A stretch of DNA of 64,000 nucleotides from Candidatus Cloacimonas acidaminovorans str. Evry (GTDB lineage Bacteria; Cloacimonadota; Cloacimonadia; Cloacimonadales; Cloacimonadaceae). The stretch lies in assembly GCF_000146065.2 (NCBI RefSeq), contig NC_020449.1:1464654-1528653 (forward strand), read 5' to 3'. Below the pieces are notes generated by a model. The model was not told the origin of the DNA, searched no databases, and saw only the letters and a list, made by a program, of their open reading frames with translations. Positions 1-64,000 of this stretch are shown one piece after another; position 1 is the stretch's first letter, and the number at the start of each line of letters is the position of its first letter. A program made the translations under genes and the position numbers.

Positions 1-216
1 GGTATCTATGGTCACTCTGGATATTATATTGCCAATGCCGTAAACCCATCTTTAATTGAGGCATCAACAATTTTGGATGTCTGGGCTGGTTTTGATATCA
101 GCAACTACTTTGAATTACGTGCGGGAATTAAAAACGCTCTTTCTTCAGCAATTTATGGTGCCTATTCGGTTCCGACATCACTCTATGTGCAAGTTCTTTG
201 GCTCTACTTGAATTAA
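1..216 (+). CDS. C-terminal end of an outer-membrane beta-barrel protein (partial)
   Basis: An open frame enters from the window edge and stops with TAA after 71 visible residues. The peptide alternates polar and hydrophobic residues, contains a barrel-like turn (DISNYFELRAGIKNAL) and finishes with a terminal amphipathic strand (SLYVQVLWLYLN), as the last strands of TonB-dependent or other outer-membrane barrels do. The N-terminal part is outside the window, so family and length cannot be given. The barrel assignment is inference from the strand pattern only. Confidence 0.55.
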   Translation, partial: GIYGHSGYYIANAVNPSLIEASTILDVWAGFDISNYFELRAGIKNALSSAIYGAYSVPTSLYVQVLWLYLN

Positions 217-525
217 CGAAAAAACAAAAAGTGCTGGAGTATTAAAGTGCTGGAGTACTGGAGTGCTGGAGTGCTGAAGTTGGTAAGTGATATAAATATC
301 AAATTGAAAATGCATAAATATTATTTTACCTTATGTAGATTCCTGCTTCCACAGGAATGATAAATGGCTCATCATCCAAAAAATGATCTTCTTCATTCTT
401 TCTGTGCTCTTTATGATTTCAGTATCCTCGGTGTAAAAAAAATCGGTGCTGTTGATGTGCTTGACAAAATACGCTCTTTATTTTGAATTGAATTTATCTT
501 ATAAATGAGGTTTAATAATTGAAAA
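217..525. other. Gene-free stretch with short repeats and a small hairpin
   Basis: Positions 230-282 hold a run of the ~10-base word AGTGCTGGAGT. Positions 339-358 form a hairpin (ATTCCTG, six-base loop, CAGGAAT). Around 420-450 there is a short member of the dispersed CTCGGTGT-AAAAAA family that recurs in other gaps of this window. No convincing coding frame is present. Confidence 0.6.
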
Positions 526-1326
526 ATGAAATTATTTGAAACACATGCCCATCTGGATCATCCCGATTTTGATGCCGACAGAGAAACCATAATTAACAAA
601 TGCTTTAGCAGTGGCATTGAATATATCATCAATGTTGCTTTCAATAAGGAAACGGCATATAGTTCTTTGGAGCTGGCTAAAAAGCATTTGCACATCTTTT
701 CTACTGTTGGCTTTCATCCTCATGATGCAGTGGATTTTGATGCCGAGGTGGTAAAAAAACTGGCAAGAGAAAAAAAGGTCTTGGCTATCGGGGAAATCGG
801 ACTGGACTTTTTTCGGAATTTATCTCCTTTTACGGTTCAAAGAGAGGTTTTTAATAATCAAGCACATTTGGCTGTAGAATATGATTTGCCGATAATTGTT
901 CACGACAGAGATGCTCATCAGGAATGTTATAACATTCTGAAAAAAAATGGAGTTAAAGAAGCTGTCTTTCATTGTTTTACGGGTGATATTATTTTTGCAC
1001 AACAGGTTTTGGATGAGGGTTGGATGATTTCTTTTACGGCTAATATCACTTATGCTAATTCCAAATTGGATGATGTTATTCGTTTAGTTCCCTTGGATAG
1101 ATTTATGGTGGAAACGGATTGTCCCTATTTGCCTCCCTATTTACACCGCGGAAAAAGAAATTCGCCTCTTTTCCTGCCTTTAGTTGTAGAAAAGATAGCA
1201 GAAGTTAAAGAAATCAGTCCCAATGAAGTAGCAGAACTCTCTTTTGCGAATGCTTATCGTTTTTTCCGTGTCCCTCCCGACCCTGTAAAAGCATCACATA
1301 AAAAAGCCGGACATAAAAAAGCTTAA
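526..1326 (+). CDS. TatD family metal-dependent hydrolase
   Basis: This 266-residue protein matches the TatD/YcfH family of TIM-barrel metallo-hydrolases, which act as 3'-5' DNases or related phosphoesterases. The metal-binding HxH is at residues 7 and 9 (ETHAHLDH). GEIGLDF supplies the conserved Glu near residue 90. HDRDAH and FHCFTG supply the histidines, and ETDCPYLPP the catalytic Asp in the last third. Length is normal for the family apart from a short Lys/His-rich tail with a repeated HKKAGHKKA. The ribosome site before the ATG is weak, but no better start lies nearby. In many bacteria TatD follows metG; here it stands alone ahead of an outer-membrane protein gene. Family assignment is firm, the physiological substrate is not. 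Confidence 0.9.
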   Translation: MKLFETHAHLDHPDFDADRETIINKCFSSGIEYIINVAFNKETAYSSLELAKKHLHIFSTVGFHPHDAVDFDAEVVKKLAREKKVLAIGEIGLDFFRNLSPFTVQREVFNNQAHLAVEYDLPIIVHDRDAHQECYNILKKNGVKEAVFHCFTGDIIFAQQVLDEGWMISFTANITYANSKLDDVIRLVPLDRFMVETDCPYLPPYLHRGKRNSPLFLPLVVEKIAEVKEISPNEVAELSFANAYRFFRVPPDPVKASHKKAGHKKA

Positions 1327-1390
1327 TGTTATATATAGGTTAACTAATTAGCCGGCAAGATATTATGACTTTAAAGTGAAAGGATATATA

Positions 1391-2596
1391 ATGAAAAAAA
1401 TAGTTATCGTTATCTGTGGCATAGTATTAGGTATATCACTTTGGGCAGGAAATTCCATCTTCTCCTTTTATGGTTTTCCTGTTCGTAATTATGGCAGAGA
1501 TATTTACAGCTTTGGTATGGGTGATACCGGTGCCAGTGATGTTTTTCGTCTCAATACTGGTTATGCAAATCCTGCAATGCATAATAGAAATAACTACACT
1601 TTATTTTCTACCGGAATGATTTTGGGCTATACTAAATATCAATCCCGTTTTGAAGGTGAGAAACATAGTTATCGGGATGATTCCCTGGATTTTCCCTATT
1701 TTAATATCAGTATACCTATTAACAAACACCGTTTGGGAATTCAATTCAATTCCCTCTCTTCAGGATTGGTTACGAATCAAAGAACGCTTCCCGATGGTTC
1801 AACGGAAACCCAAACCACCGACAAATATCTCTATAAAGCTGATCTGATTTACAGTTACAGTTTTAAAGATGTAAACTTGGGAATGAGTGTAAACTATTAT
1901 TTCGGACATAACAAACTTTATTTTTCGCAAACGGGAAATTATTCCAATTTTGATACTTATGAATCCCTGCTGATGGATTTCAAGAATCCCAGCGTAACTT
2001 TTGGAGCAATTAAAATTTTTGATAAATACAGTATCGGTGCACATTACAATGCTCCCGTAACAATGAAAGGTGAACTCATTCGCAGTTGCATTCATAATAC
2101 CGAACCGGCTGTTGATTATGAATATAAACTGCCAGAACTTTATTGTGTAAGCACAACCGTTAAGCCCTTGGAACAATTTAAGATAACTGCAGATATCAGC
2201 TATGAACCCTGGGAATCAATTTCCCATAACTATAGGGATTGTTATAAGGCAGGAATCGGATTTGCTTATGAGCCAGATACTGAAACTCATAAACATATTT
2301 TTCTGAAACTGCCTATGAGGTTAGGTGGCTCTATGCGTCAGCTCCCTTTTTATGATAAAAATGGCAATGATATTGATGAATATGCCATCAGCTGTGGACT
2401 TACCCTTCCCTTGAAAAATGAAGTAGATAGAATTGATTTGGGATTTCAATATTTACAACGAGGTGCTCTTTCCACCAACAATCTTAGCGATACTTCAATG
2501 ATGCTGATGATCGGATTTACCGGTTTTGATATTATCAGCAAGGGAATAGATAGAACTGCTCCGCGTGATATACCTGAAAAAGAGGAAGCTGAATGA
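1391..2596 (+). CDS. Exported outer-membrane protein, PorV/FadL-like barrel
   Basis: The predicted product of about 401 residues starts with a signal peptide (KKIVIVICGIVLGISLWAG), followed by a region typical of barrel proteins that begin with a statement of gene-order-independent motifs (FGMGDTGASDVFRLNTGYANPAM). Alternating strands continue to the end. I chose the ATG at 1391 because GAAAGGA sits just upstream; an in-frame GTG at 1376 would add five residues before the signal peptide. The GMGDTGASD...NPA pattern is seen in PorV/UPF0164-type and FadL-like outer-membrane proteins, so an outer-membrane location is likely; the ligand is unknown. The stop codon overlaps the next start (ATGA), so it is translated with the RecJ-like gene. 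Confidence 0.65.
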   Translation: MKKIVIVICGIVLGISLWAGNSIFSFYGFPVRNYGRDIYSFGMGDTGASDVFRLNTGYANPAMHNRNNYTLFSTGMILGYTKYQSRFEGEKHSYRDDSLDFPYFNISIPINKHRLGIQFNSLSSGLVTNQRTLPDGSTETQTTDKYLYKADLIYSYSFKDVNLGMSVNYYFGHNKLYFSQTGNYSNFDTYESLLMDFKNPSVTFGAIKIFDKYSIGAHYNAPVTMKGELIRSCIHNTEPAVDYEYKLPELYCVSTTVKPLEQFKITADISYEPWESISHNYRDCYKAGIGFAYEPDTETHKHIFLKLPMRLGGSMRQLPFYDKNGNDIDEYAISCGLTLPLKNEVDRIDLGFQYLQRGALSTNNLSDTSMMLMIGFTGFDIISKGIDRTAPRDIPEKEEAE

Positions 2597-4155
2597 AGCA
2601 AGATGAACCTAATAGTAATATAAATATATCTAATGATTTATTAAATCAAATTATTAAGTCCCGAAACCTTACTTCCCTGAATTTGCAGACCAATCTTGAA
2701 ATGCTACCCGATGAAAAGCTTTTTGCCAATATTGACAAAGTGGAAAATAGGATGCGGATTGCTCTTTTTGAGAATGAACCAATGGTGATTTTCGGTCACG
2801 ATGATCCTGATGGAATAACCAGCACCTACATTTTGTATAACTTCTTAAATTCCTGCGGTTATCAAAAACATTGTTATTATATTCCCAATCGCAATCTGGA
2901 GCCCCATGGCATTCAGGATGGTTTTATTGAATTTGTGCGTCAAAATGATTACCGCTTAATAGTTACAGTGGATAACGGCATTGTTTCCAAAGAAGGGGTA
3001 AAAAATCTGAATGCAATGGGTTGTGAAGTAATAATAACCGATCATCATATTGTGCAGCCGGATATGTTACCTCCTGCATTTACGATAATGAATCCTCAGC
3101 TGCCGGAATGTCCATATCCTTTTAAACAGCTTGCCGGAGTAGGAGTTGTTTTAATGCTGATTAGATATTTGGGACAACTTTGGAATCACCCTGTTGAACC
3201 TGCCAGTTACTTTTGGACTGCTGTTGGCTCTATTGCTGATAAAGTTCCTATGATTGGCTTGAATAGAATCCTTGTTCGCTATGTTTTAGAACATTTTGAT
3301 GAGGTTCAGGATGAAACAGTTACTTTTCTTCTGCGTAATTATAACCGTATCAATACAATGAGTGATATTTTCAGTTTTCTGCAATATACTTCCCATCTTA
3401 TAGCTAATGGTCGTGAACCTAATGGCCAGCATACTGCAATGCGCTTTATTCTGCAGTTATCAGATGCCAAAGCCAGACTTTTTGAGGATTTGGAAAGCCA
3501 AAAGAATAAATGGGAAAGTGAATTGAACAGGATTTTCAAATTTATGGATACCTTGGCAACGGATTTTGTAGGTAACTGGTTTGTTTATTATGATGATGAA
3601 GATGTTATTCCTTATACTCTTTTGGGAACAGCGGCAACTTATGTTGTAAGCAAACTGCATATTCCTGCTATAATCCTAAAATATAATAATGGCGTTACAG
3701 TTTGCGAAGGCAGATGTGGAGAGGATTTTAACATAATGGATGCTTTCACTCACTGTAAAAAGCACTTAGCACAATTTGGAGGTCATCCCAGAGCAGCAGG
3801 ATTTACAATGAAACCTGAGCATTACGATGCTTTCCTGGAATGTTTCAACAGCTTTTTGCAGAAGAATTATCACCCTTCTAAACAAGAAATATTAAGCTAC
3901 GATGCAGAGGTATGTCCTAAAGACCTGAACTGGGATAATTGGAAAAAGCTGGAAATTTTGTTACCTTGGGGACAGTTGAATCCGGAACCTTCATTTTTAA
4001 TTCGTAACACTTCCAGAGTTGAAATTACCCGTTATGTATCTTTGGATAACAGCGGTATGGATTTGCCGAATAAGGGAAAAGGCGATGCGTTAGTTATGTG
4101 GAAAGCCCCCAATCTGGTTAAAGTGTTATCCTGGCAGCAAAAAATTGATGAATAA
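2593..4155 (+). CDS. RecJ-like DHH/DHHA1 phosphoesterase
   Basis: The 520-residue protein has the DHH phosphoesterase layout: FGHDDPDGITS in place of the usual DxDxDG motif near residue 70, VTVDNGI as motif II, and ITDHHI as the name-giving DHH motif near residue 155, then QLAGVGVVLML. A DHHA1 substrate-binding module is marked by FGGHPRAAGFTM near residue 395. RecJ removes nucleotides 5'-3' from single-stranded DNA during repair and recombination. The order and spacing of motifs fit RecJ better than the shorter oligoribonuclease NrnA group, but the first Asp motif is atypical. The gene overlaps the preceding outer-membrane protein gene by four bases and has its GAGGAAG ribosome site inside it. 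Confidence 0.8.
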   Translation: MKQDEPNSNINISNDLLNQIIKSRNLTSLNLQTNLEMLPDEKLFANIDKVENRMRIALFENEPMVIFGHDDPDGITSTYILYNFLNSCGYQKHCYYIPNRNLEPHGIQDGFIEFVRQNDYRLIVTVDNGIVSKEGVKNLNAMGCEVIITDHHIVQPDMLPPAFTIMNPQLPECPYPFKQLAGVGVVLMLIRYLGQLWNHPVEPASYFWTAVGSIADKVPMIGLNRILVRYVLEHFDEVQDETVTFLLRNYNRINTMSDIFSFLQYTSHLIANGREPNGQHTAMRFILQLSDAKARLFEDLESQKNKWESELNRIFKFMDTLATDFVGNWFVYYDDEDVIPYTLLGTAATYVVSKLHIPAIILKYNNGVTVCEGRCGEDFNIMDAFTHCKKHLAQFGGHPRAAGFTMKPEHYDAFLECFNSFLQKNYHPSKQEILSYDAEVCPKDLNWDNWKKLEILLPWGQLNPEPSFLIRNTSRVEITRYVSLDNSGMDLPNKGKGDALVMWKAPNLVKVLSWQQKIDE

Positions 4156-4176
4156 ATTTACAGGAGGCATCTGCAG

Positions 4177-4764
4177 TTGATTGAGCCCGGTGAAACCCTA
4201 AGAAAAGCAATACATATCAGCAGTTTAGTTATCCCTTTGGGCTATCGTTATCTGCTGTCTTTCAATCGTGCTTGGTGTTTTTCACTCTTGCTGATTGCTT
4301 TCACTATTAGTTTGGTAATAGAATTTTACCGTTTTTGGCAGAAGGATTTTCATAAGACCTTTTACCGCATCTTTGGTATCCTGCTTAGAAAGCATGAGCG
4401 CAAAGATTTTACGGGTGCTACTTATATGCTTTTTTCAGCAGTAATTTGCGTTGCTTTTTTTGATCCGCTTATTGCTTCCTGCGCTATGGCTTTTTTAACG
4501 ATTGGCGATACATTTGCTGCTTTTGTAGGAATTAATTTCGGTAAACGCTGGTTTAACAACGGAAAAAAAAGCTTGGAAGGTAGTTTGGCTTGTTTTGTCA
4601 GTTGCTTAATTTTCGGCATCTTTTGGCTGGATAATCCTCCACTGGCTATTTTCGGTGCTTTAACCGCTACAATAGCAGAATTTTGTAACATTCCCCTTGA
4701 CGATAATATCAAGATTCCAATTGCTTCAGCTTTAGTAATGACTTTGCTGAGCATTGTAATTTAA
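4177..4764 (+). CDS. SEC59/DGK1-type membrane kinase or cytidylyltransferase-like protein
   Basis: This 195-residue protein is almost entirely hydrophobic, with about six membrane segments. It carries the LRKAIHISS start and the GDTFAAFVGINFG...KKSLEGSLACF motif characteristic of the diacylglycerol/polyprenol kinase and CTP-dependent kinase family (SEC59, DGK1, VTE5), a relative of phosphatidate cytidylyltransferases. Such enzymes phosphorylate a lipid alcohol in the membrane. The start is a TTG at 4177, selected because a strong AGGAGG lies 10 bases upstream. The next gene is a dolichyl-phosphate-sugar-type glycosyltransferase, which suggests a shared role in polyprenyl-phosphate sugar metabolism (inference). 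Confidence 0.7.
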   Translation: MIEPGETLRKAIHISSLVIPLGYRYLLSFNRAWCFSLLLIAFTISLVIEFYRFWQKDFHKTFYRIFGILLRKHERKDFTGATYMLFSAVICVAFFDPLIASCAMAFLTIGDTFAAFVGINFGKRWFNNGKKSLEGSLACFVSCLIFGIFWLDNPPLAIFGALTATIAEFCNIPLDDNIKIPIASALVMTLLSIVI

Positions 4765-4777
4765 AGATAAGGTAGCT

Positions 4778-5770
4778 ATGAAATTATCCTTTATAATTCC
4801 GGTCTTGAATGAACAGGAGTCCTTAAAAGAACTCTATACTGAAATTCTGCAAAACTGCCAGGGCTATGAATATGAAATCATCTTTATTGATGATGGCTCT
4901 GTTGATAACAGCTTTGCCGTTATGCAGGAATTGGCAGAAAACGATGAAAAAGTTAAAGCAGTTAAGTTCAGACGCAATTTTGGCAAAGCTACAGCTCTTC
5001 AGGTTGGTTTTAACCTTGCCGAAGGAGATATTATTTTTACCCTGGATGGCGATTTACAAGATAATCCTGTGGAAATTCCGAATTTTATTGCCAAGCTTAA
5101 TGAGGGCTACGATTTGGTTTCCGGCTGGAAACGCAAAAGAAGAGATCCGTTATATAAAATCCTGCCTTCTAAATTGTTCAATTTCGTTACCGCTAAGACC
5201 TTCCACTTGAAAATAAAGGACTATAATTGCGGATTTAAGGCATATCGTCATCCTCTGGAAAAAGAACTTGTCCTCTATGGAGAAATGCATCGTTACATAC
5301 CTGTTTTGGCTCATTCTCTGGGCTATAAAGTTGGCGAAATTCCGGTTGCTCATCGTCCGCGTAAATTCGGTAAAAGCAAATATGGCAAAGAGCGTTATCT
5401 ACGCGGTTTTTTTGACCTTCTAACCGTAAAAATGATTACCCAATACAGTAAAAGTCCTTTGTATCTCTTTGGGCGCGTTGGAATTGCCTCCACTTTTATT
5501 GGTCTTGTCATTAGTATTTACCTTGCTATTTTGAAATTGTTCTATAGTCAGCCGCTTTCCAATCGTCCTCTTTTGTTCTTAGGCATTTTACTTATTTTAG
5601 GTGGTTTACAGTTTATTTCTATGGGTTTGATTTCAGAATTAATTGTAAATCGTTTCCGCCAAGGAAACAGGACACCTGTTTCTATCACTCATTGCCTGAA
5701 TATTGAGTCCCCGGTTCCCTTGTTGGAATCCAAGCAACCCTTTATAGAATTGGGAGACAGGAAAGGATGA
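4778..5770 (+). CDS. Family 2 glycosyltransferase, dolichyl-phosphate sugar synthase/ArnC type
   Basis: The N-terminal two thirds form a GT-A domain: FIIPVLNEQESL, then FIDDGSVDNS, then the metal-binding TLDGDLQDNP near residue 93, and RPRKFGKSKYG near residue 190, a signature of the polyprenyl-phosphate sugar transferases. Two membrane helices follow (around residues 230-255 and 263-285), then a short soluble tail. Proteins of this design move a sugar from a nucleotide donor to a polyprenyl phosphate on the cytoplasmic face of the membrane. A ribosome site (AAGG) precedes the ATG. The lipid-kinase-like gene lies 13 bases upstream. Sugar identity cannot be read from the sequence. Confidence 0.85.
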   Translation: MKLSFIIPVLNEQESLKELYTEILQNCQGYEYEIIFIDDGSVDNSFAVMQELAENDEKVKAVKFRRNFGKATALQVGFNLAEGDIIFTLDGDLQDNPVEIPNFIAKLNEGYDLVSGWKRKRRDPLYKILPSKLFNFVTAKTFHLKIKDYNCGFKAYRHPLEKELVLYGEMHRYIPVLAHSLGYKVGEIPVAHRPRKFGKSKYGKERYLRGFFDLLTVKMITQYSKSPLYLFGRVGIASTFIGLVISIYLAILKLFYSQPLSNRPLLFLGILLILGGLQFISMGLISELIVNRFRQGNRTPVSITHCLNIESPVPLLESKQPFIELGDRKG

Positions 5771-5808
5771 GAACATCATTTTCTATCTCGCTTTCTTACT
5801 AATTAGTT

Positions 5809-7032
5809 ATGGATAAGCTTTCCACTTTTTTCCTAACACGCTATCTCAAAGCTCCCAAGCGTAATTTATTACGGTTCAGTTTTGTGTTTATGATTTTGGG
5901 AATTATCCTTTCTGTAGGAATTTTAAGTGCCGGTTTGAACCTCTTTGAAGGTTATGAAAGGACTTTGAAGGATGTCCTCTTGGGAACTTTCCCTCACATC
6001 ACTTTAACTAAAGCAAATCTGGATAATATATCCAACGATGAAACCGATTCGCTGATAACTAAACTTTCTAAAAGGGATGAAATTCAGCAAATTACTCCTC
6101 TGCTTAGCTACCCTGTTATGACAGCTGGAAAAGAAAAAGTGCGGGGTGCAATTCTCAATGCTTATGATTTTAACGGTAAACAACCCTTTCCGCAGGCAAA
6201 ATACATTCAAAAAGGCAAAAAAATACCTGCCAAGGGAGAAGTTATTATTGGTAAATATCTGGCTAAAGAACTGGGTAAAGATATTGGAGATACTTTAAAA
6301 GTTGTCTTTACCCGTTTAGATAATATTTCCGCTTTGGGCATTTTTCCTTCAGAATATTATTTGCCGATAGCAGGCATTTACAGCAGCGGATTTTATGAAA
6401 CAGACCGCTCTTTAGTTCTTACCAACATTACAGACGCCGAATATATGCTAAATGCAAAACCCGGTTTCAGTAAACTGGAAATACGCTTAAAATCAAAGGA
6501 CATAGAAAAAGCTCCCGAAATTGCTCAACTCCTCCAAACAATTGTAGGTCCCGAATATTCAGTATACCCTTGGCAGACCTTCAGTGCCGGTTTATTACAT
6601 CTGGTAGAAATGGAAAAATGGCTGATTTTTATTATTTTCTGCTTTTTGGTTTTAATTGCCGGAATAAATGTTATTTCTGCTGTCGCAACCATCATTCTGG
6701 ATAAAAAGAACGAAATTGCCGTTCTTAAAACCCTGGGAGCCAATTCTGCCTCTATTAAAAGAATACTTTGTCTACAGGTAGGGCTCTCTGCTTTATTGGC
6801 TATTATAGCAGGTCTGGTTTTTGGCGCACTTCTTTCCTGGGGTATAGAAAAGCAGAATTTCTATCAACTGAAAGGTGATGTTTATTTTATTGACAGCTTA
6901 AACACGAGTATCATTCCCTTAAATCAAATAATCATTTTTGTTGTTTCCTCGGTTCTGATATTTATTTGTATTTATTTCCCTCTTAAGCAAATAGATAAGA
7001 TGGAAATTATTGAATTACTGCGCAACCCATAA
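5809..7032 (+). CDS. LolC/LolE family lipoprotein-releasing ABC transporter permease
   Basis: The 407-residue protein has one N-terminal membrane helix (FVFMILGIILSVGILSAG), a large periplasmic domain to about residue 265, and three C-terminal helices in the FtsX-like permease arrangement. The end of the domain reads DKMEIIELLRNP, and the linker DKKNEIAVLKTLGA is the typical coupling region of this family. LolCDE extracts lipoproteins from the inner membrane and passes them to a carrier. Only one permease is encoded next to the ATPase here, so it may act as a homodimer (LolF-like), or a second permease lies elsewhere. The ATPase gene follows 49 bases downstream. Confidence 0.85.
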   Translation: MDKLSTFFLTRYLKAPKRNLLRFSFVFMILGIILSVGILSAGLNLFEGYERTLKDVLLGTFPHITLTKANLDNISNDETDSLITKLSKRDEIQQITPLLSYPVMTAGKEKVRGAILNAYDFNGKQPFPQAKYIQKGKKIPAKGEVIIGKYLAKELGKDIGDTLKVVFTRLDNISALGIFPSEYYLPIAGIYSSGFYETDRSLVLTNITDAEYMLNAKPGFSKLEIRLKSKDIEKAPEIAQLLQTIVGPEYSVYPWQTFSAGLLHLVEMEKWLIFIIFCFLVLIAGINVISAVATIILDKKNEIAVLKTLGANSASIKRILCLQVGLSALLAIIAGLVFGALLSWGIEKQNFYQLKGDVYFIDSLNTSIIPLNQIIIFVVSSVLIFICIYFPLKQIDKMEIIELLRNP

Positions 7033-7081
7033 CGGATTATATTATGAAAAAGCGATTGTTCTATTTTATAAGGATTTTGGT

Positions 7082-7753
7082 ATGATTTGTTTAGCCGGTT
7101 ACGACCTCTGCAAAAGTTATACAGACAGCAATCAGACCATCAATGTTTTACGGAAAGCTACTCTTGAAGTGCAGGAATCCGAATTGGTCTGTATTACAGG
7201 AAAATCCGGCTCGGGAAAAAGTACTCTCCTCCATCTTTTGGGTTTACTGGATTCCCCGGATTCCGGAAAAGTAATGATTGGTGGAAATTATGTGCAGTCC
7301 ACTATGCCGGAAGCTGCTTCCATACGCAATTTAGAGCTGGGATTTGTTTTCCAGTTTCACTACCTGATAGAAGACCTCACAGCTCAGGAAAATGTAGCTT
7401 TACCGATGATAATATCTGGTGTAAGTCATTCCAAAGCAATTGCTAATGCTGTTTCACTTCTAAATGAACTTGATTTGGCTGAGCGCATAACTCATTATCC
7501 CAATCAATTAAGTGGTGGTGAACAGCAACGGGTTGCTCTTGCCAGAGCTTTGATCAATAACCCTAAAATCGTTTTGGCAGATGAACCGACAGGAAATCTT
7601 GACCCGGAACACAGCAATGAGATTTGGGATATGATTTTAAAGCTTAATCAAGAACGCGGTCAAACCTTCGTTATCGTAACTCATGATGTTGCTAATGCCT
7701 CTAAGGCACAGGTAACTTATAATTTAAGCGAAGGCAAACTGGAAAAAAGATAA
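7082..7753 (+). CDS. lolD: LolD-like ABC transporter ATPase
   Basis: This 223-residue ATPase has Walker A ([15 protein letters not shown]), Q-loop ([13 protein letters not shown]), signature ([15 protein letters not shown]), Walker B ([12 protein letters not shown]) and H-loop (IVTHD), all in the order and length of LolD/MacB-type ATPases. The open frame extends upstream to 7010, inside the permease gene, but the start at 7082 has AAGGA nearby and gives the usual family length. It powers the permease encoded just upstream, in lipoprotein release. The gene symbol is assigned from sequence and context, since LolD and MacB ATPases are close relatives. Confidence 0.85.
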
Positions 7754-7768
7754 ACTGGTCATTCTGCT

Positions 7769-10700
7769 ATGCCAAAAGCAAAAAAGTTCCTGATTTTTGT
7801 GCTGATTCTCCTGTTGATAAACACGGGCTTCGTTCTTGCCTGGTATGCTTTTGGTTTAAGAAATTATTGCAAAAATTATCTCGCCAGATATTTAGGAAAA
7901 TTGACCAAAGGTGAAGTCACTATTGATGAATTGCATATTAGTGACCGTCAGTTATTGGCACAAGGCATTACTTATACTTCGGCTGATAGTAGTATTGCCG
8001 TAAAGGTTCATCGCTTAAGTGTTCAGTATAATCTTACGCGTTACCTTTTTTCCGGTTTTAAAACCAGTAAGTTAATTAGTGACATAGAAATATACAAGCC
8101 CACGGTACATTACAGTTATTTTTATAAACCCAAACCTCCTAAAGCCAAAAAACCTCTTGTTCTTCCCGATTTTGCTCATTATTTTAAGCGTTTGCAATTA
8201 ACTGAAGGAACGGCTGTTATTTCTGCTGAAATACCGGTTAAAATTTTACAGGAAGGGTATTTAAGCATATCAGACAGTTTTCAGGGAATTAACCTGACAG
8301 CTATCAATAAATCTAATTCCAATGTTACCTTAAATGCCTTTAGTGCCAAAGGCGGAAAATTGACCGCTAAGGGCTTATTAGATAAAGGACGCTTGGCTAA
8401 AGTGGAGGCTGAAATTGCTTCTTTCCGACCTCTTTCCATTTCTCATCCCGATTTACAAAATCTACAAACGGAAATTTCCTTGGTTGCCTCCTTAACGCAA
8501 GATACCCTAAAAGCTCCTCTTAAATATAAAGCTGAAGCTCAAATTTGGGGAACGGAAACATTATTTGCCGGAAATTATCCTGTCCTAATTCCCTATCTTT
8601 GGATTAAAACCGATGGTAGAAACCTCAATTTATCCCTTTCTCACAGCAATTTCGGCAGCAGTGAACTGGAAGGAGAGGTTAGAATAAGCAATTTAGACCA
8701 AAAAATGAAGTTTGATTATGCCTCTGCCACTGCCAATATTGATTTGAGTATGTTCCATAAGGAACTTCAGGGCTATGTAATGGTGCAAGCTAAAGGATAT
8801 GGCACTATAGATAAACCCGAATTGGAACTAAATGTTACCTCTACCCAGGCAAAATATCAAAAATATGCTTTTCGCAATCTTAATTTAACCGGTTCCTACA
8901 ACAATAATGAGCTTGCTTTTAATTTACCGGAACTCATTTTTGAGAATCAAATTATTAACTGTTCAGGTAACCTAAACCCTCTTTACAGAACAATCAATGC
9001 TCATCTGGAAACAAAACCAATAAAAATACAGTCCCAGCCCTATCTGGCAACTGCTAATTTGGATGTTTATGCAGAATTATGGGAAAAATATCCTTTCGTT
9101 GATGCCACTATCAATCAGCTGGATTTTAATTATGGCCTGGCAACGCTTCAAGGAGTAAGCGGTAAAGTAAAATTAATACCTCTTGCCAGTGACAATAATC
9201 TATATTTAGATGCCAATATATCAGGAGATAACGGTTTTAATATTAAAGTTATAGGTGATATTTTTAGTCGTAACCTTCTATTGGATGCAAAGTTTGATAA
9301 CTTGGAAGTGGCAGAACTCTATTCTCAACCCAAAGTTATTGAAATGAATCCCTATCTGAATGGAGACATAAAGGCAATCATTACAGGTGAAAATGTCCTG
9401 TTACAAACCCTTTTGGGAGTAAAATTAGATAAACCGGTGCCTATAAATACCCCTTTAGATGCCTTGGGAACCTTTAATTATAAAACCAAAGAGGCCTCTT
9501 TACATCTTATCAGCAAGAATGGAATGATGAATTATCAGCCCCTAAATTTTGAACTTTCTGCTATGCTGAAAGATAACCTGCTTACCGTTCAGGGTTTTAA
9601 GTTTAATGACTTCATCAGTTTAAGCGGAGCAATTAATCTCTCCAACTATCGGGACTTGAATTTTGCCTTAAACCTTAAAAACATCAGTTATTTGGATATT
9701 GTGCATTATTTTCCTCAGCTGGATATCAATCTGCCCGAATTTTACGGACTAAATGTTTTTGCCGAATACAATCGTGAAAATTTGGGAGAACTGAAAGCAA
9801 ATGCCTATTTATCTTATATTGACCTTTTAGCAGTTACTCCTTTTTCTCTGAAGTTAGAATTAAACGGTCCTGTAGATAGTATTCAGGTTGCGGGTAATAT
9901 TCACAATTCGGAACAAAACATTCTGAATTTAAGCGGTCTTATTGGTTTCCAACCGGAGCTGAATATTAGTTTGGATGCCGGTTTCCACGACCTCGCTATT
10001 CAAAATGTTATTATTAATTCCCCTTTAACGGGAAAATTAAATGGAATAGCAGGAATTACCTGGCATAAAATTGAAGAACGAAAACCGGAATTGGAACTGA
10101 GGGCAAACCTTCTTTCGGAAGATATCACTATAAAAAATTATACCATCAATACAGCTGTTATTCAAGGTAAACAAACACCCCGGCAACTCATTGTAGACAG
10201 TTTATTTGTGCAATCGGCAGGACTTTTTAAACTTAACAGCTCGGGTGCAATTAATTATAATGCTCTTTACAACGAATTTTTTGAAGGACCCGAACAGCTA
10301 AATCTGAATGTGGAAGGTGAACTTTTTGGCTGGTTGAAAAATCTCACTCCCTACATTTTGGAAGCAAAAGGAAAATCCTCTTTAAGTGTAAGCATTGGCA
10401 CTAGCGAAGATCAATTTCTGGTTTCCGGGGGAAAAATTAACATTAACAATGGATTTATTCGTCTTAAAGACCAAACGGAACCCCTTGCCAACATCAATAT
10501 CAGAGGTGGTTTTGATAAAAATCGCCTGATTATTGAATATGGACAGATTCAAATGGGAGAAGGTAAACTCATTTTTAGTAATATCTTTGAAGCCGATAAC
10601 AGCGACCATTTTATGCTGGGATTCCTGGATTTGGGAATTTTTAGAGCGATGTGTGAAGAACCTGGTATTCTTGTAAACATCCCTAAATATACAACTCCCC

Positions 10701-11833
10701 GTTCTTTAACTAAAGTAATTTTACGAGGCCAAAATAGTCGTTATGCCACAATCCGAGGTCCCTTTGACCAAATGAAAATAAGCGGAGAAGCAGTTGCTTC
10801 CAACACCAATGTTCTTTATCCTCCGGATACCGAGAATTTACTTACTTTGGCGTCTACCGTTCGTGGTTCCACCAAGAAAAAAAATTCCGAACCCAACCCC
10901 CTGCCTTTTATATTGGATGTTAAACTCATTGTTGGAGAGAATGTTAAGTATGTAACCTATCCTGCAGAACTGAGAGTCGTTCCGGGTGGATATTTGCATT
11001 TAGCTTATGATGGCTTATCATTTATTGTTAAAGAAGCATCTTTCTCTTCGGAACAGGGAACTGTTGATATTTTCGGCACCATCTTTCAAGTGGAAAAAGT
11101 GAATTTAACCTTAGTTGATTCCCAAAATCTGTTAGGTTTGGAAGGTATCTTTTATAAACGAGCACCTGATGGGTCTATGATAACTCTTTCGGCAATAACA
11201 TCTTCCGATTATACTAAGAGTTTTATGGAACGCTTGCAATTAAGCTTAACTAGTGATAACCCTGAAGATAAAACCATCAGTCAAATTCTGGCTCGTTTGC
11301 ATTATACGGGAACAGAAACTCCCGATAGAACACAGGGTGAATTCTGGCAAGATGAAGCATTAGGTTTAATTTCCGGTAACCTTGATGCTTCGCTTTTCAC
11401 TCCAATTCTTTCACCCATAGAAAATTATATCCGCAGAACTCTGCATTTGGATAGCTTTACCATAAATGCCGGTTTTATTCAAAATCTTTATACTGAATAT
11501 ACCAATAATCCTCAACAATTTGCTGAATATACTGATATGAATCAGCTTAGTTCCGATATCGCCAAATTCAGTTCTTCTATTTTACTGAATAACTTATCTA
11601 TTTCAATGAGTAAATATCTGGGAAGCAGTATTTTTCTGGACTATATGCTGAAATTACAAGAAGCCACAAACTTGCAAAATCGCACCCGGATTTTGGTTTC
11701 CAATGAAGCATCAATTCGTCTTATTCTGCCTAAAAATTACCGCGTAGCTTATACTGTTACCTACGAAGCTCAAGAAAAAAAGACCAGCCATGAAATTATG
11801 CTGTCAAGGTTTATTAGATTCTGGGGACTGTGA
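7769..11833 (+). CDS. TamB-like/AsmA-superfamily envelope protein
   Basis: The 1354-residue protein starts with a single membrane anchor (KFLIFVLILLLINTGFVLAWYAF) followed by more than 1200 residues of repeating amphipathic beta strands. The last ~350 residues resemble the DUF490 domain at the end of TamB, with strands such as YLGSSIFLDYMLKL and a final FIRFWGL. TamB-type proteins form long hydrophobic grooves between the inner and outer membranes, with roles in barrel assembly or phospholipid transport. It sits 15 bases after lolD, so the three genes probably form one envelope operon. No tamA/bamA-type gene is seen within the window. Assignment rests on architecture and the C-terminal domain. 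Confidence 0.8.
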   Translation: MPKAKKFLIFVLILLLINTGFVLAWYAFGLRNYCKNYLARYLGKLTKGEVTIDELHISDRQLLAQGITYTSADSSIAVKVHRLSVQYNLTRYLFSGFKTSKLISDIEIYKPTVHYSYFYKPKPPKAKKPLVLPDFAHYFKRLQLTEGTAVISAEIPVKILQEGYLSISDSFQGINLTAINKSNSNVTLNAFSAKGGKLTAKGLLDKGRLAKVEAEIASFRPLSISHPDLQNLQTEISLVASLTQDTLKAPLKYKAEAQIWGTETLFAGNYPVLIPYLWIKTDGRNLNLSLSHSNFGSSELEGEVRISNLDQKMKFDYASATANIDLSMFHKELQGYVMVQAKGYGTIDKPELELNVTSTQAKYQKYAFRNLNLTGSYNNNELAFNLPELIFENQIINCSGNLNPLYRTINAHLETKPIKIQSQPYLATANLDVYAELWEKYPFVDATINQLDFNYGLATLQGVSGKVKLIPLASDNNLYLDANISGDNGFNIKVIGDIFSRNLLLDAKFDNLEVAELYSQPKVIEMNPYLNGDIKAIITGENVLLQTLLGVKLDKPVPINTPLDALGTFNYKTKEASLHLISKNGMMNYQPLNFELSAMLKDNLLTVQGFKFNDFISLSGAINLSNYRDLNFALNLKNISYLDIVHYFPQLDINLPEFYGLNVFAEYNRENLGELKANAYLSYIDLLAVTPFSLKLELNGPVDSIQVAGNIHNSEQNILNLSGLIGFQPELNISLDAGFHDLAIQNVIINSPLTGKLNGIAGITWHKIEERKPELELRANLLSEDITIKNYTINTAVIQGKQTPRQLIVDSLFVQSAGLFKLNSSGAINYNALYNEFFEGPEQLNLNVEGELFGWLKNLTPYILEAKGKSSLSVSIGTSEDQFLVSGGKININNGFIRLKDQTEPLANINIRGGFDKNRLIIEYGQIQMGEGKLIFSNIFEADNSDHFMLGFLDLGIFRAMCEEPGILVNIPKYTTPRSLTKVILRGQNSRYATIRGPFDQMKISGEAVASNTNVLYPPDTENLLTLASTVRGSTKKKNSEPNPLPFILDVKLIVGENVKYVTYPAELRVVPGGYLHLAYDGLSFIVKEASFSSEQGTVDIFGTIFQVEKVNLTLVDSQNLLGLEGIFYKRAPDGSMITLSAITSSDYTKSFMERLQLSLTSDNPEDKTISQILARLHYTGTETPDRTQGEFWQDEALGLISGNLDASLFTPILSPIENYIRRTLHLDSFTINAGFIQNLYTEYTNNPQQFAEYTDMNQLSSDIAKFSSSILLNNLSISMSKYLGSSIFLDYMLKLQEATNLQNRTRILVSNEASIRLILPKNYRVAYTVTYEAQEKKTSHEIMLSRFIRFWGL

Positions 11834-12057
11834 AGAATGAAGAATGAAAAATTGAGAATTATAAATAAATCTCGGTGCTCTCAGTGTTCTCGGTGTTCTC
11901 GGTGTAAAAAAGAATGGAGAATAGGAAGTGAAATCAGTTCAATCCGTGTTGCTATTAAATTTATGCTATCTATTAGGGACATTTTTAATAAAATCCTTTG
12001 ACAAAAAGCATAACCTGAAAATAAAGGTAAAAATGATAAAAATCCCAGGAGGATATA

Positions 12058-12552
12058 ATGCCGGATAATGTTAAAAACGAAAGTGCAGTGAATACCAAAA
12101 AAGCTCCTAAAATGGCTGATTTTTCTACCAGAGTTTCCCTGGTTGAATTGATTATGATTTTAATGCTGGTGGGCTTGGTTTTTGTTTTTTACTTTGGAAT
12201 GAAACAACTCCAAATAGATAAAGCCAATGAAGCAATTGCACAGGAAAAATTTGAAAATATAATCCCCACTTTCCAAAAAATCATTGAGGCAATGGAAGCA
12301 TACCGTAAAGCAGATGAATTTGGAGATTATCCTGCCTTTTTGGAAGAACTGAACCTGGGTGATATCAATACCAACGATTTTAAATTTGAATATTCAGCCG
12401 ATACTTATACAATCACAGCAATTACTCAACCTGCTTTTGGAAAAGCGGGAATTAAGGTTATCTACAATCTTTCCGATAAAAGCTTTACTGTTGAAGACCC
12501 TACACCCGATAAAAAACCTACCATAAAGGATGAATGGTTGCCACAAGAGTAA
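12058..12552 (+). CDS. Small pilin-like membrane-anchored protein
   Basis: The 164-residue product begins with a 24-residue charged/polar stretch, then RVSLVELIMILMLVGLVFVF, which resembles the N-terminal helix of type IV pilins and pseudopilins (Glu at +5 after the cleavage point). The usual Gly before the cleavage site is replaced by Arg. After the helix come a coiled-coil-like segment (QIDKANEAIAQEKFENIIPTF), a short globular domain containing YPAFLEELNLG, and a Pro/Lys-rich tail. A strong AGGAGG lies upstream of the ATG. The downstream half (FKFEYSADTYTITA) is like small pseudopilins, so secretion or pilus use is possible. It stands alone, so the role is inference. Confidence 0.5.
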   Translation: MPDNVKNESAVNTKKAPKMADFSTRVSLVELIMILMLVGLVFVFYFGMKQLQIDKANEAIAQEKFENIIPTFQKIIEAMEAYRKADEFGDYPAFLEELNLGDINTNDFKFEYSADTYTITAITQPAFGKAGIKVIYNLSDKSFTVEDPTPDKKPTIKDEWLPQE

Positions 12553-13201
12553 ACCCGCTAATAAGTTATCGGGTAAAAGAATGAAGTGAAAAAGTGAAAG
12601 AGTGAAACCCGCTTTATAAATTGAGGGCAAGGATAGAAAATAAAATTTTCCGGGGAGTTTATACATTCATCGCTGGGGAAGTATTGTTCTTGGGAAGTTA
12701 TACTATGTCCTTATTCATAAATCATAAAGGACAGAAATAATGCCGTGGGAATGGTAAAAACATAACAACGGGTTTCAACCCGGTGATAAGAAAAGAACCT
12801 ACAAAACTATATTTAATGGGGAAAAAAGTTCCGTAGGAACGACAGATATTAACAACGGGTTTCAACCCGGTGATAAGAAAGCAGAAAAGTCATTATCTCT
12901 TTATCCGAGAAAGAGTTCCGTAGGAACGACAGATATTAACAACGGGTTTCAACCCGGTGATAAGAAAGCAGAAAAGTCATTATCTCTTTATCCAACAAAA
13001 AGTTCCGTAGGAACGACAGATATTAACAACGGGTTTCAACCCGGTGATAAGAAAACTGTCATCCCTAAAGTGACTTTTATTAAATGACCTTTCAAAATGA
13101 AAATTATATTACAGGTATTGGGAATAGAAAAGATAAATCCCAAAAATCCTGTTCATCCCAAACCTATTATTATTAAATCTAAGTTATCTGTGAGAAAAAA
13201 A
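12553..13201. other. Gene-free stretch dominated by palindromic tandem repeats
   Basis: This 649-base gap lies between the pilin-like gene and the minus-strand gene ending at 13202. Its centre is the 87-bp tandem repeat listed separately. Small open frames in the gap lie across repeats or oppose the downstream gene and have no plausible ribosome site or recognisable motif. Confidence 0.6.
12764..13054. repeat. 87-bp tandem repeat with two palindromic cores
   Basis: Copies of AACAACGGGTTTCAACCCGG start at 12764, 12851, 12938 and 13025, an exact 87-base period; the fourth is only the core. Each unit contains the hairpin ACGGGT-TT-CAACCCG(T/G) and, near its end, a second palindrome GTTCC-GTA-GGAAC followed by CGACAGATATT. 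Units two and three are almost identical; the first differs in its middle. A further copy is at about 19848-19933. This is the pattern of a REP-like intergenic palindromic element; the function is unknown. Confidence 0.8.
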
Positions 13202-14131
13202 CTATTCCATAATTGCTTTCAACAACAACGGCACCATTATTTCATTCTGACCTATGAAATAATACCCTTTCCCTCCGTTTTCTACGGGTCTTTCTGCTAC
13301 ATTTACCTTTGCCCTGTAGTGCACATTAAAATCAAAAACAGCAGTAGTAAAATTCTGAACCTCGCCATAAATATTTCGGGCAACCGTTAATGCTTTCAAA
13401 AACACCTCGGGAACAATCACAGCTGAGCCCAAATTTAAAAACACCCCTCCCCTATTAAGTTCAGAAACCTTTTCCGCAAAAATCCGAAAATCCCGCATTG
13501 AACAATCACCAATTGCTTTTCCATCCGCATAAGGGCTTTGATGAATAATATCTGTTCCAATAGCAACCTGCACGCAAACAGGAATTTCCCATTTATAGGC
13601 AGAAGCGAGTAAAGAAAGGTCTTTGTATTTTGCCTTTGTATAAAGTTCTTTGCCAATTGCCTCACCTAAACCCAAACTCTCTTTAAAACCCTTATTTATT
13701 GCTTCATTAATTCCCTTTACTGTTTCTTCCGCCATCCCGAAAGAACCATCTGATAAAGCAGAAGACACATCTTCCGAGGTCTTGCCAAAATTGGCAATTT
13801 CATAATCATGAATCGCTACGGCACCGTTACACACAAAAGCGGAAACAAAATCCTCTTCCATCATTTCTATTAATAAAGGTGCCAATCCGCATTTGATAAT
13901 ATGAGCTCCCAAACCGATTATTATGGGTTTATGGTTTTCTCTGGCTTTTTTGCAGGCAAGAATAAGCTCCTTCAGGTCTTTGGCAGCAAGGATATCGGGA
14001 AGGCAATTGAAAAAATCATTAACCTTCACTTTCCCCTTTTTGGCAAAAGCATTTATATTCACCTTACTATAGCGTTGGTCAATCGGATAGGTCTTTATTT
14101 TCTTTAGGTCTATCTCTTTGTATTTGCTCAC
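13202..14131 (-). CDS. Deoxyhypusine synthase-like family protein
   Basis: The protein of about 309 residues contains GLGAHIIKCGLAPLLIEMM, then FVCNGAVAIHDYEIA, then GKTSEDVSSALSDGSFGMAEE, the layout of the bacterial family annotated as deoxyhypusine-synthase-like. Later motifs are VAIGTDIIHQSP and GGVFLNLGSAVIVPE. True deoxyhypusine synthase modifies eIF5A in archaea and eukaryotes; bacterial relatives have other or unknown roles, some in polyamine synthesis, so no reaction is assigned. The frame opens at 14149, but I prefer the GTG at 14131, which has AGAGGA eight bases upstream. Either start overlaps the end of queH, so the two are probably co-translated. No eIF5A-like gene is visible. Confidence 0.65.
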   Translation of the reverse strand: MSKYKEIDLKKIKTYPIDQRYSKVNINAFAKKGKVKVNDFFNCLPDILAAKDLKELILACKKARENHKPIIIGLGAHIIKCGLAPLLIEMMEEDFVSAFVCNGAVAIHDYEIANFGKTSEDVSSALSDGSFGMAEETVKGINEAINKGFKESLGLGEAIGKELYTKAKYKDLSLLASAYKWEIPVCVQVAIGTDIIHQSPYADGKAIGDCSMRDFRIFAEKVSELNRGGVFLNLGSAVIVPEVFLKALTVARNIYGEVQNFTTAVFDFNVHYRAKVNVAERPVENGGKGYYFIGQNEIMVPLLLKAIME

Positions 14132-14660
14132 GGTAGCGTTCCTCTTCACTAAATATACATCCGCAATATTGTTGACGATAAAGTCCGGCTTCTTTAGCTA
14201 ATTTTCTGCCTTCCCACCATAAAGATCTCCAGTCCTCATAGAAGAAGTCAATGCCGTATTTGGCGCTCATTTTTAACGCTATATCCACAATGAGTTCATG
14301 TTTTTGATATTTACTGTAAAGCATTGTAGTGCTGAAAGAAGAGTAACAAAGTTCTTTTGCTGTTTTGGCAACGGCATTTAAACGGGTTTCATAGCAATAT
14401 TGACAGCGGTTATTAATATCTTTTAGGGTTGTCTGCAAAAAATTCATCAGACCGTATTCATCCTGTTCAAGCAGTTCTATATTCTCTTTTCCAGCAAAAT
14501 CGCGCAAGGTATCACGCCTTTTTTGATATTCTAAAAGCGGATGAATATTGGGATTAAACCAAAATGCAGTCAGTTCTTTCCCTTCAGCTTTCAGCTTATA
14601 AAAAGGCGCAATCAAACAGGGTGCGCAACAGCAATGCAGTAAAAGTTCTTTTTCTGCCAT
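14079..14660 (-). CDS. queH: Epoxyqueuosine reductase QueH (DUF208)
   Basis: The 193-residue protein starts with LLLHCCCAPC, the paired-cysteine motif of QueH, and has the further conserved cysteines NRCQYCYETRL near residue 110 and QQYCGCIFSEEERY near residue 170. FWFNPNIHPLLEYQKR and FFYEDWR are also family motifs. QueH reduces epoxyqueuosine to queuosine in tRNA, using iron-sulfur/metal chemistry, and replaces QueG in many anaerobes. The gene overlaps the deoxyhypusine-synthase-like gene that follows it. No other queuosine gene is in the window. Identification is confident because of the cysteine layout and length. Confidence 0.9.
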   Translation of the reverse strand: MAEKELLLHCCCAPCLIAPFYKLKAEGKELTAFWFNPNIHPLLEYQKRRDTLRDFAGKENIELLEQDEYGLMNFLQTTLKDINNRCQYCYETRLNAVAKTAKELCYSSFSTTMLYSKYQKHELIVDIALKMSAKYGIDFFYEDWRSLWWEGRKLAKEAGLYRQQYCGCIFSEEERYREQIQRDRPKENKDLSD

Positions 14661-14805
14661 AATTCTATCTCATTGTAATTCCTGCGTTCTTGTAATACCT
14701 CACAAGCACAAATCCATTCATTTTTCCCCCCTTCAAAATAGATCCCGCATTAAGCGCGGAATGATAATCACCAATATCTGCAGAAAATCGGATGTTCCCT
14801 CTCTG

Positions 14806-15951
14806 TTAATACTCTTTCAGCAAATTGGCAGCAACTATATTTCTCTGAATTTGATTAGTGCCTTCATATATTTGCAAAATTTTGGCATCGCGCATCATTT
14901 TTTCCACCGGATATTCTTTCATATAACCATAACCGCCTAAAATTTGCACTGCATCGGTAGTAACCTTCATTGCTACATCGGAAGCAAAATATTTACACAT
15001 TGCACTTTCTTTGGAGTAGTTTTTGGCTCCACTATCAATCATTCTCGCCGTTTGCATCACTAAAGCCCTTGCTGCTTCAATTTGGGTTGCCATATCTGCC
15101 AGCATAAATTGAATACCTTGAAAGCTGGAAATCGGTTTTCCAAACTGCTGTCTTTCCCTGGAATATTTTATTGCTACTTCAAATGCACCGCGAGCAACTC
15201 CTACAGATTGAGCTCCAACCATTGGACGCGATTTATCAAAAACCTTCATTGCAGTAATAAAACCAGTCCCTTCACGCCCAATCAAATTTTCTGCCGGAAC
15301 TTTACAATCCTCAAAAATTAGCTCTCTTGTAGCGGAGGCACGAATACCCATTTTGTTTTCTTTTTTACCAAAATTAAAACCGGGAGTGCCTTTTTCCACT
15401 AAAAAACAGGAACAACCACGCGCTCCTTTGGTTTTATCCGTCATTGCAAAAACACAGTAAATTCCTGCTTCTCCCCCATTAGTTATCCACTGTTTTGTGC
15501 CATTTAAAAGATAATAATCGCCTTCCTTTTGGGCAGTAGTTTCAATTGCACCCGCATCACTACCTGCATTTGCCTCTGTTAAAGCAAAAGCAGCAAGTTG
15601 TTCTCCGGCTGCAATTTGTGCCAGATATTTTTGTTTCTGCTCTTCACTTCCCGCAATTAAAATAGGATACATCCCTAAACCGGTTGCTCCAAATGCTAAG
15701 GAAATACCGACATCCACTGCACAAAGCTCTTCTGTAACAACTGCTAAATCAGCAACTTTGCCACTAATTCCGCCATATTCTTCCGGAACTAAAATAGCAA
15801 AAAGATCGCTTTGTTTCATCACTTCTACGATGTCCCAAGGGAAAATGCCCTCTTCATCGTATTTTTCGGAAACAGGTCTAATTTTTTCCTCTGCAATCCG
15901 CCGTGCTATTTCTTGCATTTCCAATTGTTCTTCAGTTAAAAAGTAGTCCAT
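14806..15951 (-). CDS. Acyl-CoA dehydrogenase (short-chain/butyryl type)
   Basis: The 381-residue flavoenzyme matches the acyl-CoA dehydrogenase family throughout: ALTEANAGSDAGAIET in the FAD/substrate region near residue 130, LNGTKQWITNGG, RQQFGKPISSFQGIQFML, and the C-terminal ILGGYGYMKEYPVEKMMRDAK with LQIYEGTNQIQRN. The Glu in IYEGT is the catalytic base in short-chain family members. These enzymes oxidise acyl-CoA to enoyl-CoA and pass electrons to an electron-transfer flavoprotein. No ETF or other beta-oxidation gene is adjacent, so chain length is not fixed by context. An AGGAG ribosome site precedes the ATG. Amino-acid or butyrate metabolism is plausible (inference). Confidence 0.93.
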   Translation of the reverse strand: MDYFLTEEQLEMQEIARRIAEEKIRPVSEKYDEEGIFPWDIVEVMKQSDLFAILVPEEYGGISGKVADLAVVTEELCAVDVGISLAFGATGLGMYPILIAGSEEQKQKYLAQIAAGEQLAAFALTEANAGSDAGAIETTAQKEGDYYLLNGTKQWITNGGEAGIYCVFAMTDKTKGARGCSCFLVEKGTPGFNFGKKENKMGIRASATRELIFEDCKVPAENLIGREGTGFITAMKVFDKSRPMVGAQSVGVARGAFEVAIKYSRERQQFGKPISSFQGIQFMLADMATQIEAARALVMQTARMIDSGAKNYSKESAMCKYFASDVAMKVTTDAVQILGGYGYMKEYPVEKMMRDAKILQIYEGTNQIQRNIVAANLLKEY

Positions 15952-16060
15952 TATGTAACTCCTATATTATTTTATGGGTTATATATTTTAGCATTAGGCA
16001 AAAATTCCCTAAAACTGTCAATCTATTTTTTCCTTCCTTAATTACAGCTCATCATCCACC

Positions 16061-16096
16061 CATCCTCAACCCATCGTAAAGGTTGGGTTGAGGATG
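16061..16096. repeat. Inverted repeat with 13-bp arms
   Basis: CATCCTCAACCCA pairs with TGGGTTGAGGATG across a 10-base loop. It lies upstream of the acyl-CoA dehydrogenase gene and far downstream of fic. No T-run follows on either strand, so it is not an obvious intrinsic terminator. Confidence 0.6.
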
Positions 16097-16140
16097 AGTG
16101 AAATGTAGGCAAGCTATAGGTACTTTGCGGAAATGAAAAA

Positions 16141-16399
16141 ATGTGAGTCAGGAACCGTCACTGCCGAAATAACTTATATACTACCCACGAATTTATTTGG
16201 CAGTGAGGACTCGTGACGACCAGAATGAAAAATGAAAAAATTGAGAATTATCAATAAATCTCGGTATCATCAGTGTTCTCAGTGTAAAAAATCTTCTCTC
16301 TTTTCTCTTTCTCTCTTTGTAAAATTCTCCTTTTTTCTCTTTCTCTCTTTTTCTCTTTGTGTAATAATTCTCTCGGTGCTCTCGGTGTAAAAAAAATCT
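16141..16399. repeat. Dispersed repeat, left copy flanking fic
   Basis: It begins ATGTGAGTCAGGAACCGTCA, contains an imperfect inverted pair (GTCACTGCCGAAAT and ATTTGGCAGTGAGGAC) about 40 bases apart, then AT-rich words, CTCGGTG-type words and a T/C tract, ending CTCGGTGTAAAAAAAATC. The copy at 17798-18064 matches it nearly base for base, with small indels. Confidence 0.75.
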
Positions 16400-16522
16400 A
16401 TATATCTCAAAACACACAACAAGGAAATCCATATTTTGTTTTTACTCCCCAAACCCAAAATATAAAATTCTATATTGGGATTTTACCCCCTAAAACCAAA
16501 ATATAAAATTCCATATCTTGCT

Positions 16523-17656
16523 TTATTCCTTAAAAACATCAATATATCTTTTAAACATAAACACCCTATTTCTGCTGTATCCTGTTGTTTCCTCCAAAAT
16601 ATTTATCTCTACAAGGGTTTTTATTAATTCATTGGCAGAGTAGTATTTAACGCCCAAAATTGATTCCACTTGCTTAACACTAACTACAGGTGACTGATAT
16701 AAATGCTTCAATAATTTTCTGGCGTTATCGGTTTTTTTACCAAGATTCATAAGTTCACTTTCAATATTGGTATGTAAATTTAGAATTTGGGCAAAAGTCG
16801 TTTTTCCTTTTTCCGCTGTTTCCATAACCGCTTCCAGAAAAAAACGCACCCACTGTCCTAAATCATTGGAGTCCCTAACTCTGGTTAGTGAATCGTAATA
16901 AGCTCCCCGATGTCTTTCAAAAAAATCGGAAAGATATAAAGTCGGTTTAATTAAAAGATGATTACTAACCAGATACAATGTTATCAGTAGACGTCCAATA
17001 CGTCCATTTCCATCTTGAAAAGGATGTATGGTTTCAAACTGATAGTGAGCTATAGCACAACGAATTAAATGCGGAACAACAATTCTGTCATTATAAAGAA
17101 AATGTTCAAAATCATCAAGTAAATCAGACATATCATCTTTATGAGGAGGTATAAAAGCTGCATCAGCTAAAGATGAGCCACCAATCCAATTCTGACTTGT
17201 GCGAAACTCACCCGGGGTTTTATGTTTTCCTCGGACATTAGTCATCAATATCCGATGTGTATTTCTAATTAAACGCAAAGAAAGTGGTAAGTTTTCTAAC
17301 TGTTTTATGGCTTCGTTCATTGCCTGAACATAATTTTGCACTTCCTGCCAATCATCCCGTTTTTCAGGAAAAACTGAACTCTCATCTAAGACCACATCTT
17401 CAATATCGGTTTTAGTGCCTTCAATCCGACTGGAAGTATTTGCTTCTTTCAAAATATGCATCCGAATAAATAAGTCCACATTAGGAACAATTCGGGAAAA
17501 AGCATTTAATTCACCCAATGTCTGTGCTGCTTTTTCCAGTAAAAGATTAATCCTGGGATCATCCCAAGTCCATTGATGGTTTATTTTACTTGGTAAAAAA
17601 CTCTTATATTGAAATTGATTTTTATAAGTTCCGGATTTGAATTCTTCAAATTTCAT
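16523..17656 (-). CDS. Fic family protein (putative AMP transferase), class II
   Basis: The 377-residue protein has an N-terminal Fic_N-like helical region with SSRIEG near residue 79. That fits the inhibitory (S/T)xxxE(G/N) motif and places it in the class that carries its own inhibitory helix. The catalytic loop HPFQDGNGRIGR is intact near residue 216, preceded by FETI. A C-terminal winged-helix-like domain (VKQVESILGVKYYSANELIKT) follows. Fic proteins transfer AMP or related groups from nucleotides to Ser, Thr or Tyr of target proteins. Many of this full-length type are single chromosomal genes rather than toxin-antitoxin pairs, and no antitoxin is seen. Nearly identical repeats flank the gene, hinting at insertion or duplication as a unit. 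Confidence 0.92.
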   Translation of the reverse strand: MKFEEFKSGTYKNQFQYKSFLPSKINHQWTWDDPRINLLLEKAAQTLGELNAFSRIVPNVDLFIRMHILKEANTSSRIEGTKTDIEDVVLDESSVFPEKRDDWQEVQNYVQAMNEAIKQLENLPLSLRLIRNTHRILMTNVRGKHKTPGEFRTSQNWIGGSSLADAAFIPPHKDDMSDLLDDFEHFLYNDRIVVPHLIRCAIAHYQFETIHPFQDGNGRIGRLLITLYLVSNHLLIKPTLYLSDFFERHRGAYYDSLTRVRDSNDLGQWVRFFLEAVMETAEKGKTTFAQILNLHTNIESELMNLGKKTDNARKLLKHLYQSPVVSVKQVESILGVKYYSANELIKTLVEINILEETTGYSRNRVFMFKRYIDVFKE

Positions 17657-18076
17657 CTCATTAAACCTGCCTGTTTCTTTTAGTTAATTACTCTTTCCTT
17701 CCTATAATTACGCATATTTAAGTCAAGAACTTTATGCGATGGCAAAAAAGATTTATTTTTTACACCGAAATCAGAATGAAGAATGAAAAAGGAAGAAATG
17801 TGAGTCAGGAGCCGTCACTGCCGAAATAACTTATATACTAGCCACGAATTTATTTGGCACTGAGGACTCGTAACGACCAAAATGAAGAATGAAAAAATTG
17901 AGAATTGAGAATTATCAATAAATCTCGGTGTTCTCAGTGTTCTCAGTGCATTCGGTGTAAAAAATCTTTTCTCTTTTCCTCTTTGTAAAATTCTCCTCTT
18001 TTCTCTTTCTCTCTTTTTCTCTTTGTGTAATAATTCTCTCGGTGCTCTCGGTGTAAAAAAAATCTGCTTACCTTCT
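17657..18076. other. Gene-free gap between fic and the beta-propeller gene
   Basis: This 420-base gap contains the second copy of the repeat seen on the other side of fic. The remainder is AT-rich and includes the probable promoter area of fic; I cannot point to a clear promoter. No coding frame is supported. Confidence 0.5.
17798..18064. repeat. Dispersed repeat, right copy flanking fic
   Basis: Same direction and order as the left copy at 16141-16399: ATGTGAGTCAGGAGCCGTCA, the inverted pair around 17815-17870, the AT-rich words, CTCGGTGTTCTCAGTGTTCT, the T/C tract and the final CTCGGTGTAAAAAAAATC. Differences are single bases and short indels, so the copies are close in age or gene-converted. 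Confidence 0.75.
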
Positions 18077-19303
18077 CTATTTTACTATTATCTTCCCTTG
18101 CGCCTTTCCGCTGTGGTAAAAATATAACCCGCTTCCCATTCCTTTTCCCCTAAGGTCTATGCTTGCTTCTCCCTTTTGCACAGGCAATTGTAACACTTTT
18201 TGTCCCTTTAGATTATAAATCTTTAGTTCTCCGTAAAAAGCATTATCCGCCTTGAAATTGAGAATACCATCTTTATTAACTGGATTAGGATAGATAGTTA
18301 TTTGAGGCAAAGGCAATTCTTCATCGGAAACAGGGGTTTCATAGCTAAAATAACAAATATCGGTTGGGATTAATGCAACCGTCCACTGAGTAATCGGTTG
18401 CCAGTTATTACTCCTTAAATATACAGTTCCGTTTTGACTATAGGGAGCATAAAGAACAGCAATACAATCAGTTGAACCGCTGATCATTATCCCTCCCGGA
18501 GTTAAAGGATTACTGCTGTTATGCATAATTTCCAGGGTTGAGGCATTATAAGAATATACTCCGCTGTTATATCCCTCTCCCAAATAGGCAAAACCTTGTG
18601 GGCTAATCCACACACTCCAAGGGTTGCCTCCAATTAAAAGACGGTCTATGCGTTCATCTGTAATCGTATCAATAATATCCACAGCTCCAGAAATGGAACT
18701 CCAATTACCGGTGCATACTATATGCAATTGTGAACCAAAAACAGCTATATCCTGAGGGTTAGTCCACACAGGAATGGTTTTTATCACGCTAAAAGAATCC
18801 AAATCAATCACAGAGACACTGCTATTAGCATAACCGCTGGCATAACCACCTGTATTACATACATATAATTTTCCGTTACAGACCCCTAAACCTTCCGGGG
18901 CTGTGCCAACTGTAATTTGATCTACAACTGACCAGCTTTCTTGACTGATTTTATAGACCTTATTAGTAAACATTCCGCTTACATAAAGATAACCACTATC
19001 TTCTACTACATCCCAGGGATTGGAACTGGAGGCAATAAAAATATTACGGATAGTTGTTCCACTATTTCTATCTATCATCTGAATGCTGTTTGCCCCGGAA
19101 AGAACTACATAAATATAATCACTATTTACTTTCAGCATATTCGGAGTTAAACCTAATTGCGTAAAACTATTATTCACCGTTCCTGTTTCCATGTCAATTC
19201 TGCTTAAAGTGCGGGATTCGGAATTTACCACATAAATATAATCCGCCTGCAGAAACGCTATACAGATTACTGGAAGCAGAAGAAGTAAAAAGAACTTTTT
19301 CAT
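18077..19303 (-). CDS. Secreted beta-propeller (YVTN-like) protein with C-terminal sorting domain
   Basis: A signal peptide (MKKFFLLLLLPVICIAFLQA) is followed by repeated blades such as DYIYVVNSESRTLSRIDMET and NSSVSVIDLDSFSVIKTIPV, each about 40 residues and typical of seven-bladed YVTN/NHL propellers. The final ~75 residues (ITIYPNPVNKDG...LKIYNLKGQKVLQL...GSGLYFYHSGKAQGKIIVK) form a FlgD-like sorting domain of the type IX/por kind. The product is therefore likely exported and anchored at or released from the cell surface. Two ATGs stand in tandem; the second (19303) has better spacing to GAGG. The ligand or partner is unknown. Confidence 0.8.
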   Translation of the reverse strand: MKKFFLLLLLPVICIAFLQADYIYVVNSESRTLSRIDMETGTVNNSFTQLGLTPNMLKVNSDYIYVVLSGANSIQMIDRNSGTTIRNIFIASSSNPWDVVEDSGYLYVSGMFTNKVYKISQESWSVVDQITVGTAPEGLGVCNGKLYVCNTGGYASGYANSSVSVIDLDSFSVIKTIPVWTNPQDIAVFGSQLHIVCTGNWSSISGAVDIIDTITDERIDRLLIGGNPWSVWISPQGFAYLGEGYNSGVYSYNASTLEIMHNSSNPLTPGGIMISGSTDCIAVLYAPYSQNGTVYLRSNNWQPITQWTVALIPTDICYFSYETPVSDEELPLPQITIYPNPVNKDGILNFKADNAFYGELKIYNLKGQKVLQLPVQKGEASIDLRGKGMGSGLYFYHSGKAQGKIIVK

Positions 19304-19470
19304 CATATCCTCATTCAGTTAAAAATAACAGGTCTTCCCGAAAGAATACGGTAACCTTGGAGCCATTATTAAAAAATCCTCTTTTGTGTCAAATCCCAAT
19401 ATGCTTCTGGGCAATTTTACTTTACAACAGCAATTATAATATGCTTCCTTAACAAAATGCCAATAGATAT

Positions 19471-20001
19471 ATGATATTAGCAGATAGAAGTGATTATTTT
19501 GGGCAAGGCAAGGGAAAAATTGATCATAAGGACAAAATAATACCCGTAGATGAACTGATGCCCATAATTGAAGATATTAAAGCCATAAGCTTTTATAACA
19601 TTATGAAAGATAATATTTCAGGTAACTATAATGCCTCAGCATTTGAGCCAGATGATGCTCTTGATTGTCGTGATCCTTTTCTCCAACAAGCTTATGAACA
19701 TAATCTGCTTTCAGATAGCACAATTAAAGAAATATACGAATTTGATGAATTTGTTTCTCTCACTCGGTTCCCCCGGAATCATAAGAATTTAAAGAGTGGC
19801 TTAAACCACATTCTTTTGCTACCAATAAAACAACAAAATGAAATGAGTTTTATAGGAACGACAGATATTAACAACGGGTTTCAACCCGGTGATAAGAAAG
19901 CAGAAAAGTCATTATCTCTTTTTCCGACAAAGAGGGGCTGTCTCACAACCTCCCAAAAGTCCATTTTTTGCCATTTTCAGGTATACAAAGATGTATCCTA
20001 A
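19471..20001 (+). pseudogene. Open frame of unknown function, probably a decayed gene running into repeats
   Basis: A 176-residue frame starts MILADRSDYFGQGKGKIDHK. The first ~125 residues look protein-like (DALDCRDPFLQQAYEHNLL, IYEFDEFVSLTRFPRNHKN), but I recognise no family. The remaining part is translated from the palindromic repeat (INNGFQPGDKK) and the MITE-like element, so the real C-terminus has been lost or replaced. No good ribosome site precedes the ATG. It is best treated as a fragment of an older gene truncated by repeat insertion; a spurious frame is also possible. Confidence 0.3.
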
Positions 20002-20072
20002 AGAGGAGATTGTTCCTTAAAATGGCTTATATTTACTGTCTCAAAACTAACTTTTAGTTTCGGGACAGCCCC
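19934..20072. mobile_element. 139-bp MITE-like element with GGGGCTGTC termini
   Basis: GGGGCTGTCTCACA at the left end matches, inverted, GGGACAGCCCC at the right end over about nine bases. The last ~35 bases contain a second inverted pair (CTGTCTCAAAACT and AGTTTCGGGACAG). It lies inside a copy of the palindromic repeat: the left flank is the repeat body and the right flank (GACAGATGTTAGCCC) resembles its end, so it interrupts a pre-existing unit. It carries no coding frame of its own and lies 45 bases beyond the transposase remnant, whose ends it may represent. Confidence 0.45.
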
Positions 20073-20117
20073 GACAGATGTTAGCCCAAGTTTCGCAATT
20101 ATCAAGCTAAAGTATTG

Positions 20118-20747
20118 TTAAATAAGACAAATTATTTTTTTTGCATACTTCAATCTATATTTTTGTGATACCGTATTTTTGGAAACCTTGATATTCAAAA
20201 GGGAATAGATTTTCTTCGCTTTTGCCTCAGGTTGGGTTGTTTGTTTGTTTCTAACTCTATAAACATCTGTAGTATTGAATATTGTATCAGAACACATATA
20301 GGTTTGCAGGATTTGTTTGATGCTTTTCCAGCTAATATGAACATCTTCAAGTGCCAGTTTATAAGTTATACTTTTCAGAATAGCGTACGCTAAAACGGAA
20401 TAGAACAGATGTACCTTTATCCGACCATCTTTCTGATGATAAATAGGTCTTGTTCCTATTTCGGTTTTCATACTTCTGAAGGCAGCTTCAACTTCACTCA
20501 TATTCATATAAAATTTCCAGATTTCTTCAGCACTGAAATCTGTATGGTTGGTTTCAATTACATATCAACCTGGAAACTCAGCTTTGCAGGATTTCTGATG
20601 CCGATCAGTTATTATGAGAGATTCTATCCTCGGAGGAGCAGAATTGCTTGGCTGGAGTTGAATTTCATAGTTAGCTGCTGTAGAACCATATTTCTCTTTC
20701 AACCGCCCAATCTTTACCCCAATCTTGTCAGTTGTGGAGATATTCAC
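20118..20747 (-). pseudogene. IS1634/IS4-type transposase fragment with an in-frame stop
   Basis: Reading on the minus strand, KIGRLKEKYGSTAANYEI is followed, in the same frame, by a TGA at 20565-20567, then YVIETNHTDFSAEEIWKFYM and MSEVEAAFRSMKTEIGTRPI-YHQKDGRIKVHLFYSVLAYAIL. The latter is the C-terminal catalytic region of DDE transposases of the IS1634 kind, including the conserved E-x-x-FR-x-MK and RP-IYHQ...RI motifs. The N-terminal half is missing; the remnant is cut off near 20,810, exactly where the lone decayed CRISPR repeat begins. The element is inactive. The gene is in the opposite direction to the neighbouring + strand frame. Confidence 0.8.
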
Positions 20748-20805
20748 TTTAGTAATGGAAGGTAGGATAATAATTATCTACTATTGGCTTATTTGCCTTT
20801 GTTGT

Positions 20806-21066
20806 CTACGGTTTCAATCCTTGTTTTAATGGAATGTAGGGTGAAAATTCTATCGCAATTAAGCCACCGATGGAGAATGTTTCCAAGGCAGCGAATAATG
20901 CAACATAGGAAGCATTATCTATTTTTTTAATGAACAACTGAAGTAATAGAATAATAATAGCAATCGCAGATAAGAGAAAGATTGCTAGAAGGATACATTC
21001 AATGATAGATAAGATTGCTGCTTTTTCATTTTTTTTTCCTTTTTTCTCGGGTGAATTTGTTTTCAT
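20806..21066 (-). CDS. Small membrane protein ending in the decayed CRISPR repeat
   Basis: From the ATG at 21066 the product is about 86 residues: a Lys-rich start (MKTNSPEKKGKKNEK), a long hydrophobic helix (IIECILLAIFLLSAIAIIIL) and a second hydrophobic segment (YVALFAALETFSIGGLIAI). The last ~12 residues (SPYIPLKQGLKP) are read from the degenerate CRISPR repeat, so the original C-terminus was probably different. The start overlaps the end of the Cys-rich gene upstream. An upstream start in the same frame (21138) is possible but would run through that gene. The function is unknown; size and neighbourhood fit a phage-type small membrane protein (inference). Confidence 0.45.
   Translation of the reverse strand: MKTNSPEKKGKKNEKAAILSIIECILLAIFLLSAIAIIILLLQLFIKKIDNASYVALFAALETFSIGGLIAIEFSPYIPLKQGLKP
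20811..20848 (-). repeat. Isolated degenerate CRISPR repeat
   Basis: The sequence starts GTTTCAATCCTTGTTTTAAT and matches the 38-bp array repeat with five substitutions, four of them in the part that is the 5' half in the crRNA sense. It lies 1113 bases beyond the array's last regular repeat and abuts the transposase remnant. It is the likely terminal repeat of an older, longer array. Confidence 0.8.
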
Positions 21067-21280
21067 ATTTCGGACACGGGTCGGGTAATTCCTTTTTTCC
21101 TTTATGCACATCGGCAGAAACCGTGTCAATTGCATCATTATAATAATTGCAATGATTATAGTTTCTATAGCAGGTATAGCACTGCCGTATCCTGTATGCC
21201 TCCATCATTTGTCCTACCAGTCGTGATTCGTTGTATTCTTTGCCCAATGAGCATATAAGTCTATCTTTTTCATTATTCAT
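21026..21280 (-). CDS. Small Cys-rich protein of unknown function
   Basis: This 84-residue protein has four to five cysteines (RQCYTCYRNYNHCNYY and DPCPKY) that could bind a metal, and a basic tail (KFTREKRKKK). The ribosome site AGGAGGT is strong and well spaced before the ATG, which favours a real gene. It lies between the nuclease-like gene and the small membrane protein, all on one strand and closely packed, a phage-like arrangement. No family is recognised. Confidence 0.55.
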   Translation of the reverse strand: MNNEKDRLICSLGKEYNESRLVGQMMEAYRIRQCYTCYRNYNHCNYYNDAIDTVSADVHKGKKELPDPCPKYENKFTREKRKKK

Positions 21281-21386
21281 TGTTACCTCCTATGTAATCA
21301 ATGATGACTTCTAAGTTATAATTTTGTATGACTTTATTATCCGGTGTAATCAATTTGTATATCGTATTACCTAGTATTCATTTCAA

Positions 21387-21703
21387 TCATTTTCTGGTAA
21401 TTTTTCGCACGATATAGAATGACTTATTTATTCCGTTTATTTTCTTCCGGTAATCCTCTTGGTGTTCGGAAAGTTTATTGTAGCCGAACTTGAATTCTAA
21501 ACAGTAGTTACCAGAATTTTTCACCAGAATACCATCAAAGGAGCGTCTTAATTCATCAGACACCCCTCTTTCTTTAATCAGCCGCAATCTTTTCCCAGTC
21601 ATTATCGGGTCGGGTATTTTCACATAAAGGCATTTCTTTATTTTCGCACGCCACGCGAATTCCTCTTCAAATGCCTTTTCTGGTTTCTTATTTTTTTTTT
21701 CAT
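21387..21703 (-). pseudogene. VRR-NUC/PD-(D/E)XK nuclease-like gene with a frameshift in a poly-A tract
   Basis: The C-terminal reading (from 21623) is RRSFDGILVKNSGNYCLEFK followed by FGYNKLSEHQEDY, a D...ExK nuclease core like that of VRR-NUC proteins in phages. A start codon at 21703 overlaps the stop of the upstream dnaC-like gene (ATGA), but after it comes a run of ten A residues at 21691-21700 that puts the rest out of frame; eleven As would give one continuous frame including PEKAFEEEFAWRAKIKKCLY. This is a frameshifted gene, a sequencing or assembly error, or a slippage site. VRR-NUC proteins are Holliday-junction-type nucleases often found in replication modules. Confidence 0.55.
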
Positions 21704-21961
21704 TTCACTATCTCTGCGTGACTTTTTCTATAAGAATGCGGATTCAAGTAAAGTATCGTTAATTGACCTATAATGCGGTCAAACAGGCAGTCACCGTATC
21801 TATTTCTCAGTTCTTCTGAATTCAGATTCGTGGTGATAATGAATCCTGTATTTCTATTCAGCTCTAACACTTTCAAGAAAAGGATTACTGCATTGGCTAC
21901 TTTAGCCGCATCTTTATCTTCTTCCGTTCCTATATCATCAGGATAATAGTGCCTAAATCTT
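21700..21961 (-). pseudogene. DnaC/IstB-type helicase loader, C-terminal half only
   Basis: Directly after the array's last repeat the minus-strand frame reads RFRHYYPDDIGTEEDKDAAK, which resembles the Walker B region (DDIGTE) of DnaC-type loaders. GFIITTNLNSEELRNRYGD (sensor I) and FDRIIGQLTILYLNPHSYR follow. The N-terminal half with Walker A is absent: the frame upstream is CRISPR repeat sequence. DnaC-type ATPases load replicative helicases and are common in phages and IS21 elements. The stop overlaps the start of the nuclease-like gene. The sharp boundary with a regular repeat suggests recombination at a dnaC-derived spacer, or simple decay. Confidence 0.65.
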
Positions 21962-24900
21962 GTTTCAATCCTTGATTTAATGGACTGTAGAGTAAAAACC
22001 TCTCGCTTAACCAAGTTGCCCAGCCAGTAATCATCGTTTCAATCCTTGATTTAATGGACTGTAGAGTAAAAACTGCTGAGAGCAGATACCTCTTCGTATT
22101 TGCTCTTGGTTTCAATCCTTGATTTAATGGACTGTAGAGTAAAAACGTTGTGGTGTAATAAGTCGTTATTTATTGATGTATAGGTTTCAATCCTTGATTT
22201 AATGGACTGTAGAGTAAAAACCCCGCATTTATCATTTTAGTAAGAATGAATTGCAAAGTTTCAATCCTTGATTTAATGGACTGTAGAGTAAAAACCCTTA
22301 TTTCCCGATTTCGCAAACCGAGAATAAGGAGTTTCAATCCTTGATTTAATGGACTGTAGAGTAAAAACTGAAGGGCGTCAAAGCTGCTATATCTTTGAAT
22401 TTATGTTTCAATCCTTGATTTAATGGACTGTAGAGTAAAAACAGAACAAAGATACAGGTCTTTATGCACGCATAACAGGTTTCAATCCTTGATTTAATGG
22501 ACTGTAGAGTAAAAACAGGAATTTTAAGTTGTGTAAAAATTAAAGTCTTTTAGTTTCAATCCTTGATTTAATGGACTGTAGAGTAAAAACAATAGGAGAA
22601 ATGTTCACTCCTGCTCTAGAGAGCGGTTTCAATCCTTGATTTAATGGACTGTAGAGTAAAAACCTTGCCCCTGCTACTTGATAGCGTATTCCAATATCGC
22701 GTTTCAATCCTTGATTTAATGGACTGTAGAGTAAAAACCCAAATCCGGTATCACATTTGCGGCAATAAATTTTTGTTTCAATCCTTGATTTAATGGACTG
22801 TAGAGTAAAAACTATATAATTCAGGTTGTAGACCCGCACGATAGCAGACGTTTCAATCCTTGATTTAATGGACTGTAGAGTAAAAACGCAGACAAAAAAT
22901 CGGATAATGAATATGAATAGAAGGTTTCAATCCTTGATTTAATGGACTGTAGAGTAAAAACACAATAGAATTGGAGGATAAATGAGAAGGTTAATAAGTT
23001 TCAATCCTTGATTTAATGGACTGTAGAGTAAAAACTTAAACTCTCAATTAGGGAATCATAATTATTAGAAGGTTTCAATCCTTGATTTAATGGACTGTAG
23101 AGTAAAAACGGAAGAGAAAAATAGATATAAGCAAATCAGAGGATAAGTTTCAATCCTTGATTTAATGGACTGTAGAGTAAAAACACATAGGCAGCAGGGG
23201 TAAAGACAGTAGTATCATGATGTTTCAATCCTTGATTTAATGGACTGTAGAGTAAAAACGCAATTCACCACGGAACACAGCAGTTGCCTTGGCATGTTTC
23301 AATCCTTGATTTAATGGACTGTAGAGTAAAAACAAAAAGGTCTTTCTCGCATCCCTTAATTCTGATGGTAGTTTCAATCCTTGATTTAATGGACTGTAGA
23401 GTAAAAACCACTTCTTATGGCTATCCCATCAGCTTCTTCCGTGGGTTTCAATCCTTGATTTAATGGACTGTAGAGTAAAAACATGGAAGGTCGAGTATCC
23501 ATTTTTCAATTGCTTTAGAGTTTCAATCCTTGATTTAATGGACTGTAGAGTAAAAACCCTCATTATCCCTCACCTCCCATCCGATGCAATTCTGTTTCAA
23601 TCCTTGATTTAATGGACTGTAGAGTAAAAACTATTCACAATGAACTTTCACCCTACTTATTTGCCCGGGTTTCAATCCTTGATTTAATGGACTGTAGAGT
23701 AAAAACTATTTGTGGTCATTGGTTAAAAGAGCCGGCTGGGAGTTTCAATCCTTGATTTAATGGACTGTAGAGTAAAAACCGGTTCTTCCTTCACTATGAT
23801 GTAGTCAACCATTGTTTCAATCCTTGATTTAATGGACTGTAGAGTAAAAACAAAGACCGCTGGGTTTCCCAGCGGTCTGTAGATTCAGTTTCAATCCTTG
23901 ATTTAATGGACTGTAGAGTAAAAACGCTGACTTTCGTTCTCGCGTTTTCGCGAGAGAGGACGTTTCAATCCTTGATTTAATGGACTGTAGAGTAAAAACC
24001 CCAATCGCCTTGCAAATCCTTCACATTGGGCTCAGTTTCAATCCTTGATTTAATGGACTGTAGAGTAAAAACCCGCCTCTCCCACCGGAAATACCCGTCC
24101 ATTCATAGTTTCAATCCTTGATTTAATGGACTGTAGAGTAAAAACACTGAAACTTTTTGCAAGAATTTTTGCTGTAAGTTGGTTTCAATCCTTGATTTAA
24201 TGGACTGTAGAGTAAAAACACTGAAACTTTTTGCAAGAATTTTTGCTGTAAGTTGGTTTCAATCCTTGATTTAATGGACTGTAGAGTAAAACTATTGTAA
24301 GTTCATATTTATAGTCTTCGCTAACATTGTGTTTCAATCCTTGATTTAATGGACTGTAGAGTAAAAACACCGAGTAAGAGTGATATTCGGGTCAGCTCAA
24401 GATTGTTTCAATCCTTGATTTAATGGACTGTAGAGTAAAAACTTGATTTGTGTTATCCACAATTTCCAAAATTTCCTCGTTTCAATCCTTGATTTAATGG
24501 ACTGTAGAGTAAAAACCATAGTGTTGTGTAATATGATTCCAGGTTACATTATGTTTCAATCCTTGATTTAATGGACTGTAGAGTAAAAACACCATATATA
24601 CGCCTTCGCACAGTTTACCACTAATGGTTTCAATCCTTGATTTAATGGACTGTAGAGTAAAAACATCTTCCCAGCGATCGTTGCTGGGGAGGGAAAAGTT
24701 AGTTTCAATCCTTGATTTAATGGACTGTAGAGTAAAAACAATGTTATTTTTTCCACACTCCCTTTTTCTGTCAAGGTTTCAATCCTTGATTTAATGGACT
24801 GTAGAGTAAAAACTTTTACGTGCATTATTATTGATGACTTGTGGGTTGTGTTTCAATCCTTGATTTAATGGACTGTAGAGTAAAAACGGATTTTCCCAGC

Positions 24901-27900
24901 GGTCTCAATGAGATGTGAAGGTGTTTCAATCCTTGATTTAATGGACTGTAGAGTAAAAACTAACTACTGGTAATTACTGTACAATAGATTATCGTGTTTC
25001 AATCCTTGATTTAATGGACTGTAGAGTAAAAACCAAGTCCACAAATGGATAGTTTGGGTGTCTTACTTACGTTTCAATCCTTGATTTAATGGACTGTAGA
25101 GTAAAAACAGAGTTGTCTCTTGTTCACCTCGTCATTGGAAGAATAGTTTCAATCCTTGATTTAATGGACTGTAGAGTAAAAACAATCTCATTCAGAGGTT
25201 GACTCGTTAATTTTTTGTGGGGGTTTCAATCCTTGATTTAATGGACTGTAGAGTAAAAACGTCTGGAAGGCACCGCAAGGTGGGGGGGGTGTCTCGTTTC
25301 AATCCTTGATTTAATGGACTGTAGAGTAAAAACACCGTCTGATCCTTATGAATCAGCAATGGTTAGGTAGTTTCAATCCTTGATTTAATGGACTGTAGAG
25401 TAAAAACTCTGCTACCGAAAAAGCGCAGAATTGGAAGGTGTATGTTTCAATCCTTGATTTAATGGACTGTAGAGTAAAAACCTCTGGAAGGCACCGCAAT
25501 GCGGGGGGGGATGTCTCGTTTCAATCCTTGATTTAATGGACTGTAGAGTAAAAACTCATTCTTACTAAAATGATAAATGCGGGGATAAATGTTTCAATCC
25601 TTGATTTAATGGACTGTAGAGTAAAAACTTTTTATTGTGTTATTTTTGCACACCCTGTTTTCCGTGTTTCAATCCTTGATTTAATGGACTGTAGAGTAAA
25701 AACAATGAAATTGATGAGAGTTTGCTTCCAGAGATAACAAGTTTCAATCCTTGATTTAATGGACTGTAGAGTAAAAACGGAATAAATTTTTTACTTCTTC
25801 TGACCCATCGTGAAGTTTCAATCCTTGATTTAATGGACTGTAGAGTAAAAACATTTGGTAATGAAGGCAATGGATATACTGGAGGACGGGTTTCAATCCT
25901 TGATTTAATGGACTGTAGAGTAAAAACAAGACGCAGGAGATTCAGGAAATCATTCGCGAAAGGCGTTTCAATCCTTGATTTAATGGACTGTAGAGTAAAA
26001 ACAGTATTAGTAATCAGTTATGGCGGTAAAGAAATACTAGTTTCAATCCTTGATTTAATGGACTGTAGAGTAAAAACGTTTCCTATTTTCCTTGGAATCC
26101 GATGCGCTGTGAGTTTCAATCCTTGATTTAATGGACTGTAGAGTAAAAACACGAAGGCCGGGAATGCCCAGCCATCACGTGCCCAGGTTTCAATCCTTGA
26201 TTTAATGGACTGTAGAGTAAAAACTTTTTCCCGTTGCAATGATTGTCTTAAGCGTTTTCCAGTTTCAATCCTTGATTTAATGGACTGTAGAGTAAAAACG
26301 AACAGTGAAAAAAGAATGGTTACCACGGAAGAAGGTTTCAATCCTTGATTTAATGGACTGTAGAGTAAAAACTCAAAAACAGCCGCGCGGAAAGCGAGGC
26401 AAAAGGAGAGTTTCAATCCTTGATTTAATGGACTGTAGAGTAAAAACATGAATGACCACTCAACGGTAAAACCATTATCCTTGAGTTTCAATCCTTGATT
26501 TAATGGACTGTAGAGTAAAAACTTTATGATTCTATTTTCACGGACCCCCTTTTTCCGTGTTTCAATCCTTGATTTAATGGACTGTAGAGTAAAAACATAT
26601 ACAAACCTATGCATTCACTAATTTATTTATGAGTTTCAATCCTTGATTTAATGGACTGTAGAGTAAAAACTTAAGGAACTGGATGAGGATACGGAATTAT
26701 GGCTCGGTTTCAATCCTTGATTTAATGGACTGTAGAGTAAAAACGTAATTGTTTGGAATTTTTTATTGCGAGTAGATTATGTTTCAATCCTTGATTTAAT
26801 GGACTGTAGAGTAAAAACGAAAACAAAACAATTTCTGATTCCGGAAAACTTTTCAAGTTTCAATCCTTGATTTAATGGACTGTAGAGTAAAAACAAGAAG
26901 CACAGCTTATTTATGAATGGACTGGAAAATGTTTCAATCCTTGATTTAATGGACTGTAGAGTAAAAACATAAATATAAAGAAGGAATACCAGGGGATGAT
27001 ATACCGTTTCAATCCTTGATTTAATGGACTGTAGAGTAAAAACTAAAAATAGATGACTTTGCCATTACATCTTTATTGTGTTTCAATCCTTGATTTAATG
27101 GACTGTAGAGTAAAAACTTTTTTTTGCCTTATATATTATAGGAATGGAAAAAAAGTTTCAATCCTTGATTTAATGGACTGTAGAGTAAAAACAAGCTGAA
27201 CCGAGTAAGAGTAATATTTGGCTCTGCGTTTCAATCCTTGATTTAATGGACTGTAGAGTAAAAACTTTATGATGCCATTCTCCCACACCCCTTTTTTTCG
27301 TGTTTCAATCCTTGATTTAATGGACTGTAGAGTAAAAACCGTTGGATGCCCTTGTAGATTTTGTTTCAGGAAATCGTTTCAATCCTTGATTTAATGGACT
27401 GTAGAGTAAAAACTGCAATCTATAAAATTCATATACCAGTTATCTCTTGTTTCAATCCTTGATTTAATGGACTGTAGAGTAAAAACACAGTCCCTGGGAA
27501 TTAGAAAAGGAGCAGATTACTAGTTTCAATCCTTGATTTAATGGACTGTAGAGTAAAAACATTGCATTTTTGTTCGTCTATATAAGCATTTCCATGTTTC
27601 AATCCTTGATTTAATGGACTGTAGAGTAAAAACATACCCGTCCAGGAGGGACCAATTAACGGGAGAGGGTTTCAATCCTTGATTTAATGGACTGTAGAGT
27701 AAAAACATTCTTTCGATATAGCCAAAGCAACTTCATTCTTGGGTTTCAATCCTTGATTTAATGGACTGTAGAGTAAAAACCATTTTTTAACTGCCATTTC
27801 TTTTTTCTCCTTTTTTGTTTCAATCCTTGATTTAATGGACTGTAGAGTAAAAACATTCATTGATATTATTTTCAAATTTGCTATTGAAGGGTTTCAATCC

Positions 27901-30900
27901 TTGATTTAATGGACTGTAGAGTAAAAACATGCTTTGGATTTATGCTTTGAATGCGTATTTGGGGTTTCAATCCTTGATTTAATGGACTGTAGAGTAAAAA
28001 CCTTAACATAGCCAAAGTTTGCATATATAAGTAAGAGTTTCAATCCTTGATTTAATGGACTGTAGAGTAAAAACCAAGAGCTGTTTCTTATGCGTGCAGA
28101 GATTTATTGTTTCAATCCTTGATTTAATGGACTGTAGAGTAAAAACTAGAGACGATTGTTATGGACTTACTCTTAGCGTTTAAGTTTCAATCCTTGATTT
28201 AATGGACTGTAGAGTAAAAACTTATGAATCCAATACCCAGCCATTATTTCTACCATGTTTCAATCCTTGATTTAATGGACTGTAGAGTAAAAACTATAGA
28301 CCCCAAGAGGATTAAGGAGGAAAAATGGCAGTTTCAATCCTTGATTTAATGGACTGTAGAGTAAAAACAACTTTTCGATATGACAGGAAAAAATCCTAAT
28401 GATCTGTTTCAATCCTTGATTTAATGGACTGTAGAGTAAAAACCTTTGCCTTGGCCTTTGGCTTTGCCTTTGGCCTTCGTTTCAATCCTTGATTTAATGG
28501 ACTGTAGAGTAAAAACTCTGTTACACAGAAGGTAAAAAATTGGGAAATATATGTTTCAATCCTTGATTTAATGGACTGTAGAGTAAAAACCCGGTAACCG
28601 ATACCACTACTCCTGCATCCGGTAAGTTTCAATCCTTGATTTAATGGACTGTAGAGTAAAAACGGTCTGGAAGGCACCCAATGCGGGGGGAGGTGTCTCG
28701 TTTCAATCCTTGATTTAATGGACTGTAGAGTAAAAACTTTTTATTGTGTTATTTTTGCACACCCTGTTTTCCGTGTTTCAATCCTTGATTTAATGGACTG
28801 TAGAGTAAAAACTCTTCTGCGATGACATTGACTATGGAATTCGCGAAATGTTTCAATCCTTGATTTAATGGACTGTAGAGTAAAAACAGATGAATTCCTT
28901 CCCAATTTTGACACTCATTCCCTAGTTTCAATCCTTGATTTAATGGACTGTAGAGTAAAAACATTCACGTCCATAGAGTTGGTAATAATGGACTTGATCG
29001 TGTTTCAATCCTTGATTTAATGGACTGTAGAGTAAAAACAGAAAGAATGAAAACAATTCAAGCTTTATTAGGAGCGGAGTTTCAATCCTTGATTTAATGG
29101 ACTGTAGAGTAAAAACTGGAGTAAATCCATCTGCTTCTCGTTCGCGGAAAAGTTTCAATCCTTGATTTAATGGACTGTAGAGTAAAAACTTAAGCGCTTT
29201 CCGAAATATGAGACCAGTCCCGTAAGTTTCAATCCTTGATTTAATGGACTGTAGAGTAAAAACTCCATGTGTAGTGATATACCGAAAAAATGGGAAAGGT
29301 TTCAATCCTTGATTTAATGGACTGTAGAGTAAAAACAAAATTGACCCGAATAAGAAGAATATTCGGGTCTGCGTTTCAATCCTTGATTTAATGGACTGTA
29401 GAGTAAAAACGCTACGGATACCACGAAAAAGCGGAAGACGGAAGGAGTTTCAATCCTTGATTTAATGGACTGTAGAGTAAAAACTCCGCGGCAAGCCAAG
29501 GCCAAGCAAAGGCATATATAGTTTCAATCCTTGATTTAATGGACTGTAGAGTAAAAACTGCGGGCAATGGAATAGATATTGACGCAGAAAAAAAGTTTCA
29601 ATCCTTGATTTAATGGACTGTAGAGTAAAAACGATTGCACGGGAGATAGAGGTCAAAGTAATAGCTATGTTTCAATCCTTGATTTAATGGACTGTAGAGT
29701 AAAAACAGAGTCCTGAGACGGAGTGGAATCCTGAGAAGGAGGTTTCAATCCTTGATTTAATGGACTGTAGAGTAAAAACGAAAGATGAAGACAGGAATAT
29801 AGTAGATATACATCGTTTCAATCCTTGATTTAATGGACTGTAGAGTAAAAACCTTATGATAACGAAATTCTTGTCCTTTCTTAGATAGGTTTCAATCCTT
29901 GATTTAATGGACTGTAGAGTAAAAACTACTGGAGAGTTGACCAGCATTGAACCTGATAGAGGGTTTCAATCCTTGATTTAATGGACTGTAGAGTAAAAAC
30001 AGAAAATGCTAATGAATATTTCTTTGAGACACAAGCGTTTCAATCCTTGATTTAATGGACTGTAGAGTAAAAACTGGAAGGAAAAAGGTATCCTGATATG
30101 GTTGAAAATGGGGTTTCAATCCTTGATTTAATGGACTGTAGAGTAAAAACAAGAATAGGTTATGAGTTATACTTATTGGCATTGGGTTTCAATCCTTGAT
30201 TTAATGGACTGTAGAGTAAAAACTAGCCCTCAAAAGGACTAAGGAGGTAACCGATGTCAGTTTCAATCCTTGATTTAATGGACTGTAGAGTAAAAACAAA
30301 GTTTGCTTACCAGTAACGGGGTACAGAAACTTTGTTTCAATCCTTGATTTAATGGACTGTAGAGTAAAAACTTTATGGGCAACTCAATTGGAATATATTG
30401 TAGAAGCGTTTCAATCCTTGATTTAATGGACTGTAGAGTAAAAACTGCATAGGAAGCTATTAGGTCTTTGAATTCATTGAGGTTTCAATCCTTGATTTAA
30501 TGGACTGTAGAGTAAAAACTAGTTTGGTATGCTTACAGGTTTCCACTCTATTTTATGTTTCAATCCTTGATTTAATGGACTGTAGAGTAAAAACTGAGTA
30601 TCCATTTCTCCACTGCCTTCTTAAGAAGGGGTTTCAATCCTTGATTTAATGGACTGTAGAGTAAAAACTTGAATTGTTTTCATTCTTTCTTCAGTTGAAT
30701 CAGTGTTTCAATCCTTGATTTAATGGACTGTAGAGTAAAAACAGCAAGAAAAGATTATCTCTGGTTAAGCTCAGCAAGTTTCAATCCTTGATTTAATGGA
30801 CTGTAGAGTAAAAACGGGCCTGTAACCACAATTCTCAATAATGTATTGGTAAGTTTCAATCCTTGATTTAATGGACTGTAGAGTAAAAACTGACAACAGG

Positions 30901-33900
30901 AAAGATTGTAAACGTTATCCCCGATAGTTTCAATCCTTGATTTAATGGACTGTAGAGTAAAAACAAGTATGAGTTTGATTGTGGATGGTCTTTCCGCCAT
31001 TAGTTTCAATCCTTGATTTAATGGACTGTAGAGTAAAAACCCTTTATTCCGAGTATCCATTTCTCTATCGCTTTAGAGTTTCAATCCTTGATTTAATGGA
31101 CTGTAGAGTAAAAACTGTAGCTAAAATCATTCTGGGAAAATACAAGTTGTGTTTCAATCCTTGATTTAATGGACTGTAGAGTAAAAACAGTATGAGTTTG
31201 ATTGTGGATGGTCTTTCCGCCATTAGTTTCAATCCTTGATTTAATGGACTGTAGAGTAAAAACTTTTTAGACTGTAAGGGTAAAATCCGAGGAAAAATGT
31301 TTCAATCCTTGATTTAATGGACTGTAGAGTAAAAACTTTAGTCCTCTTTCGGTTAGCCGAAAGAATGAAAGTGTTTCAATCCTTGATTTAATGGACTGTA
31401 GAGTAAAAACTGAAAAGATGTCAAAATACTTTGATTTGAAATCAGTGTTTCAATCCTTGATTTAATGGACTGTAGAGTAAAAACTCCTTTCTTAGATAGC
31501 AACGCCATTCATTATTAGTTGGTTTCAATCCTTGATTTAATGGACTGTAGAGTAAAAACAGTTTGGTATGCTTACAGGTTTCCACTCTATTTTATGTTTC
31601 AATCCTTGATTTAATGGACTGTAGAGTAAAAACGGAATTAGTCAAAAGCTCACTAATTCCGCAATCATTGTTTCAATCCTTGATTTAATGGACTGTAGAG
31701 TAAAAACTTGTTGTTCCTTCTTCAATGGAGTTAGTTGATGCTCTGTTTCAATCCTTGATTTAATGGACTGTAGAGTAAAAACACGCGCGGATCCGGTTCC
31801 ATTATTTGCCAGTAAGTTTCCGTTTCAATCCTTGATTTAATGGACTGTAGAGTAAAAACCTTGACAGGAAAAATAGGTCCGTGAAAATAGCGTCATGTTT
31901 CAATCCTTGATTTAATGGACTGTAGAGTAAAAACCTATCCATAACATCACTGTCTACCTAAACCAAGACCGTTTCAATCCTTGATTTAATGGACTGTAGA
32001 GTAAAAACAATAACATCATCAAAAATAGCCAAGACAAAGCTTGGGTTTCAATCCTTGATTTAATGGACTGTAGAGTAAAAACAATAATGGTTGCATTGGC
32101 ATTTTCTTTGACTTTTTCAGTTTCAATCCTTGATTTAATGGACTGTAGAGTAAAAACTTATGGGGGTATTCTATTCCTTGCACTTTTCTATGTGTTTCAA
32201 TCCTTGATTTAATGGACTGTAGAGTAAAAACTCAAAGAAAATGATTGGAGAATTGCCTAATGAATAGTTTCAATCCTTGATTTAATGGACTGTAGAGTAA
32301 AAACGCAAGATTGGTGTTATCCCGATATGGAATCCAATTAGTTTCAATCCTTGATTTAATGGACTGTAGAGTAAAAACTTATTTCTATGCTGCTGTCCAG
32401 CTTGCGCATCCTGTGTTTCAATCCTTGATTTAATGGACTGTAGAGTAAAAACACAGAAAGCGGGGTATTATGATTTAGTTATAGAACTAGTTTCAATCCT
32501 TGATTTAATGGACTGTAGAGTAAAAACATATGGACAGCTGATACTTATACCGAAGCAACCCTGTTTCAATCCTTGATTTAATGGACTGTAGAGTAAAAAC
32601 AATGTCTGTCTGGACTGTCTGTATATCTGGCTCATGTTTCAATCCTTGATTTAATGGACTGTAGAGTAAAAACATTTTTGAATTATTTTTATTTTCCTTC
32701 ATCAGGCAGTTTCAATCCTTGATTTAATGGACTGTAGAGTAAAAACTGTTGTCTGAATGTTTTACCATTTTTAATTTCATATTGTTTCAATCCTTGATTT
32801 AATGGACTGTAGAGTAAAAACAAAATCAGGGGATTCCATCCCCGCCTATAGGAGGATGTTTCAATCCTTGATTTAATGGACTGTAGAGTAAAAACGTATG
32901 AAGCTTACAAATGCGATTGAGAAGGCTATCGGTTTCAATCCTTGATTTAATGGACTGTAGAGTAAAAACGATAGGTGTGAAGAAGTTCAGATGTTCTATT
33001 TTGAGGTTTCAATCCTTGATTTAATGGACTGTAGAGTAAAAACATCATCATCCGATATTACTGTTCCATTTTCAATAAGTTTCAATCCTTGATTTAATGG
33101 ACTGTAGAGTAAAAACATATATGCATTAACCATTTTCTCGTCATAGCTTGACATGTTTCAATCCTTGATTTAATGGACTGTAGAGTAAAAACCCGTATAG
33201 TTCGTTATGATCTTCCAGAGTAATTTGGTTTCAATCCTTGATTTAATGGACTGTAGAGTAAAAACCGGAGCATTGTTCACTTCACGCTTTCATATTTGGT
33301 AGTTTCAATCCTTGATTTAATGGACTGTAGAGTAAAAACCTATCGGCACTTTTACTCCATATATCGGCAATTGAGCGTTTCAATCCTTGATTTAATGGAC
33401 TGTAGAGTAAAAACTTTAGCCGCCGCCTTTCCGGAAATTTACCGGGAGCAGTTTCAATCCTTGATTTAATGGACTGTAGAGTAAAAACCACATACGCACT
33501 GCATGCTGCGGCACATCTCCCGCCAGTTTCAATCCTTGATTTAATGGACTGTAGAGTAAAAACTTTGATCTTGAAGAGATGGGCATGGATATGCCAGAGA
33601 GTTTCAATCCTTGATTTAATGGACTGTAGAGTAAAAACACTAATGGCTGAAATGCTTTGGGGCTTTGGCGGAGGTTTCAATCCTTGATTTAATGGACTGT
33701 AGAGTAAAAACCCGCTTGCATTGAAGGACTCGATAAGGAATTCTTCAGTTTCAATCCTTGATTTAATGGACTGTAGAGTAAAAACTGTGCCAGCACCACC
33801 TATTCCACCAGTGGCTAATCGTTTCAATCCTTGATTTAATGGACTGTAGAGTAAAAACCGGAATAATATCTATTTCATCAATTCCTGCATCCGGTTTCAA

Positions 33901-34299
33901 TCCTTGATTTAATGGACTGTAGAGTAAAAACACAACGGAGCGAATGCACGAAATATTCAATGCAAAGTTTCAATCCTTGATTTAATGGACTGTAGAGTAA
34001 AAACGAAGGAAAAGGGAGCTATCCCAATTATCCTCAGAGGTTTCAATCCTTGATTTAATGGACTGTAGAGTAAAAACGGTTAGCGGAGAGGCAGGTGGAA
34101 AAATATATTATATGTTTCAATCCTTGATTTAATGGACTGTAGAGTAAAAACAATTCTTCAATACCCTGGTGCCAAAGTGGGATGGCTGTTTCAATCCTTG
34201 ATTTAATGGACTGTAGAGTAAAAACCCGATGCCGAAGTGTCCCCACTCTGCTGTTTTTTCAGTTTCAATCCTTGATTTAATGGACTGTAGAGTAAAAAC
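21962..34299 (-). CRISPR. Type I-B CRISPR array, about 167 repeats
   Basis: A 38-bp repeat (crRNA sense starts GTTTTTACTCTACAG and ends AAGGATTGAAAC) recurs with a mean period of 74.1 bases. Counting by hand I find 167 repeats and 166 spacers, mostly 35-37 nt, range about 34-39. The ATTGAAAC end is the usual 5' handle of I-A/I-B crRNAs, so transcription runs on the minus strand away from the cas genes; the newest spacer is beside 34299. Repeats are nearly invariant; one (24256-24292) lacks one A. There is no decay toward the distal end inside the array. Spacers show duplicates, related families and reverse-complement pairs described in the findings. Confidence 0.98.
24256..24292 (-). repeat. 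Variant CRISPR repeat, one base short
   Basis: This repeat reads GAGTAAAAC where all others I inspected read GAGTAAAAAC, so it is 37 bases. It immediately follows a tandemly duplicated spacer, which suggests the slip and the duplication arose in one replication or recombination event. Confidence 0.8.
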
Positions 34300-34769
34300 T
34301 CATCTTCTTATATAAGTGCCTCACAAATAACAAACTTAAACCGGTTTTTCAGATAATCCAAACTGATAGTTTTGATAAAAAACCAGCTCCCAAATGAGCC
34401 AAAAGGCAATTTCGGGCAGGCACAAACACTCTATAAATCTATAAAAGAGCGAAAAAGTACCAAAAAAATCAATAAATTCTTCTTAGATTAAGATAAACGG
34501 TATCTTTAAAAAGCAAGTATAATGTTAATTTTTTCATCCAAATTAAAACAATATCTTATCTTTAATGATAAGGGACGAAAGTAAATTAGCATTAATAGTT
34601 CTCACCATAAATCTATGGATTCCACATCAAGGGTGGAATGATAACACCATTAAATTAACTAATGATGTTTTATTCATTCTAACGGCAAGAGCTGGATTTC
34701 CATAATTTTCTTTCTTATTCCAGCAAACACTCTATACATAAAAAACATATATGTGAATAAATCTCATAT
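34300..34769 (-). promoter_or_regulatory. CRISPR leader region
   Basis: This 470-base AT-rich gap lies between cas4 and the first repeat and contains no gene. Its position next to the adaptation genes and the 5' end of the crRNA-sense repeat identify it as the leader, where new spacers are inserted and the array is transcribed. Near 34517-34522 the minus strand has TATACT, a possible -10 element, without a convincing -35 at proper distance. At 34613-34633 a short hairpin (ATTCCAC...GTGGAAT) resembles the one at 339-358. Leader boundaries and promoter are inference. Confidence 0.75.
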
Positions 34770-35360
34770 TCAGACAGAGCACAAATTCCGATAAGTGCAG
34801 TCCAGGCATTTTCTTTTTGCTTTGGCAGGTTTTGGATATTTTTCCAAGTTAATTATCATAAAAATCTCGTCAAGGATCAATTTAGCTTTATCCAGCATTT
34901 TAGGAGTGATAGCCAATTCTTCCAGATGGTTTTGAGATCTGGTATACACAATAAATGCTTTATACACCGGAACCTGAAAGTTTTCCATAATCAGAAGCGC
35001 ATAGAGGATTTGTTGATATTTAAGGGTCTTATAGACCTTATTTTCCCAAAAGGCATATTTATAATCCAGGGGTGCGGCACTGCCATCTGCCAGGAAAAGA
35101 ACTTCATCAACTTTTCCCACCAGTTTCAATTTTTCGGAGGAAAGATAAACATCAGTAAGTTTATCAATAGCGCCTGCTTTTTTACGCAGATATTCCTTAT
35201 TTTGCACCATTTTCAATTTATGAATATCTCTGCCTTTATTTACCAGGGTTCTTCTGTGTTCATGCTGTTCAATTTTCAGGATGTTCATATAATAAACGAA
35301 ACGAGGGCAGAAGAGATATTCCATCACTTCGGAAGGAGTGATAAACTGAAAATCGTTCAT
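34770..35360 (-). CDS. cas4: CRISPR-associated exonuclease Cas4
   Basis: The 196-residue RecB-family nuclease has an N-terminal FLFCPRFVYYMN cysteine, a central nuclease core with APLDYKYAFWE (the D...xExK-like region) around residue 95, and the C-terminal KCLDCTYRNLC cysteines that complete the iron-sulfur cluster. Cas4 trims prespacers and helps choose PAM-proximal ends during adaptation. It overlaps the end of cas2 by four bases and is the last gene before the leader, an order (cas1-cas2-cas4) less common than cas4-cas1-cas2. Start and length are normal. Confidence 0.95.
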   Translation of the reverse strand: MNDFQFITPSEVMEYLFCPRFVYYMNILKIEQHEHRRTLVNKGRDIHKLKMVQNKEYLRKKAGAIDKLTDVYLSSEKLKLVGKVDEVLFLADGSAAPLDYKYAFWENKVYKTLKYQQILYALLIMENFQVPVYKAFIVYTRSQNHLEELAITPKMLDKAKLILDEIFMIINLEKYPKPAKAKRKCLDCTYRNLCSV

Positions 35361-35647
35361 AAGAAAAATGCCTTAATTTCATCTGTAATAAGAGCGGGAT
35401 CAAATGCTTGACCAAGCAATTGACAGCTTTTAAAGTCCTCATTGCACATTGGGAAAATATAAACCCGGTCTATTTCAGGATTGATTAGTTCCTCAATCTG
35501 ACAGCTTAATTCTTTGCATTTGGTGCGGCTAATTTCCCCCAAAAAGACAGAATATTGAACTCTGTATATTCCGGCTTGTTCACAGCATTTGGAAACTTTA
35601 TTCCGGATTTTGTCTTTAACGATATCATACATCACCCAAGTTAGCAT
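35357..35647 (-). CDS. cas2: CRISPR-associated protein Cas2
   Basis: The 96-residue protein begins MLTWVMYDIVKDKIRNKVSK, with the conserved first-strand Asp, and continues GIYRVQYSVFLGEIS as the typical Cas2 core, ending with IDRVYIFPMCNEDF. Cas2 forms the bridge in the Cas1-Cas2 integrase that inserts spacers. The start lies seven bases inside cas1 with GAAGAAG upstream. The length is normal. Confidence 0.95.
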   Translation of the reverse strand: MLTWVMYDIVKDKIRNKVSKCCEQAGIYRVQYSVFLGEISRTKCKELSCQIEELINPEIDRVYIFPMCNEDFKSCQLLGQAFDPALITDEIKAFFL

Positions 35648-36699
35648 TCTTCTTCTCCATTATCTGCAAAATTGCTGTTCAGGAAATTTTGCAGTTTTCT
35701 ATTAATTGAGGTTTCCAGATAGTTTTCCCTTTTATCAATTAAGAAATTGGCAAAAGCGTGAGCATCGGTTTGAATCATATCAAGGCGTTTGCGATTTTTA
35801 TTACGGTACCGAATAATTTCATCAAAATGTTCTAATAACAAAGGAGCCAGAAATTTTTTCCCCGTCGTGCTAAGTAAAACACCTTGATGAACCGGTTCAA
35901 TGAAATAAGGAGAAAATTTATGCCGGGAAAAAATGTAAAAAACGGGCTCATCCACCAAAATACGATAGGGCTCTATAAAATCAAAGACAAAGGACTTCTT
36001 ATTGTAATTATCACTATGCAAAAGCCCCAAGTAGGGATCAAGACCAGCAATAATTAAAGCTCTCTCCACTTTAGAATAGAGAATGCCATAACCATAATTC
36101 AACATAGCATTGAAAGCATCTTTAGCAGGACGCGAACTTCTGCCCTCAAATTTATATGCATCAGGGATCAATTCTGCCAAAATGGAAAAATAATTCTTGG
36201 AAGCACCTCCTTCCCAACCCATAAAAGAACCGGAAAGTTCTTCCAATTTGCCTTCTGCCTGCATTATACAAATAGCAGCTTCCTGCATATTTTGCATCCG
36301 GGTTTGAAAAATACTTTTATCGCAATCCCGTTTAGAAATTAAACGCTGCACAAAACGATATTGATTCATTATTTTTATGGCAATCCAATCCTTGATGAAT
36401 TGCAGACCTACATTATCAGAAAGCATTTCCAGTTGCCTTCTACGAATTAAAACAGTACTCCCAATTTTAGGAAACCAAATCCTGCCATAAGGAGAGCCAT
36501 ATTTATCCAGAAAAACAATATCAATATTATAATCCATCGCCAATTGAATGGCATCCGTAGTTATTGTAGCCGCATTGGAAATAACAATGGAAGATATCTT
36601 TTCCGGAGAGAGCTTGGTTTTTCTATCCTCAATGCTCAATTCAAACATTTCGTCTTTTTTGCGTAAGTAACTGCCGTAAGTATTTAAGTGGACTTCCAT
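35641..36699 (-). CDS. cas1: CRISPR-associated integrase Cas1
   Basis: The protein of about 352 residues opens with VHLNTYGSYLRKKDEMFELS and contains IVISNAATITTDAIQLAMDY and, in the catalytic half, LIPDAYKFEGRSSRPAKDAF and NAMLNYGYGILYSKVERALI (the Glu of this helix), AGLDPYLGLLHSDNYNKKSFVFDFIEPYR (given here in pieces: GLLHSDNY supplies the His and FDFIEPYR the Asp/Glu). Cas1 is the integrase of spacer acquisition. I chose ATG 36699, which overlaps the cas3 stop by one base; a TTG one codon earlier also exists. The length is slightly above the I-B average. Confidence 0.95.
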   Translation of the reverse strand: MEVHLNTYGSYLRKKDEMFELSIEDRKTKLSPEKISSIVISNAATITTDAIQLAMDYNIDIVFLDKYGSPYGRIWFPKIGSTVLIRRRQLEMLSDNVGLQFIKDWIAIKIMNQYRFVQRLISKRDCDKSIFQTRMQNMQEAAICIMQAEGKLEELSGSFMGWEGGASKNYFSILAELIPDAYKFEGRSSRPAKDAFNAMLNYGYGILYSKVERALIIAGLDPYLGLLHSDNYNKKSFVFDFIEPYRILVDEPVFYIFSRHKFSPYFIEPVHQGVLLSTTGKKFLAPLLLEHFDEIIRYRNKNRKRLDMIQTDAHAFANFLIDKRENYLETSINRKLQNFLNSNFADNGEEEC

Positions 36700-39110
36700 C
36701 AAAGAGCCAAACAGCTTGATTTAGCTGTAGAATATAGTTTAAAACCAGTTGAACATTCGTAAAAATCTTCTATGAATTCAGAATCTATATAATAGATGTG
36801 GTCATTTAGTTTTTTGACTTTATAGGAATCGTAAATAACAGAAAGTTCATTGGGTGAAAGAGTTATTTGATATGAGTTCAAAGCACGATATTCTTTTTCC
36901 AGAGCTGTTTTAATTTTTTGAATTTCCTCTTTAGGAAGTTTAGTATTTTTCAGACAATCCAAATACCCTATTATAGATGATATTGCATTAGTAGAGGTAT
37001 CGTCACAAAGAATATACACCGTCTCGGTAGCATAATCATCAGAAATAAGCTTAAAATCAGCAATGGGAACTTGATTTTGAATGTTTTGATCATAATTAAG
37101 ATCGGAAATCGCTCTTAAAATGGCTTCACCTTTAGCGCCTATATCAAGAATTTGATAATAGACATCTATAATATGAGAAAACTGACGACTTTCTAAGGAA
37201 GTGAATTGCTCCAAGCATTCTTTTGTTTTAGATAGCAGATATTTATCATATACATAATGGCTTAATAACCTGCCATCTTTTTGTAGATTGACCAAAAACA
37301 TTTCTCCGCCAAGTTCACCTAATTCATTATTCCTGTTGCATCTACCTGCAACCTGGATAATACTATCTAAAGGACCAAAATCACGATATACCCTTTGAAA
37401 ACTTAAATCCACACCCGCTTCAACCAATTGGGTAGAGACCAAAATTACTTTTTTCTGAATTTCTTTTAGAATTGTATTAATTTTGTCTATAATTTCCTGC
37501 CTGTGTATAGGAATATGCAATGTAGTTAAACAGAAAACTTGATAGGAGGATTGATAATTAGAAGAAAGATAATTATATACAGCAAGAGCGGAGCGTTTTG
37601 TATTCATTACAATTAAAATGCTTTTTGCGTCATTAAATTCCAGGAAATTTTGGCAAAACTCATCTACGGATTGTTCCTTCAGATTAATATAAAGTTTCAC
37701 ACGATTAAAATCGGGAACCGAGAAAAGTTCTTTCTTGCATAATTCTATGTATTTACCATCAGGATAAAGATAAGGTTGAGTGGCAGAACAAGAAAGAATG
37801 TAAGTATCAAATTTTTCAGCAAGAACCTTAAATACAACTCTTAATAAAGGATAGTAATCAGCGGGCAAGTTTTGCACTTCATCCAGGAGAATTATAGAAT
37901 TAATAATATTATGCAGCTTACGAACCATAGCATTTCTATTTCCAATTAGGGAATGAAACAATTGAACAAAAGTAGAAATAACACAGGCAGATTCCCAGGA
38001 TTCAATAGACAGGATATCTTTTTGCAATTCCTCCCAATTGTAGGTTGGCTCGTCTTTTGTAATTGCAGAATAATCTACCAGATGATGATGTTTTACTAAA
38101 AATCTGTAATCTAAGTTTGTTTTTTCATTGAGATTAGATAGTAATACATTTTCAAATTCCTGATAATTTTGGTCTATAATAGAAGTATAAGGAAGGCAGT
38201 AAATAACTCTTCTTAAATTATCTTCATAAGATTGAATAAGATCAGTAAATTCTAAGCAGGCAAATGTTTTTCCACTTCCGGTAGGGGCAGTTAAGGTATA
38301 TAGTTTTTGGGAAGGCGTAATATTTTGGTTACTTCTGATATTATCTATAAATTGATTTCTTAAAGTGTTTAATGCACTTTGTATCTTATTCTTTTCCGCA
38401 ATTTTTTTTGCCGGTGAAAAGCTTAGCTTTGGATTAAGCTTCTCCAAAAATACATATTCTTTAACAGCTGCGTTATGTTTATCTGCATCTATAAGAACCG
38501 AAAATAAAAGATTTTGGATTAAAAATGATTCTACTGCTTCATCTATATTAGTAGGAGAATAATTAAGAGAAAACTCCTCCAAATTATCACTCATAAATTG
38601 AAACGAATTATAAGACAATTCCGGTAAGATGATATTGTGTTTTTCCAGGAGTTTTTTTAAATCAACATCATTATTTATATTTTCCCATACACTCTTATAG
38701 ATAGTAAGTGTTTCATCAATAAGCGCTGCATTATTAAGATCCTCTCCCCAAAAAGAACTTAAGTTACTATGATGCTTTTGCACACATTTAAAAGCATTAG
38801 GAGCAAAAGAAGAATATTCTTTCCAAGAATGGAAATTGAAAAAAGTAATAACCGCCGAAATATAACTATGATGTGTTAAATTATTACGATTTCCACCTCG
38901 GACATAATTTTGAAAATAGGAAGATGCCTTCCCCAGATCATGCATAATCCCAATTTTTTCTGCAACGAAAGCTAATTTATCTTTAGTGGTAGTAGTTAAG
39001 TTCAGGGAAAGCTTTTGGATCATCTCTTTAGCATCAGACGCTACTTCAGCTAAATGATCTACCAAAAGCTTTTCCTGATATCCGTTTTTTGCAGGATGGG
39101 AAATAATCAC
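36699..39110 (-). CDS. cas3: CRISPR-associated helicase/HD nuclease Cas3
   Basis: The 803-residue protein starts with the HD nuclease domain: LLVDHLAEVA, then GIMHDLGKASSYFQNYVRG, and HHSYISA. A superfamily 2 helicase follows: TAPTGSGKTFACLEF (Walker A, about residue 285), LLDEVQNLPADYY (DEVQ box), SCSATQPYL, and VEAGVDLSFQRVYRDFGPLD with IQVAGRCNR (motif VI). Cas3 is recruited by Cascade bound to its target and unwinds and degrades the invading strand. The start overlaps the cas5 stop by four bases (ATGA). All key residues I could look for are present, so interference is probably functional. Confidence 0.96.
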   Translation of the reverse strand: MIISHPAKNGYQEKLLVDHLAEVASDAKEMIQKLSLNLTTTTKDKLAFVAEKIGIMHDLGKASSYFQNYVRGGNRNNLTHHSYISAVITFFNFHSWKEYSSFAPNAFKCVQKHHSNLSSFWGEDLNNAALIDETLTIYKSVWENINNDVDLKKLLEKHNIILPELSYNSFQFMSDNLEEFSLNYSPTNIDEAVESFLIQNLLFSVLIDADKHNAAVKEYVFLEKLNPKLSFSPAKKIAEKNKIQSALNTLRNQFIDNIRSNQNITPSQKLYTLTAPTGSGKTFACLEFTDLIQSYEDNLRRVIYCLPYTSIIDQNYQEFENVLLSNLNEKTNLDYRFLVKHHHLVDYSAITKDEPTYNWEELQKDILSIESWESACVISTFVQLFHSLIGNRNAMVRKLHNIINSIILLDEVQNLPADYYPLLRVVFKVLAEKFDTYILSCSATQPYLYPDGKYIELCKKELFSVPDFNRVKLYINLKEQSVDEFCQNFLEFNDAKSILIVMNTKRSALAVYNYLSSNYQSSYQVFCLTTLHIPIHRQEIIDKINTILKEIQKKVILVSTQLVEAGVDLSFQRVYRDFGPLDSIIQVAGRCNRNNELGELGGEMFLVNLQKDGRLLSHYVYDKYLLSKTKECLEQFTSLESRQFSHIIDVYYQILDIGAKGEAILRAISDLNYDQNIQNQVPIADFKLISDDYATETVYILCDDTSTNAISSIIGYLDCLKNTKLPKEEIQKIKTALEKEYRALNSYQITLSPNELSVIYDSYKVKKLNDHIYYIDSEFIEDFYECSTGFKLYSTAKSSCLAL

Positions 39111-39886
39111 AGAAAAGATACCCTGGCTTTTAGGTCATTATTTAATTCAACTAAATTTCTAAACTTACCGTGAATTCTTTTCCCATTTGTTTCTATAACT
39201 ATATTTCCAAAGCGTTTGGTTTGACGATAGCTTTTTTTTGTATCGGTTTTCAATTCTTGTTCCAAGGGCATTCTTTCCATAATTAAATCACAATCTTGGG
39301 AAATAATGCTATCTATCAATTCTCTTTCAATAGCAGAATCAAGATAGTCAGATTCAGAGATTGGCTTAAATTCACCTTGGCTATAGGTTCTAATTAATTC
39401 CAGATAAGCAATGAACTGTCTTTGTCCCAAGTATAAGCCATAACCGAAATTTTTTTCTTTAATCTTATGTTCCAATTCTGCAAAGTTATTTTCTTCTGCA
39501 CTATTAAAGCAAAGATAAAGTATCCATTCCAGATTCTTAGAACCCTGTGCTTTAAGAAGTTCCAAACGACATTGTTTATGCGCGGAAAGATCATTTATAG
39601 GAATATTTTTACTTTTATCTTGAGCATAATTCAATGTCTGAAACACTTTATGATAGTATATGTTAGGAACTAAAGATATTGCTATTCCAAGTTTATCTGA
39701 ACTCATTAGATTATAATAACAATCTCTTTCAATTTGTAAAATAGAAGCCAGTAAACCACAAATAGCAGTTCGGGGTGGAATTAAATAGGTTAGAGAAGAA
39801 GCGTTAGTATAAAATTTACGAAAATGAGCAAATTTACCGCTCAGCTTCAGCTCTAAAATCCGATTTGAATTTTCTGGAATATTCAT
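39107..39886 (-). CDS. cas5: Cascade subunit Cas5 (Csh type)
   Basis: The 259-residue protein has LSGKFAHFRKFYTNASSLTY-LIPPRTAICGLLASIL at its start, the RAMP-type first helix and strand typical of Cas5h, and a small C-terminal domain. In I-B systems Cas5 caps the 5' handle of the crRNA in Cascade. The gene lies 12 bases after cas7, with a GGGGGAAAG ribosome site, and overlaps cas3 by four bases. Assignment is confident from the sequence start and operon position. Confidence 0.93.
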   Translation of the reverse strand: MNIPENSNRILELKLSGKFAHFRKFYTNASSLTYLIPPRTAICGLLASILQIERDCYYNLMSSDKLGIAISLVPNIYYHKVFQTLNYAQDKSKNIPINDLSAHKQCRLELLKAQGSKNLEWILYLCFNSAEENNFAELEHKIKEKNFGYGLYLGQRQFIAYLELIRTYSQGEFKPISESDYLDSAIERELIDSIISQDCDLIMERMPLEQELKTDTKKSYRQTKRFGNIVIETNGKRIHGKFRNLVELNNDLKARVSFL

Positions 39887-39898
39887 ATCTTTCCCCCA

Positions 39899-40768
39899 TC
39901 ATTTAAGGGAAAGAGGTTTTTTCCAGTTCTCTTGGATAAATATTTTATCAAAATCAGGAATTGATATCTGTTCATCTTTCCAGTAATGTATGCAGGAAAT
40001 CAATTCTATGTTTTGTTCCAGATATTTAATTAGGGGTTTTATGTCTAATTCATAATCTTCCGGATTTCGGATAAGACGAAGATTTTGTACAATATTAGGA
40101 TTTTGAGAAGAGACCTCAACCATACTACGCAAGTCCTTCAAAAACTTATCTTTGCCTTTTAACTCTAGGCGTAAATATAAACGTGGGTATTGTCCAATTT
40201 TAGTTCTTGTCCTGGCAAGAGGGATGGAATTTAGCATTGCCTCGTCAAAAAGTTTTAGGTCTTCTTCAGTCAGGTTTGTTTCTTTTGCAGCATTGGCATT
40301 TACACTTCCGGAAAAGGCAATGAGAGAATAATATAAACGGTAATCTTTCCCTATTCCTTGTCCGCCGGAAAAACTGGAAGTGATAGTTGAACTATCTACT
40401 ATTTCTACAGGGTGTAAAGAATAACCCCAGTTAAATTGAACCGGACCCGTAAAGTGACCACCTCTGTCCTCTTCAGCAGTTACAGCTCCAAAAAGACGAA
40501 CATCAATAAGTTTAAGATGTCCTTTATTCAAATCTTGAATTTGTTTATTGCGTTCTTTAGCATCTTTGGCTTTGTTGGAAATAAAGATTTCCTCGCCTTT
40601 GATATCTTCAAAATAATCTCTAATATAGCGTTTTAAGCGGACATCGGAAACAAGGTTTATGAAGGTATCATAATCCATACGGGGTTTGTTTTCATTGTCC
40701 ATATCACCATTAGGATTGCACATTTGTGCATCGTAAAGAAACAGGATTTCTGAGTTATTGTTAATCAT
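39899..40768 (-). CDS. cas7: Cascade backbone subunit Cas7 (Csh2 type)
   Basis: The product from 40768 (289 residues) opens with MINNNSEILFLYDAQMCNPN and GDMDNENKPRMDYDT, then LVSDVRLKRYIRDYF, which is the Csh2/Cas7 signature of type I-B. HFTGPVQFNWGYSLHPVE occurs in the middle. Cas7 polymerises along the crRNA spacer in Cascade. The frame is open to 40825, but ATG 40768 has AGGAGGAAC close upstream and matches family length. It overlaps the cas8 stop by eight bases. Confidence 0.94.
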   Translation of the reverse strand: MINNNSEILFLYDAQMCNPNGDMDNENKPRMDYDTFINLVSDVRLKRYIRDYFEDIKGEEIFISNKAKDAKERNKQIQDLNKGHLKLIDVRLFGAVTAEEDRGGHFTGPVQFNWGYSLHPVEIVDSSTITSSFSGGQGIGKDYRLYYSLIAFSGSVNANAAKETNLTEEDLKLFDEAMLNSIPLARTRTKIGQYPRLYLRLELKGKDKFLKDLRSMVEVSSQNPNIVQNLRLIRNPEDYELDIKPLIKYLEQNIELISCIHYWKDEQISIPDFDKIFIQENWKKPLSLK

Positions 40769-42806
40769 TTTGTTCCTCCTGATTTTTTTCAGTTTTATCT
40801 GGATGTTCTTGTTTATAAATGGCACCTAAATAATTTGAATAAGCTCTGCCACATAAAATATGGAAGACAATTTCTTCCGGGGATAGAGAAGATTTCTCTA
40901 TGCCTTGCATACATTCTCTGTAATAATTTTCGGTTACAGAATCATAAAATATATCCCAAACCTTACCCATTTCATCTACCATAGCCATCAAGGACTTAAC
41001 TTTTTGAACAGGGATTCCTCTCAAATTCAATCTGTTAATTAGAGTGCTTTTGATATTCTTTTTTCTCTGTTCGGATTCTATAGCAGCAATATACATTCCT
41101 AAGATGAAAAGGCCTTGAGCATAAAAGTTGTTTTCATAAATTTGGGAATGTGTGTTAAAATAAGCAGTGATTTTTTCATCCTGCAGTGCGGCAATTAAAT
41201 TACGCTTTTCCATAATATGAACTCCTTCTAATTGATTAAATTTTAGTAAATGATCTAAATATACGGTCATAAGAAAGGGTGTGATGTTTAGAAAATATTT
41301 ATTCTCGGTTTCTAAATTATTGTTTTTCCGATTAAAAATATCTGTAAACATACAGATAAGATCATAATATTGAAATTTTCTTTTATATATGTAGGTCCCT
41401 AACGTACTTATAATGTTTTTATTTAAAACAGTATAATCATATTGATTCAAGCCGGGATGAGATTCTTTTGAGGGTAAAATTAAATACCTGAGTCCTTCAA
41501 AAGATAATAACGCTTGGTACCCATATAAGGAACCTAATTTATAATCATGAATCAGTATGTTCAAGTGTTCAGTTTTATTTATTAATTCCCTTAGATTGAT
41601 GTTTTTAATCATACCATTTATGATAAATTCTTGTGAAGTTGGGCTGGGTTTATTATAAAAAAGCAGAGTAAATTCTTTTAACTTTTTGATAAGTGTGTTA
41701 AGAGTATAAATATCATCCCTTTTTTGATCTATGGGTATTCGTCTAAGAAGATTGGTAGTCATAATAATTTTTTGAGGGTCAATTAATTCTTCACTATTAT
41801 CTGCTTCAAAATTAATTTCAGGCAGAACTATTGTCTGCAAGCCAAGTAAAGTAGTTCTTAGTTTTGTGGATGCATATTGAATTCCGATTAAAACTTGTTG
41901 ATTACACTTTTCGCACATTGAAAAAGCATTATGAGTTATGCTTTTGTCTACCTTATCAAAATAAAGAGGATTAGTAGTGCCGAAAAATTTTTGTTTTATG
42001 GCTATATCTTTAGGTAAAGTAGAATCCTGTCCACAGATATGACAATAACCCTGTTTTGTGTTTTCCAGATAATGTTTTTCAAAAAGATAATAATATAAGA
42101 CATCAATATAGCAATCGGCATATTCACCTTGGTGTAAAAATTTACCATCAATCTTTAGAGCATAGGCCTGTCTTTCAGTAACATATTCCTTCAAAGTAGA
42201 CGATAGGTATTTTTTTAAGCATTTTTGAAATTCCTTATTGTATTTAGATTGGTTATTTAGATTATTTTTTAATTCAGGTATATTCTCAGGATCAGGAAAA
42301 TCTTTTTGCTGCTCTGCTTTAAGTTTATCATATCTAAGTGAGATAATTTCATTTTCAATTCTGTAAAATATCTCTTGAATCTTTTGAAGAAATTTTAAAA
42401 ACTTTTCCCCGCGTGTTAAATCTGTCCAGGGAATATTTTTAAAATTATTGTTTACATATTGGTATAGCCCAAATTGTAGCAATGGTTTTAAGGAAATGTG
42501 GGAAGCATAGATAGAAGGATCATGAGGTGCATAATTAGTAAAAACCAATAGCTCATCCTTTTTTTCGGGTGATAATTCAGTTCCCTGTGTAAAATAGCAT
42601 TCCTTTTTGTTAGTATCCAGGTTTAGCTCTAATAAACGTCCAATATAAGTTTCTACTTTGTCATTTACTTTTTTTGACCATTGATAATTATCTAATTCAT
42701 TGCAATACTGTTTAACAATAAATAGTTTTTTGTCCTTTTCGGGAAGTGAGTTAAAATTCTCTTTTGTTAAAACTATTTTTCCTATTGCCTGATACAAAGG
42801 GATCAT
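40761..42806 (-). CDS. cas8b: Cascade large subunit Cas8b (Csh1 type)
   Basis: The 681-residue protein is mostly helical and has two cysteine pairs, YCHICGQDSTL near residue 255 and FSMCEKCNQQVL near residue 295, that can form a zinc finger as in Csh1/Cas8b. The subunit recognises the PAM and positions target DNA. It is placed between cas6 and cas7 in the usual I-B order, with GGAGG before the ATG and a four-base overlap with cas6. Large-subunit sequences diverge strongly, so the family name rests on the Zn pattern, length and position. Confidence 0.88.
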   Translation of the reverse strand: MIPLYQAIGKIVLTKENFNSLPEKDKKLFIVKQYCNELDNYQWSKKVNDKVETYIGRLLELNLDTNKKECYFTQGTELSPEKKDELLVFTNYAPHDPSIYASHISLKPLLQFGLYQYVNNNFKNIPWTDLTRGEKFLKFLQKIQEIFYRIENEIISLRYDKLKAEQQKDFPDPENIPELKNNLNNQSKYNKEFQKCLKKYLSSTLKEYVTERQAYALKIDGKFLHQGEYADCYIDVLYYYLFEKHYLENTKQGYCHICGQDSTLPKDIAIKQKFFGTTNPLYFDKVDKSITHNAFSMCEKCNQQVLIGIQYASTKLRTTLLGLQTIVLPEINFEADNSEELIDPQKIIMTTNLLRRIPIDQKRDDIYTLNTLIKKLKEFTLLFYNKPSPTSQEFIINGMIKNINLRELINKTEHLNILIHDYKLGSLYGYQALLSFEGLRYLILPSKESHPGLNQYDYTVLNKNIISTLGTYIYKRKFQYYDLICMFTDIFNRKNNNLETENKYFLNITPFLMTVYLDHLLKFNQLEGVHIMEKRNLIAALQDEKITAYFNTHSQIYENNFYAQGLFILGMYIAAIESEQRKKNIKSTLINRLNLRGIPVQKVKSLMAMVDEMGKVWDIFYDSVTENYYRECMQGIEKSSLSPEEIVFHILCGRAYSNYLGAIYKQEHPDKTEKNQEEQND

Positions 42807-43474
42807 TTTTCCTCCTTTCTTTTTCTGACTACACCAAAGCCGCGAGCACTTTGTTTTCCGAGACCAAGGAATTCAGGGATCAGGAAATTGGTAGTGAAAT
42901 CACCTGTAAAGCATTGCATTGGTTGATTGTGGAAATTTACTTCCAGGGGTTTAAACCAGCCATCTACATTTAGTTTATCCACCTCTGGAATCCAATAATC
43001 AAATGCCTTGGAAAGGGTTTTGAGGTTATTTTTCAGGATAGTTTTTAATCTTTGATTGCGCTGAAAAGTATTCATTTTATTATATTCTTGGTAGTTTTCC
43101 TGGTTTAGTGCCATCCAGGGAGAGGCAAAAAAGTAAGGATAATAGTTTTCAGTTAAGCCAAAGTCCTCTTCTTTCAAGGAGATTTCTCTTTCATTGGAAA
43201 TTAGGGTTTTACCGTTAATTTCCAGTTTATCCACTTCCAGAAAGACCTTTTTGATGATATCTATACCATCATTGATAGCGAGCAGAGCAGGATGTTTTTC
43301 AATAACCCGATATTGAATTTGGGGTGCCTTATAGTTATATCCAAAGCCAGGAAGGTGATTATGAAAAATATGGTCTTCGGGAAACTGATTTACGAAGAAA
43401 CCTCTCAGCTTGGGAATATCCCGTGGCTCGAGTAAAACATCAGTCCAGCTGACAATCAAATAACGGATTTTCAT
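42803..43474 (-). CDS. cas6: CRISPR RNA endonuclease Cas6
   Basis: The 223-residue protein is the first gene of the operon. It begins MKIRYLIVSWTDVLLEPRDI and ends with the Gly-rich RAMP loop FLGLGKQSARGFGVVRKRK, as in Cas6 proteins that cut repeats to leave the eight-base handle. The central part shows HNHLPGFGYNYKAP and PLEVNFHNQPMQCFTGDFTT, less usual than standard Cas6, so it may be one of the divergent I-B Cas6 groups. Its stop overlaps the start of cas8b. A catalytic His cannot be singled out with confidence. Confidence 0.85.
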   Translation of the reverse strand: MKIRYLIVSWTDVLLEPRDIPKLRGFFVNQFPEDHIFHNHLPGFGYNYKAPQIQYRVIEKHPALLAINDGIDIIKKVFLEVDKLEINGKTLISNEREISLKEEDFGLTENYYPYFFASPWMALNQENYQEYNKMNTFQRNQRLKTILKNNLKTLSKAFDYWIPEVDKLNVDGWFKPLEVNFHNQPMQCFTGDFTTNFLIPEFLGLGKQSARGFGVVRKRKEEK

Positions 43475-43509
43475 TGTGACTACATCCTATCCCTTTATAG
43501 AAGGGAATT

Positions 43510-43538
43510 ACTATTTTATTTCTTTTTTCGAAAATCAA
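43510..43538 (-). promoter_or_regulatory. Candidate sigma70-like promoter of the cas operon
   Basis: On the minus strand TTGATT and AATAGT are separated by 17 bases, about 35 bases before the cas6 start. A small hairpin (TCCCTT-TATAG-AAGGGA) lies in the leader. The -10 match is weak, so this is only a candidate. Confidence 0.2.
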
Positions 43539-44310
43539 CTAATTCCTTGAAAACAAAATTTTAATATCCTGTCAAGCAGAAATTGTTGTTTTAGATAAAA
43601 TAATGTTGGGGATGCAAATTGGGATGACAAACACCGAAAACATAAATTTTTTTTGTAACCTTTGTTTTGGCGAAAAAGAGAAATCTTGCTGTGGATAACA
43701 ATCTTATTCATTGGTAATAAAACAATTAGCCATATTTTTTGTCGTTATTGGGTTAGAATGCATAATTGCTTGTTATATAGACGATTAAGTAACGACTCCG
43801 TAACACTTCCGTAACACTTCCCTTGTCTCGTTAGGGAATCGTTACTTGGTTGTTACTTCTTTGTAAGAAGTAGCACCAAGATAAAAACAAGCCAAAGTAA
43901 GGCAGGAGTTATCTACAGCTTGATAACTTTCTCTGGGGCAGTAAATTCTATAGTGTCTATCCCAAATTATGCAGTTGAGGAAAAAAGGATTGACTATTTC
44001 CGATTTGCCAAAGAGAATATAGAATTCTTTGTGGTCGTTATGAGTCCTCATCTCTAAATTAATTAGTGACAATGTGCAAATATATACAAGCGATGACGAC
44101 TCCTGAATTAATTCATTCTTCATTTTTCATTCTCTATTCAAACGAGGGGCTAACGCACCCATCGCGATTATTGTGTCGCCCTTTGGGGCTTTTGGAAAAT
44201 GGGAAGATGAAAAGAAAAAAGAAGTCAGGGCTTACATTTAACGAGGGGCTTACGCCACCATCGCTATCGTTGTATCGCCCTACGGGCTTTTTTGCAAATA
44301 TTGTTTTTTA

Positions 44311-44550
44311 AAATCCCATAAATCTTTTTTATCCTGTTCATCCTAGACCTATTATTAGTTCAAAGTTCAAAGTTCAAAGTGTTGGAGTTAGAAGTTTTTT
44401 TGGTGTCTTCGGTGATCTCGGTGGCTAATAAAAAATCCCATAAATCTTTTTTATCCTGTTCATCCCAGACCTATTATTAGTTCAAAGTACAAAGTTCAAA
44501 GTGCTGGAGTTAGAAGTTTTTTTGGTGTCTTCGGTGATCTCGGTGTTCTC
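44311..44550. repeat. 122-bp tandem duplication with AGTTCAAAGTTC and CGGTG words
   Basis: Two copies begin AAATCCCATAAATCTTTTTT at 44311 and 44433 and differ in only a handful of bases. Each contains GTTCAAAGT(T/A)CAAAGTTCAAAGT and ends GGTGTCTTCGGTGATCTCGG, a member of the dispersed CTCGGTG family. The second runs on into CTCCGTGTTTTCAGTG and GGTGTAAAAAAA. Confidence 0.8.
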
Positions 44551-44612
44551 CGTGTTTTCAGTGTTTTCGGTGTAAAAAAATTGCGGAGGAACAGCGTCCC
44601 CCGGCTACACAT

Positions 44613-45599
44613 TTAATGCAAATTGAGGAGAAATTGGTAAAATTCCTTGCGGAATTTATTTTCTATATTTTGGGCAAGAACTCTAATTCCTCTGGAGGTT
44701 GCTTCCTCAATAGTAGAACCGCCTTGTTCCGTTTTATCCACGAAGGAAAAGAGGTTTTTTTCACCGTAATTGAAAGAAATATTCAGACGCAGGGGTTGGA
44801 AAAATTGTTGTCCCAGGGATTTATGCGGCTCGGGATTCACTGTAGCGACAATTTGATATTCAGGGTTATCGTTTTCCAACAAGCCAATTTGATTAATTAC
44901 ATTTTTAAGCGAGGCATCCAAAAGGCCTGAAGAATCGCCAAAAACTCTGATTTGCAGGGGAATTTCCCGAGCCGCATAATTCCTGAGTTCTAAAAGTTCC
45001 TGTAAGCTGTGAAAAGGTTTTAACAAAATGCCTGAATCACTTGCCAGGGCGTTATAATAAGTATAAGCATTTTGTGTTTGTTGCAATTTATCAATAGCGC
45101 TTAAAATTTTAGCAAAGCGGATAAGGGGATCATCATTGGGAGCAAGGCAATTTTCAATAAACTCCTCGCAGTCGTCAATTTCATTGCGGTAAATGGTCTG
45201 CACGGCAATTTTATCCATTACCGCCAAGGCATAGAAAGTTTTGGTTTTAGGGTCTTGCCAGGTTTCTTTTATCTGAGTATATTTCAAAGTTCCTTCTGCG
45301 ATTGCTTTTACGGAAGAAGAGGTCTCGCTGCTTGTTTGATAATTGGAAGAAGAACTTTTTTCGCTTTCCATACTTTTCGTAACTGCAATAACGCGTGTTT
45401 CAAAAAAGCCGGCAATATTTTTCAATGCTTCATTTTGTGCACTATTCAGTTCTTTTGCCATTCCCACTCCACAAAGATATTGCTTGGAAGGATATTGGGA
45501 ATAAGGATTAGAAATCCATTCCGGTTTTTTCTTTCCGGCATAGAGACAGGAACCGATAAGCAAGAATAAAAGGATTGTATAAATAATTTTTTTAGGCAT
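44613..45599 (-). CDS. LPP20-type exported lipoprotein
   Basis: A 328-residue product starts with a lipoprotein signal (ILLFLLIGSCLYAG; lipobox IGSC). PEWISNPYSQYPSKQYLCGV and GMAKELNSAQNEALKNIAGF follow, the LPP20-like fold found in small outer-membrane lipoproteins. A Ser-rich segment (SEKSSSSNYQTSSETSSS) at about residue 80 and a long C-terminal half with no known domain complete it. It lies 98 bases after the preceding lipoprotein gene, in a four-gene same-strand set of exported proteins. Placement at the outer membrane, facing the periplasm, is inference. Confidence 0.6.
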   Translation of the reverse strand: MPKKIIYTILLFLLIGSCLYAGKKKPEWISNPYSQYPSKQYLCGVGMAKELNSAQNEALKNIAGFFETRVIAVTKSMESEKSSSSNYQTSSETSSSVKAIAEGTLKYTQIKETWQDPKTKTFYALAVMDKIAVQTIYRNEIDDCEEFIENCLAPNDDPLIRFAKILSAIDKLQQTQNAYTYYNALASDSGILLKPFHSLQELLELRNYAAREIPLQIRVFGDSSGLLDASLKNVINQIGLLENDNPEYQIVATVNPEPHKSLGQQFFQPLRLNISFNYGEKNLFSFVDKTEQGGSTIEEATSRGIRVLAQNIENKFRKEFYQFLLNLH

Positions 45600-45697
45600 T
45601 ACTTAATCTAACCTGTAAGCAATTTAAGCGGAATGAAGAACTTGAACCATTCATCTAACTCAAATTTGTTGTTGCGCCTATAAACAAAACAGACAAT

Positions 45698-46417
45698 TCA
45701 CTGAAACAGGGAATCGGTAACATCTTTCGGAATTTCAATATTTTGGGTTTTGGCAATGGTAATAAACTCACTAATAGTCCTCATCTGATTTGAAAGCAAA
45801 ACAGGAAGACCAATTACTACATTCGTAGCATAAGGAATATCTTTAACATACATAACTGCGTCTATTCCTTTAGCATTTTTGGCTTCATTTACGAACTTTT
45901 TGGAACTTTCCAGAATGGTTTTTTCCCGCACAATAGAGCTGGCAAGATAAATAAAGCCACTTAAAAAATAGACCTTTTGCGATTCGCTCAATTGGGCTTT
46001 ATCCGTTTTCAGGTCTTCCAGTTTGGCTATCAAGGTTTCAGATATTTCGGCATCACTGCCTTCCAGGTTTGCGGACATCAGAGATTTTCCTTCCGCTTCT
46101 ATTTTTACAAATTCCTGACGCATCCCCAAAGAAACAGCTACCATTTCTTCCGCTATTTTGGATTCCGCCTTAGCCAGTTTATAGTTATAATTAATAACTT
46201 TAAAGTTTGATGTTTTGGGCATCAAAAGAGCGCTGGCAAATGCTTCCAGTGAAAGCAAAGGCAGTTTGTTATAATATTCCGGATTATCCAATTGAGAATC
46301 ATCCAAAAACAATTTTACTTCCGGATCCGCTTTTTTCTTTTTTGCTTCCAGTCCCACACAGCTTACCAGAAGCAAAAAAATACAGATGAGGACAATCAAT
46401 CGCTGAATAGTTCCCAT
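45698..46417 (-). CDS. Lipoprotein of unknown function in the LPP20 cluster
   Basis: From the ATG at 46417 (a TTG at 46441 opens the frame within the previous gene) the product is about 239 residues. The signal IVLICIFLLLVSCVGLEA ends in a lipobox (LVSC), then come a Lys-rich stretch and a mainly helical domain (ASALLMPKTSNFKVINYNYK, AKLEDLKTDKAQLSESQKVY). I recognise no family. Cluster position and co-directional spacing (14 bases after the gene upstream) point to a role with the LPP20-like and FlgT-like neighbours. Confidence 0.55.
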   Translation of the reverse strand: MGTIQRLIVLICIFLLLVSCVGLEAKKKKADPEVKLFLDDSQLDNPEYYNKLPLLSLEAFASALLMPKTSNFKVINYNYKLAKAESKIAEEMVAVSLGMRQEFVKIEAEGKSLMSANLEGSDAEISETLIAKLEDLKTDKAQLSESQKVYFLSGFIYLASSIVREKTILESSKKFVNEAKNAKGIDAVMYVKDIPYATNVVIGLPVLLSNQMRTISEFITIAKTQNIEIPKDVTDSLFQ

Positions 46418-46430
46418 TAAATTTCTTATT

Positions 46431-47549
46431 TTAGCTTCCAAGTTTTACACGAAGCTGATCTACCAAATCCTGTGAAGCATTGGTTGCCGCTTCAATTAAA
46501 GCATTCGTTTTAGCTACGGTAGGATTTGAGCCCAAACCGCTGAATTGATAAGGTCCTGCACTGCAAATTTTAACAGCGAATTTTTTTCGCAGGTCTAAAA
46601 TATAGCCGTTTACTTTTACATAGACCTTACTGCCTCCTGTTACCGGATCAATTTCTTCCCGTCCAACATCCAACATAGCAACAGCCAAAAAATCCAAACC
46701 GGCTTCGCGAGCAATATCTGTTGCTTCTTTTTGTGTGGAAGAGGAAATTTCGTTTAGAGCAGCAAAATCGTAGGCAAATTTTTCCGGCAAAATACCCACT
46801 TCATAAGTAGGAACAACTTCAAAATTGGCTTTATTAAAGACCTCCGTTACCTTGGTATCAATTTCCCCAGGGTTATAAATGCGGTAGGTAATCCCTTCGC
46901 TTTTATTGGTAACGGATTCGGAATACATTATGGATTTATTGGTGGAGCCCTTTTTACTTAAGCTTATATCCGCTTGACTGCTTGTGCTTATTTTATCGCT
47001 ATCATAAATATCGGAGGAGGTTTCTCCGCTGGTTGCAACAGAACTGGAAGCAGCAACATCGGATTTGGCAGAAAGGTCTTTTTTAACAGTTTTTCCCTCA
47101 CTTTCCACTGCAGCAACTTCTCTGGCTACATACACAAAGCTTAAATAAGTAGGTTTGGTCATTTCCATAATGCCTTTCATCCGTTCATTGATTAAAAGGT
47201 CTAATTGAACATCGTCAATAGTAATCTCCATCAATTGTTCCCAGATGCCATTTTTGTATTCACCATCGTTCAGATAATTAACTTCCAGAATGTAGTTATC
47301 TATGTTTTTCTCAATTTCCGGCAACAATTCATTGATGAGTTCTCTTCTACGACTGTCCTTTTCGGAAGCGTATTTCTTAATAGCCAGAATTTTAGCATTA
47401 TAAGTAGCGGTTTTAATTTCTTCCGGTTTCGGCTTTTTCTTTTTGGTTTCAACCGTGCCTTTCACCTTAACTTTAACTGCCGCATCCAGATAAGCAAAGG
47501 AAAAGAGCAAAGTAATGCCGAGTAAAATGATAGTTAGTAGTTTGCGCAT
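46431..47549 (-). CDS. Exported FlgT/LpoB-like protein of unknown function
   Basis: The 372-residue product has a signal peptide (LLTIILLGITLLFSFAYLDA). The N-terminal third (TATYNAKILAIKKYASEKDS) resembles LPP20/FlgT-N folds, a Ser/Thr-rich linker covers about residues 155-225, and the C-terminal part (FNKANFEVVPTYEVGI, REAGLDFLAVAMLDVGREEI) looks like FlgT-M/CsgG-type domains. FlgT-type proteins sit at the outer membrane around large machines, but no flagellar gene is nearby. The gene overlaps the preceding one by 16 bases, with GGGG near its start. Function is inference. Confidence 0.5.
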   Translation of the reverse strand: MRKLLTIILLGITLLFSFAYLDAAVKVKVKGTVETKKKKPKPEEIKTATYNAKILAIKKYASEKDSRRRELINELLPEIEKNIDNYILEVNYLNDGEYKNGIWEQLMEITIDDVQLDLLINERMKGIMEMTKPTYLSFVYVAREVAAVESEGKTVKKDLSAKSDVAASSSVATSGETSSDIYDSDKISTSSQADISLSKKGSTNKSIMYSESVTNKSEGITYRIYNPGEIDTKVTEVFNKANFEVVPTYEVGILPEKFAYDFAALNEISSSTQKEATDIAREAGLDFLAVAMLDVGREEIDPVTGGSKVYVKVNGYILDLRKKFAVKICSAGPYQFSGLGSNPTVAKTNALIEAATNASQDLVDQLRVKLGS

Positions 47550-48625
47550 TTTTTTAATATCCCCTTCATTAGTTTTTTATCTTCTTTCAGCGTAGCGGGT
47601 ATTTTATCCGATAGCGTTAAAAGAAGAATTTCGTTGTAGTTATAAAACTCGTTGCCGATTTTTTGACCGACAACGGTTTGTTTCGGAGCTCCGTTTTGAA
47701 TAATTTGTTTCCAGTATTCAGTATTAAATTCTGCATCGTAAATACGCATTTCCAGTTCTACACCATAAAGATCAACCCTTTCCACCGCTGTCTCTTTGTA
47801 TAGCTTTTTCACAAAGCGCAAGACATTTACATCTATATCATAACTGGAAGGCGGAATAGTAAAATTCTGAATACTGGCATCAGAAAAGGAAAGTGACATT
47901 TTGTAGGATAAATTACTACGAGAATAAGGCAGAACAGTTAAATTCATTTTGAAAGCCAATGCTTCAGTTAAATGCTGAGCTACAATACTGGAGTATGTTT
48001 CCAGGTTTTGTTCCGTTCCATAAGAGCCCAGATAAGGCAATGCTTCTTCCTGGAAATTGACATTGGCAACTTTAATGGTTAACGAACCGGAGGAACGAAT
48101 ATAAATGTTTTTACGGTTGCTTTCCAGTTTTTTCAGGATAAATTCGGAATAGAGCTTTTTCAGGGTTTGAACTATGGTTTGCTGGTCCGGTTCTCCATTG
48201 TAAAGGTCTATGTAGGTGACATTTATAGGGTAGGACTGCAAAACGGTCAGCTCTGCAAAATCCATAATGAAAACAGTGCAGCCAAGATTGTAAATTGCCT
48301 TGGTTTGTTTTTCATAATATTCAAAGGCAACCTCTTCCCTATTCAAAGCCATTGCCAGAGAAAGAGTTGCCTGTGTTTTATGTTCTATATCCAAAGTAAA
48401 ATTTCCCAGTTCGGGATTGGCGGAAAAATAATCGTAGAATAGTTTATCCAAATAGGACTGAGGAGAATCACTCTCCTGCAAAATTATTTGGGTGTAAGGA
48501 TAGTTTTTGCTTATATCGGCATAAGAACCACTAAAACAAAAACCTGCATATTTAACCGTTTGGAAAGCGCATAAAAGCCCTATTCCCAAAGTTAATGCTA
48601 ATGTTAAAATTATGTGTTTAGGCAT
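47534..48625 (-). CDS. Exported protein of unknown function, first gene of the LPP20 cluster
   Basis: A 363-residue product carries a signal sequence (HIILTLALTLGIGLLCAFQT) and a soluble domain with no recognised motif. Beta-strand-rich segments (NFTLDIEHKTQATLSLAMAL, KNIYIRSSGSLTIKVANVNF) alternate with helices. It starts the four-gene operon-like group with a good GAGAGGTAA ribosome site and overlaps the next gene. Because the other members are lipoproteins or exported proteins, a shared envelope assembly or secretion role is plausible, but nothing in this sequence proves it. Confidence 0.5.
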   Translation of the reverse strand: MPKHIILTLALTLGIGLLCAFQTVKYAGFCFSGSYADISKNYPYTQIILQESDSPQSYLDKLFYDYFSANPELGNFTLDIEHKTQATLSLAMALNREEVAFEYYEKQTKAIYNLGCTVFIMDFAELTVLQSYPINVTYIDLYNGEPDQQTIVQTLKKLYSEFILKKLESNRKNIYIRSSGSLTIKVANVNFQEEALPYLGSYGTEQNLETYSSIVAQHLTEALAFKMNLTVLPYSRSNLSYKMSLSFSDASIQNFTIPPSSYDIDVNVLRFVKKLYKETAVERVDLYGVELEMRIYDAEFNTEYWKQIIQNGAPKQTVVGQKIGNEFYNYNEILLLTLSDKIPATLKEDKKLMKGILKKCANY

Positions 48626-48946
48626 ATTAAAATTACCTCTCTCCCGTTCTGGAGAATAACATATTGGGCATTTATTCTTTTATGTTTCAATACCTATTTC
48701 TGTCAAGAACTTTGATTGCGGGAAAAATAAGTTAGGAAGCTATAAAGTTATGCGGATATTATAAATTTATTTAACCCGTCATTAGTCCTCACTGCCAAAT
48801 AAACTTGGAACAAAGGTAAAAGCTATTGAGACAGTTACAACCCCTAACTTAATTCGGTATTTTCGGTGTGAAATTAAATTCTTTTTCTCTTTGTTAATAG
48901 AGTTTAGGGCAAAAGATTCCTCATAGCATGGCTTTTGCTTTCCTAA
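48626..48946. other. Gene-free gap, includes a fragment of the fic-flanking repeat
   Basis: Positions 48779-48806 (GTCCTCACTGCCAAATAAACT) match, in inverted orientation, the arm of the repeat that flanks the Fic gene. CGGTATTTTCGGTGTGAAAT near 48850 is a weak CTCGGTG-type word. The rest is AT-rich. The operon promoter for the LPP20 group is probably at the left end, but none is clear. Confidence 0.5.
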
Positions 48947-49792
48947 TTAGTGCAAATAATTTGCATTATAAATTACAATTTGGGATGCATATTGTTTGCG
49001 TAATTCAGCCAAATGCCTGAGCAACTTGTATTCTCTCTCAATTTGTTGTAAGCGGGCATAAAGCGAATCCTTAATATCTTCAAAAGGGATGTATTCCTTT
49101 TCGCTTTGCCCTGTTTTCATTAAAATGTGATAACCGTAAGGAGACAGGAAAGGTTGGCTGATTTCACCCACTGTAAGAGAAAAAGCAACTTCTTCAATTT
49201 CGGGAATCATTTTGCCCCGGGGAAACCAACCCAAATCGCCACAAACATTGTTACTTGGGCAATCGGAATACTTTTGGCAAAAATAGGTAAAGTCATCAGC
49301 ATTATGAATTTCCCGACGAATTTGTTCCGCTTTGGCTTTTGCTTCTTCATTATCATTACGAATAAGAATATGAGAGCAACGCACCTGTTCCGGTTTCAGG
49401 AAAAATTCCTTTTGTTCATCATAAAACTCTTTAATTTTGGCATTGGTGATGGGGATATTTTGCGGGAAGATAGAATTGATGTATTTGTTAATCATCAACC
49501 GCTGTTTCAAAAGCTTTTCCATCTCCTGGGGTGTGAGTTGTTCTAAAGAAGTGCTCCAGAGTTTTAAAGGGTCTTCTTCATCCAGAAGTTCCCATATAGC
49601 ATTTTCGTATTCGGTATCGCTAATTTTAATGCCGCTTTCCATTGCTTTATAAAGCAAAAGGCATCTATCAATCAAGCGTTTAAGAGCACCTTCCAGACAT
49701 TTTTCGCGTTCTGCCAAACTTACTTTAGCACATTCGCGTTCCAGTTCTTGCTCGCTTATTTCAAATTCAAACACTTTGGCTATTATTTGCAT
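48947..49792 (-). CDS. Parvulin-type peptidyl-prolyl isomerase
   Basis: The 281-residue protein has a helical N-terminal region and a rotamase domain at about residues 135-240: VRCSHILIRN, FCQKYSDCPSNN, GDLGWFPRGKMIPEIEEVAF and PFLSPYGYHILM are standard parvulin motifs. No signal peptide precedes the N-terminus (MQIIAKVFEFEISEQELERE), so it may act in the cytoplasm like NifM-type isomerases, or its export route is unusual. A good GAGGTGG ribosome site supports the start. Confidence 0.88.
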   Translation of the reverse strand: MQIIAKVFEFEISEQELERECAKVSLAEREKCLEGALKRLIDRCLLLYKAMESGIKISDTEYENAIWELLDEEDPLKLWSTSLEQLTPQEMEKLLKQRLMINKYINSIFPQNIPITNAKIKEFYDEQKEFFLKPEQVRCSHILIRNDNEEAKAKAEQIRREIHNADDFTYFCQKYSDCPSNNVCGDLGWFPRGKMIPEIEEVAFSLTVGEISQPFLSPYGYHILMKTGQSEKEYIPFEDIKDSLYARLQQIEREYKLLRHLAELRKQYASQIVIYNANYLH

Positions 49793-49872
49793 TTACCACC
49801 TCAGTTTTGATCATCCTTTATCCTTGAGATTACAGTTGATAATTTAATCAAAGAAGAGGCAGTTGTCAAATC

Positions 49873-49908
49873 AAAAAAAAACAGGAAGGTTGATATCCTC
49901 ATCAACCT
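49873..49908 (-). terminator. Intrinsic terminator after miaA
   Basis: On the minus strand AGGTTGAT and ATCAACCT pair across a six-base loop, followed after five bases by nine Ts. On the + strand a shorter TTTTT follows the same stem, so it could also act in the other direction. It lies 81 bases after the miaA stop. Confidence 0.7.
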
Positions 49909-49988
49909 ACTTTTTGTGTAGTCAGAGCTTGCTGAAGCTCCGCTTTTTTCTTTAATGAGAACGACGGGGATATCGTTTTTCCGGAATA

Positions 49989-50870
49989 TTAAAAAGTAGT
50001 AATTCCAGACGGAGAAATAACTAAATCAAAATTGCCTTTCCGATACCAGGTAACCTGTCTTTTGGCATAATTGCGTTGATGCTGAGCAGCCAACAGAATA
50101 CATTCCTCCAAACCTGCCTCTTTTTTGAAGTATGGCAGAAATTCTTTATAACCGAGACAATTGAGACCTGGTGAATTTTCATCGTAACCTAAGGCAAAAA
50201 GGTTTTCAATTTCAGCCAGCAAACCTTGAGCAAGCATTTTTTCTATGCGCTGATTGATGCGCTGGTAAAGTTCCGGACGGGGAATATCAATTAAAATACG
50301 AAAAGCATTATATTTACAGCTGCTCTTTTGTTTTTGCCAATGTTCGGAAAGGGGAATTCCCGTCCCAATTGCAACTTCCAATCCTCTCAAGATTCTTTGG
50401 GTATCATTTTCGCTTATTTTCTCCGCAAAACGAGGGTCTAAACTTTTCAATTCTGCATATAAAGCTGCAAGTCCTTCTTCTTTAAGGCGTTGTTTCAAAT
50501 TTTGTCTGATTTCCTGAGGCAGGGGAGGAAGTGAAAAAAGCCCTTTTAAGAGAGCTTTTATATATAAGCCCGTGCCCCCGCAAATAATAGGAATTTTACC
50601 CTCGGAATGCAGTTTTTCAATTATCAGAGAGGCATCTTTAACAAAAGCCCCGGCATTATATGTCTCATCGGGATTTATAATATCAATTAAATGATGTTTA
50701 ACTCTTTTTTGTTCTTCTTTGGTTACTTTGGCAGTTCCGATATCCAGATAGCAGTAAACCTGACGGGAATCGGCAGAAATAATTTCTGTGTTTAATGCTT
50801 CTGCCAAAACAATAGCCAATGCGGATTTTCCGGAAGCCGTTGCTCCTTCAATAGTGATAACGGGAATCAT
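49989..50870 (-). CDS. miaA: tRNA dimethylallyltransferase MiaA
   Basis: The 293-residue protein opens with the P-loop EGATASGKSALAIVLA, then IISADSRQVYCYLDIGTAKV, LIDIINPDETYNAGAF, and ICGGTGLYIKALLKGL, all conserved MiaA motifs. QHQRNYAKRQVTWYR near the end is the standard C-terminal motif. MiaA adds a dimethylallyl group to A37 of tRNAs that read UNN codons. It overlaps mutL by four bases (ATGA), so the two genes form one transcript, with a terminator after miaA. Confidence 0.97.
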   Translation of the reverse strand: MIPVITIEGATASGKSALAIVLAEALNTEIISADSRQVYCYLDIGTAKVTKEEQKRVKHHLIDIINPDETYNAGAFVKDASLIIEKLHSEGKIPIICGGTGLYIKALLKGLFSLPPLPQEIRQNLKQRLKEEGLAALYAELKSLDPRFAEKISENDTQRILRGLEVAIGTGIPLSEHWQKQKSSCKYNAFRILIDIPRPELYQRINQRIEKMLAQGLLAEIENLFALGYDENSPGLNCLGYKEFLPYFKKEAGLEECILLAAQHQRNYAKRQVTWYRKGNFDLVISPSGITTF

Positions 50871-52759
50871 AAAGTGCGTTTGAACTTTTTCTCAAAGTCG
50901 GTTACCGGAATTTTTAGCATCAGAGGTCTGCCATGAGGACAGAAATAGGGTGTTTGACAGGCAAAAAGCTGATTGATTAAATTCAGCATTTCTTTGCGGG
51001 TAAGTTTATGATTGGCTTTTATAGCGGATTTACAGGCAATTGACTTTGCCAGGCACTCTCTGAAATCAGTAGTAATTTCCATTTCCTGTTCCAGTTGCTT
51101 TAAAATTTCAATAAAGACCTGACCGCTGGCAAAATCAGTCAATTCAGCTGGAATTTCTTCTATTACCAGTGAGTTTCCACTAAATTGTTTAAGGGTGAAA
51201 CCCACTTTTTCCAAAAGTTCCATATTTTCTTCCACCAGGTCTTTAATCTCGGTAGAAATATAGGGTGGGATGTCAATAACTAAGGGAATAATAAGTTTTT
51301 GACGCACAGCAGGAGCTCCTTCACTGCGTTGAATCAATTTCTCATAAATTATTCTTTCGTGAGCTGCATGCTGGTCAATAATCACCAAGCCATCTTCCAC
51401 CTGGATAAAAATATAGGTATTGTGAAACTGCCAGGGATTGATATAGTCCTCTTCATTTTTCAGCAGGATATCGTATTTCAGTTGATCATTGGGCTGGTCA
51501 GGAAAAATCTCCTGCTCTGCGTTTTCTTCTTGAGCAGGGTTAAAAATGGGCATATCTTTTGGGGAAGTAGAACTTTGCTCACTACGAAAAAGGTCATCCT
51601 GAAAGAGATTTCCGAATTCCTTTTTGTAGGCGGAAAAACGCGGAACTTCTATATTTTTAACAAAGATATCGCGTTCCAGGGAAGTTACTTTTTCTCCTTT
51701 TCCTCCCCCTTGAAATTTACTGCGTGCACTGGCGAACTTTTGGTCTTCATAATTGCGGAGTGCTTTGGTAAGCGTTTCCAAAACCAAAGAATGCACCAGA
51801 TTATTTTCCCGAAAACGAACTTCCAGTTTGGCAGGATGAACATTCACATCAATTTGTTCCGGGGGAATTTCCAAAAAAAGAATATAGGGAGGTGTAGTTC
51901 CTTTTTGCCAGGCGCGGGTTTTTAAGATAAAGGGTTCATAGGCGGCTTTAATGCTGTGACGCACTGTCTTATCAAAAATATAGCGTCCGTTGATAAAAGT
52001 GTATTGTGCATCAATCAGTTTATCTGCTCTATCTTCCAAGCCAAAGATATAACCGCTTACGGAATAATCGTTATATTTTCCTTCTACGGGAATAACATCA
52101 TCTGCAAAAAAACCACTACCAAAGACCTCTTCAATACGCTGTTTTCTTTCTGGACAGGCAATGTAATTCAGCTTTTCCTTATCGTCTATCACCAACCGAA
52201 AACTGATTTGAGGATAAACCAATGCTTGATAATGAATATATTTAATAATGTGCCTGGCTTCCACTGGTGCCGTTTTTAAAAATTTCCTTCTTGCCGGAAG
52301 GTCTTTGAATAATCCGCGCACAGTTACAGCAGTTCCGATGTTGGCAGAGGTCTTAGTTACATTATTTAATTTGCCGTTAGCATATTCTACAATCGTAGCC
52401 ATTTCTTCCTCAGCAGTTCTGGTAACCAAATGTAATTTGGAAACAGAGGCAATTGAGGGTAATGCTTCACCTCTAAAACCCAGGGAACCGATATGGGTAA
52501 TATCTTCCACCGTCTTTATTTTGCTGGTAGAATGGCGTTCAAAAGCCAGCATTGCATCATCAGCATTCATTCCGCAGCCGTTATCTATAACCCTGATCAA
52601 ATCTTTACCGCCGTTTTCTATAGCTACAATTATACTATCAGCACCGGCATCAATAGCATTTTCTACCAGTTCTTTAACCACTGAAGCAGGGCGTTCAATT
52701 ACTTCTCCTGCAGCAATTTTATTACGGACATCTTCTGCCAAAATATGGATATTAGGCAC
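50867..52759 (-). CDS. mutL: DNA mismatch repair protein MutL
   Basis: The 630-residue protein has the GHKL ATPase core (GEVIERPASVVKELVENAID, RVIDNGCGM, LGFRGEALPSI) in its first half. The C-terminal dimerisation domain contains DQHAAHERIIYE (the DQHA(X)2E(X)4E endonuclease motif), ACKSAIKANH and FCPHGRP, so it is a nicking MutL, as in bacteria without MutH. The start is a GTG with GAGGTTTT upstream, the only start before the conserved N-terminus. mutS is not in the window. It is co-transcribed with miaA. Confidence 0.96.
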   Translation of the reverse strand: MPNIHILAEDVRNKIAAGEVIERPASVVKELVENAIDAGADSIIVAIENGGKDLIRVIDNGCGMNADDAMLAFERHSTSKIKTVEDITHIGSLGFRGEALPSIASVSKLHLVTRTAEEEMATIVEYANGKLNNVTKTSANIGTAVTVRGLFKDLPARRKFLKTAPVEARHIIKYIHYQALVYPQISFRLVIDDKEKLNYIACPERKQRIEEVFGSGFFADDVIPVEGKYNDYSVSGYIFGLEDRADKLIDAQYTFINGRYIFDKTVRHSIKAAYEPFILKTRAWQKGTTPPYILFLEIPPEQIDVNVHPAKLEVRFRENNLVHSLVLETLTKALRNYEDQKFASARSKFQGGGKGEKVTSLERDIFVKNIEVPRFSAYKKEFGNLFQDDLFRSEQSSTSPKDMPIFNPAQEENAEQEIFPDQPNDQLKYDILLKNEEDYINPWQFHNTYIFIQVEDGLVIIDQHAAHERIIYEKLIQRSEGAPAVRQKLIIPLVIDIPPYISTEIKDLVEENMELLEKVGFTLKQFSGNSLVIEEIPAELTDFASGQVFIEILKQLEQEMEITTDFRECLAKSIACKSAIKANHKLTRKEMLNLINQLFACQTPYFCPHGRPLMLKIPVTDFEKKFKRTL

Positions 52760-52768
52760 TTGAAAACC

Positions 52769-54430
52769 TCAATAACGGAAGATACTGCCGTCCGTAAATT
52801 CTCTGATAATAGAATTATAGGGCACCAGGGAATCGGCAATATCTTTACAATTGGCAATTAAACCGGAAAGACGCTTGGCTTCCATATAGGCAGAAGAGGA
52901 AGGAGAAACGCCTAAAAGCAATTTCCAGGCATGTTTACGAATTACTCCAATCTCGTAAGTTAAACTGCTATTGAACATATAATCCGCATTTTCCTGATAG
53001 GGAAAAATGTTTTTATCTTCACCTTCGCGCACATCCTGCCAGCGCATTATTGTTTCTTCCGCGCTATAACCTCTATAACGATGGTCGCGAATAATTCTGC
53101 GGAGCAATCTGCAATCGGTTGTAGAAATACGGTTATGATTATCTATATTCAATTGATTAAGAGCGCTAACATAAATTTTCACTTTCCTGCTGGCAGCAAT
53201 GGAAGAAGTTAATGTTTCATTCAAACCGTGAATACCTTCCATAATAATTATGCTGTTAGGGGCAAGTTTTACGAAATTATTGCTGTGACGACGCAGGCCT
53301 CTGGTAAAATCATAGCGGGGCAATTCAATCTGTTCGCCTTCCAGCAATTGGTTCATTTGCATATTCAAATATTCCAGGTCCATAGCATAAATGGACTCAA
53401 AATCGTATTCACCATCGGGTTTGCGAGGAGTTTTATCCCGGGGCAAAAAGTAATCATCCATTCCAATAACTACCGGTTTGGCTTTACATGCCTGAAGCTG
53501 AACTCCCAATCTTTTGGCAAAAGTGGTTTTGCCGGAAGAGGAAGGACCCGCTATCAAAATCAGTTTCACATCCTGTTTGGTAACTATATCGGCAGCAATT
53601 TCGGCTATTTTTTTCTCGTGCAATGCTTCTTCCACCTGAATAAATTCCGAAATTTCGTAATTATCAATCAATTTATTGATATCTATAATGTTATGGACGC
53701 GTAAAATATCCAGCCATTTATCGTGTTCCTGATGCTGGGCAAAGAGTTTATACGGAAGTTCAAAGGGTTTTATTTCCATCTTTTCATCCCGGCTGGGAAA
53801 GCGTAAAATAAAGCCAGGAGAGCGATAAACAATATCAAAGGTCTTTACTTTTCCTGTTCTTTCCACCAAAGGATGAACGAAACAATCGTAATATTTTCCG
53901 CAACGATAAATTTCCACATTTTCCTGATAGTGATATTTCAAATTTTTAAGCACATCATTGCGACCCATAGCACTAAAGATATCCAATGCTTCTTCGGTTT
54001 TAACCATAATTTTTTCAATCGGCAAATCGCTATCCACAATATTCTGCATTGCTGTTTTGAGGCGACTGCAATCCGCTTCCGTAAAATTTTGCGTGTTGAA
54101 AACCTCACAGAAAACACCGTCGGCAATGGAATGTTCAACTACCAGAGAGTGCGCTGTTCCCATCAAAGTATGCAATGCTTTAGCCATAATAAAAATAACG
54201 CTATCCTGATAAATTCTATAGCCCTCGGGATGAAGATAGGTAATAAAATCTATCAATGTTTCCCTGTCTGGGATGTAATCTTCATTGACATATTCCCGAT
54301 GATTAATTTTAATGGCTAATATACTGGATTGATCTATATTCGTTCTTTTCATTATATCTGCCAGTGAACAGGGTCTATCCAGTTTCAGCAAAGTGTGTTT
54401 GATTCCGTTTATGCGAATGTCTAAAATCAT
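52769..54430 (-). CDS. TGS-domain uridine/cytidine kinase-like protein
   Basis: The N-terminal ~220 residues resemble threonyl-tRNA synthetase N-terminal domains (TGS region, then FIMAKALHTLMGTAHSLVVE with the SAD-like HS). The C-terminal part is a P-loop kinase: LIAGPSSSGKTTFAKRL near residue 290, IGMDDYFLPRDKTPRKPDGE, PRYDFTRGLR and IIMEGIHGLN. That layout is the nucleoside/phosphoribulokinase family found in Bacteroidales and Firmicutes. A nucleoside salvage function is likely; the exact substrate is not certain. A nine-base gap separates it from mutL. Confidence 0.87.
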   Translation of the reverse strand: MILDIRINGIKHTLLKLDRPCSLADIMKRTNIDQSSILAIKINHREYVNEDYIPDRETLIDFITYLHPEGYRIYQDSVIFIMAKALHTLMGTAHSLVVEHSIADGVFCEVFNTQNFTEADCSRLKTAMQNIVDSDLPIEKIMVKTEEALDIFSAMGRNDVLKNLKYHYQENVEIYRCGKYYDCFVHPLVERTGKVKTFDIVYRSPGFILRFPSRDEKMEIKPFELPYKLFAQHQEHDKWLDILRVHNIIDINKLIDNYEISEFIQVEEALHEKKIAEIAADIVTKQDVKLILIAGPSSSGKTTFAKRLGVQLQACKAKPVVIGMDDYFLPRDKTPRKPDGEYDFESIYAMDLEYLNMQMNQLLEGEQIELPRYDFTRGLRRHSNNFVKLAPNSIIIMEGIHGLNETLTSSIAASRKVKIYVSALNQLNIDNHNRISTTDCRLLRRIIRDHRYRGYSAEETIMRWQDVREGEDKNIFPYQENADYMFNSSLTYEIGVIRKHAWKLLLGVSPSSSAYMEAKRLSGLIANCKDIADSLVPYNSIIREFTDGSIFRY

Positions 54431-54539
54431 CTTTTGTTTCCTGTTGTTCCCTCAAATAATGGGGATGTATAATGTTATTTTTTCATAAACCAAAGATTTA
54501 ATGATGAAGATTTAGTCAAGAATTTAGGAGAGACAGAAA

Positions 54540-55493
54540 ATGCTAAAGAATACTAAAAAACAGCATCTGCAAAGAGAAATAGGACGCTTGGTAGGAATCG
54601 TCTTTGCTTCCTTTTTTTTCGCTATGGGTTATTCCTGGTTTTTATTACCCTATAATATGGCTCCTGGAGGGGTAGGAGGTATATCACAGATTTTATATTA
54701 CTTTTTGGGAATTCCCAATGGTGTTTCTATGATTATTTTGAATATTCCATTGTTTATCATTAGTTTTATCTTTATCGGCAAATCCTTCGGTAGCAAAAGC
54801 TTGTATGGTATGTTTGTAAGTTCAATTATGACCGACCTTTTAAGTTTTCCTGCTTTACATAAAATGGGAATTATTTCCGATTTAAAGCCCTATACACATA
54901 TTCTTAACGGTCATAAAATCTACGCTATGCTTGCTCCGGAAGATATACTTTTAAGTGCAATTGCCGGTAGTGTATTATTGGGATTGGGTTTAGGACTGAT
55001 TTTTCGTTTTCGTGGTTCCACAGGAGGAACAGATATTCCTGTAGCACTCATTAAACAAAAAGCAAATCTTTCTATTGGAACGGGATACTTTATTGTGGAA
55101 ACAGGAATTATCCTGCTGGTAGCTATTACCTTTAAAGCACCTAAACTTCTTATCTGGGGTTATGTAAATCTATTTATTACAACTAAAATAACCGATTTAG
55201 CAAGTGAAGGTTTACCTTATATTAAAGGTGCTTATATCATTTCCGATGCCGTGGAGGAAATTCGCCTGCAAATATTTACTAAACTGGAACGCGGAGTTAC
55301 CTATCTCAATGGAGTTAGCGGTTTTCATCAGAGAGATATAAAAATACTTTTCGTGGTGTTGAACCGTCGTCAAGTGCCTTTGCTTACAGATATAGTAAAA
55401 GACGCTGATCCTGATGCTTTTATGATTATTATGGATGTGTATGATGTTCTGGGATATGGCTTTAAGTCACGCAGTTTAAATTTGAGTGAGTGA
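54540..55493 (+). CDS. YitT family membrane protein (DUF161/DUF2179)
   Basis: The 317-residue protein has five to six membrane segments (FASFFFAMGYSWFLLPYNMA, GVSMIILNIPLFIISFIFIG, AIAGSVLLGLGLGLIFRFRG) with GGTDIPVAL after the second repeat, and a soluble C-terminal DUF2179 domain (TYLNGVSGFHQRDIKILFVV). YitT proteins are predicted small-molecule or ion transporters; substrates are unknown. GGAGAG before the ATG supports the start. It is transcribed divergently from the kinase upstream. Confidence 0.88.
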   Translation: MLKNTKKQHLQREIGRLVGIVFASFFFAMGYSWFLLPYNMAPGGVGGISQILYYFLGIPNGVSMIILNIPLFIISFIFIGKSFGSKSLYGMFVSSIMTDLLSFPALHKMGIISDLKPYTHILNGHKIYAMLAPEDILLSAIAGSVLLGLGLGLIFRFRGSTGGTDIPVALIKQKANLSIGTGYFIVETGIILLVAITFKAPKLLIWGYVNLFITTKITDLASEGLPYIKGAYIISDAVEEIRLQIFTKLERGVTYLNGVSGFHQRDIKILFVVLNRRQVPLLTDIVKDADPDAFMIIMDVYDVLGYGFKSRSLNLSE

Positions 55494-55502
55494 TCCCTAA
55501 TG

Positions 55503-55571
55503 GCATTACTTACCCATTGCTTACCCATTGCTAATGCCATCAGTAATGGGTAAGCAATGGGTAAGCAATGC
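55503..55571. repeat. Long inverted repeat, 30-base arms
   Basis: GCATTACTTACCCATTGCTT and the next ten bases pair with the complementary arm at 55542-55571 (starts AGTAATGGGTAAGCAATGGG), with two mismatches and a nine-base loop. Each arm is itself built of two copies of TTACCCATTGC. It lies ten bases after the YitT stop. No T-run follows, so it may be a transcript-end stabiliser or a mobile palindrome. Confidence 0.75.
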
Positions 55572-55752
55572 TACTTGGCAAAAGAAAATGAAGAATGAAG
55601 ATAAAAATAAAAAAAGGGAAAAATATATTGTTGTTTTAAGTATAAATTGTAAAATATAAATCTGTGTTATCAGTGTTATCTGTGTTATCTGTGAGAGTTA
55701 ATCCATATTATCTGGAAGAGTTAATCCGTAAAATCCGTTTAATCTATATATG

Positions 55753-56661
55753 CTATTTGGAAATACGAATCCCCACGGGTCTATGATCTGAAATTGTAGA
55801 AGAATAGGTATTCCAGCTCAGCATCCAGTTCTCTGCCAAAATTGTTCTACAATAACTTCCTGCATTTTCAAAATCCTCAAAAAGTTCATTGGTAATCAAA
55901 ATATGGTCTATATGGCTGAGTGAACTTGGATAAGAAACATTGGAATAGGTTGGAGAAAGAGCAATCGGCATATCGGCAAAGTAATATTCCTCTGGTTTAT
56001 TCAGAAAACTAAGGAAAACATTATAGTCCTCCGGTTCGGCAATCTGATCGTTCAAATCACCCAAAACAATCACTTTTTTATCCGATAGAGAGGTAGAAAT
56101 ATAGTTATCCAGTTTCTGACAGGCAAGACGACGACGCATTTCTTCGTCCCAGCTGTCACTTTCGTCAATATAATTATCTCCGTATGCCTTAAAGTGATTG
56201 TTTATAATAAAATAGTTACTGTTATTCCAGGTTATATCCAAAATGTATGGTGGACGCGGAAAAGGATTGCTGTCATTCTCAAAAATAGTGTATTGATTAT
56301 TAAGGGTAACTGACCTTGTATCATACAAATAGGCAAGACGATAAGTATCCGTGGCAGAATAAACACATGCAGCATAATAGGGAATATCTTCCGCCAAATC
56401 CATAAAGGCATTATAATCCATAATTTCCTGAAATGCTATAACTTCCGCATTCAAAGCGGAAATCATTTCTTTAAGAGTAGTTAAATCCGTCCCTTCCGGA
56501 AAGTTTCTTAAATTCCAGGTAATTACATCCAGCGTGTTTGAAGTTCCGAAATTGATTGCGGTAGGATCATTAGCATCAGGATTCAGAACTGTGTTTTTCC
56601 CGCAGGAGACCAACGCCAACAACGCTATTATTACAATTATTACAGTTTTTCCGTTTTTCAT
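55753..56661 (-). CDS. Lipoprotein of the endonuclease/exonuclease/phosphatase family
   Basis: The 302-residue protein begins with a lipoprotein signal (VIIVIIALLALVSCGKN, lipobox LVSC). The catalytic framework is complete: ITWNLRNF, VIAFQEIMD, INNHFKAYGD, VIVLGDLNDQ, SHIDHILIT and SDHRPVGI. The family covers metal-dependent DNases, sphingomyelinases and phosphatases. As an exported lipoprotein it may act on external DNA or lipid phosphates. Gene neighbours give no clear hint. AAGGAAT precedes the start. Confidence 0.85.
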   Translation of the reverse strand: MKNGKTVIIVIIALLALVSCGKNTVLNPDANDPTAINFGTSNTLDVITWNLRNFPEGTDLTTLKEMISALNAEVIAFQEIMDYNAFMDLAEDIPYYAACVYSATDTYRLAYLYDTRSVTLNNQYTIFENDSNPFPRPPYILDITWNNSNYFIINNHFKAYGDNYIDESDSWDEEMRRRLACQKLDNYISTSLSDKKVIVLGDLNDQIAEPEDYNVFLSFLNKPEEYYFADMPIALSPTYSNVSYPSSLSHIDHILITNELFEDFENAGSYCRTILAENWMLSWNTYSSTISDHRPVGIRISK

Positions 56662-56835
56662 TTATTATTCCTTAAACTTCCAAATATCGGGGTTTTCAAG
56701 CCCAACTTCGGAAGGAGTATATAATAATGCAATTCTTTTACCAATTTCCGTAAAATATTTGAGAGCAAAAATTATTACCGAGGTTGGAAGGGTTATTGCA
56801 TTATACATTAACTACACAATATAGGTGGAGGATAA

Positions 56836-59800
56836 ATGAAGCAATATATAATAATCCTGATTCTGCTTGCCTGCAGTTTGTTAACAGCTACAACACTGCA
56901 GACCTTTTATACTAATGGTTCTACTTTACAGGCACATTTTGAGGGCTTGAGACAAGAGCCGGTTTTGCCTGAAGAAATGGATGTTGAAGATAGTGAATCT
57001 GCTAATAGCGCTGTTATCACTAAAACTCTTGCCTTTCCTTTTGAAGAAGCGGATTTGCAAATTTCGGCTATGGTCTGGAATGTTTTTGATGCGGAAGGCA
57101 ATTATTTATATAATGAACAAAGGCATTTAGAAAACGCTGTTTCTCTTGTGCAGGGTTTCACTTTTAGAGAAATGCGCGGTTATACGATTCGGATAGAAAC
57201 TCAAATAACAGAAAACAATATTATCCGGACTTTAAAGGAACTCAATTTTTCCTTAATCGGCTCTTATCCGCTTCAAATTCCTGCCTTTCTTTCCCCCGCT
57301 TTTATTGATGCCTACAAAGCTTTAGCGGATAATTTTCAAGATTCCTATTTAAGGGATATACCCTTCAGCCGTCCTAAAATGCTGATTATAACTCACAGCC
57401 AATTAACAAACTATCAACAGGACTATATTGCCTGGAAAAAATCAATCGGTTTTGATGTTTATACGGCAAATAAATCAGATATCGGTTCCACCGTTCAGGA
57501 CATCAAGAATTTCATCGCCAATCATTATCAGACCTATAAATGCGACTATCTTTTCCTGTGGGGTGATGTGAATGGAACTTATGCCATTCCTACGAATTTT
57601 ATAGTTTCTCCTGAATATCCTACAGAAAACGATGCGGATGATAATTATTACACAATGCTGGAAGGAGATGATTACTTTCCGGAAATGATTGCGGGCAGAT
57701 TTTCCTTTGCCGATGCCAGCGAATTTATTACAATGATAAATAAAACCATTGCTTACGAAAAAACCCCTTTTATGACAGATACCAATTGGATGAAAAGAGC
57801 TCTTGCCGTTGCCGGAAATTATGCTGAAGGAGGTTTAAGACCTACTACTCCTATATATATGTCTAAATGGTTGAGAGATAAAATGCTTAATTTTGGCTAT
57901 ACTCAAGTTGATACTGTTTTTTGTCCTCCAACTTATCCTGGAACAACCAGTATTCAACAGTCCATCAATCAAGGTGTCCAATTTATCAGTTATCGTGGTT
58001 GGGGTGATGCTAACGGTTGGCATTATCCTTCTTTTCACATTCCCGATTTGACCAATACTTTTAACGGTGCTAAAATGCCGATTGTGTATTCCATTGTTTG
58101 TAATACAGGTGATTTTGCCAATACTGTAAACCCGAATTTCGGTGAAAAATGGATGCGTATGGGAACGATGTCCAATCCGGGAGGTTGTGTTGCTTTTGTG
58201 GGTCCTTCCGATTTACATACTAAAACCCGATTTAATAATTCTATTGCCAGTGGAGCTTTTCGCAGTATTATGGATTGGGATGTGCGTAGTTTCGGTTCCA
58301 GTGTTTTGATGGGTAAAATTGAACTCTACAAGAACTTCCCTAATGACCTTGCCCCCAATCAGTATGTTGCTTTTTACTTTCATGTGTTTAACATTTTAAG
58401 TGATCCCAGTTTAAATATGTGGGTTTTAGTGCCCAATCAGATTCCAGAAACCGTAATTGCCAGTGGACTTACTTTTCAGCAAAGTGACAGTCATATCAGA
58501 ATAAATGCCCCTAACTTGAATAGCGGTATAGTATCCGGAACCAAAGACGGCATCAACTTCAGTTATGCTCCTATTGAAAATGGTTATGCTATTTTGCCTA
58601 TAGACCCCAATGTGGAAGGCAATTTAACCATAACCGTCAGCAAAAAGAATTATGTTCCTTTAGTGAAGCAACTAACTTTGCAACCGGATGCCACTATCGG
58701 TATTGTTTCTAATAATTTAGCTAATACTATTCTGGCTCCGAATGAATCATATTCCCTTGGCTTACAGCTAAAAAATTTCTCCAGCCAGGCGTATAATAAT
58801 ATAACTGTTAATCTTGCCTGTAATCATTCAGCTATTATGATTGATAATCCTAATGCTACTATCACTTCTCTGAATCCAGAAGCAACTGGGTCTGTAAATT
58901 TCCTTTTTATTACCACCGGAGCTATTAAACCCGGTGCAATAATTGATTTTACCGTTACTTTGAATAATCCTTCCGTTACTTGTTTGTTTCAGTTAGTTGC
59001 CGGTGGAGCTAAAATTCAGGTAATCAATTATGAAGGTGTTTTAGAAATAGGACAGGCAAATAATATTACTTTCACGGTTACCAATCTGGGCAATTTTACG
59101 ATGGAAGATATTGTTTTACAAATACAAGCACTTACACCTGCTGCCATTGCTCAAAACAACCCTATTGCTCTTGGTTCTCTGGCTCCCAATGAAGTTAAAC
59201 AGTTTACAGCAACAATAACTTTGATGAATGATGTCTTCCCCGGAAATAATATCCCTCTGCGTTTTGATGCCACTAATGCAGAGGGCTACAGTTACTTTAG
59301 TTTTTATGCAATTACAGCTGGCACTCCTGGAACTGATGCTCCTACAGGACCTGATGAATATGGTTATTTTGCTTATGATTCTACCGATCTCGGTTATCCT
59401 TCAACTCCCATTTATGAATGGATTGAGCTTGATCCTGAAGGAGGCAACCTATTGGGTAATGTCTTCTTATGTAAGGATGATTCTGTGAAAACGGTTCCTC
59501 TGCCTTTCACTTTCCGTTTTTACGGTGTTGATTATGATAGCGTTACAATGTCTTCCAACGGTTGGATTTCTTTTATTCCTACGGATCAATCCGATTTCTA
59601 TAATTGTTACATTCCTGCTGCTTTAGGTCCTTATGCTATGGTTGCTGGTTATTGGGATGACCTTAAAGGAATGAAAACAGGTGAGGATGAATCAGGTAAT
59701 CCTATTTTTGCTAATATGCGTATTATCTATTGGTATGATTCCGCCAATAATCGTTATCTCATTGAATGGAACAAAGCATACAATCAATATACTATAGATT

Positions 59801-60360
59801 TGGGTCCCAATGCTTCTATGGAAAAATTCCAGATTATCCTCTATCCTAAACTGGAACAAGATGGCGATATTATAATCCAATATCATACGGTTGATAATCC
59901 TGGAATAACTACCAACTATTGCACTGTGGGAATTGAAGACCATAATCAATTACGCGGTTTAACTTACACCCATGCCAATACTTATCCTGTAACGGCAACT
60001 CCTTTGACTCCAGGTTTAGCTATTAAATTCACTACTACCTGGCCTGATAATTATGTAGCCAATGAAGATGAGACCTTGCCTGTTCCCGTATGTAACTTAC
60101 ATAACTATCCCAATCCTTTCAATCCGGTTACAACGATATCCTTTACCGCGCAACAAAAAGGGTTTGCTACCCTCAATATTTATAACTTGAAAGGACAGCT
60201 AATTAAAACCCTGCTAAAGGATAATATTTTATCCGGTGAACATAAACTGATTTGGGACGGAAAAGATAATCAGGGAAATAATGTTGCCTCCGGGGTTTAT
60301 CTCTATAAACTGAATATGAATGGCAGTTCCCAAATCAAAAAGATGCTGCTGCTGAAATAG
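56836..60360 (+). CDS. C25 (gingipain)-type cysteine protease with sorting domain
   Basis: The 1174-residue protein has a signal peptide (YIIILILLACSLLTA), a propeptide, then a C25 domain at about residues 185-540 (MLIITHSQLTNYQQDYIAWK; DYLFLWGDV; VYSIVCNTGDFA with Cys421). Residues 386-396 read YRGWGDANGWH; where gingipain has the catalytic His in GHGS this protein has Trp389. Several Ig/CARDB-like domains follow at about 590-800, a beta-sandwich at about 820-1060, and a FlgD-like sorting domain (LHNYPNPFNPVTTISF to the end). GGAGG precedes the ATG. It is likely a surface or secreted protein; whether it is an active protease is open. Confidence 0.8.
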   Translation: MKQYIIILILLACSLLTATTLQTFYTNGSTLQAHFEGLRQEPVLPEEMDVEDSESANSAVITKTLAFPFEEADLQISAMVWNVFDAEGNYLYNEQRHLENAVSLVQGFTFREMRGYTIRIETQITENNIIRTLKELNFSLIGSYPLQIPAFLSPAFIDAYKALADNFQDSYLRDIPFSRPKMLIITHSQLTNYQQDYIAWKKSIGFDVYTANKSDIGSTVQDIKNFIANHYQTYKCDYLFLWGDVNGTYAIPTNFIVSPEYPTENDADDNYYTMLEGDDYFPEMIAGRFSFADASEFITMINKTIAYEKTPFMTDTNWMKRALAVAGNYAEGGLRPTTPIYMSKWLRDKMLNFGYTQVDTVFCPPTYPGTTSIQQSINQGVQFISYRGWGDANGWHYPSFHIPDLTNTFNGAKMPIVYSIVCNTGDFANTVNPNFGEKWMRMGTMSNPGGCVAFVGPSDLHTKTRFNNSIASGAFRSIMDWDVRSFGSSVLMGKIELYKNFPNDLAPNQYVAFYFHVFNILSDPSLNMWVLVPNQIPETVIASGLTFQQSDSHIRINAPNLNSGIVSGTKDGINFSYAPIENGYAILPIDPNVEGNLTITVSKKNYVPLVKQLTLQPDATIGIVSNNLANTILAPNESYSLGLQLKNFSSQAYNNITVNLACNHSAIMIDNPNATITSLNPEATGSVNFLFITTGAIKPGAIIDFTVTLNNPSVTCLFQLVAGGAKIQVINYEGVLEIGQANNITFTVTNLGNFTMEDIVLQIQALTPAAIAQNNPIALGSLAPNEVKQFTATITLMNDVFPGNNIPLRFDATNAEGYSYFSFYAITAGTPGTDAPTGPDEYGYFAYDSTDLGYPSTPIYEWIELDPEGGNLLGNVFLCKDDSVKTVPLPFTFRFYGVDYDSVTMSSNGWISFIPTDQSDFYNCYIPAALGPYAMVAGYWDDLKGMKTGEDESGNPIFANMRIIYWYDSANNRYLIEWNKAYNQYTIDLGPNASMEKFQIILYPKLEQDGDIIIQYHTVDNPGITTNYCTVGIEDHNQLRGLTYTHANTYPVTATPLTPGLAIKFTTTWPDNYVANEDETLPVPVCNLHNYPNPFNPVTTISFTAQQKGFATLNIYNLKGQLIKTLLKDNILSGEHKLIWDGKDNQGNNVASGVYLYKLNMNGSSQIKKMLLLK

Positions 60361-60368
60361 GTGAACGG

Positions 60369-60406
60369 GTGAACAGTGAAAGGTGAATTTACCCCTCACT
60401 GTTCAC
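60369..60406. terminator. Bidirectional hairpin between the C25 gene and pyrD
   Basis: GTGAACAGTGA pairs with TCACTGTTCAC over 11 bases with a 16-base loop. It overlaps the pyrD stop codon and lies eight bases after the C25 gene stop, at a convergent gene junction. T-runs are weak on both sides. Confidence 0.55.
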
Positions 60407-61320
60407 TTATTTACTTTCCCAACTATATCTTTCAGTTTAAGTTGTTTTTCCAGACAAAAAGAGGATAATCCCTCATAAACCTTATCCACAGCCAAAGGGT
60501 CTATAAAATTAGCTGTTCCCAAAGCAATCATAGATGCTCCAGCCCAAAAGAACTCCAAAGCATCCTGCCAATTATAAATTCCCCCCATAGCAATAACAGG
60601 AATTTTAACAGCTTGAGCGGCACGATAAGTTAAAGCCAAAGCTAAGGGTTTAATTCCGATTCCGCTATAGCCACCGATTCCTTTTTTAATCCTTGATTTT
60701 CCATTACGGTAGTCAATTGCCATTCCCCAAATAGTATTGATTAATGATATTGCAGTAGCACCCCCTTCTTCAGCAGCTTTGGCAATAACAGCAATATCCG
60801 TAACATTGGGACTTAATTTTACTATCAATTCTCTTTCCGTTAAAGGTGAAAGAAGTGCACATAGTTTATTTACAACATCGGGATCAATTCCGAAAGCTAT
60901 ACCTTCATTTTCAACATTGGGACAGGATACATTCACTTCGTAGCCGGAAATTCCCTCTTGTTTTTCCAAACATTCCAGCATTTGAACAAATTCCTTTAAC
61001 GAAGAGCCGGAAAAACTTACGATTAAAGGAACAGTAAGGGTTTCACGCAAAACAGGCAAGTCCTCAGCAATAAACTTATCCAACCCGGGATTTTGTAAAC
61101 CGATGGAATTCAGGAGTCCTGCTTCCGTTTCATATAAACGCGGAGGCGGATTTCCTTTTTTCGGATAGCGGGTAATAGTTTTACAAACATAAGCACCTAA
61201 ATGATCCTGCTCAATAAAATCCAGGTTTTCCAAAGCGAAAGTGCCGGAAGCAACAGTAACAGGACTATTCACTTTAAGCCGTCCCAAAGAGGTCTGCAGC
61301 GGATTTAGAATTTGTTCCAT
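60403..61320 (-). CDS. pyrD: Dihydroorotate dehydrogenase B, catalytic subunit
   Basis: The 305-residue class 1B enzyme has PVTVASGTFALE, LLNSIGLQNPGLDKF, GYEVNVSCPNVENEG (catalytic Cys), LIVKLSPNVTDI and VIAMGGIYNWQDALEF with SMIALGTANF, all in normal order. It oxidises dihydroorotate to orotate with FMN, and together with PyrK uses NAD as acceptor. The gene starts inside the pyrK end (16-base overlap) and is the last gene of a pyrB-C-K-D operon. Confidence 0.97.
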   Translation of the reverse strand: MEQILNPLQTSLGRLKVNSPVTVASGTFALENLDFIEQDHLGAYVCKTITRYPKKGNPPPRLYETEAGLLNSIGLQNPGLDKFIAEDLPVLRETLTVPLIVSFSGSSLKEFVQMLECLEKQEGISGYEVNVSCPNVENEGIAFGIDPDVVNKLCALLSPLTERELIVKLSPNVTDIAVIAKAAEEGGATAISLINTIWGMAIDYRNGKSRIKKGIGGYSGIGIKPLALALTYRAAQAVKIPVIAMGGIYNWQDALEFFWAGASMIALGTANFIDPLAVDKVYEGLSSFCLEKQLKLKDIVGKVNK

Positions 61321-62096
61321 AATACCTCCCCGGCATTAAAAACAGGACCTTCTTTGCAGACCCGTAAATAATTCCAGTCGTTTTCTTGGCCAACAGGAAT
61401 GGCACAACCGTAGCAAACACCTATTCCGCAAGCCATATATGCTTCTATTGAACAATAATGTTCAATATTCAGTTCGGTAGTTATAATTGCACATTCCTTC
61501 AGCATTGGAACAGGACCGCAACTATATACCAAATCAATCTTTTTTTCTGCAATCAATTTACTAATTCCTTCTGTAACCATTCCTTTTTTACCGAAACTGC
61601 CATCTTCTGTCCAGACCTCATCACAGGGAAAAACATCACTTTGTCCAGAACCGCCATGCACCCAATAAAGCAAATTATGTTTAATTAATTTCTTTTGCAA
61701 ATACCACAAAGGAGGATAGCCAATACCTCCACTAACCAGTAATATTTTTCTTCCCGTAACTAAAGGAAAACCGTTTCCCAAAGGACCTATAAGCTCTAAA
61801 AGGTCACCGGCTTTCAGTTTATAGAGAGCATTTGTTCCGGCACCCACTTTTTTAATAAAGAAACCAATTCTCCCTTCAGCATTGTCATAAATGGAAATGG
61901 GTTTAAAGAGTTTAGGCAGAGAGCGTGTTTCTTCCGCATCGGCAATACTATAGTGAGCTCTGATTTGGAAGAACTGTCCCGGCTGGCATTTTTTTCCCAA
62001 TGCCTCATCCCAAATCCACAGGATAAAATAGTCCCCGGAGAGTTCTTCCCTAAAGTATATTGCTCTTTCCAGAAATTGTGGCTGGGATTTATTCAT
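61305..62096 (-). CDS. pyrK: Dihydroorotate dehydrogenase B, electron-transfer subunit
   Basis: The product of about 263 residues carries the FAD-binding (FFQIRAHYSI, GDLLELIGPLGNGFPLVTG) and NAD-binding (ILLVSGGIGYPPL) parts and a C-terminal 2Fe-2S cluster motif MACGIGVCYGCAIP with a fourth Cys in LRVCKEGPVF. It transfers electrons from PyrD to NAD. I chose ATG 62096; a GTG six bases earlier is also possible. It overlaps pyrC at its start and pyrD at its end. Confidence 0.95.
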   Translation of the reverse strand: MNKSQPQFLERAIYFREELSGDYFILWIWDEALGKKCQPGQFFQIRAHYSIADAEETRSLPKLFKPISIYDNAEGRIGFFIKKVGAGTNALYKLKAGDLLELIGPLGNGFPLVTGRKILLVSGGIGYPPLWYLQKKLIKHNLLYWVHGGSGQSDVFPCDEVWTEDGSFGKKGMVTEGISKLIAEKKIDLVYSCGPVPMLKECAIITTELNIEHYCSIEAYMACGIGVCYGCAIPVGQENDWNYLRVCKEGPVFNAGEVLWNKF

Positions 62097-63387
62097 TTTC
62101 ACTATCCAGATAAGTTATTTTGCCATCACAGATAGTACACATCACCCTTCCGGGAAACCATTGATTGAGCCAGGGAGTATTTTTGCTTTTGGAAAGTATA
62201 TTTTCCGCGGAAAAAAGAGTTTCCTTTTCCAGGTCTATAACAGTTAAATCGGCTGTTTTTCCTTCAGCTAAAATTCCCCCGGGCAAATTTAGGATTTTGG
62301 CTGGAGCAGTTGTTAATGCCTCAATTAAACGGTTGAGGTCTATCTGCCCTGTCTGCACCAGGTTTTTATAGAGCACAGGAAATGCTGTTTCCAAGCCAAT
62401 TATGCCAAAGGGAGCCAAGTCAAATTCCCTTTCTTTTTCAAAATCCGCATGGGGAGAATGGTCTGTAGCAATGCAATCAATTATTCCTTCTTGCAATGCC
62501 TGAACACAAGCCCGACGGTCTTCTTCACTCCGCAGAGGAGGTTTCATTTTAGTATTAGTATTAAAAGTTAAATTTGCCTCTTCATTCAGCACCAAATGAT
62601 GAGGTGTTACTTCACAGGTAACAGGAAGTCCTTTATCTTTAGCATTTTTTACCAGTTCTATAGAGCGCGCCGTAGAAATATGGGCAATATGTAATTTAGC
62701 TCCAGCACTTTCAGCGAGCATAATATCCCGAGCAATTATCACTTCTTCTGCCAGACCAGGAATTCCGCTAAGTCCAAGTTTGGTAGCAACTTTTCCGGAA
62801 TGTATCTGTCCCTTTCCGGCTAAGGAATAATCTTCAGGGTGAATAATTACCGGCAAACCAAAGTTACTGGCATATTTCATACAGGAAAGCATTAATCGTG
62901 CATTCTGCACACATTTACCGTCATCGGAAACAGCTACAATACCTCCTGCTTTCATTGTTGCCATTTCAGCAATTTCTTCACCAGCTGACTGTTTCGTAAT
63001 AGCTCCAATTACATAGACCTTGGCAGAGCCATAATCTTTAGCCCGTAATTGGATATATTCTACAGAAGCAATATTATCGGTAACAGGTTCAGTATTTGGC
63101 ATCGCACAAACAGCTGTAAATCCACCATGCGCAGCGGCTTTAGTTCCTGTAACAATATCTTCTTTATAGGTTTGTCCCGGGTCTCGTAAATGCGAATGCA
63201 GGTCTATAAAACCAGGAAACACACAAGCGCCTTTGGCATCTATAATTTTATCTACCTTGTCTGTAAGGTAACTGGAGGATGCTGTTCCTCCGCTAATTTT
63301 TACAATCTTCTTTCTCTCAATTAAGATTTCCCCTTTTATGAAATTTCCCTTTTGATAGATATTGGCATTTTTAATTAAGGTCTTCAT
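62089..63387 (-). CDS. pyrC: Dihydroorotase
   Basis: The 432-residue type I dihydroorotase has the zinc motif GFIDLHSHLRDPGQTYKED, AVCAMPNTEPVTDN, HPEDYSL, LHIAHISTARS and IDCIATDHSPHADFEKE, with GLETAFPVLYKNLV near the C-terminal end. The enzyme cyclises carbamoyl aspartate in pyrimidine synthesis. AAGGAGG precedes the ATG, 14 bases after pyrB. All metal-binding His and Asp residues I looked for are present, so it is not a pseudo-dihydroorotase. Confidence 0.97.
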   Translation of the reverse strand: MKTLIKNANIYQKGNFIKGEILIERKKIVKISGGTASSSYLTDKVDKIIDAKGACVFPGFIDLHSHLRDPGQTYKEDIVTGTKAAAHGGFTAVCAMPNTEPVTDNIASVEYIQLRAKDYGSAKVYVIGAITKQSAGEEIAEMATMKAGGIVAVSDDGKCVQNARLMLSCMKYASNFGLPVIIHPEDYSLAGKGQIHSGKVATKLGLSGIPGLAEEVIIARDIMLAESAGAKLHIAHISTARSIELVKNAKDKGLPVTCEVTPHHLVLNEEANLTFNTNTKMKPPLRSEEDRRACVQALQEGIIDCIATDHSPHADFEKEREFDLAPFGIIGLETAFPVLYKNLVQTGQIDLNRLIEALTTAPAKILNLPGGILAEGKTADLTVIDLEKETLFSAENILSKSKNTPWLNQWFPGRVMCTICDGKITYLDSENE

Positions 63388-63401
63388 TGTTTTTTTCCTC
63401 C

Positions 63402-64000
63402 TTATGCTTTTCCACCTAAGATTAAAAACATCAAAGCCATTCTAACTGCAACTCCATTGGCAACTTGTTCCACAATGATACTATGATTGCTATCTGCAAT
63501 TTCCGGCAGAATTTCCACTCCTCTGTTCATAGGACCGGGATGCATAATTAAAGCATTCCTTTTGGCATATTTCAAGGTTTCTTTGGAGAGAACATAGTGT
63601 TTGCTGTATTCTTCCAGAGAGGGGAAAAGCCCTTCCGTCATCCGTTCCAACTGCATTCTTAAGCCCATTACAACATCGGCATCTTTTAAAGCTTTTGCTA
63701 AATCATATTCTACGCGGCAGTCATAAACACTTTCCATATTTCCTGGCATCAAGGTTTTAGGTCCGCAAACAGTTACTTTGGCACCCAGTTTTCCCATTCC
63801 AATTAAATTACTACGCACTACGCGACTATTTAAAATGTCGCCTACAATGGTTATTTTCAGCCCTTTCAGGTCACCTAATTTTTCCCAGATAGAAAAAATA
63901 TCCAGTAGTGCCTGTGTGGGATGTGAATGTTTGCCATCTCCTCCATTGATAACTGGTTTACCGGAATATTTATTTACCAGTTGTGGGCTTCCGGGACTGC
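63402..64000 (-). CDS. pyrB: Aspartate carbamoyltransferase, partial
   Basis: The minus-strand frame continues to the window edge, about 199 residues visible. Close to the edge it reads VINGGDGKHSHPTQALLDI, the aspartate-carbamoyltransferase signature, then KGLKITIVGDILNSRVVRSN, YVLSKETLKYAKRNALIMHP-GPMNRGVEI and the C-terminal MALMFLILGGKA. An internal in-frame GTG at 63818 is not the start. The enzyme makes carbamoyl aspartate, the first committed step of the pathway encoded by the downstream genes. The N-terminal half lies outside. Confidence 0.96.
   Translation of the reverse strand, partial: SPGSPQLVNKYSGKPVINGGDGKHSHPTQALLDIFSIWEKLGDLKGLKITIVGDILNSRVVRSNLIGMGKLGAKVTVCGPKTLMPGNMESVYDCRVEYDLAKALKDADVVMGLRMQLERMTEGLFPSLEEYSKHYVLSKETLKYAKRNALIMHPGPMNRGVEILPEIADSNHSIIVEQVANGVAVRMALMFLILGGKA

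Follow-up and report, generated by a model that had tools for sequence, protein, structure and literature searches.

The window, a 64-kb stretch of DNA analysed from a single-contig genome of 2,246,820 bp, carries a CRISPR-Cas locus in which the cas genes, the leader, and the array follow one another on the minus strand (Table 1). The array has its leader end at 34300 and its old end at 21962. Repeats of 38 nt alternate with spacers of 34–39 nt (166 spacers, modal length 36 nt), giving a period of 74 bp, and 166 of the 167 repeats are identical, the sole exception, at 24256, having two changes. Cas5h, Cas7/Csh2, Cas3, and Cas4-Cas1-Cas2, together with the repeat end ATTGAAAC, assign the system to type I-B. 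The profile matches of Csh2 (3.3e-57), Cas3, Cas1, Cas2, and Cas4 lie above their NCBIfam cut-offs, and that of Cas5h lies under its cut-off. No second array with the same repeat was found elsewhere in the genome. Within the array, two spacers (22221–22252 and about 25555) overlap by ~29 nt on opposite strands, so that both strands of one target were sampled. Two spacers are present twice (24107–24256; 25628 and a later copy), and one of these duplicated pairs is adjacent, beside the variant repeat at 24256, whose last two letters are CT.

At the old end, the last of the 167 regular repeats (21962–21999) is followed by an insert of phage-like DNA and then by a variant repeat in the same orientation as the array. 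The insert occupies 1,113 bp, in agreement with the gap of ~1.1 kb reported by the initial annotation, which is not an integer multiple of the repeat-spacer unit. Starting from the array side, it contains a DnaC-like fragment, then a nuclease-like gene and two ORFs, the first Cys-rich and the second for a small membrane protein, with open reading frames extending to both flanking repeats.

Table 1. Features of the CRISPR-Cas locus and of the insert at its old end, in coordinates of the window.
Feature	Position	Strand	Remarks
IS1634-family transposase, 3' remnant	20118–20752	-	5' part missing; one internal stop
Truncated older repeat relic	20737–20774	-	5' half (20753–20774) kept; transposase-side DNA in place of the rest
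Spacer of the old array segment	20775–20810	-	36 nt (CGTAGACAACAAAGGCAAATAAGCCAATAGTAGATA), between two old repeats; length equals the modal spacer length
Small membrane-protein ORF	20806–21066	-	Two hydrophobic segments; enters the old repeat and stops just past it
Older-version CRISPR repeat (distal repeat)	20811–20848	-	ATTTTCACCCTACATTCCATTAAAACAAGGATTGAAAC; 5/38 differences from the array repeat
Phage-derived insert	20849–21961		1,113 bp, in place of array units
Cys-rich ORF	21026–21280	-	84 aa
PD-(D/E)xK (VRR-NUC-like) nuclease pseudogene	21275–21703	-	Poly-A frameshift; two in-frame TGA
DnaC-like helicase loader, C-terminal part	21700–21961	-	Cut at or just before Walker B; PHROG 3277 E = 2.6e-9, PHROG 50 E = 1.9e-7
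CRISPR array	21962–34299	-	167 regular repeats and 166 spacers; type I-B
Leader region	34312–34486	-	76% identity to G001
Type I-B cas genes	34770–43474	-	cas4, cas2, cas1, cas3, cas5h, cas7/csh2, and two unnamed ORFs (NCBIfam)

The initial annotation had read the first of these ORFs as a DnaC-type loader, which the PHROG 3277 profile bears out; the match begins at DDIGTE, residue 8. Its further claim, that dnaC coding runs right from the repeat edge, is not supported by the alignments. The first seven residues beside the last repeat are RFRHYYP, and DnaC database alignments start at residue 8, with the exception of one profile alignment that starts at residue 6; a Pro precedes the Asp pair of Walker B. 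The next gene, annotated as a VRR-NUC-like nuclease, has a D-x12-ExK / HQ pattern in common with an intact homologue, and the shared D, ExK, and HQ residues suggest a PD-(D/E)xK nuclease; however, neither Pfam nor the named PHROG profiles gave a VRR-NUC match, and the ORF is broken. The reading frame is disrupted by a run of 10 A at the start of the ORF, and towards the end two TGA codons in frame come before IYKLITPDNKVIQNYNLEVIIDYI, which resembles CYDIEQKGKRIQRFYNLEEIFRFF in the C-terminus of the intact homologue. The 10-A frameshift could alternatively be a homopolymer sequencing error. Sequence searches found no relative of the Cys-rich ORF and no convincing relative of the small membrane ORF, and Rfam gave no match. 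No integrase gene is present among the ORFs of the insert, which speaks against an integrase-mediated prophage.

The nuclease homologue is a 140-aa protein (L060:8114–8536) encoded directly after the DnaC gene in a phage-type contig of a relative (G050:C86), where dnaC and the nuclease gene are intact and stand in the same order as in the insert; the two nucleases are 30% identical over 134 residues (E = 7e-9). Upstream of dnaC, the contig encodes a RecT-like annealing protein (E = 3.1e-60), a metal-dependent hydrolase, and a replication-initiation protein. By this matching gene order, the insert is a piece of a phage-type replication module; its relation to a mobile element holds at the protein level only. 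A second nuclease match (G040) was rejected, as it sits in an unrelated ATPase gene. A search of 60 related genomes and 50,697 phage records found no DNA relative of the insert, and DNA and protein searches of IMG/VR, INPHARED phages, GTDB genomes, and 125 genomes of the phylum recovered no close phage source, yielding only distant DnaC relatives and the one nuclease homologue. The intact phage module that the initial annotation had proposed to search for is therefore represented by the dnaC–nuclease order of G050:C86, but not by a source phage. None of the spacers of the array itself or of the sister arrays matches the insert beyond chance. No PAM was derived, since credible protospacers were not recovered for any array spacer (the search in relatives covered ~65 of the 166 spacers).

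The distal repeat had been described as isolated, decayed, and carrying five mismatches. The five mismatches and the array orientation stand, whereas the repeat is neither isolated nor merely decayed. When 106 further genomes of the order were scanned with a relaxed repeat pattern, there were 0 matches, the control counts being likewise 0, which rules out the chance match that had been considered as a refutation. In arrays of the same genus, the repeats are ATTTATATCCTACTATCCATTAAAACAAGGATTGAAAC (G001) and ATTTTTAACCTACTATCCATTAAAACAAGGATTGAAAC (G002), and at positions 1, 9, and 25, three of its five differences, the distal repeat has the state common to both sisters; random mutation would give sister states at three of five differences with P about 0.0004. 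Polymorphism is frequent in terminal CRISPR repeats and falls mainly at their 3' end (PMC8047081). The distal repeat has an unaltered 3' end, with changes in its 5' part and middle, which argues against an ordinary decayed terminal repeat. Furthermore, the repeat version switches abruptly at the insert, the 167 repeats on one side being near identical. A lone divergent repeat can be misread as decay, and comparison with sister arrays reveals it as an older repeat version. In the arrays of three relatives (L137, L138, and L139), the terminal repeats have the same 3'-altered form, ...GGATTGTCCC, a conserved terminal form.

At a distance of exactly 74 bp from the distal repeat, one period of the array, there is a second repeat, which is truncated. 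It matches the old repeat and the sister repeats at 24 of 38 positions overall and at 18 of 22 in the retained half; among about 100,000 positions outside the array, the best other match to this half reaches 16/22, and the match of the whole relic is unequalled at 20,000 random sites. The relic and the distal repeat share states at positions 1, 9, 15, and 25, of which position 25 is outside the well-conserved half. The relic stops where the IS1634 transposase remnant starts (NCBIfam NF033559, E = 1.4e-27, profile positions 354–482 of 483; related copies occur in G008). An origin of the relic as a by-product of transposase coding was rejected, there being no long alignment of related transposase DNA at this place and no equal match in the window. 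The idea that the distal repeat opens a separate array with a leader of its own was likewise rejected, as no leader similarity is present. The array spacing of the relic and the sister states therefore place the phage piece inside the array, between older and newer repeat versions. The old array end beyond the insert was truncated later, beside the IS1634 remnant.

In G001 and G002, the arrays end beside an Rrf2-nifS-iscU-enolase block. The nifS homologue of the genome studied here lies elsewhere, without an array, and in G002 the left-flank genes of the locus are followed by other genes and no array. Judged by these gene neighbourhoods, the locus has evidently moved relative to the sister species. 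The cas4-cas1-cas2 genes are 87% identical to those of G001 (L161), and the adjoining cas3/cas5 genes have no nucleotide match, an apparent swap of the effector module relative to G001 that is accompanied by a different 5' half of the repeat. The 'spacers' of 124–291 nt in G001 are not long spacers, but assembly runs of N. In addition, several other repeated elements were observed. Positions 19839–20083 belong to a family of short dispersed repeats, of which dozens of copies, often in tandem, occur here and in same-genus genomes, and low-complexity intergenic copies of ~270 bp with 87–97% identity (16131–16399 and 17788–18065) flank a Fic-type gene. Meanwhile, 18 IMG/VR contig stretches (L111–L128) carry the 22-nt core CCATTAAAnCAAGGATTGAAAC, and the 16 that have a single exact copy are candidate type I-B solitary repeat units (RNA anti-CRISPRs). 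Among the 18, the viral contig L123 (IMGVR_UViG_3300005932_000017, about 684–779), has two repeats at array spacing, which correspond to the array repeat of two Cloacimonadota genomes (L138 and L139; judging by their order, G114 and G115); it is a candidate phage mini-array or misassigned host contig.

The 1.1-kb insert is probably the scar of a recombination between a phage and the CRISPR locus. Phage origin and capture inside the array, both already proposed in the initial annotation, are upheld by the module with the same dnaC–nuclease order and by the repeats on both sides. The preferred route is a tentative one, possible rather than probable: phage DNA recombined with phage-derived spacers and replaced the intermediate array units at the old end. 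The phage DNA would pair homologously with two putative spacers from the same phage, one in dnaC by the last regular repeat and the other in the membrane-protein gene by the old repeat, and the 1.1 kb of phage sequence flanked by the protospacers would take the place of the array units between these spacers. Alternatively, the incoming array of a phage-CRISPR hybrid would exchange with the resident old array and produce the same structure, which would also explain the change of repeat version across the insert. A more specific version, in which the insert is a fossil of a natural phage-mediated array exchange, with a phage matching two spacers bridging the newer-repeat and older-repeat arrays and 1.1 kb left as the joint, is rather unlikely.

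In favour of the two-spacer exchange, both flanking repeats are complete, the frames are open to both, and the distal repeat lies within an older segment. The two ends of the insert are unrelated and carry no duplicated spacer remnant, which fits a two-spacer exchange and not a single crossover. The abrupt change of repeat version fits a loss of intermediate units, a loss that could equally result from ordinary repeat-repeat deletion. RecT-like annealing proteins are a class of enzymes that use short homologies, and the RecT-like gene in the related phage contig speaks for short-homology recombination. Against the exchange, the source phage was not found in the searches above, and both spacers are putative only. 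Moreover, given the first seven residues without DnaC alignment and the Pro before Walker B, up to ~21 nt may be leftover sequence of an unrelated spacer. The initial proposal of a single recombination at a terminal dnaC-derived spacer is not supported, as the distal repeat is not terminal, no spacer is duplicated, and the source phage was not recovered.

An illegitimate insertion, in which homology-independent end joining or repair placed a phage fragment within an old-array spacer, where it later decayed, is also possible, if somewhat more doubtful; it is almost as likely as the exchange, because the source phage was not found and most DnaC alignments begin at residue 8, which lies 21 nt away from the repeat. 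A break within any spacer would spare both repeats, and spacers make up about half of the array length; the insert contains pseudogenes, and the neighbouring IS-related rearrangement shows that this array end tolerates rearrangement. However, the ORFs that stay open to both repeats count against such an event, which also leaves unexplained why the repeat version changes just where the phage DNA was inserted. The earlier suggestion of mobile DNA inserted and decayed at the trailer end agrees with the decay, but not with the position of the insert, which is internal to the array. Since effector module and repeat version may have changed together, an array fusion or replacement stays a rival, albeit an unlikely one: new- and old-version arrays would have been joined with phage DNA between them, through transfer of the CRISPR-Cas locus or through chimeric assembly of what is presumably a metagenome reconstruction. 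The repeat versions that differ across the insert, the displacement of the locus from the Rrf2/nifS operon by which the sister arrays end, and the 87% identity of cas4-cas1-cas2 to G001 beside cas3/cas5 without nucleotide match are consistent with a fusion, whereas the contig is a single 2.25-Mb chromosome, the old segment is 1.1 kb away in the same orientation, and the genome has no second array with this repeat.

The distal repeat might also have been carried by the phage as a solitary repeat unit (RNA anti-CRISPR, Racr), which arrived with the phage DNA or mediated the integration of that DNA. Racrs are widespread (PMC10651486), and 16 of the 18 IMG/VR stretches with the same 22-nt repeat core have a single exact copy. 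Nevertheless, the relic at 74 bp makes this very unlikely: a second repeat stands at array spacing and the array is 1.1 kb away, the distal repeat overlaps an ORF, whereas Racrs were sought in intergenic DNA, and recombination between repeats would not put the middle of dnaC beside the last repeat. The least probable explanation of all is an oversized spacer, that is, a 1.1-kb phage fragment integrated as one spacer by Cas1-Cas2. Such an integration would place both insert ends at repeat boundaries, as observed, but it would copy the flanking repeat, and the two flanking repeats should thus have been identical, yet they differ at 5 of 38 positions; in addition, the insert measures 1,113 nt against 34–39 nt in all 166 other spacers. 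If the event was spacer-driven, the locus would hold a natural spacer-phage recombination scar in an uncultured phylum and a type I-B system, beyond the staphylococcal cases, and stored spacers would be sites where phage DNA rewrites immune memory.

Similar structures are known from other systems. In staphylococci, spacers are reported to recombine with the phage sequences that they target (Varble et al. 2019, cited in PMC8616872 and PMC10434264), which, as in the present proposal, joins CRISPR and phage DNA through spacer-protospacer homology; unlike that experimental case, as it is described in the citing papers, only a decayed scar is present here and the spacers are putative. Prophage integration into Streptococcus pyogenes CRISPR loci (Varble et al. 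2021, cited in PMC10651486) likewise places phage DNA in a CRISPR array, whereas, compared with that case as cited, the fragment here has no integrase gene or attachment site. The Racrs (PMC10651486) resemble this locus in having a variant repeat beside phage genes; in contrast, the distal repeat here is accompanied by another repeat one array period away and lies within an ORF. In Sulfolobus solfataricus, CRISPR locus F contains an 899-bp fragment of a pNOB8-like plasmid between two repeats (PMC4390879), so that both loci are otherwise regular arrays interrupted, between two repeats, by ~1 kb of mobile-element DNA. Compared with locus F, the DNA here is phage-like, the host is a bacterium with a type I-B system, two repeat versions flank the insert, and the length is not made up of whole repeat-spacer units. 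The insert thus joins a known kind, the mobile-element fragment between CRISPR repeats, with Sulfolobus as its direct precedent and the repeat-version boundary as its unusual feature.
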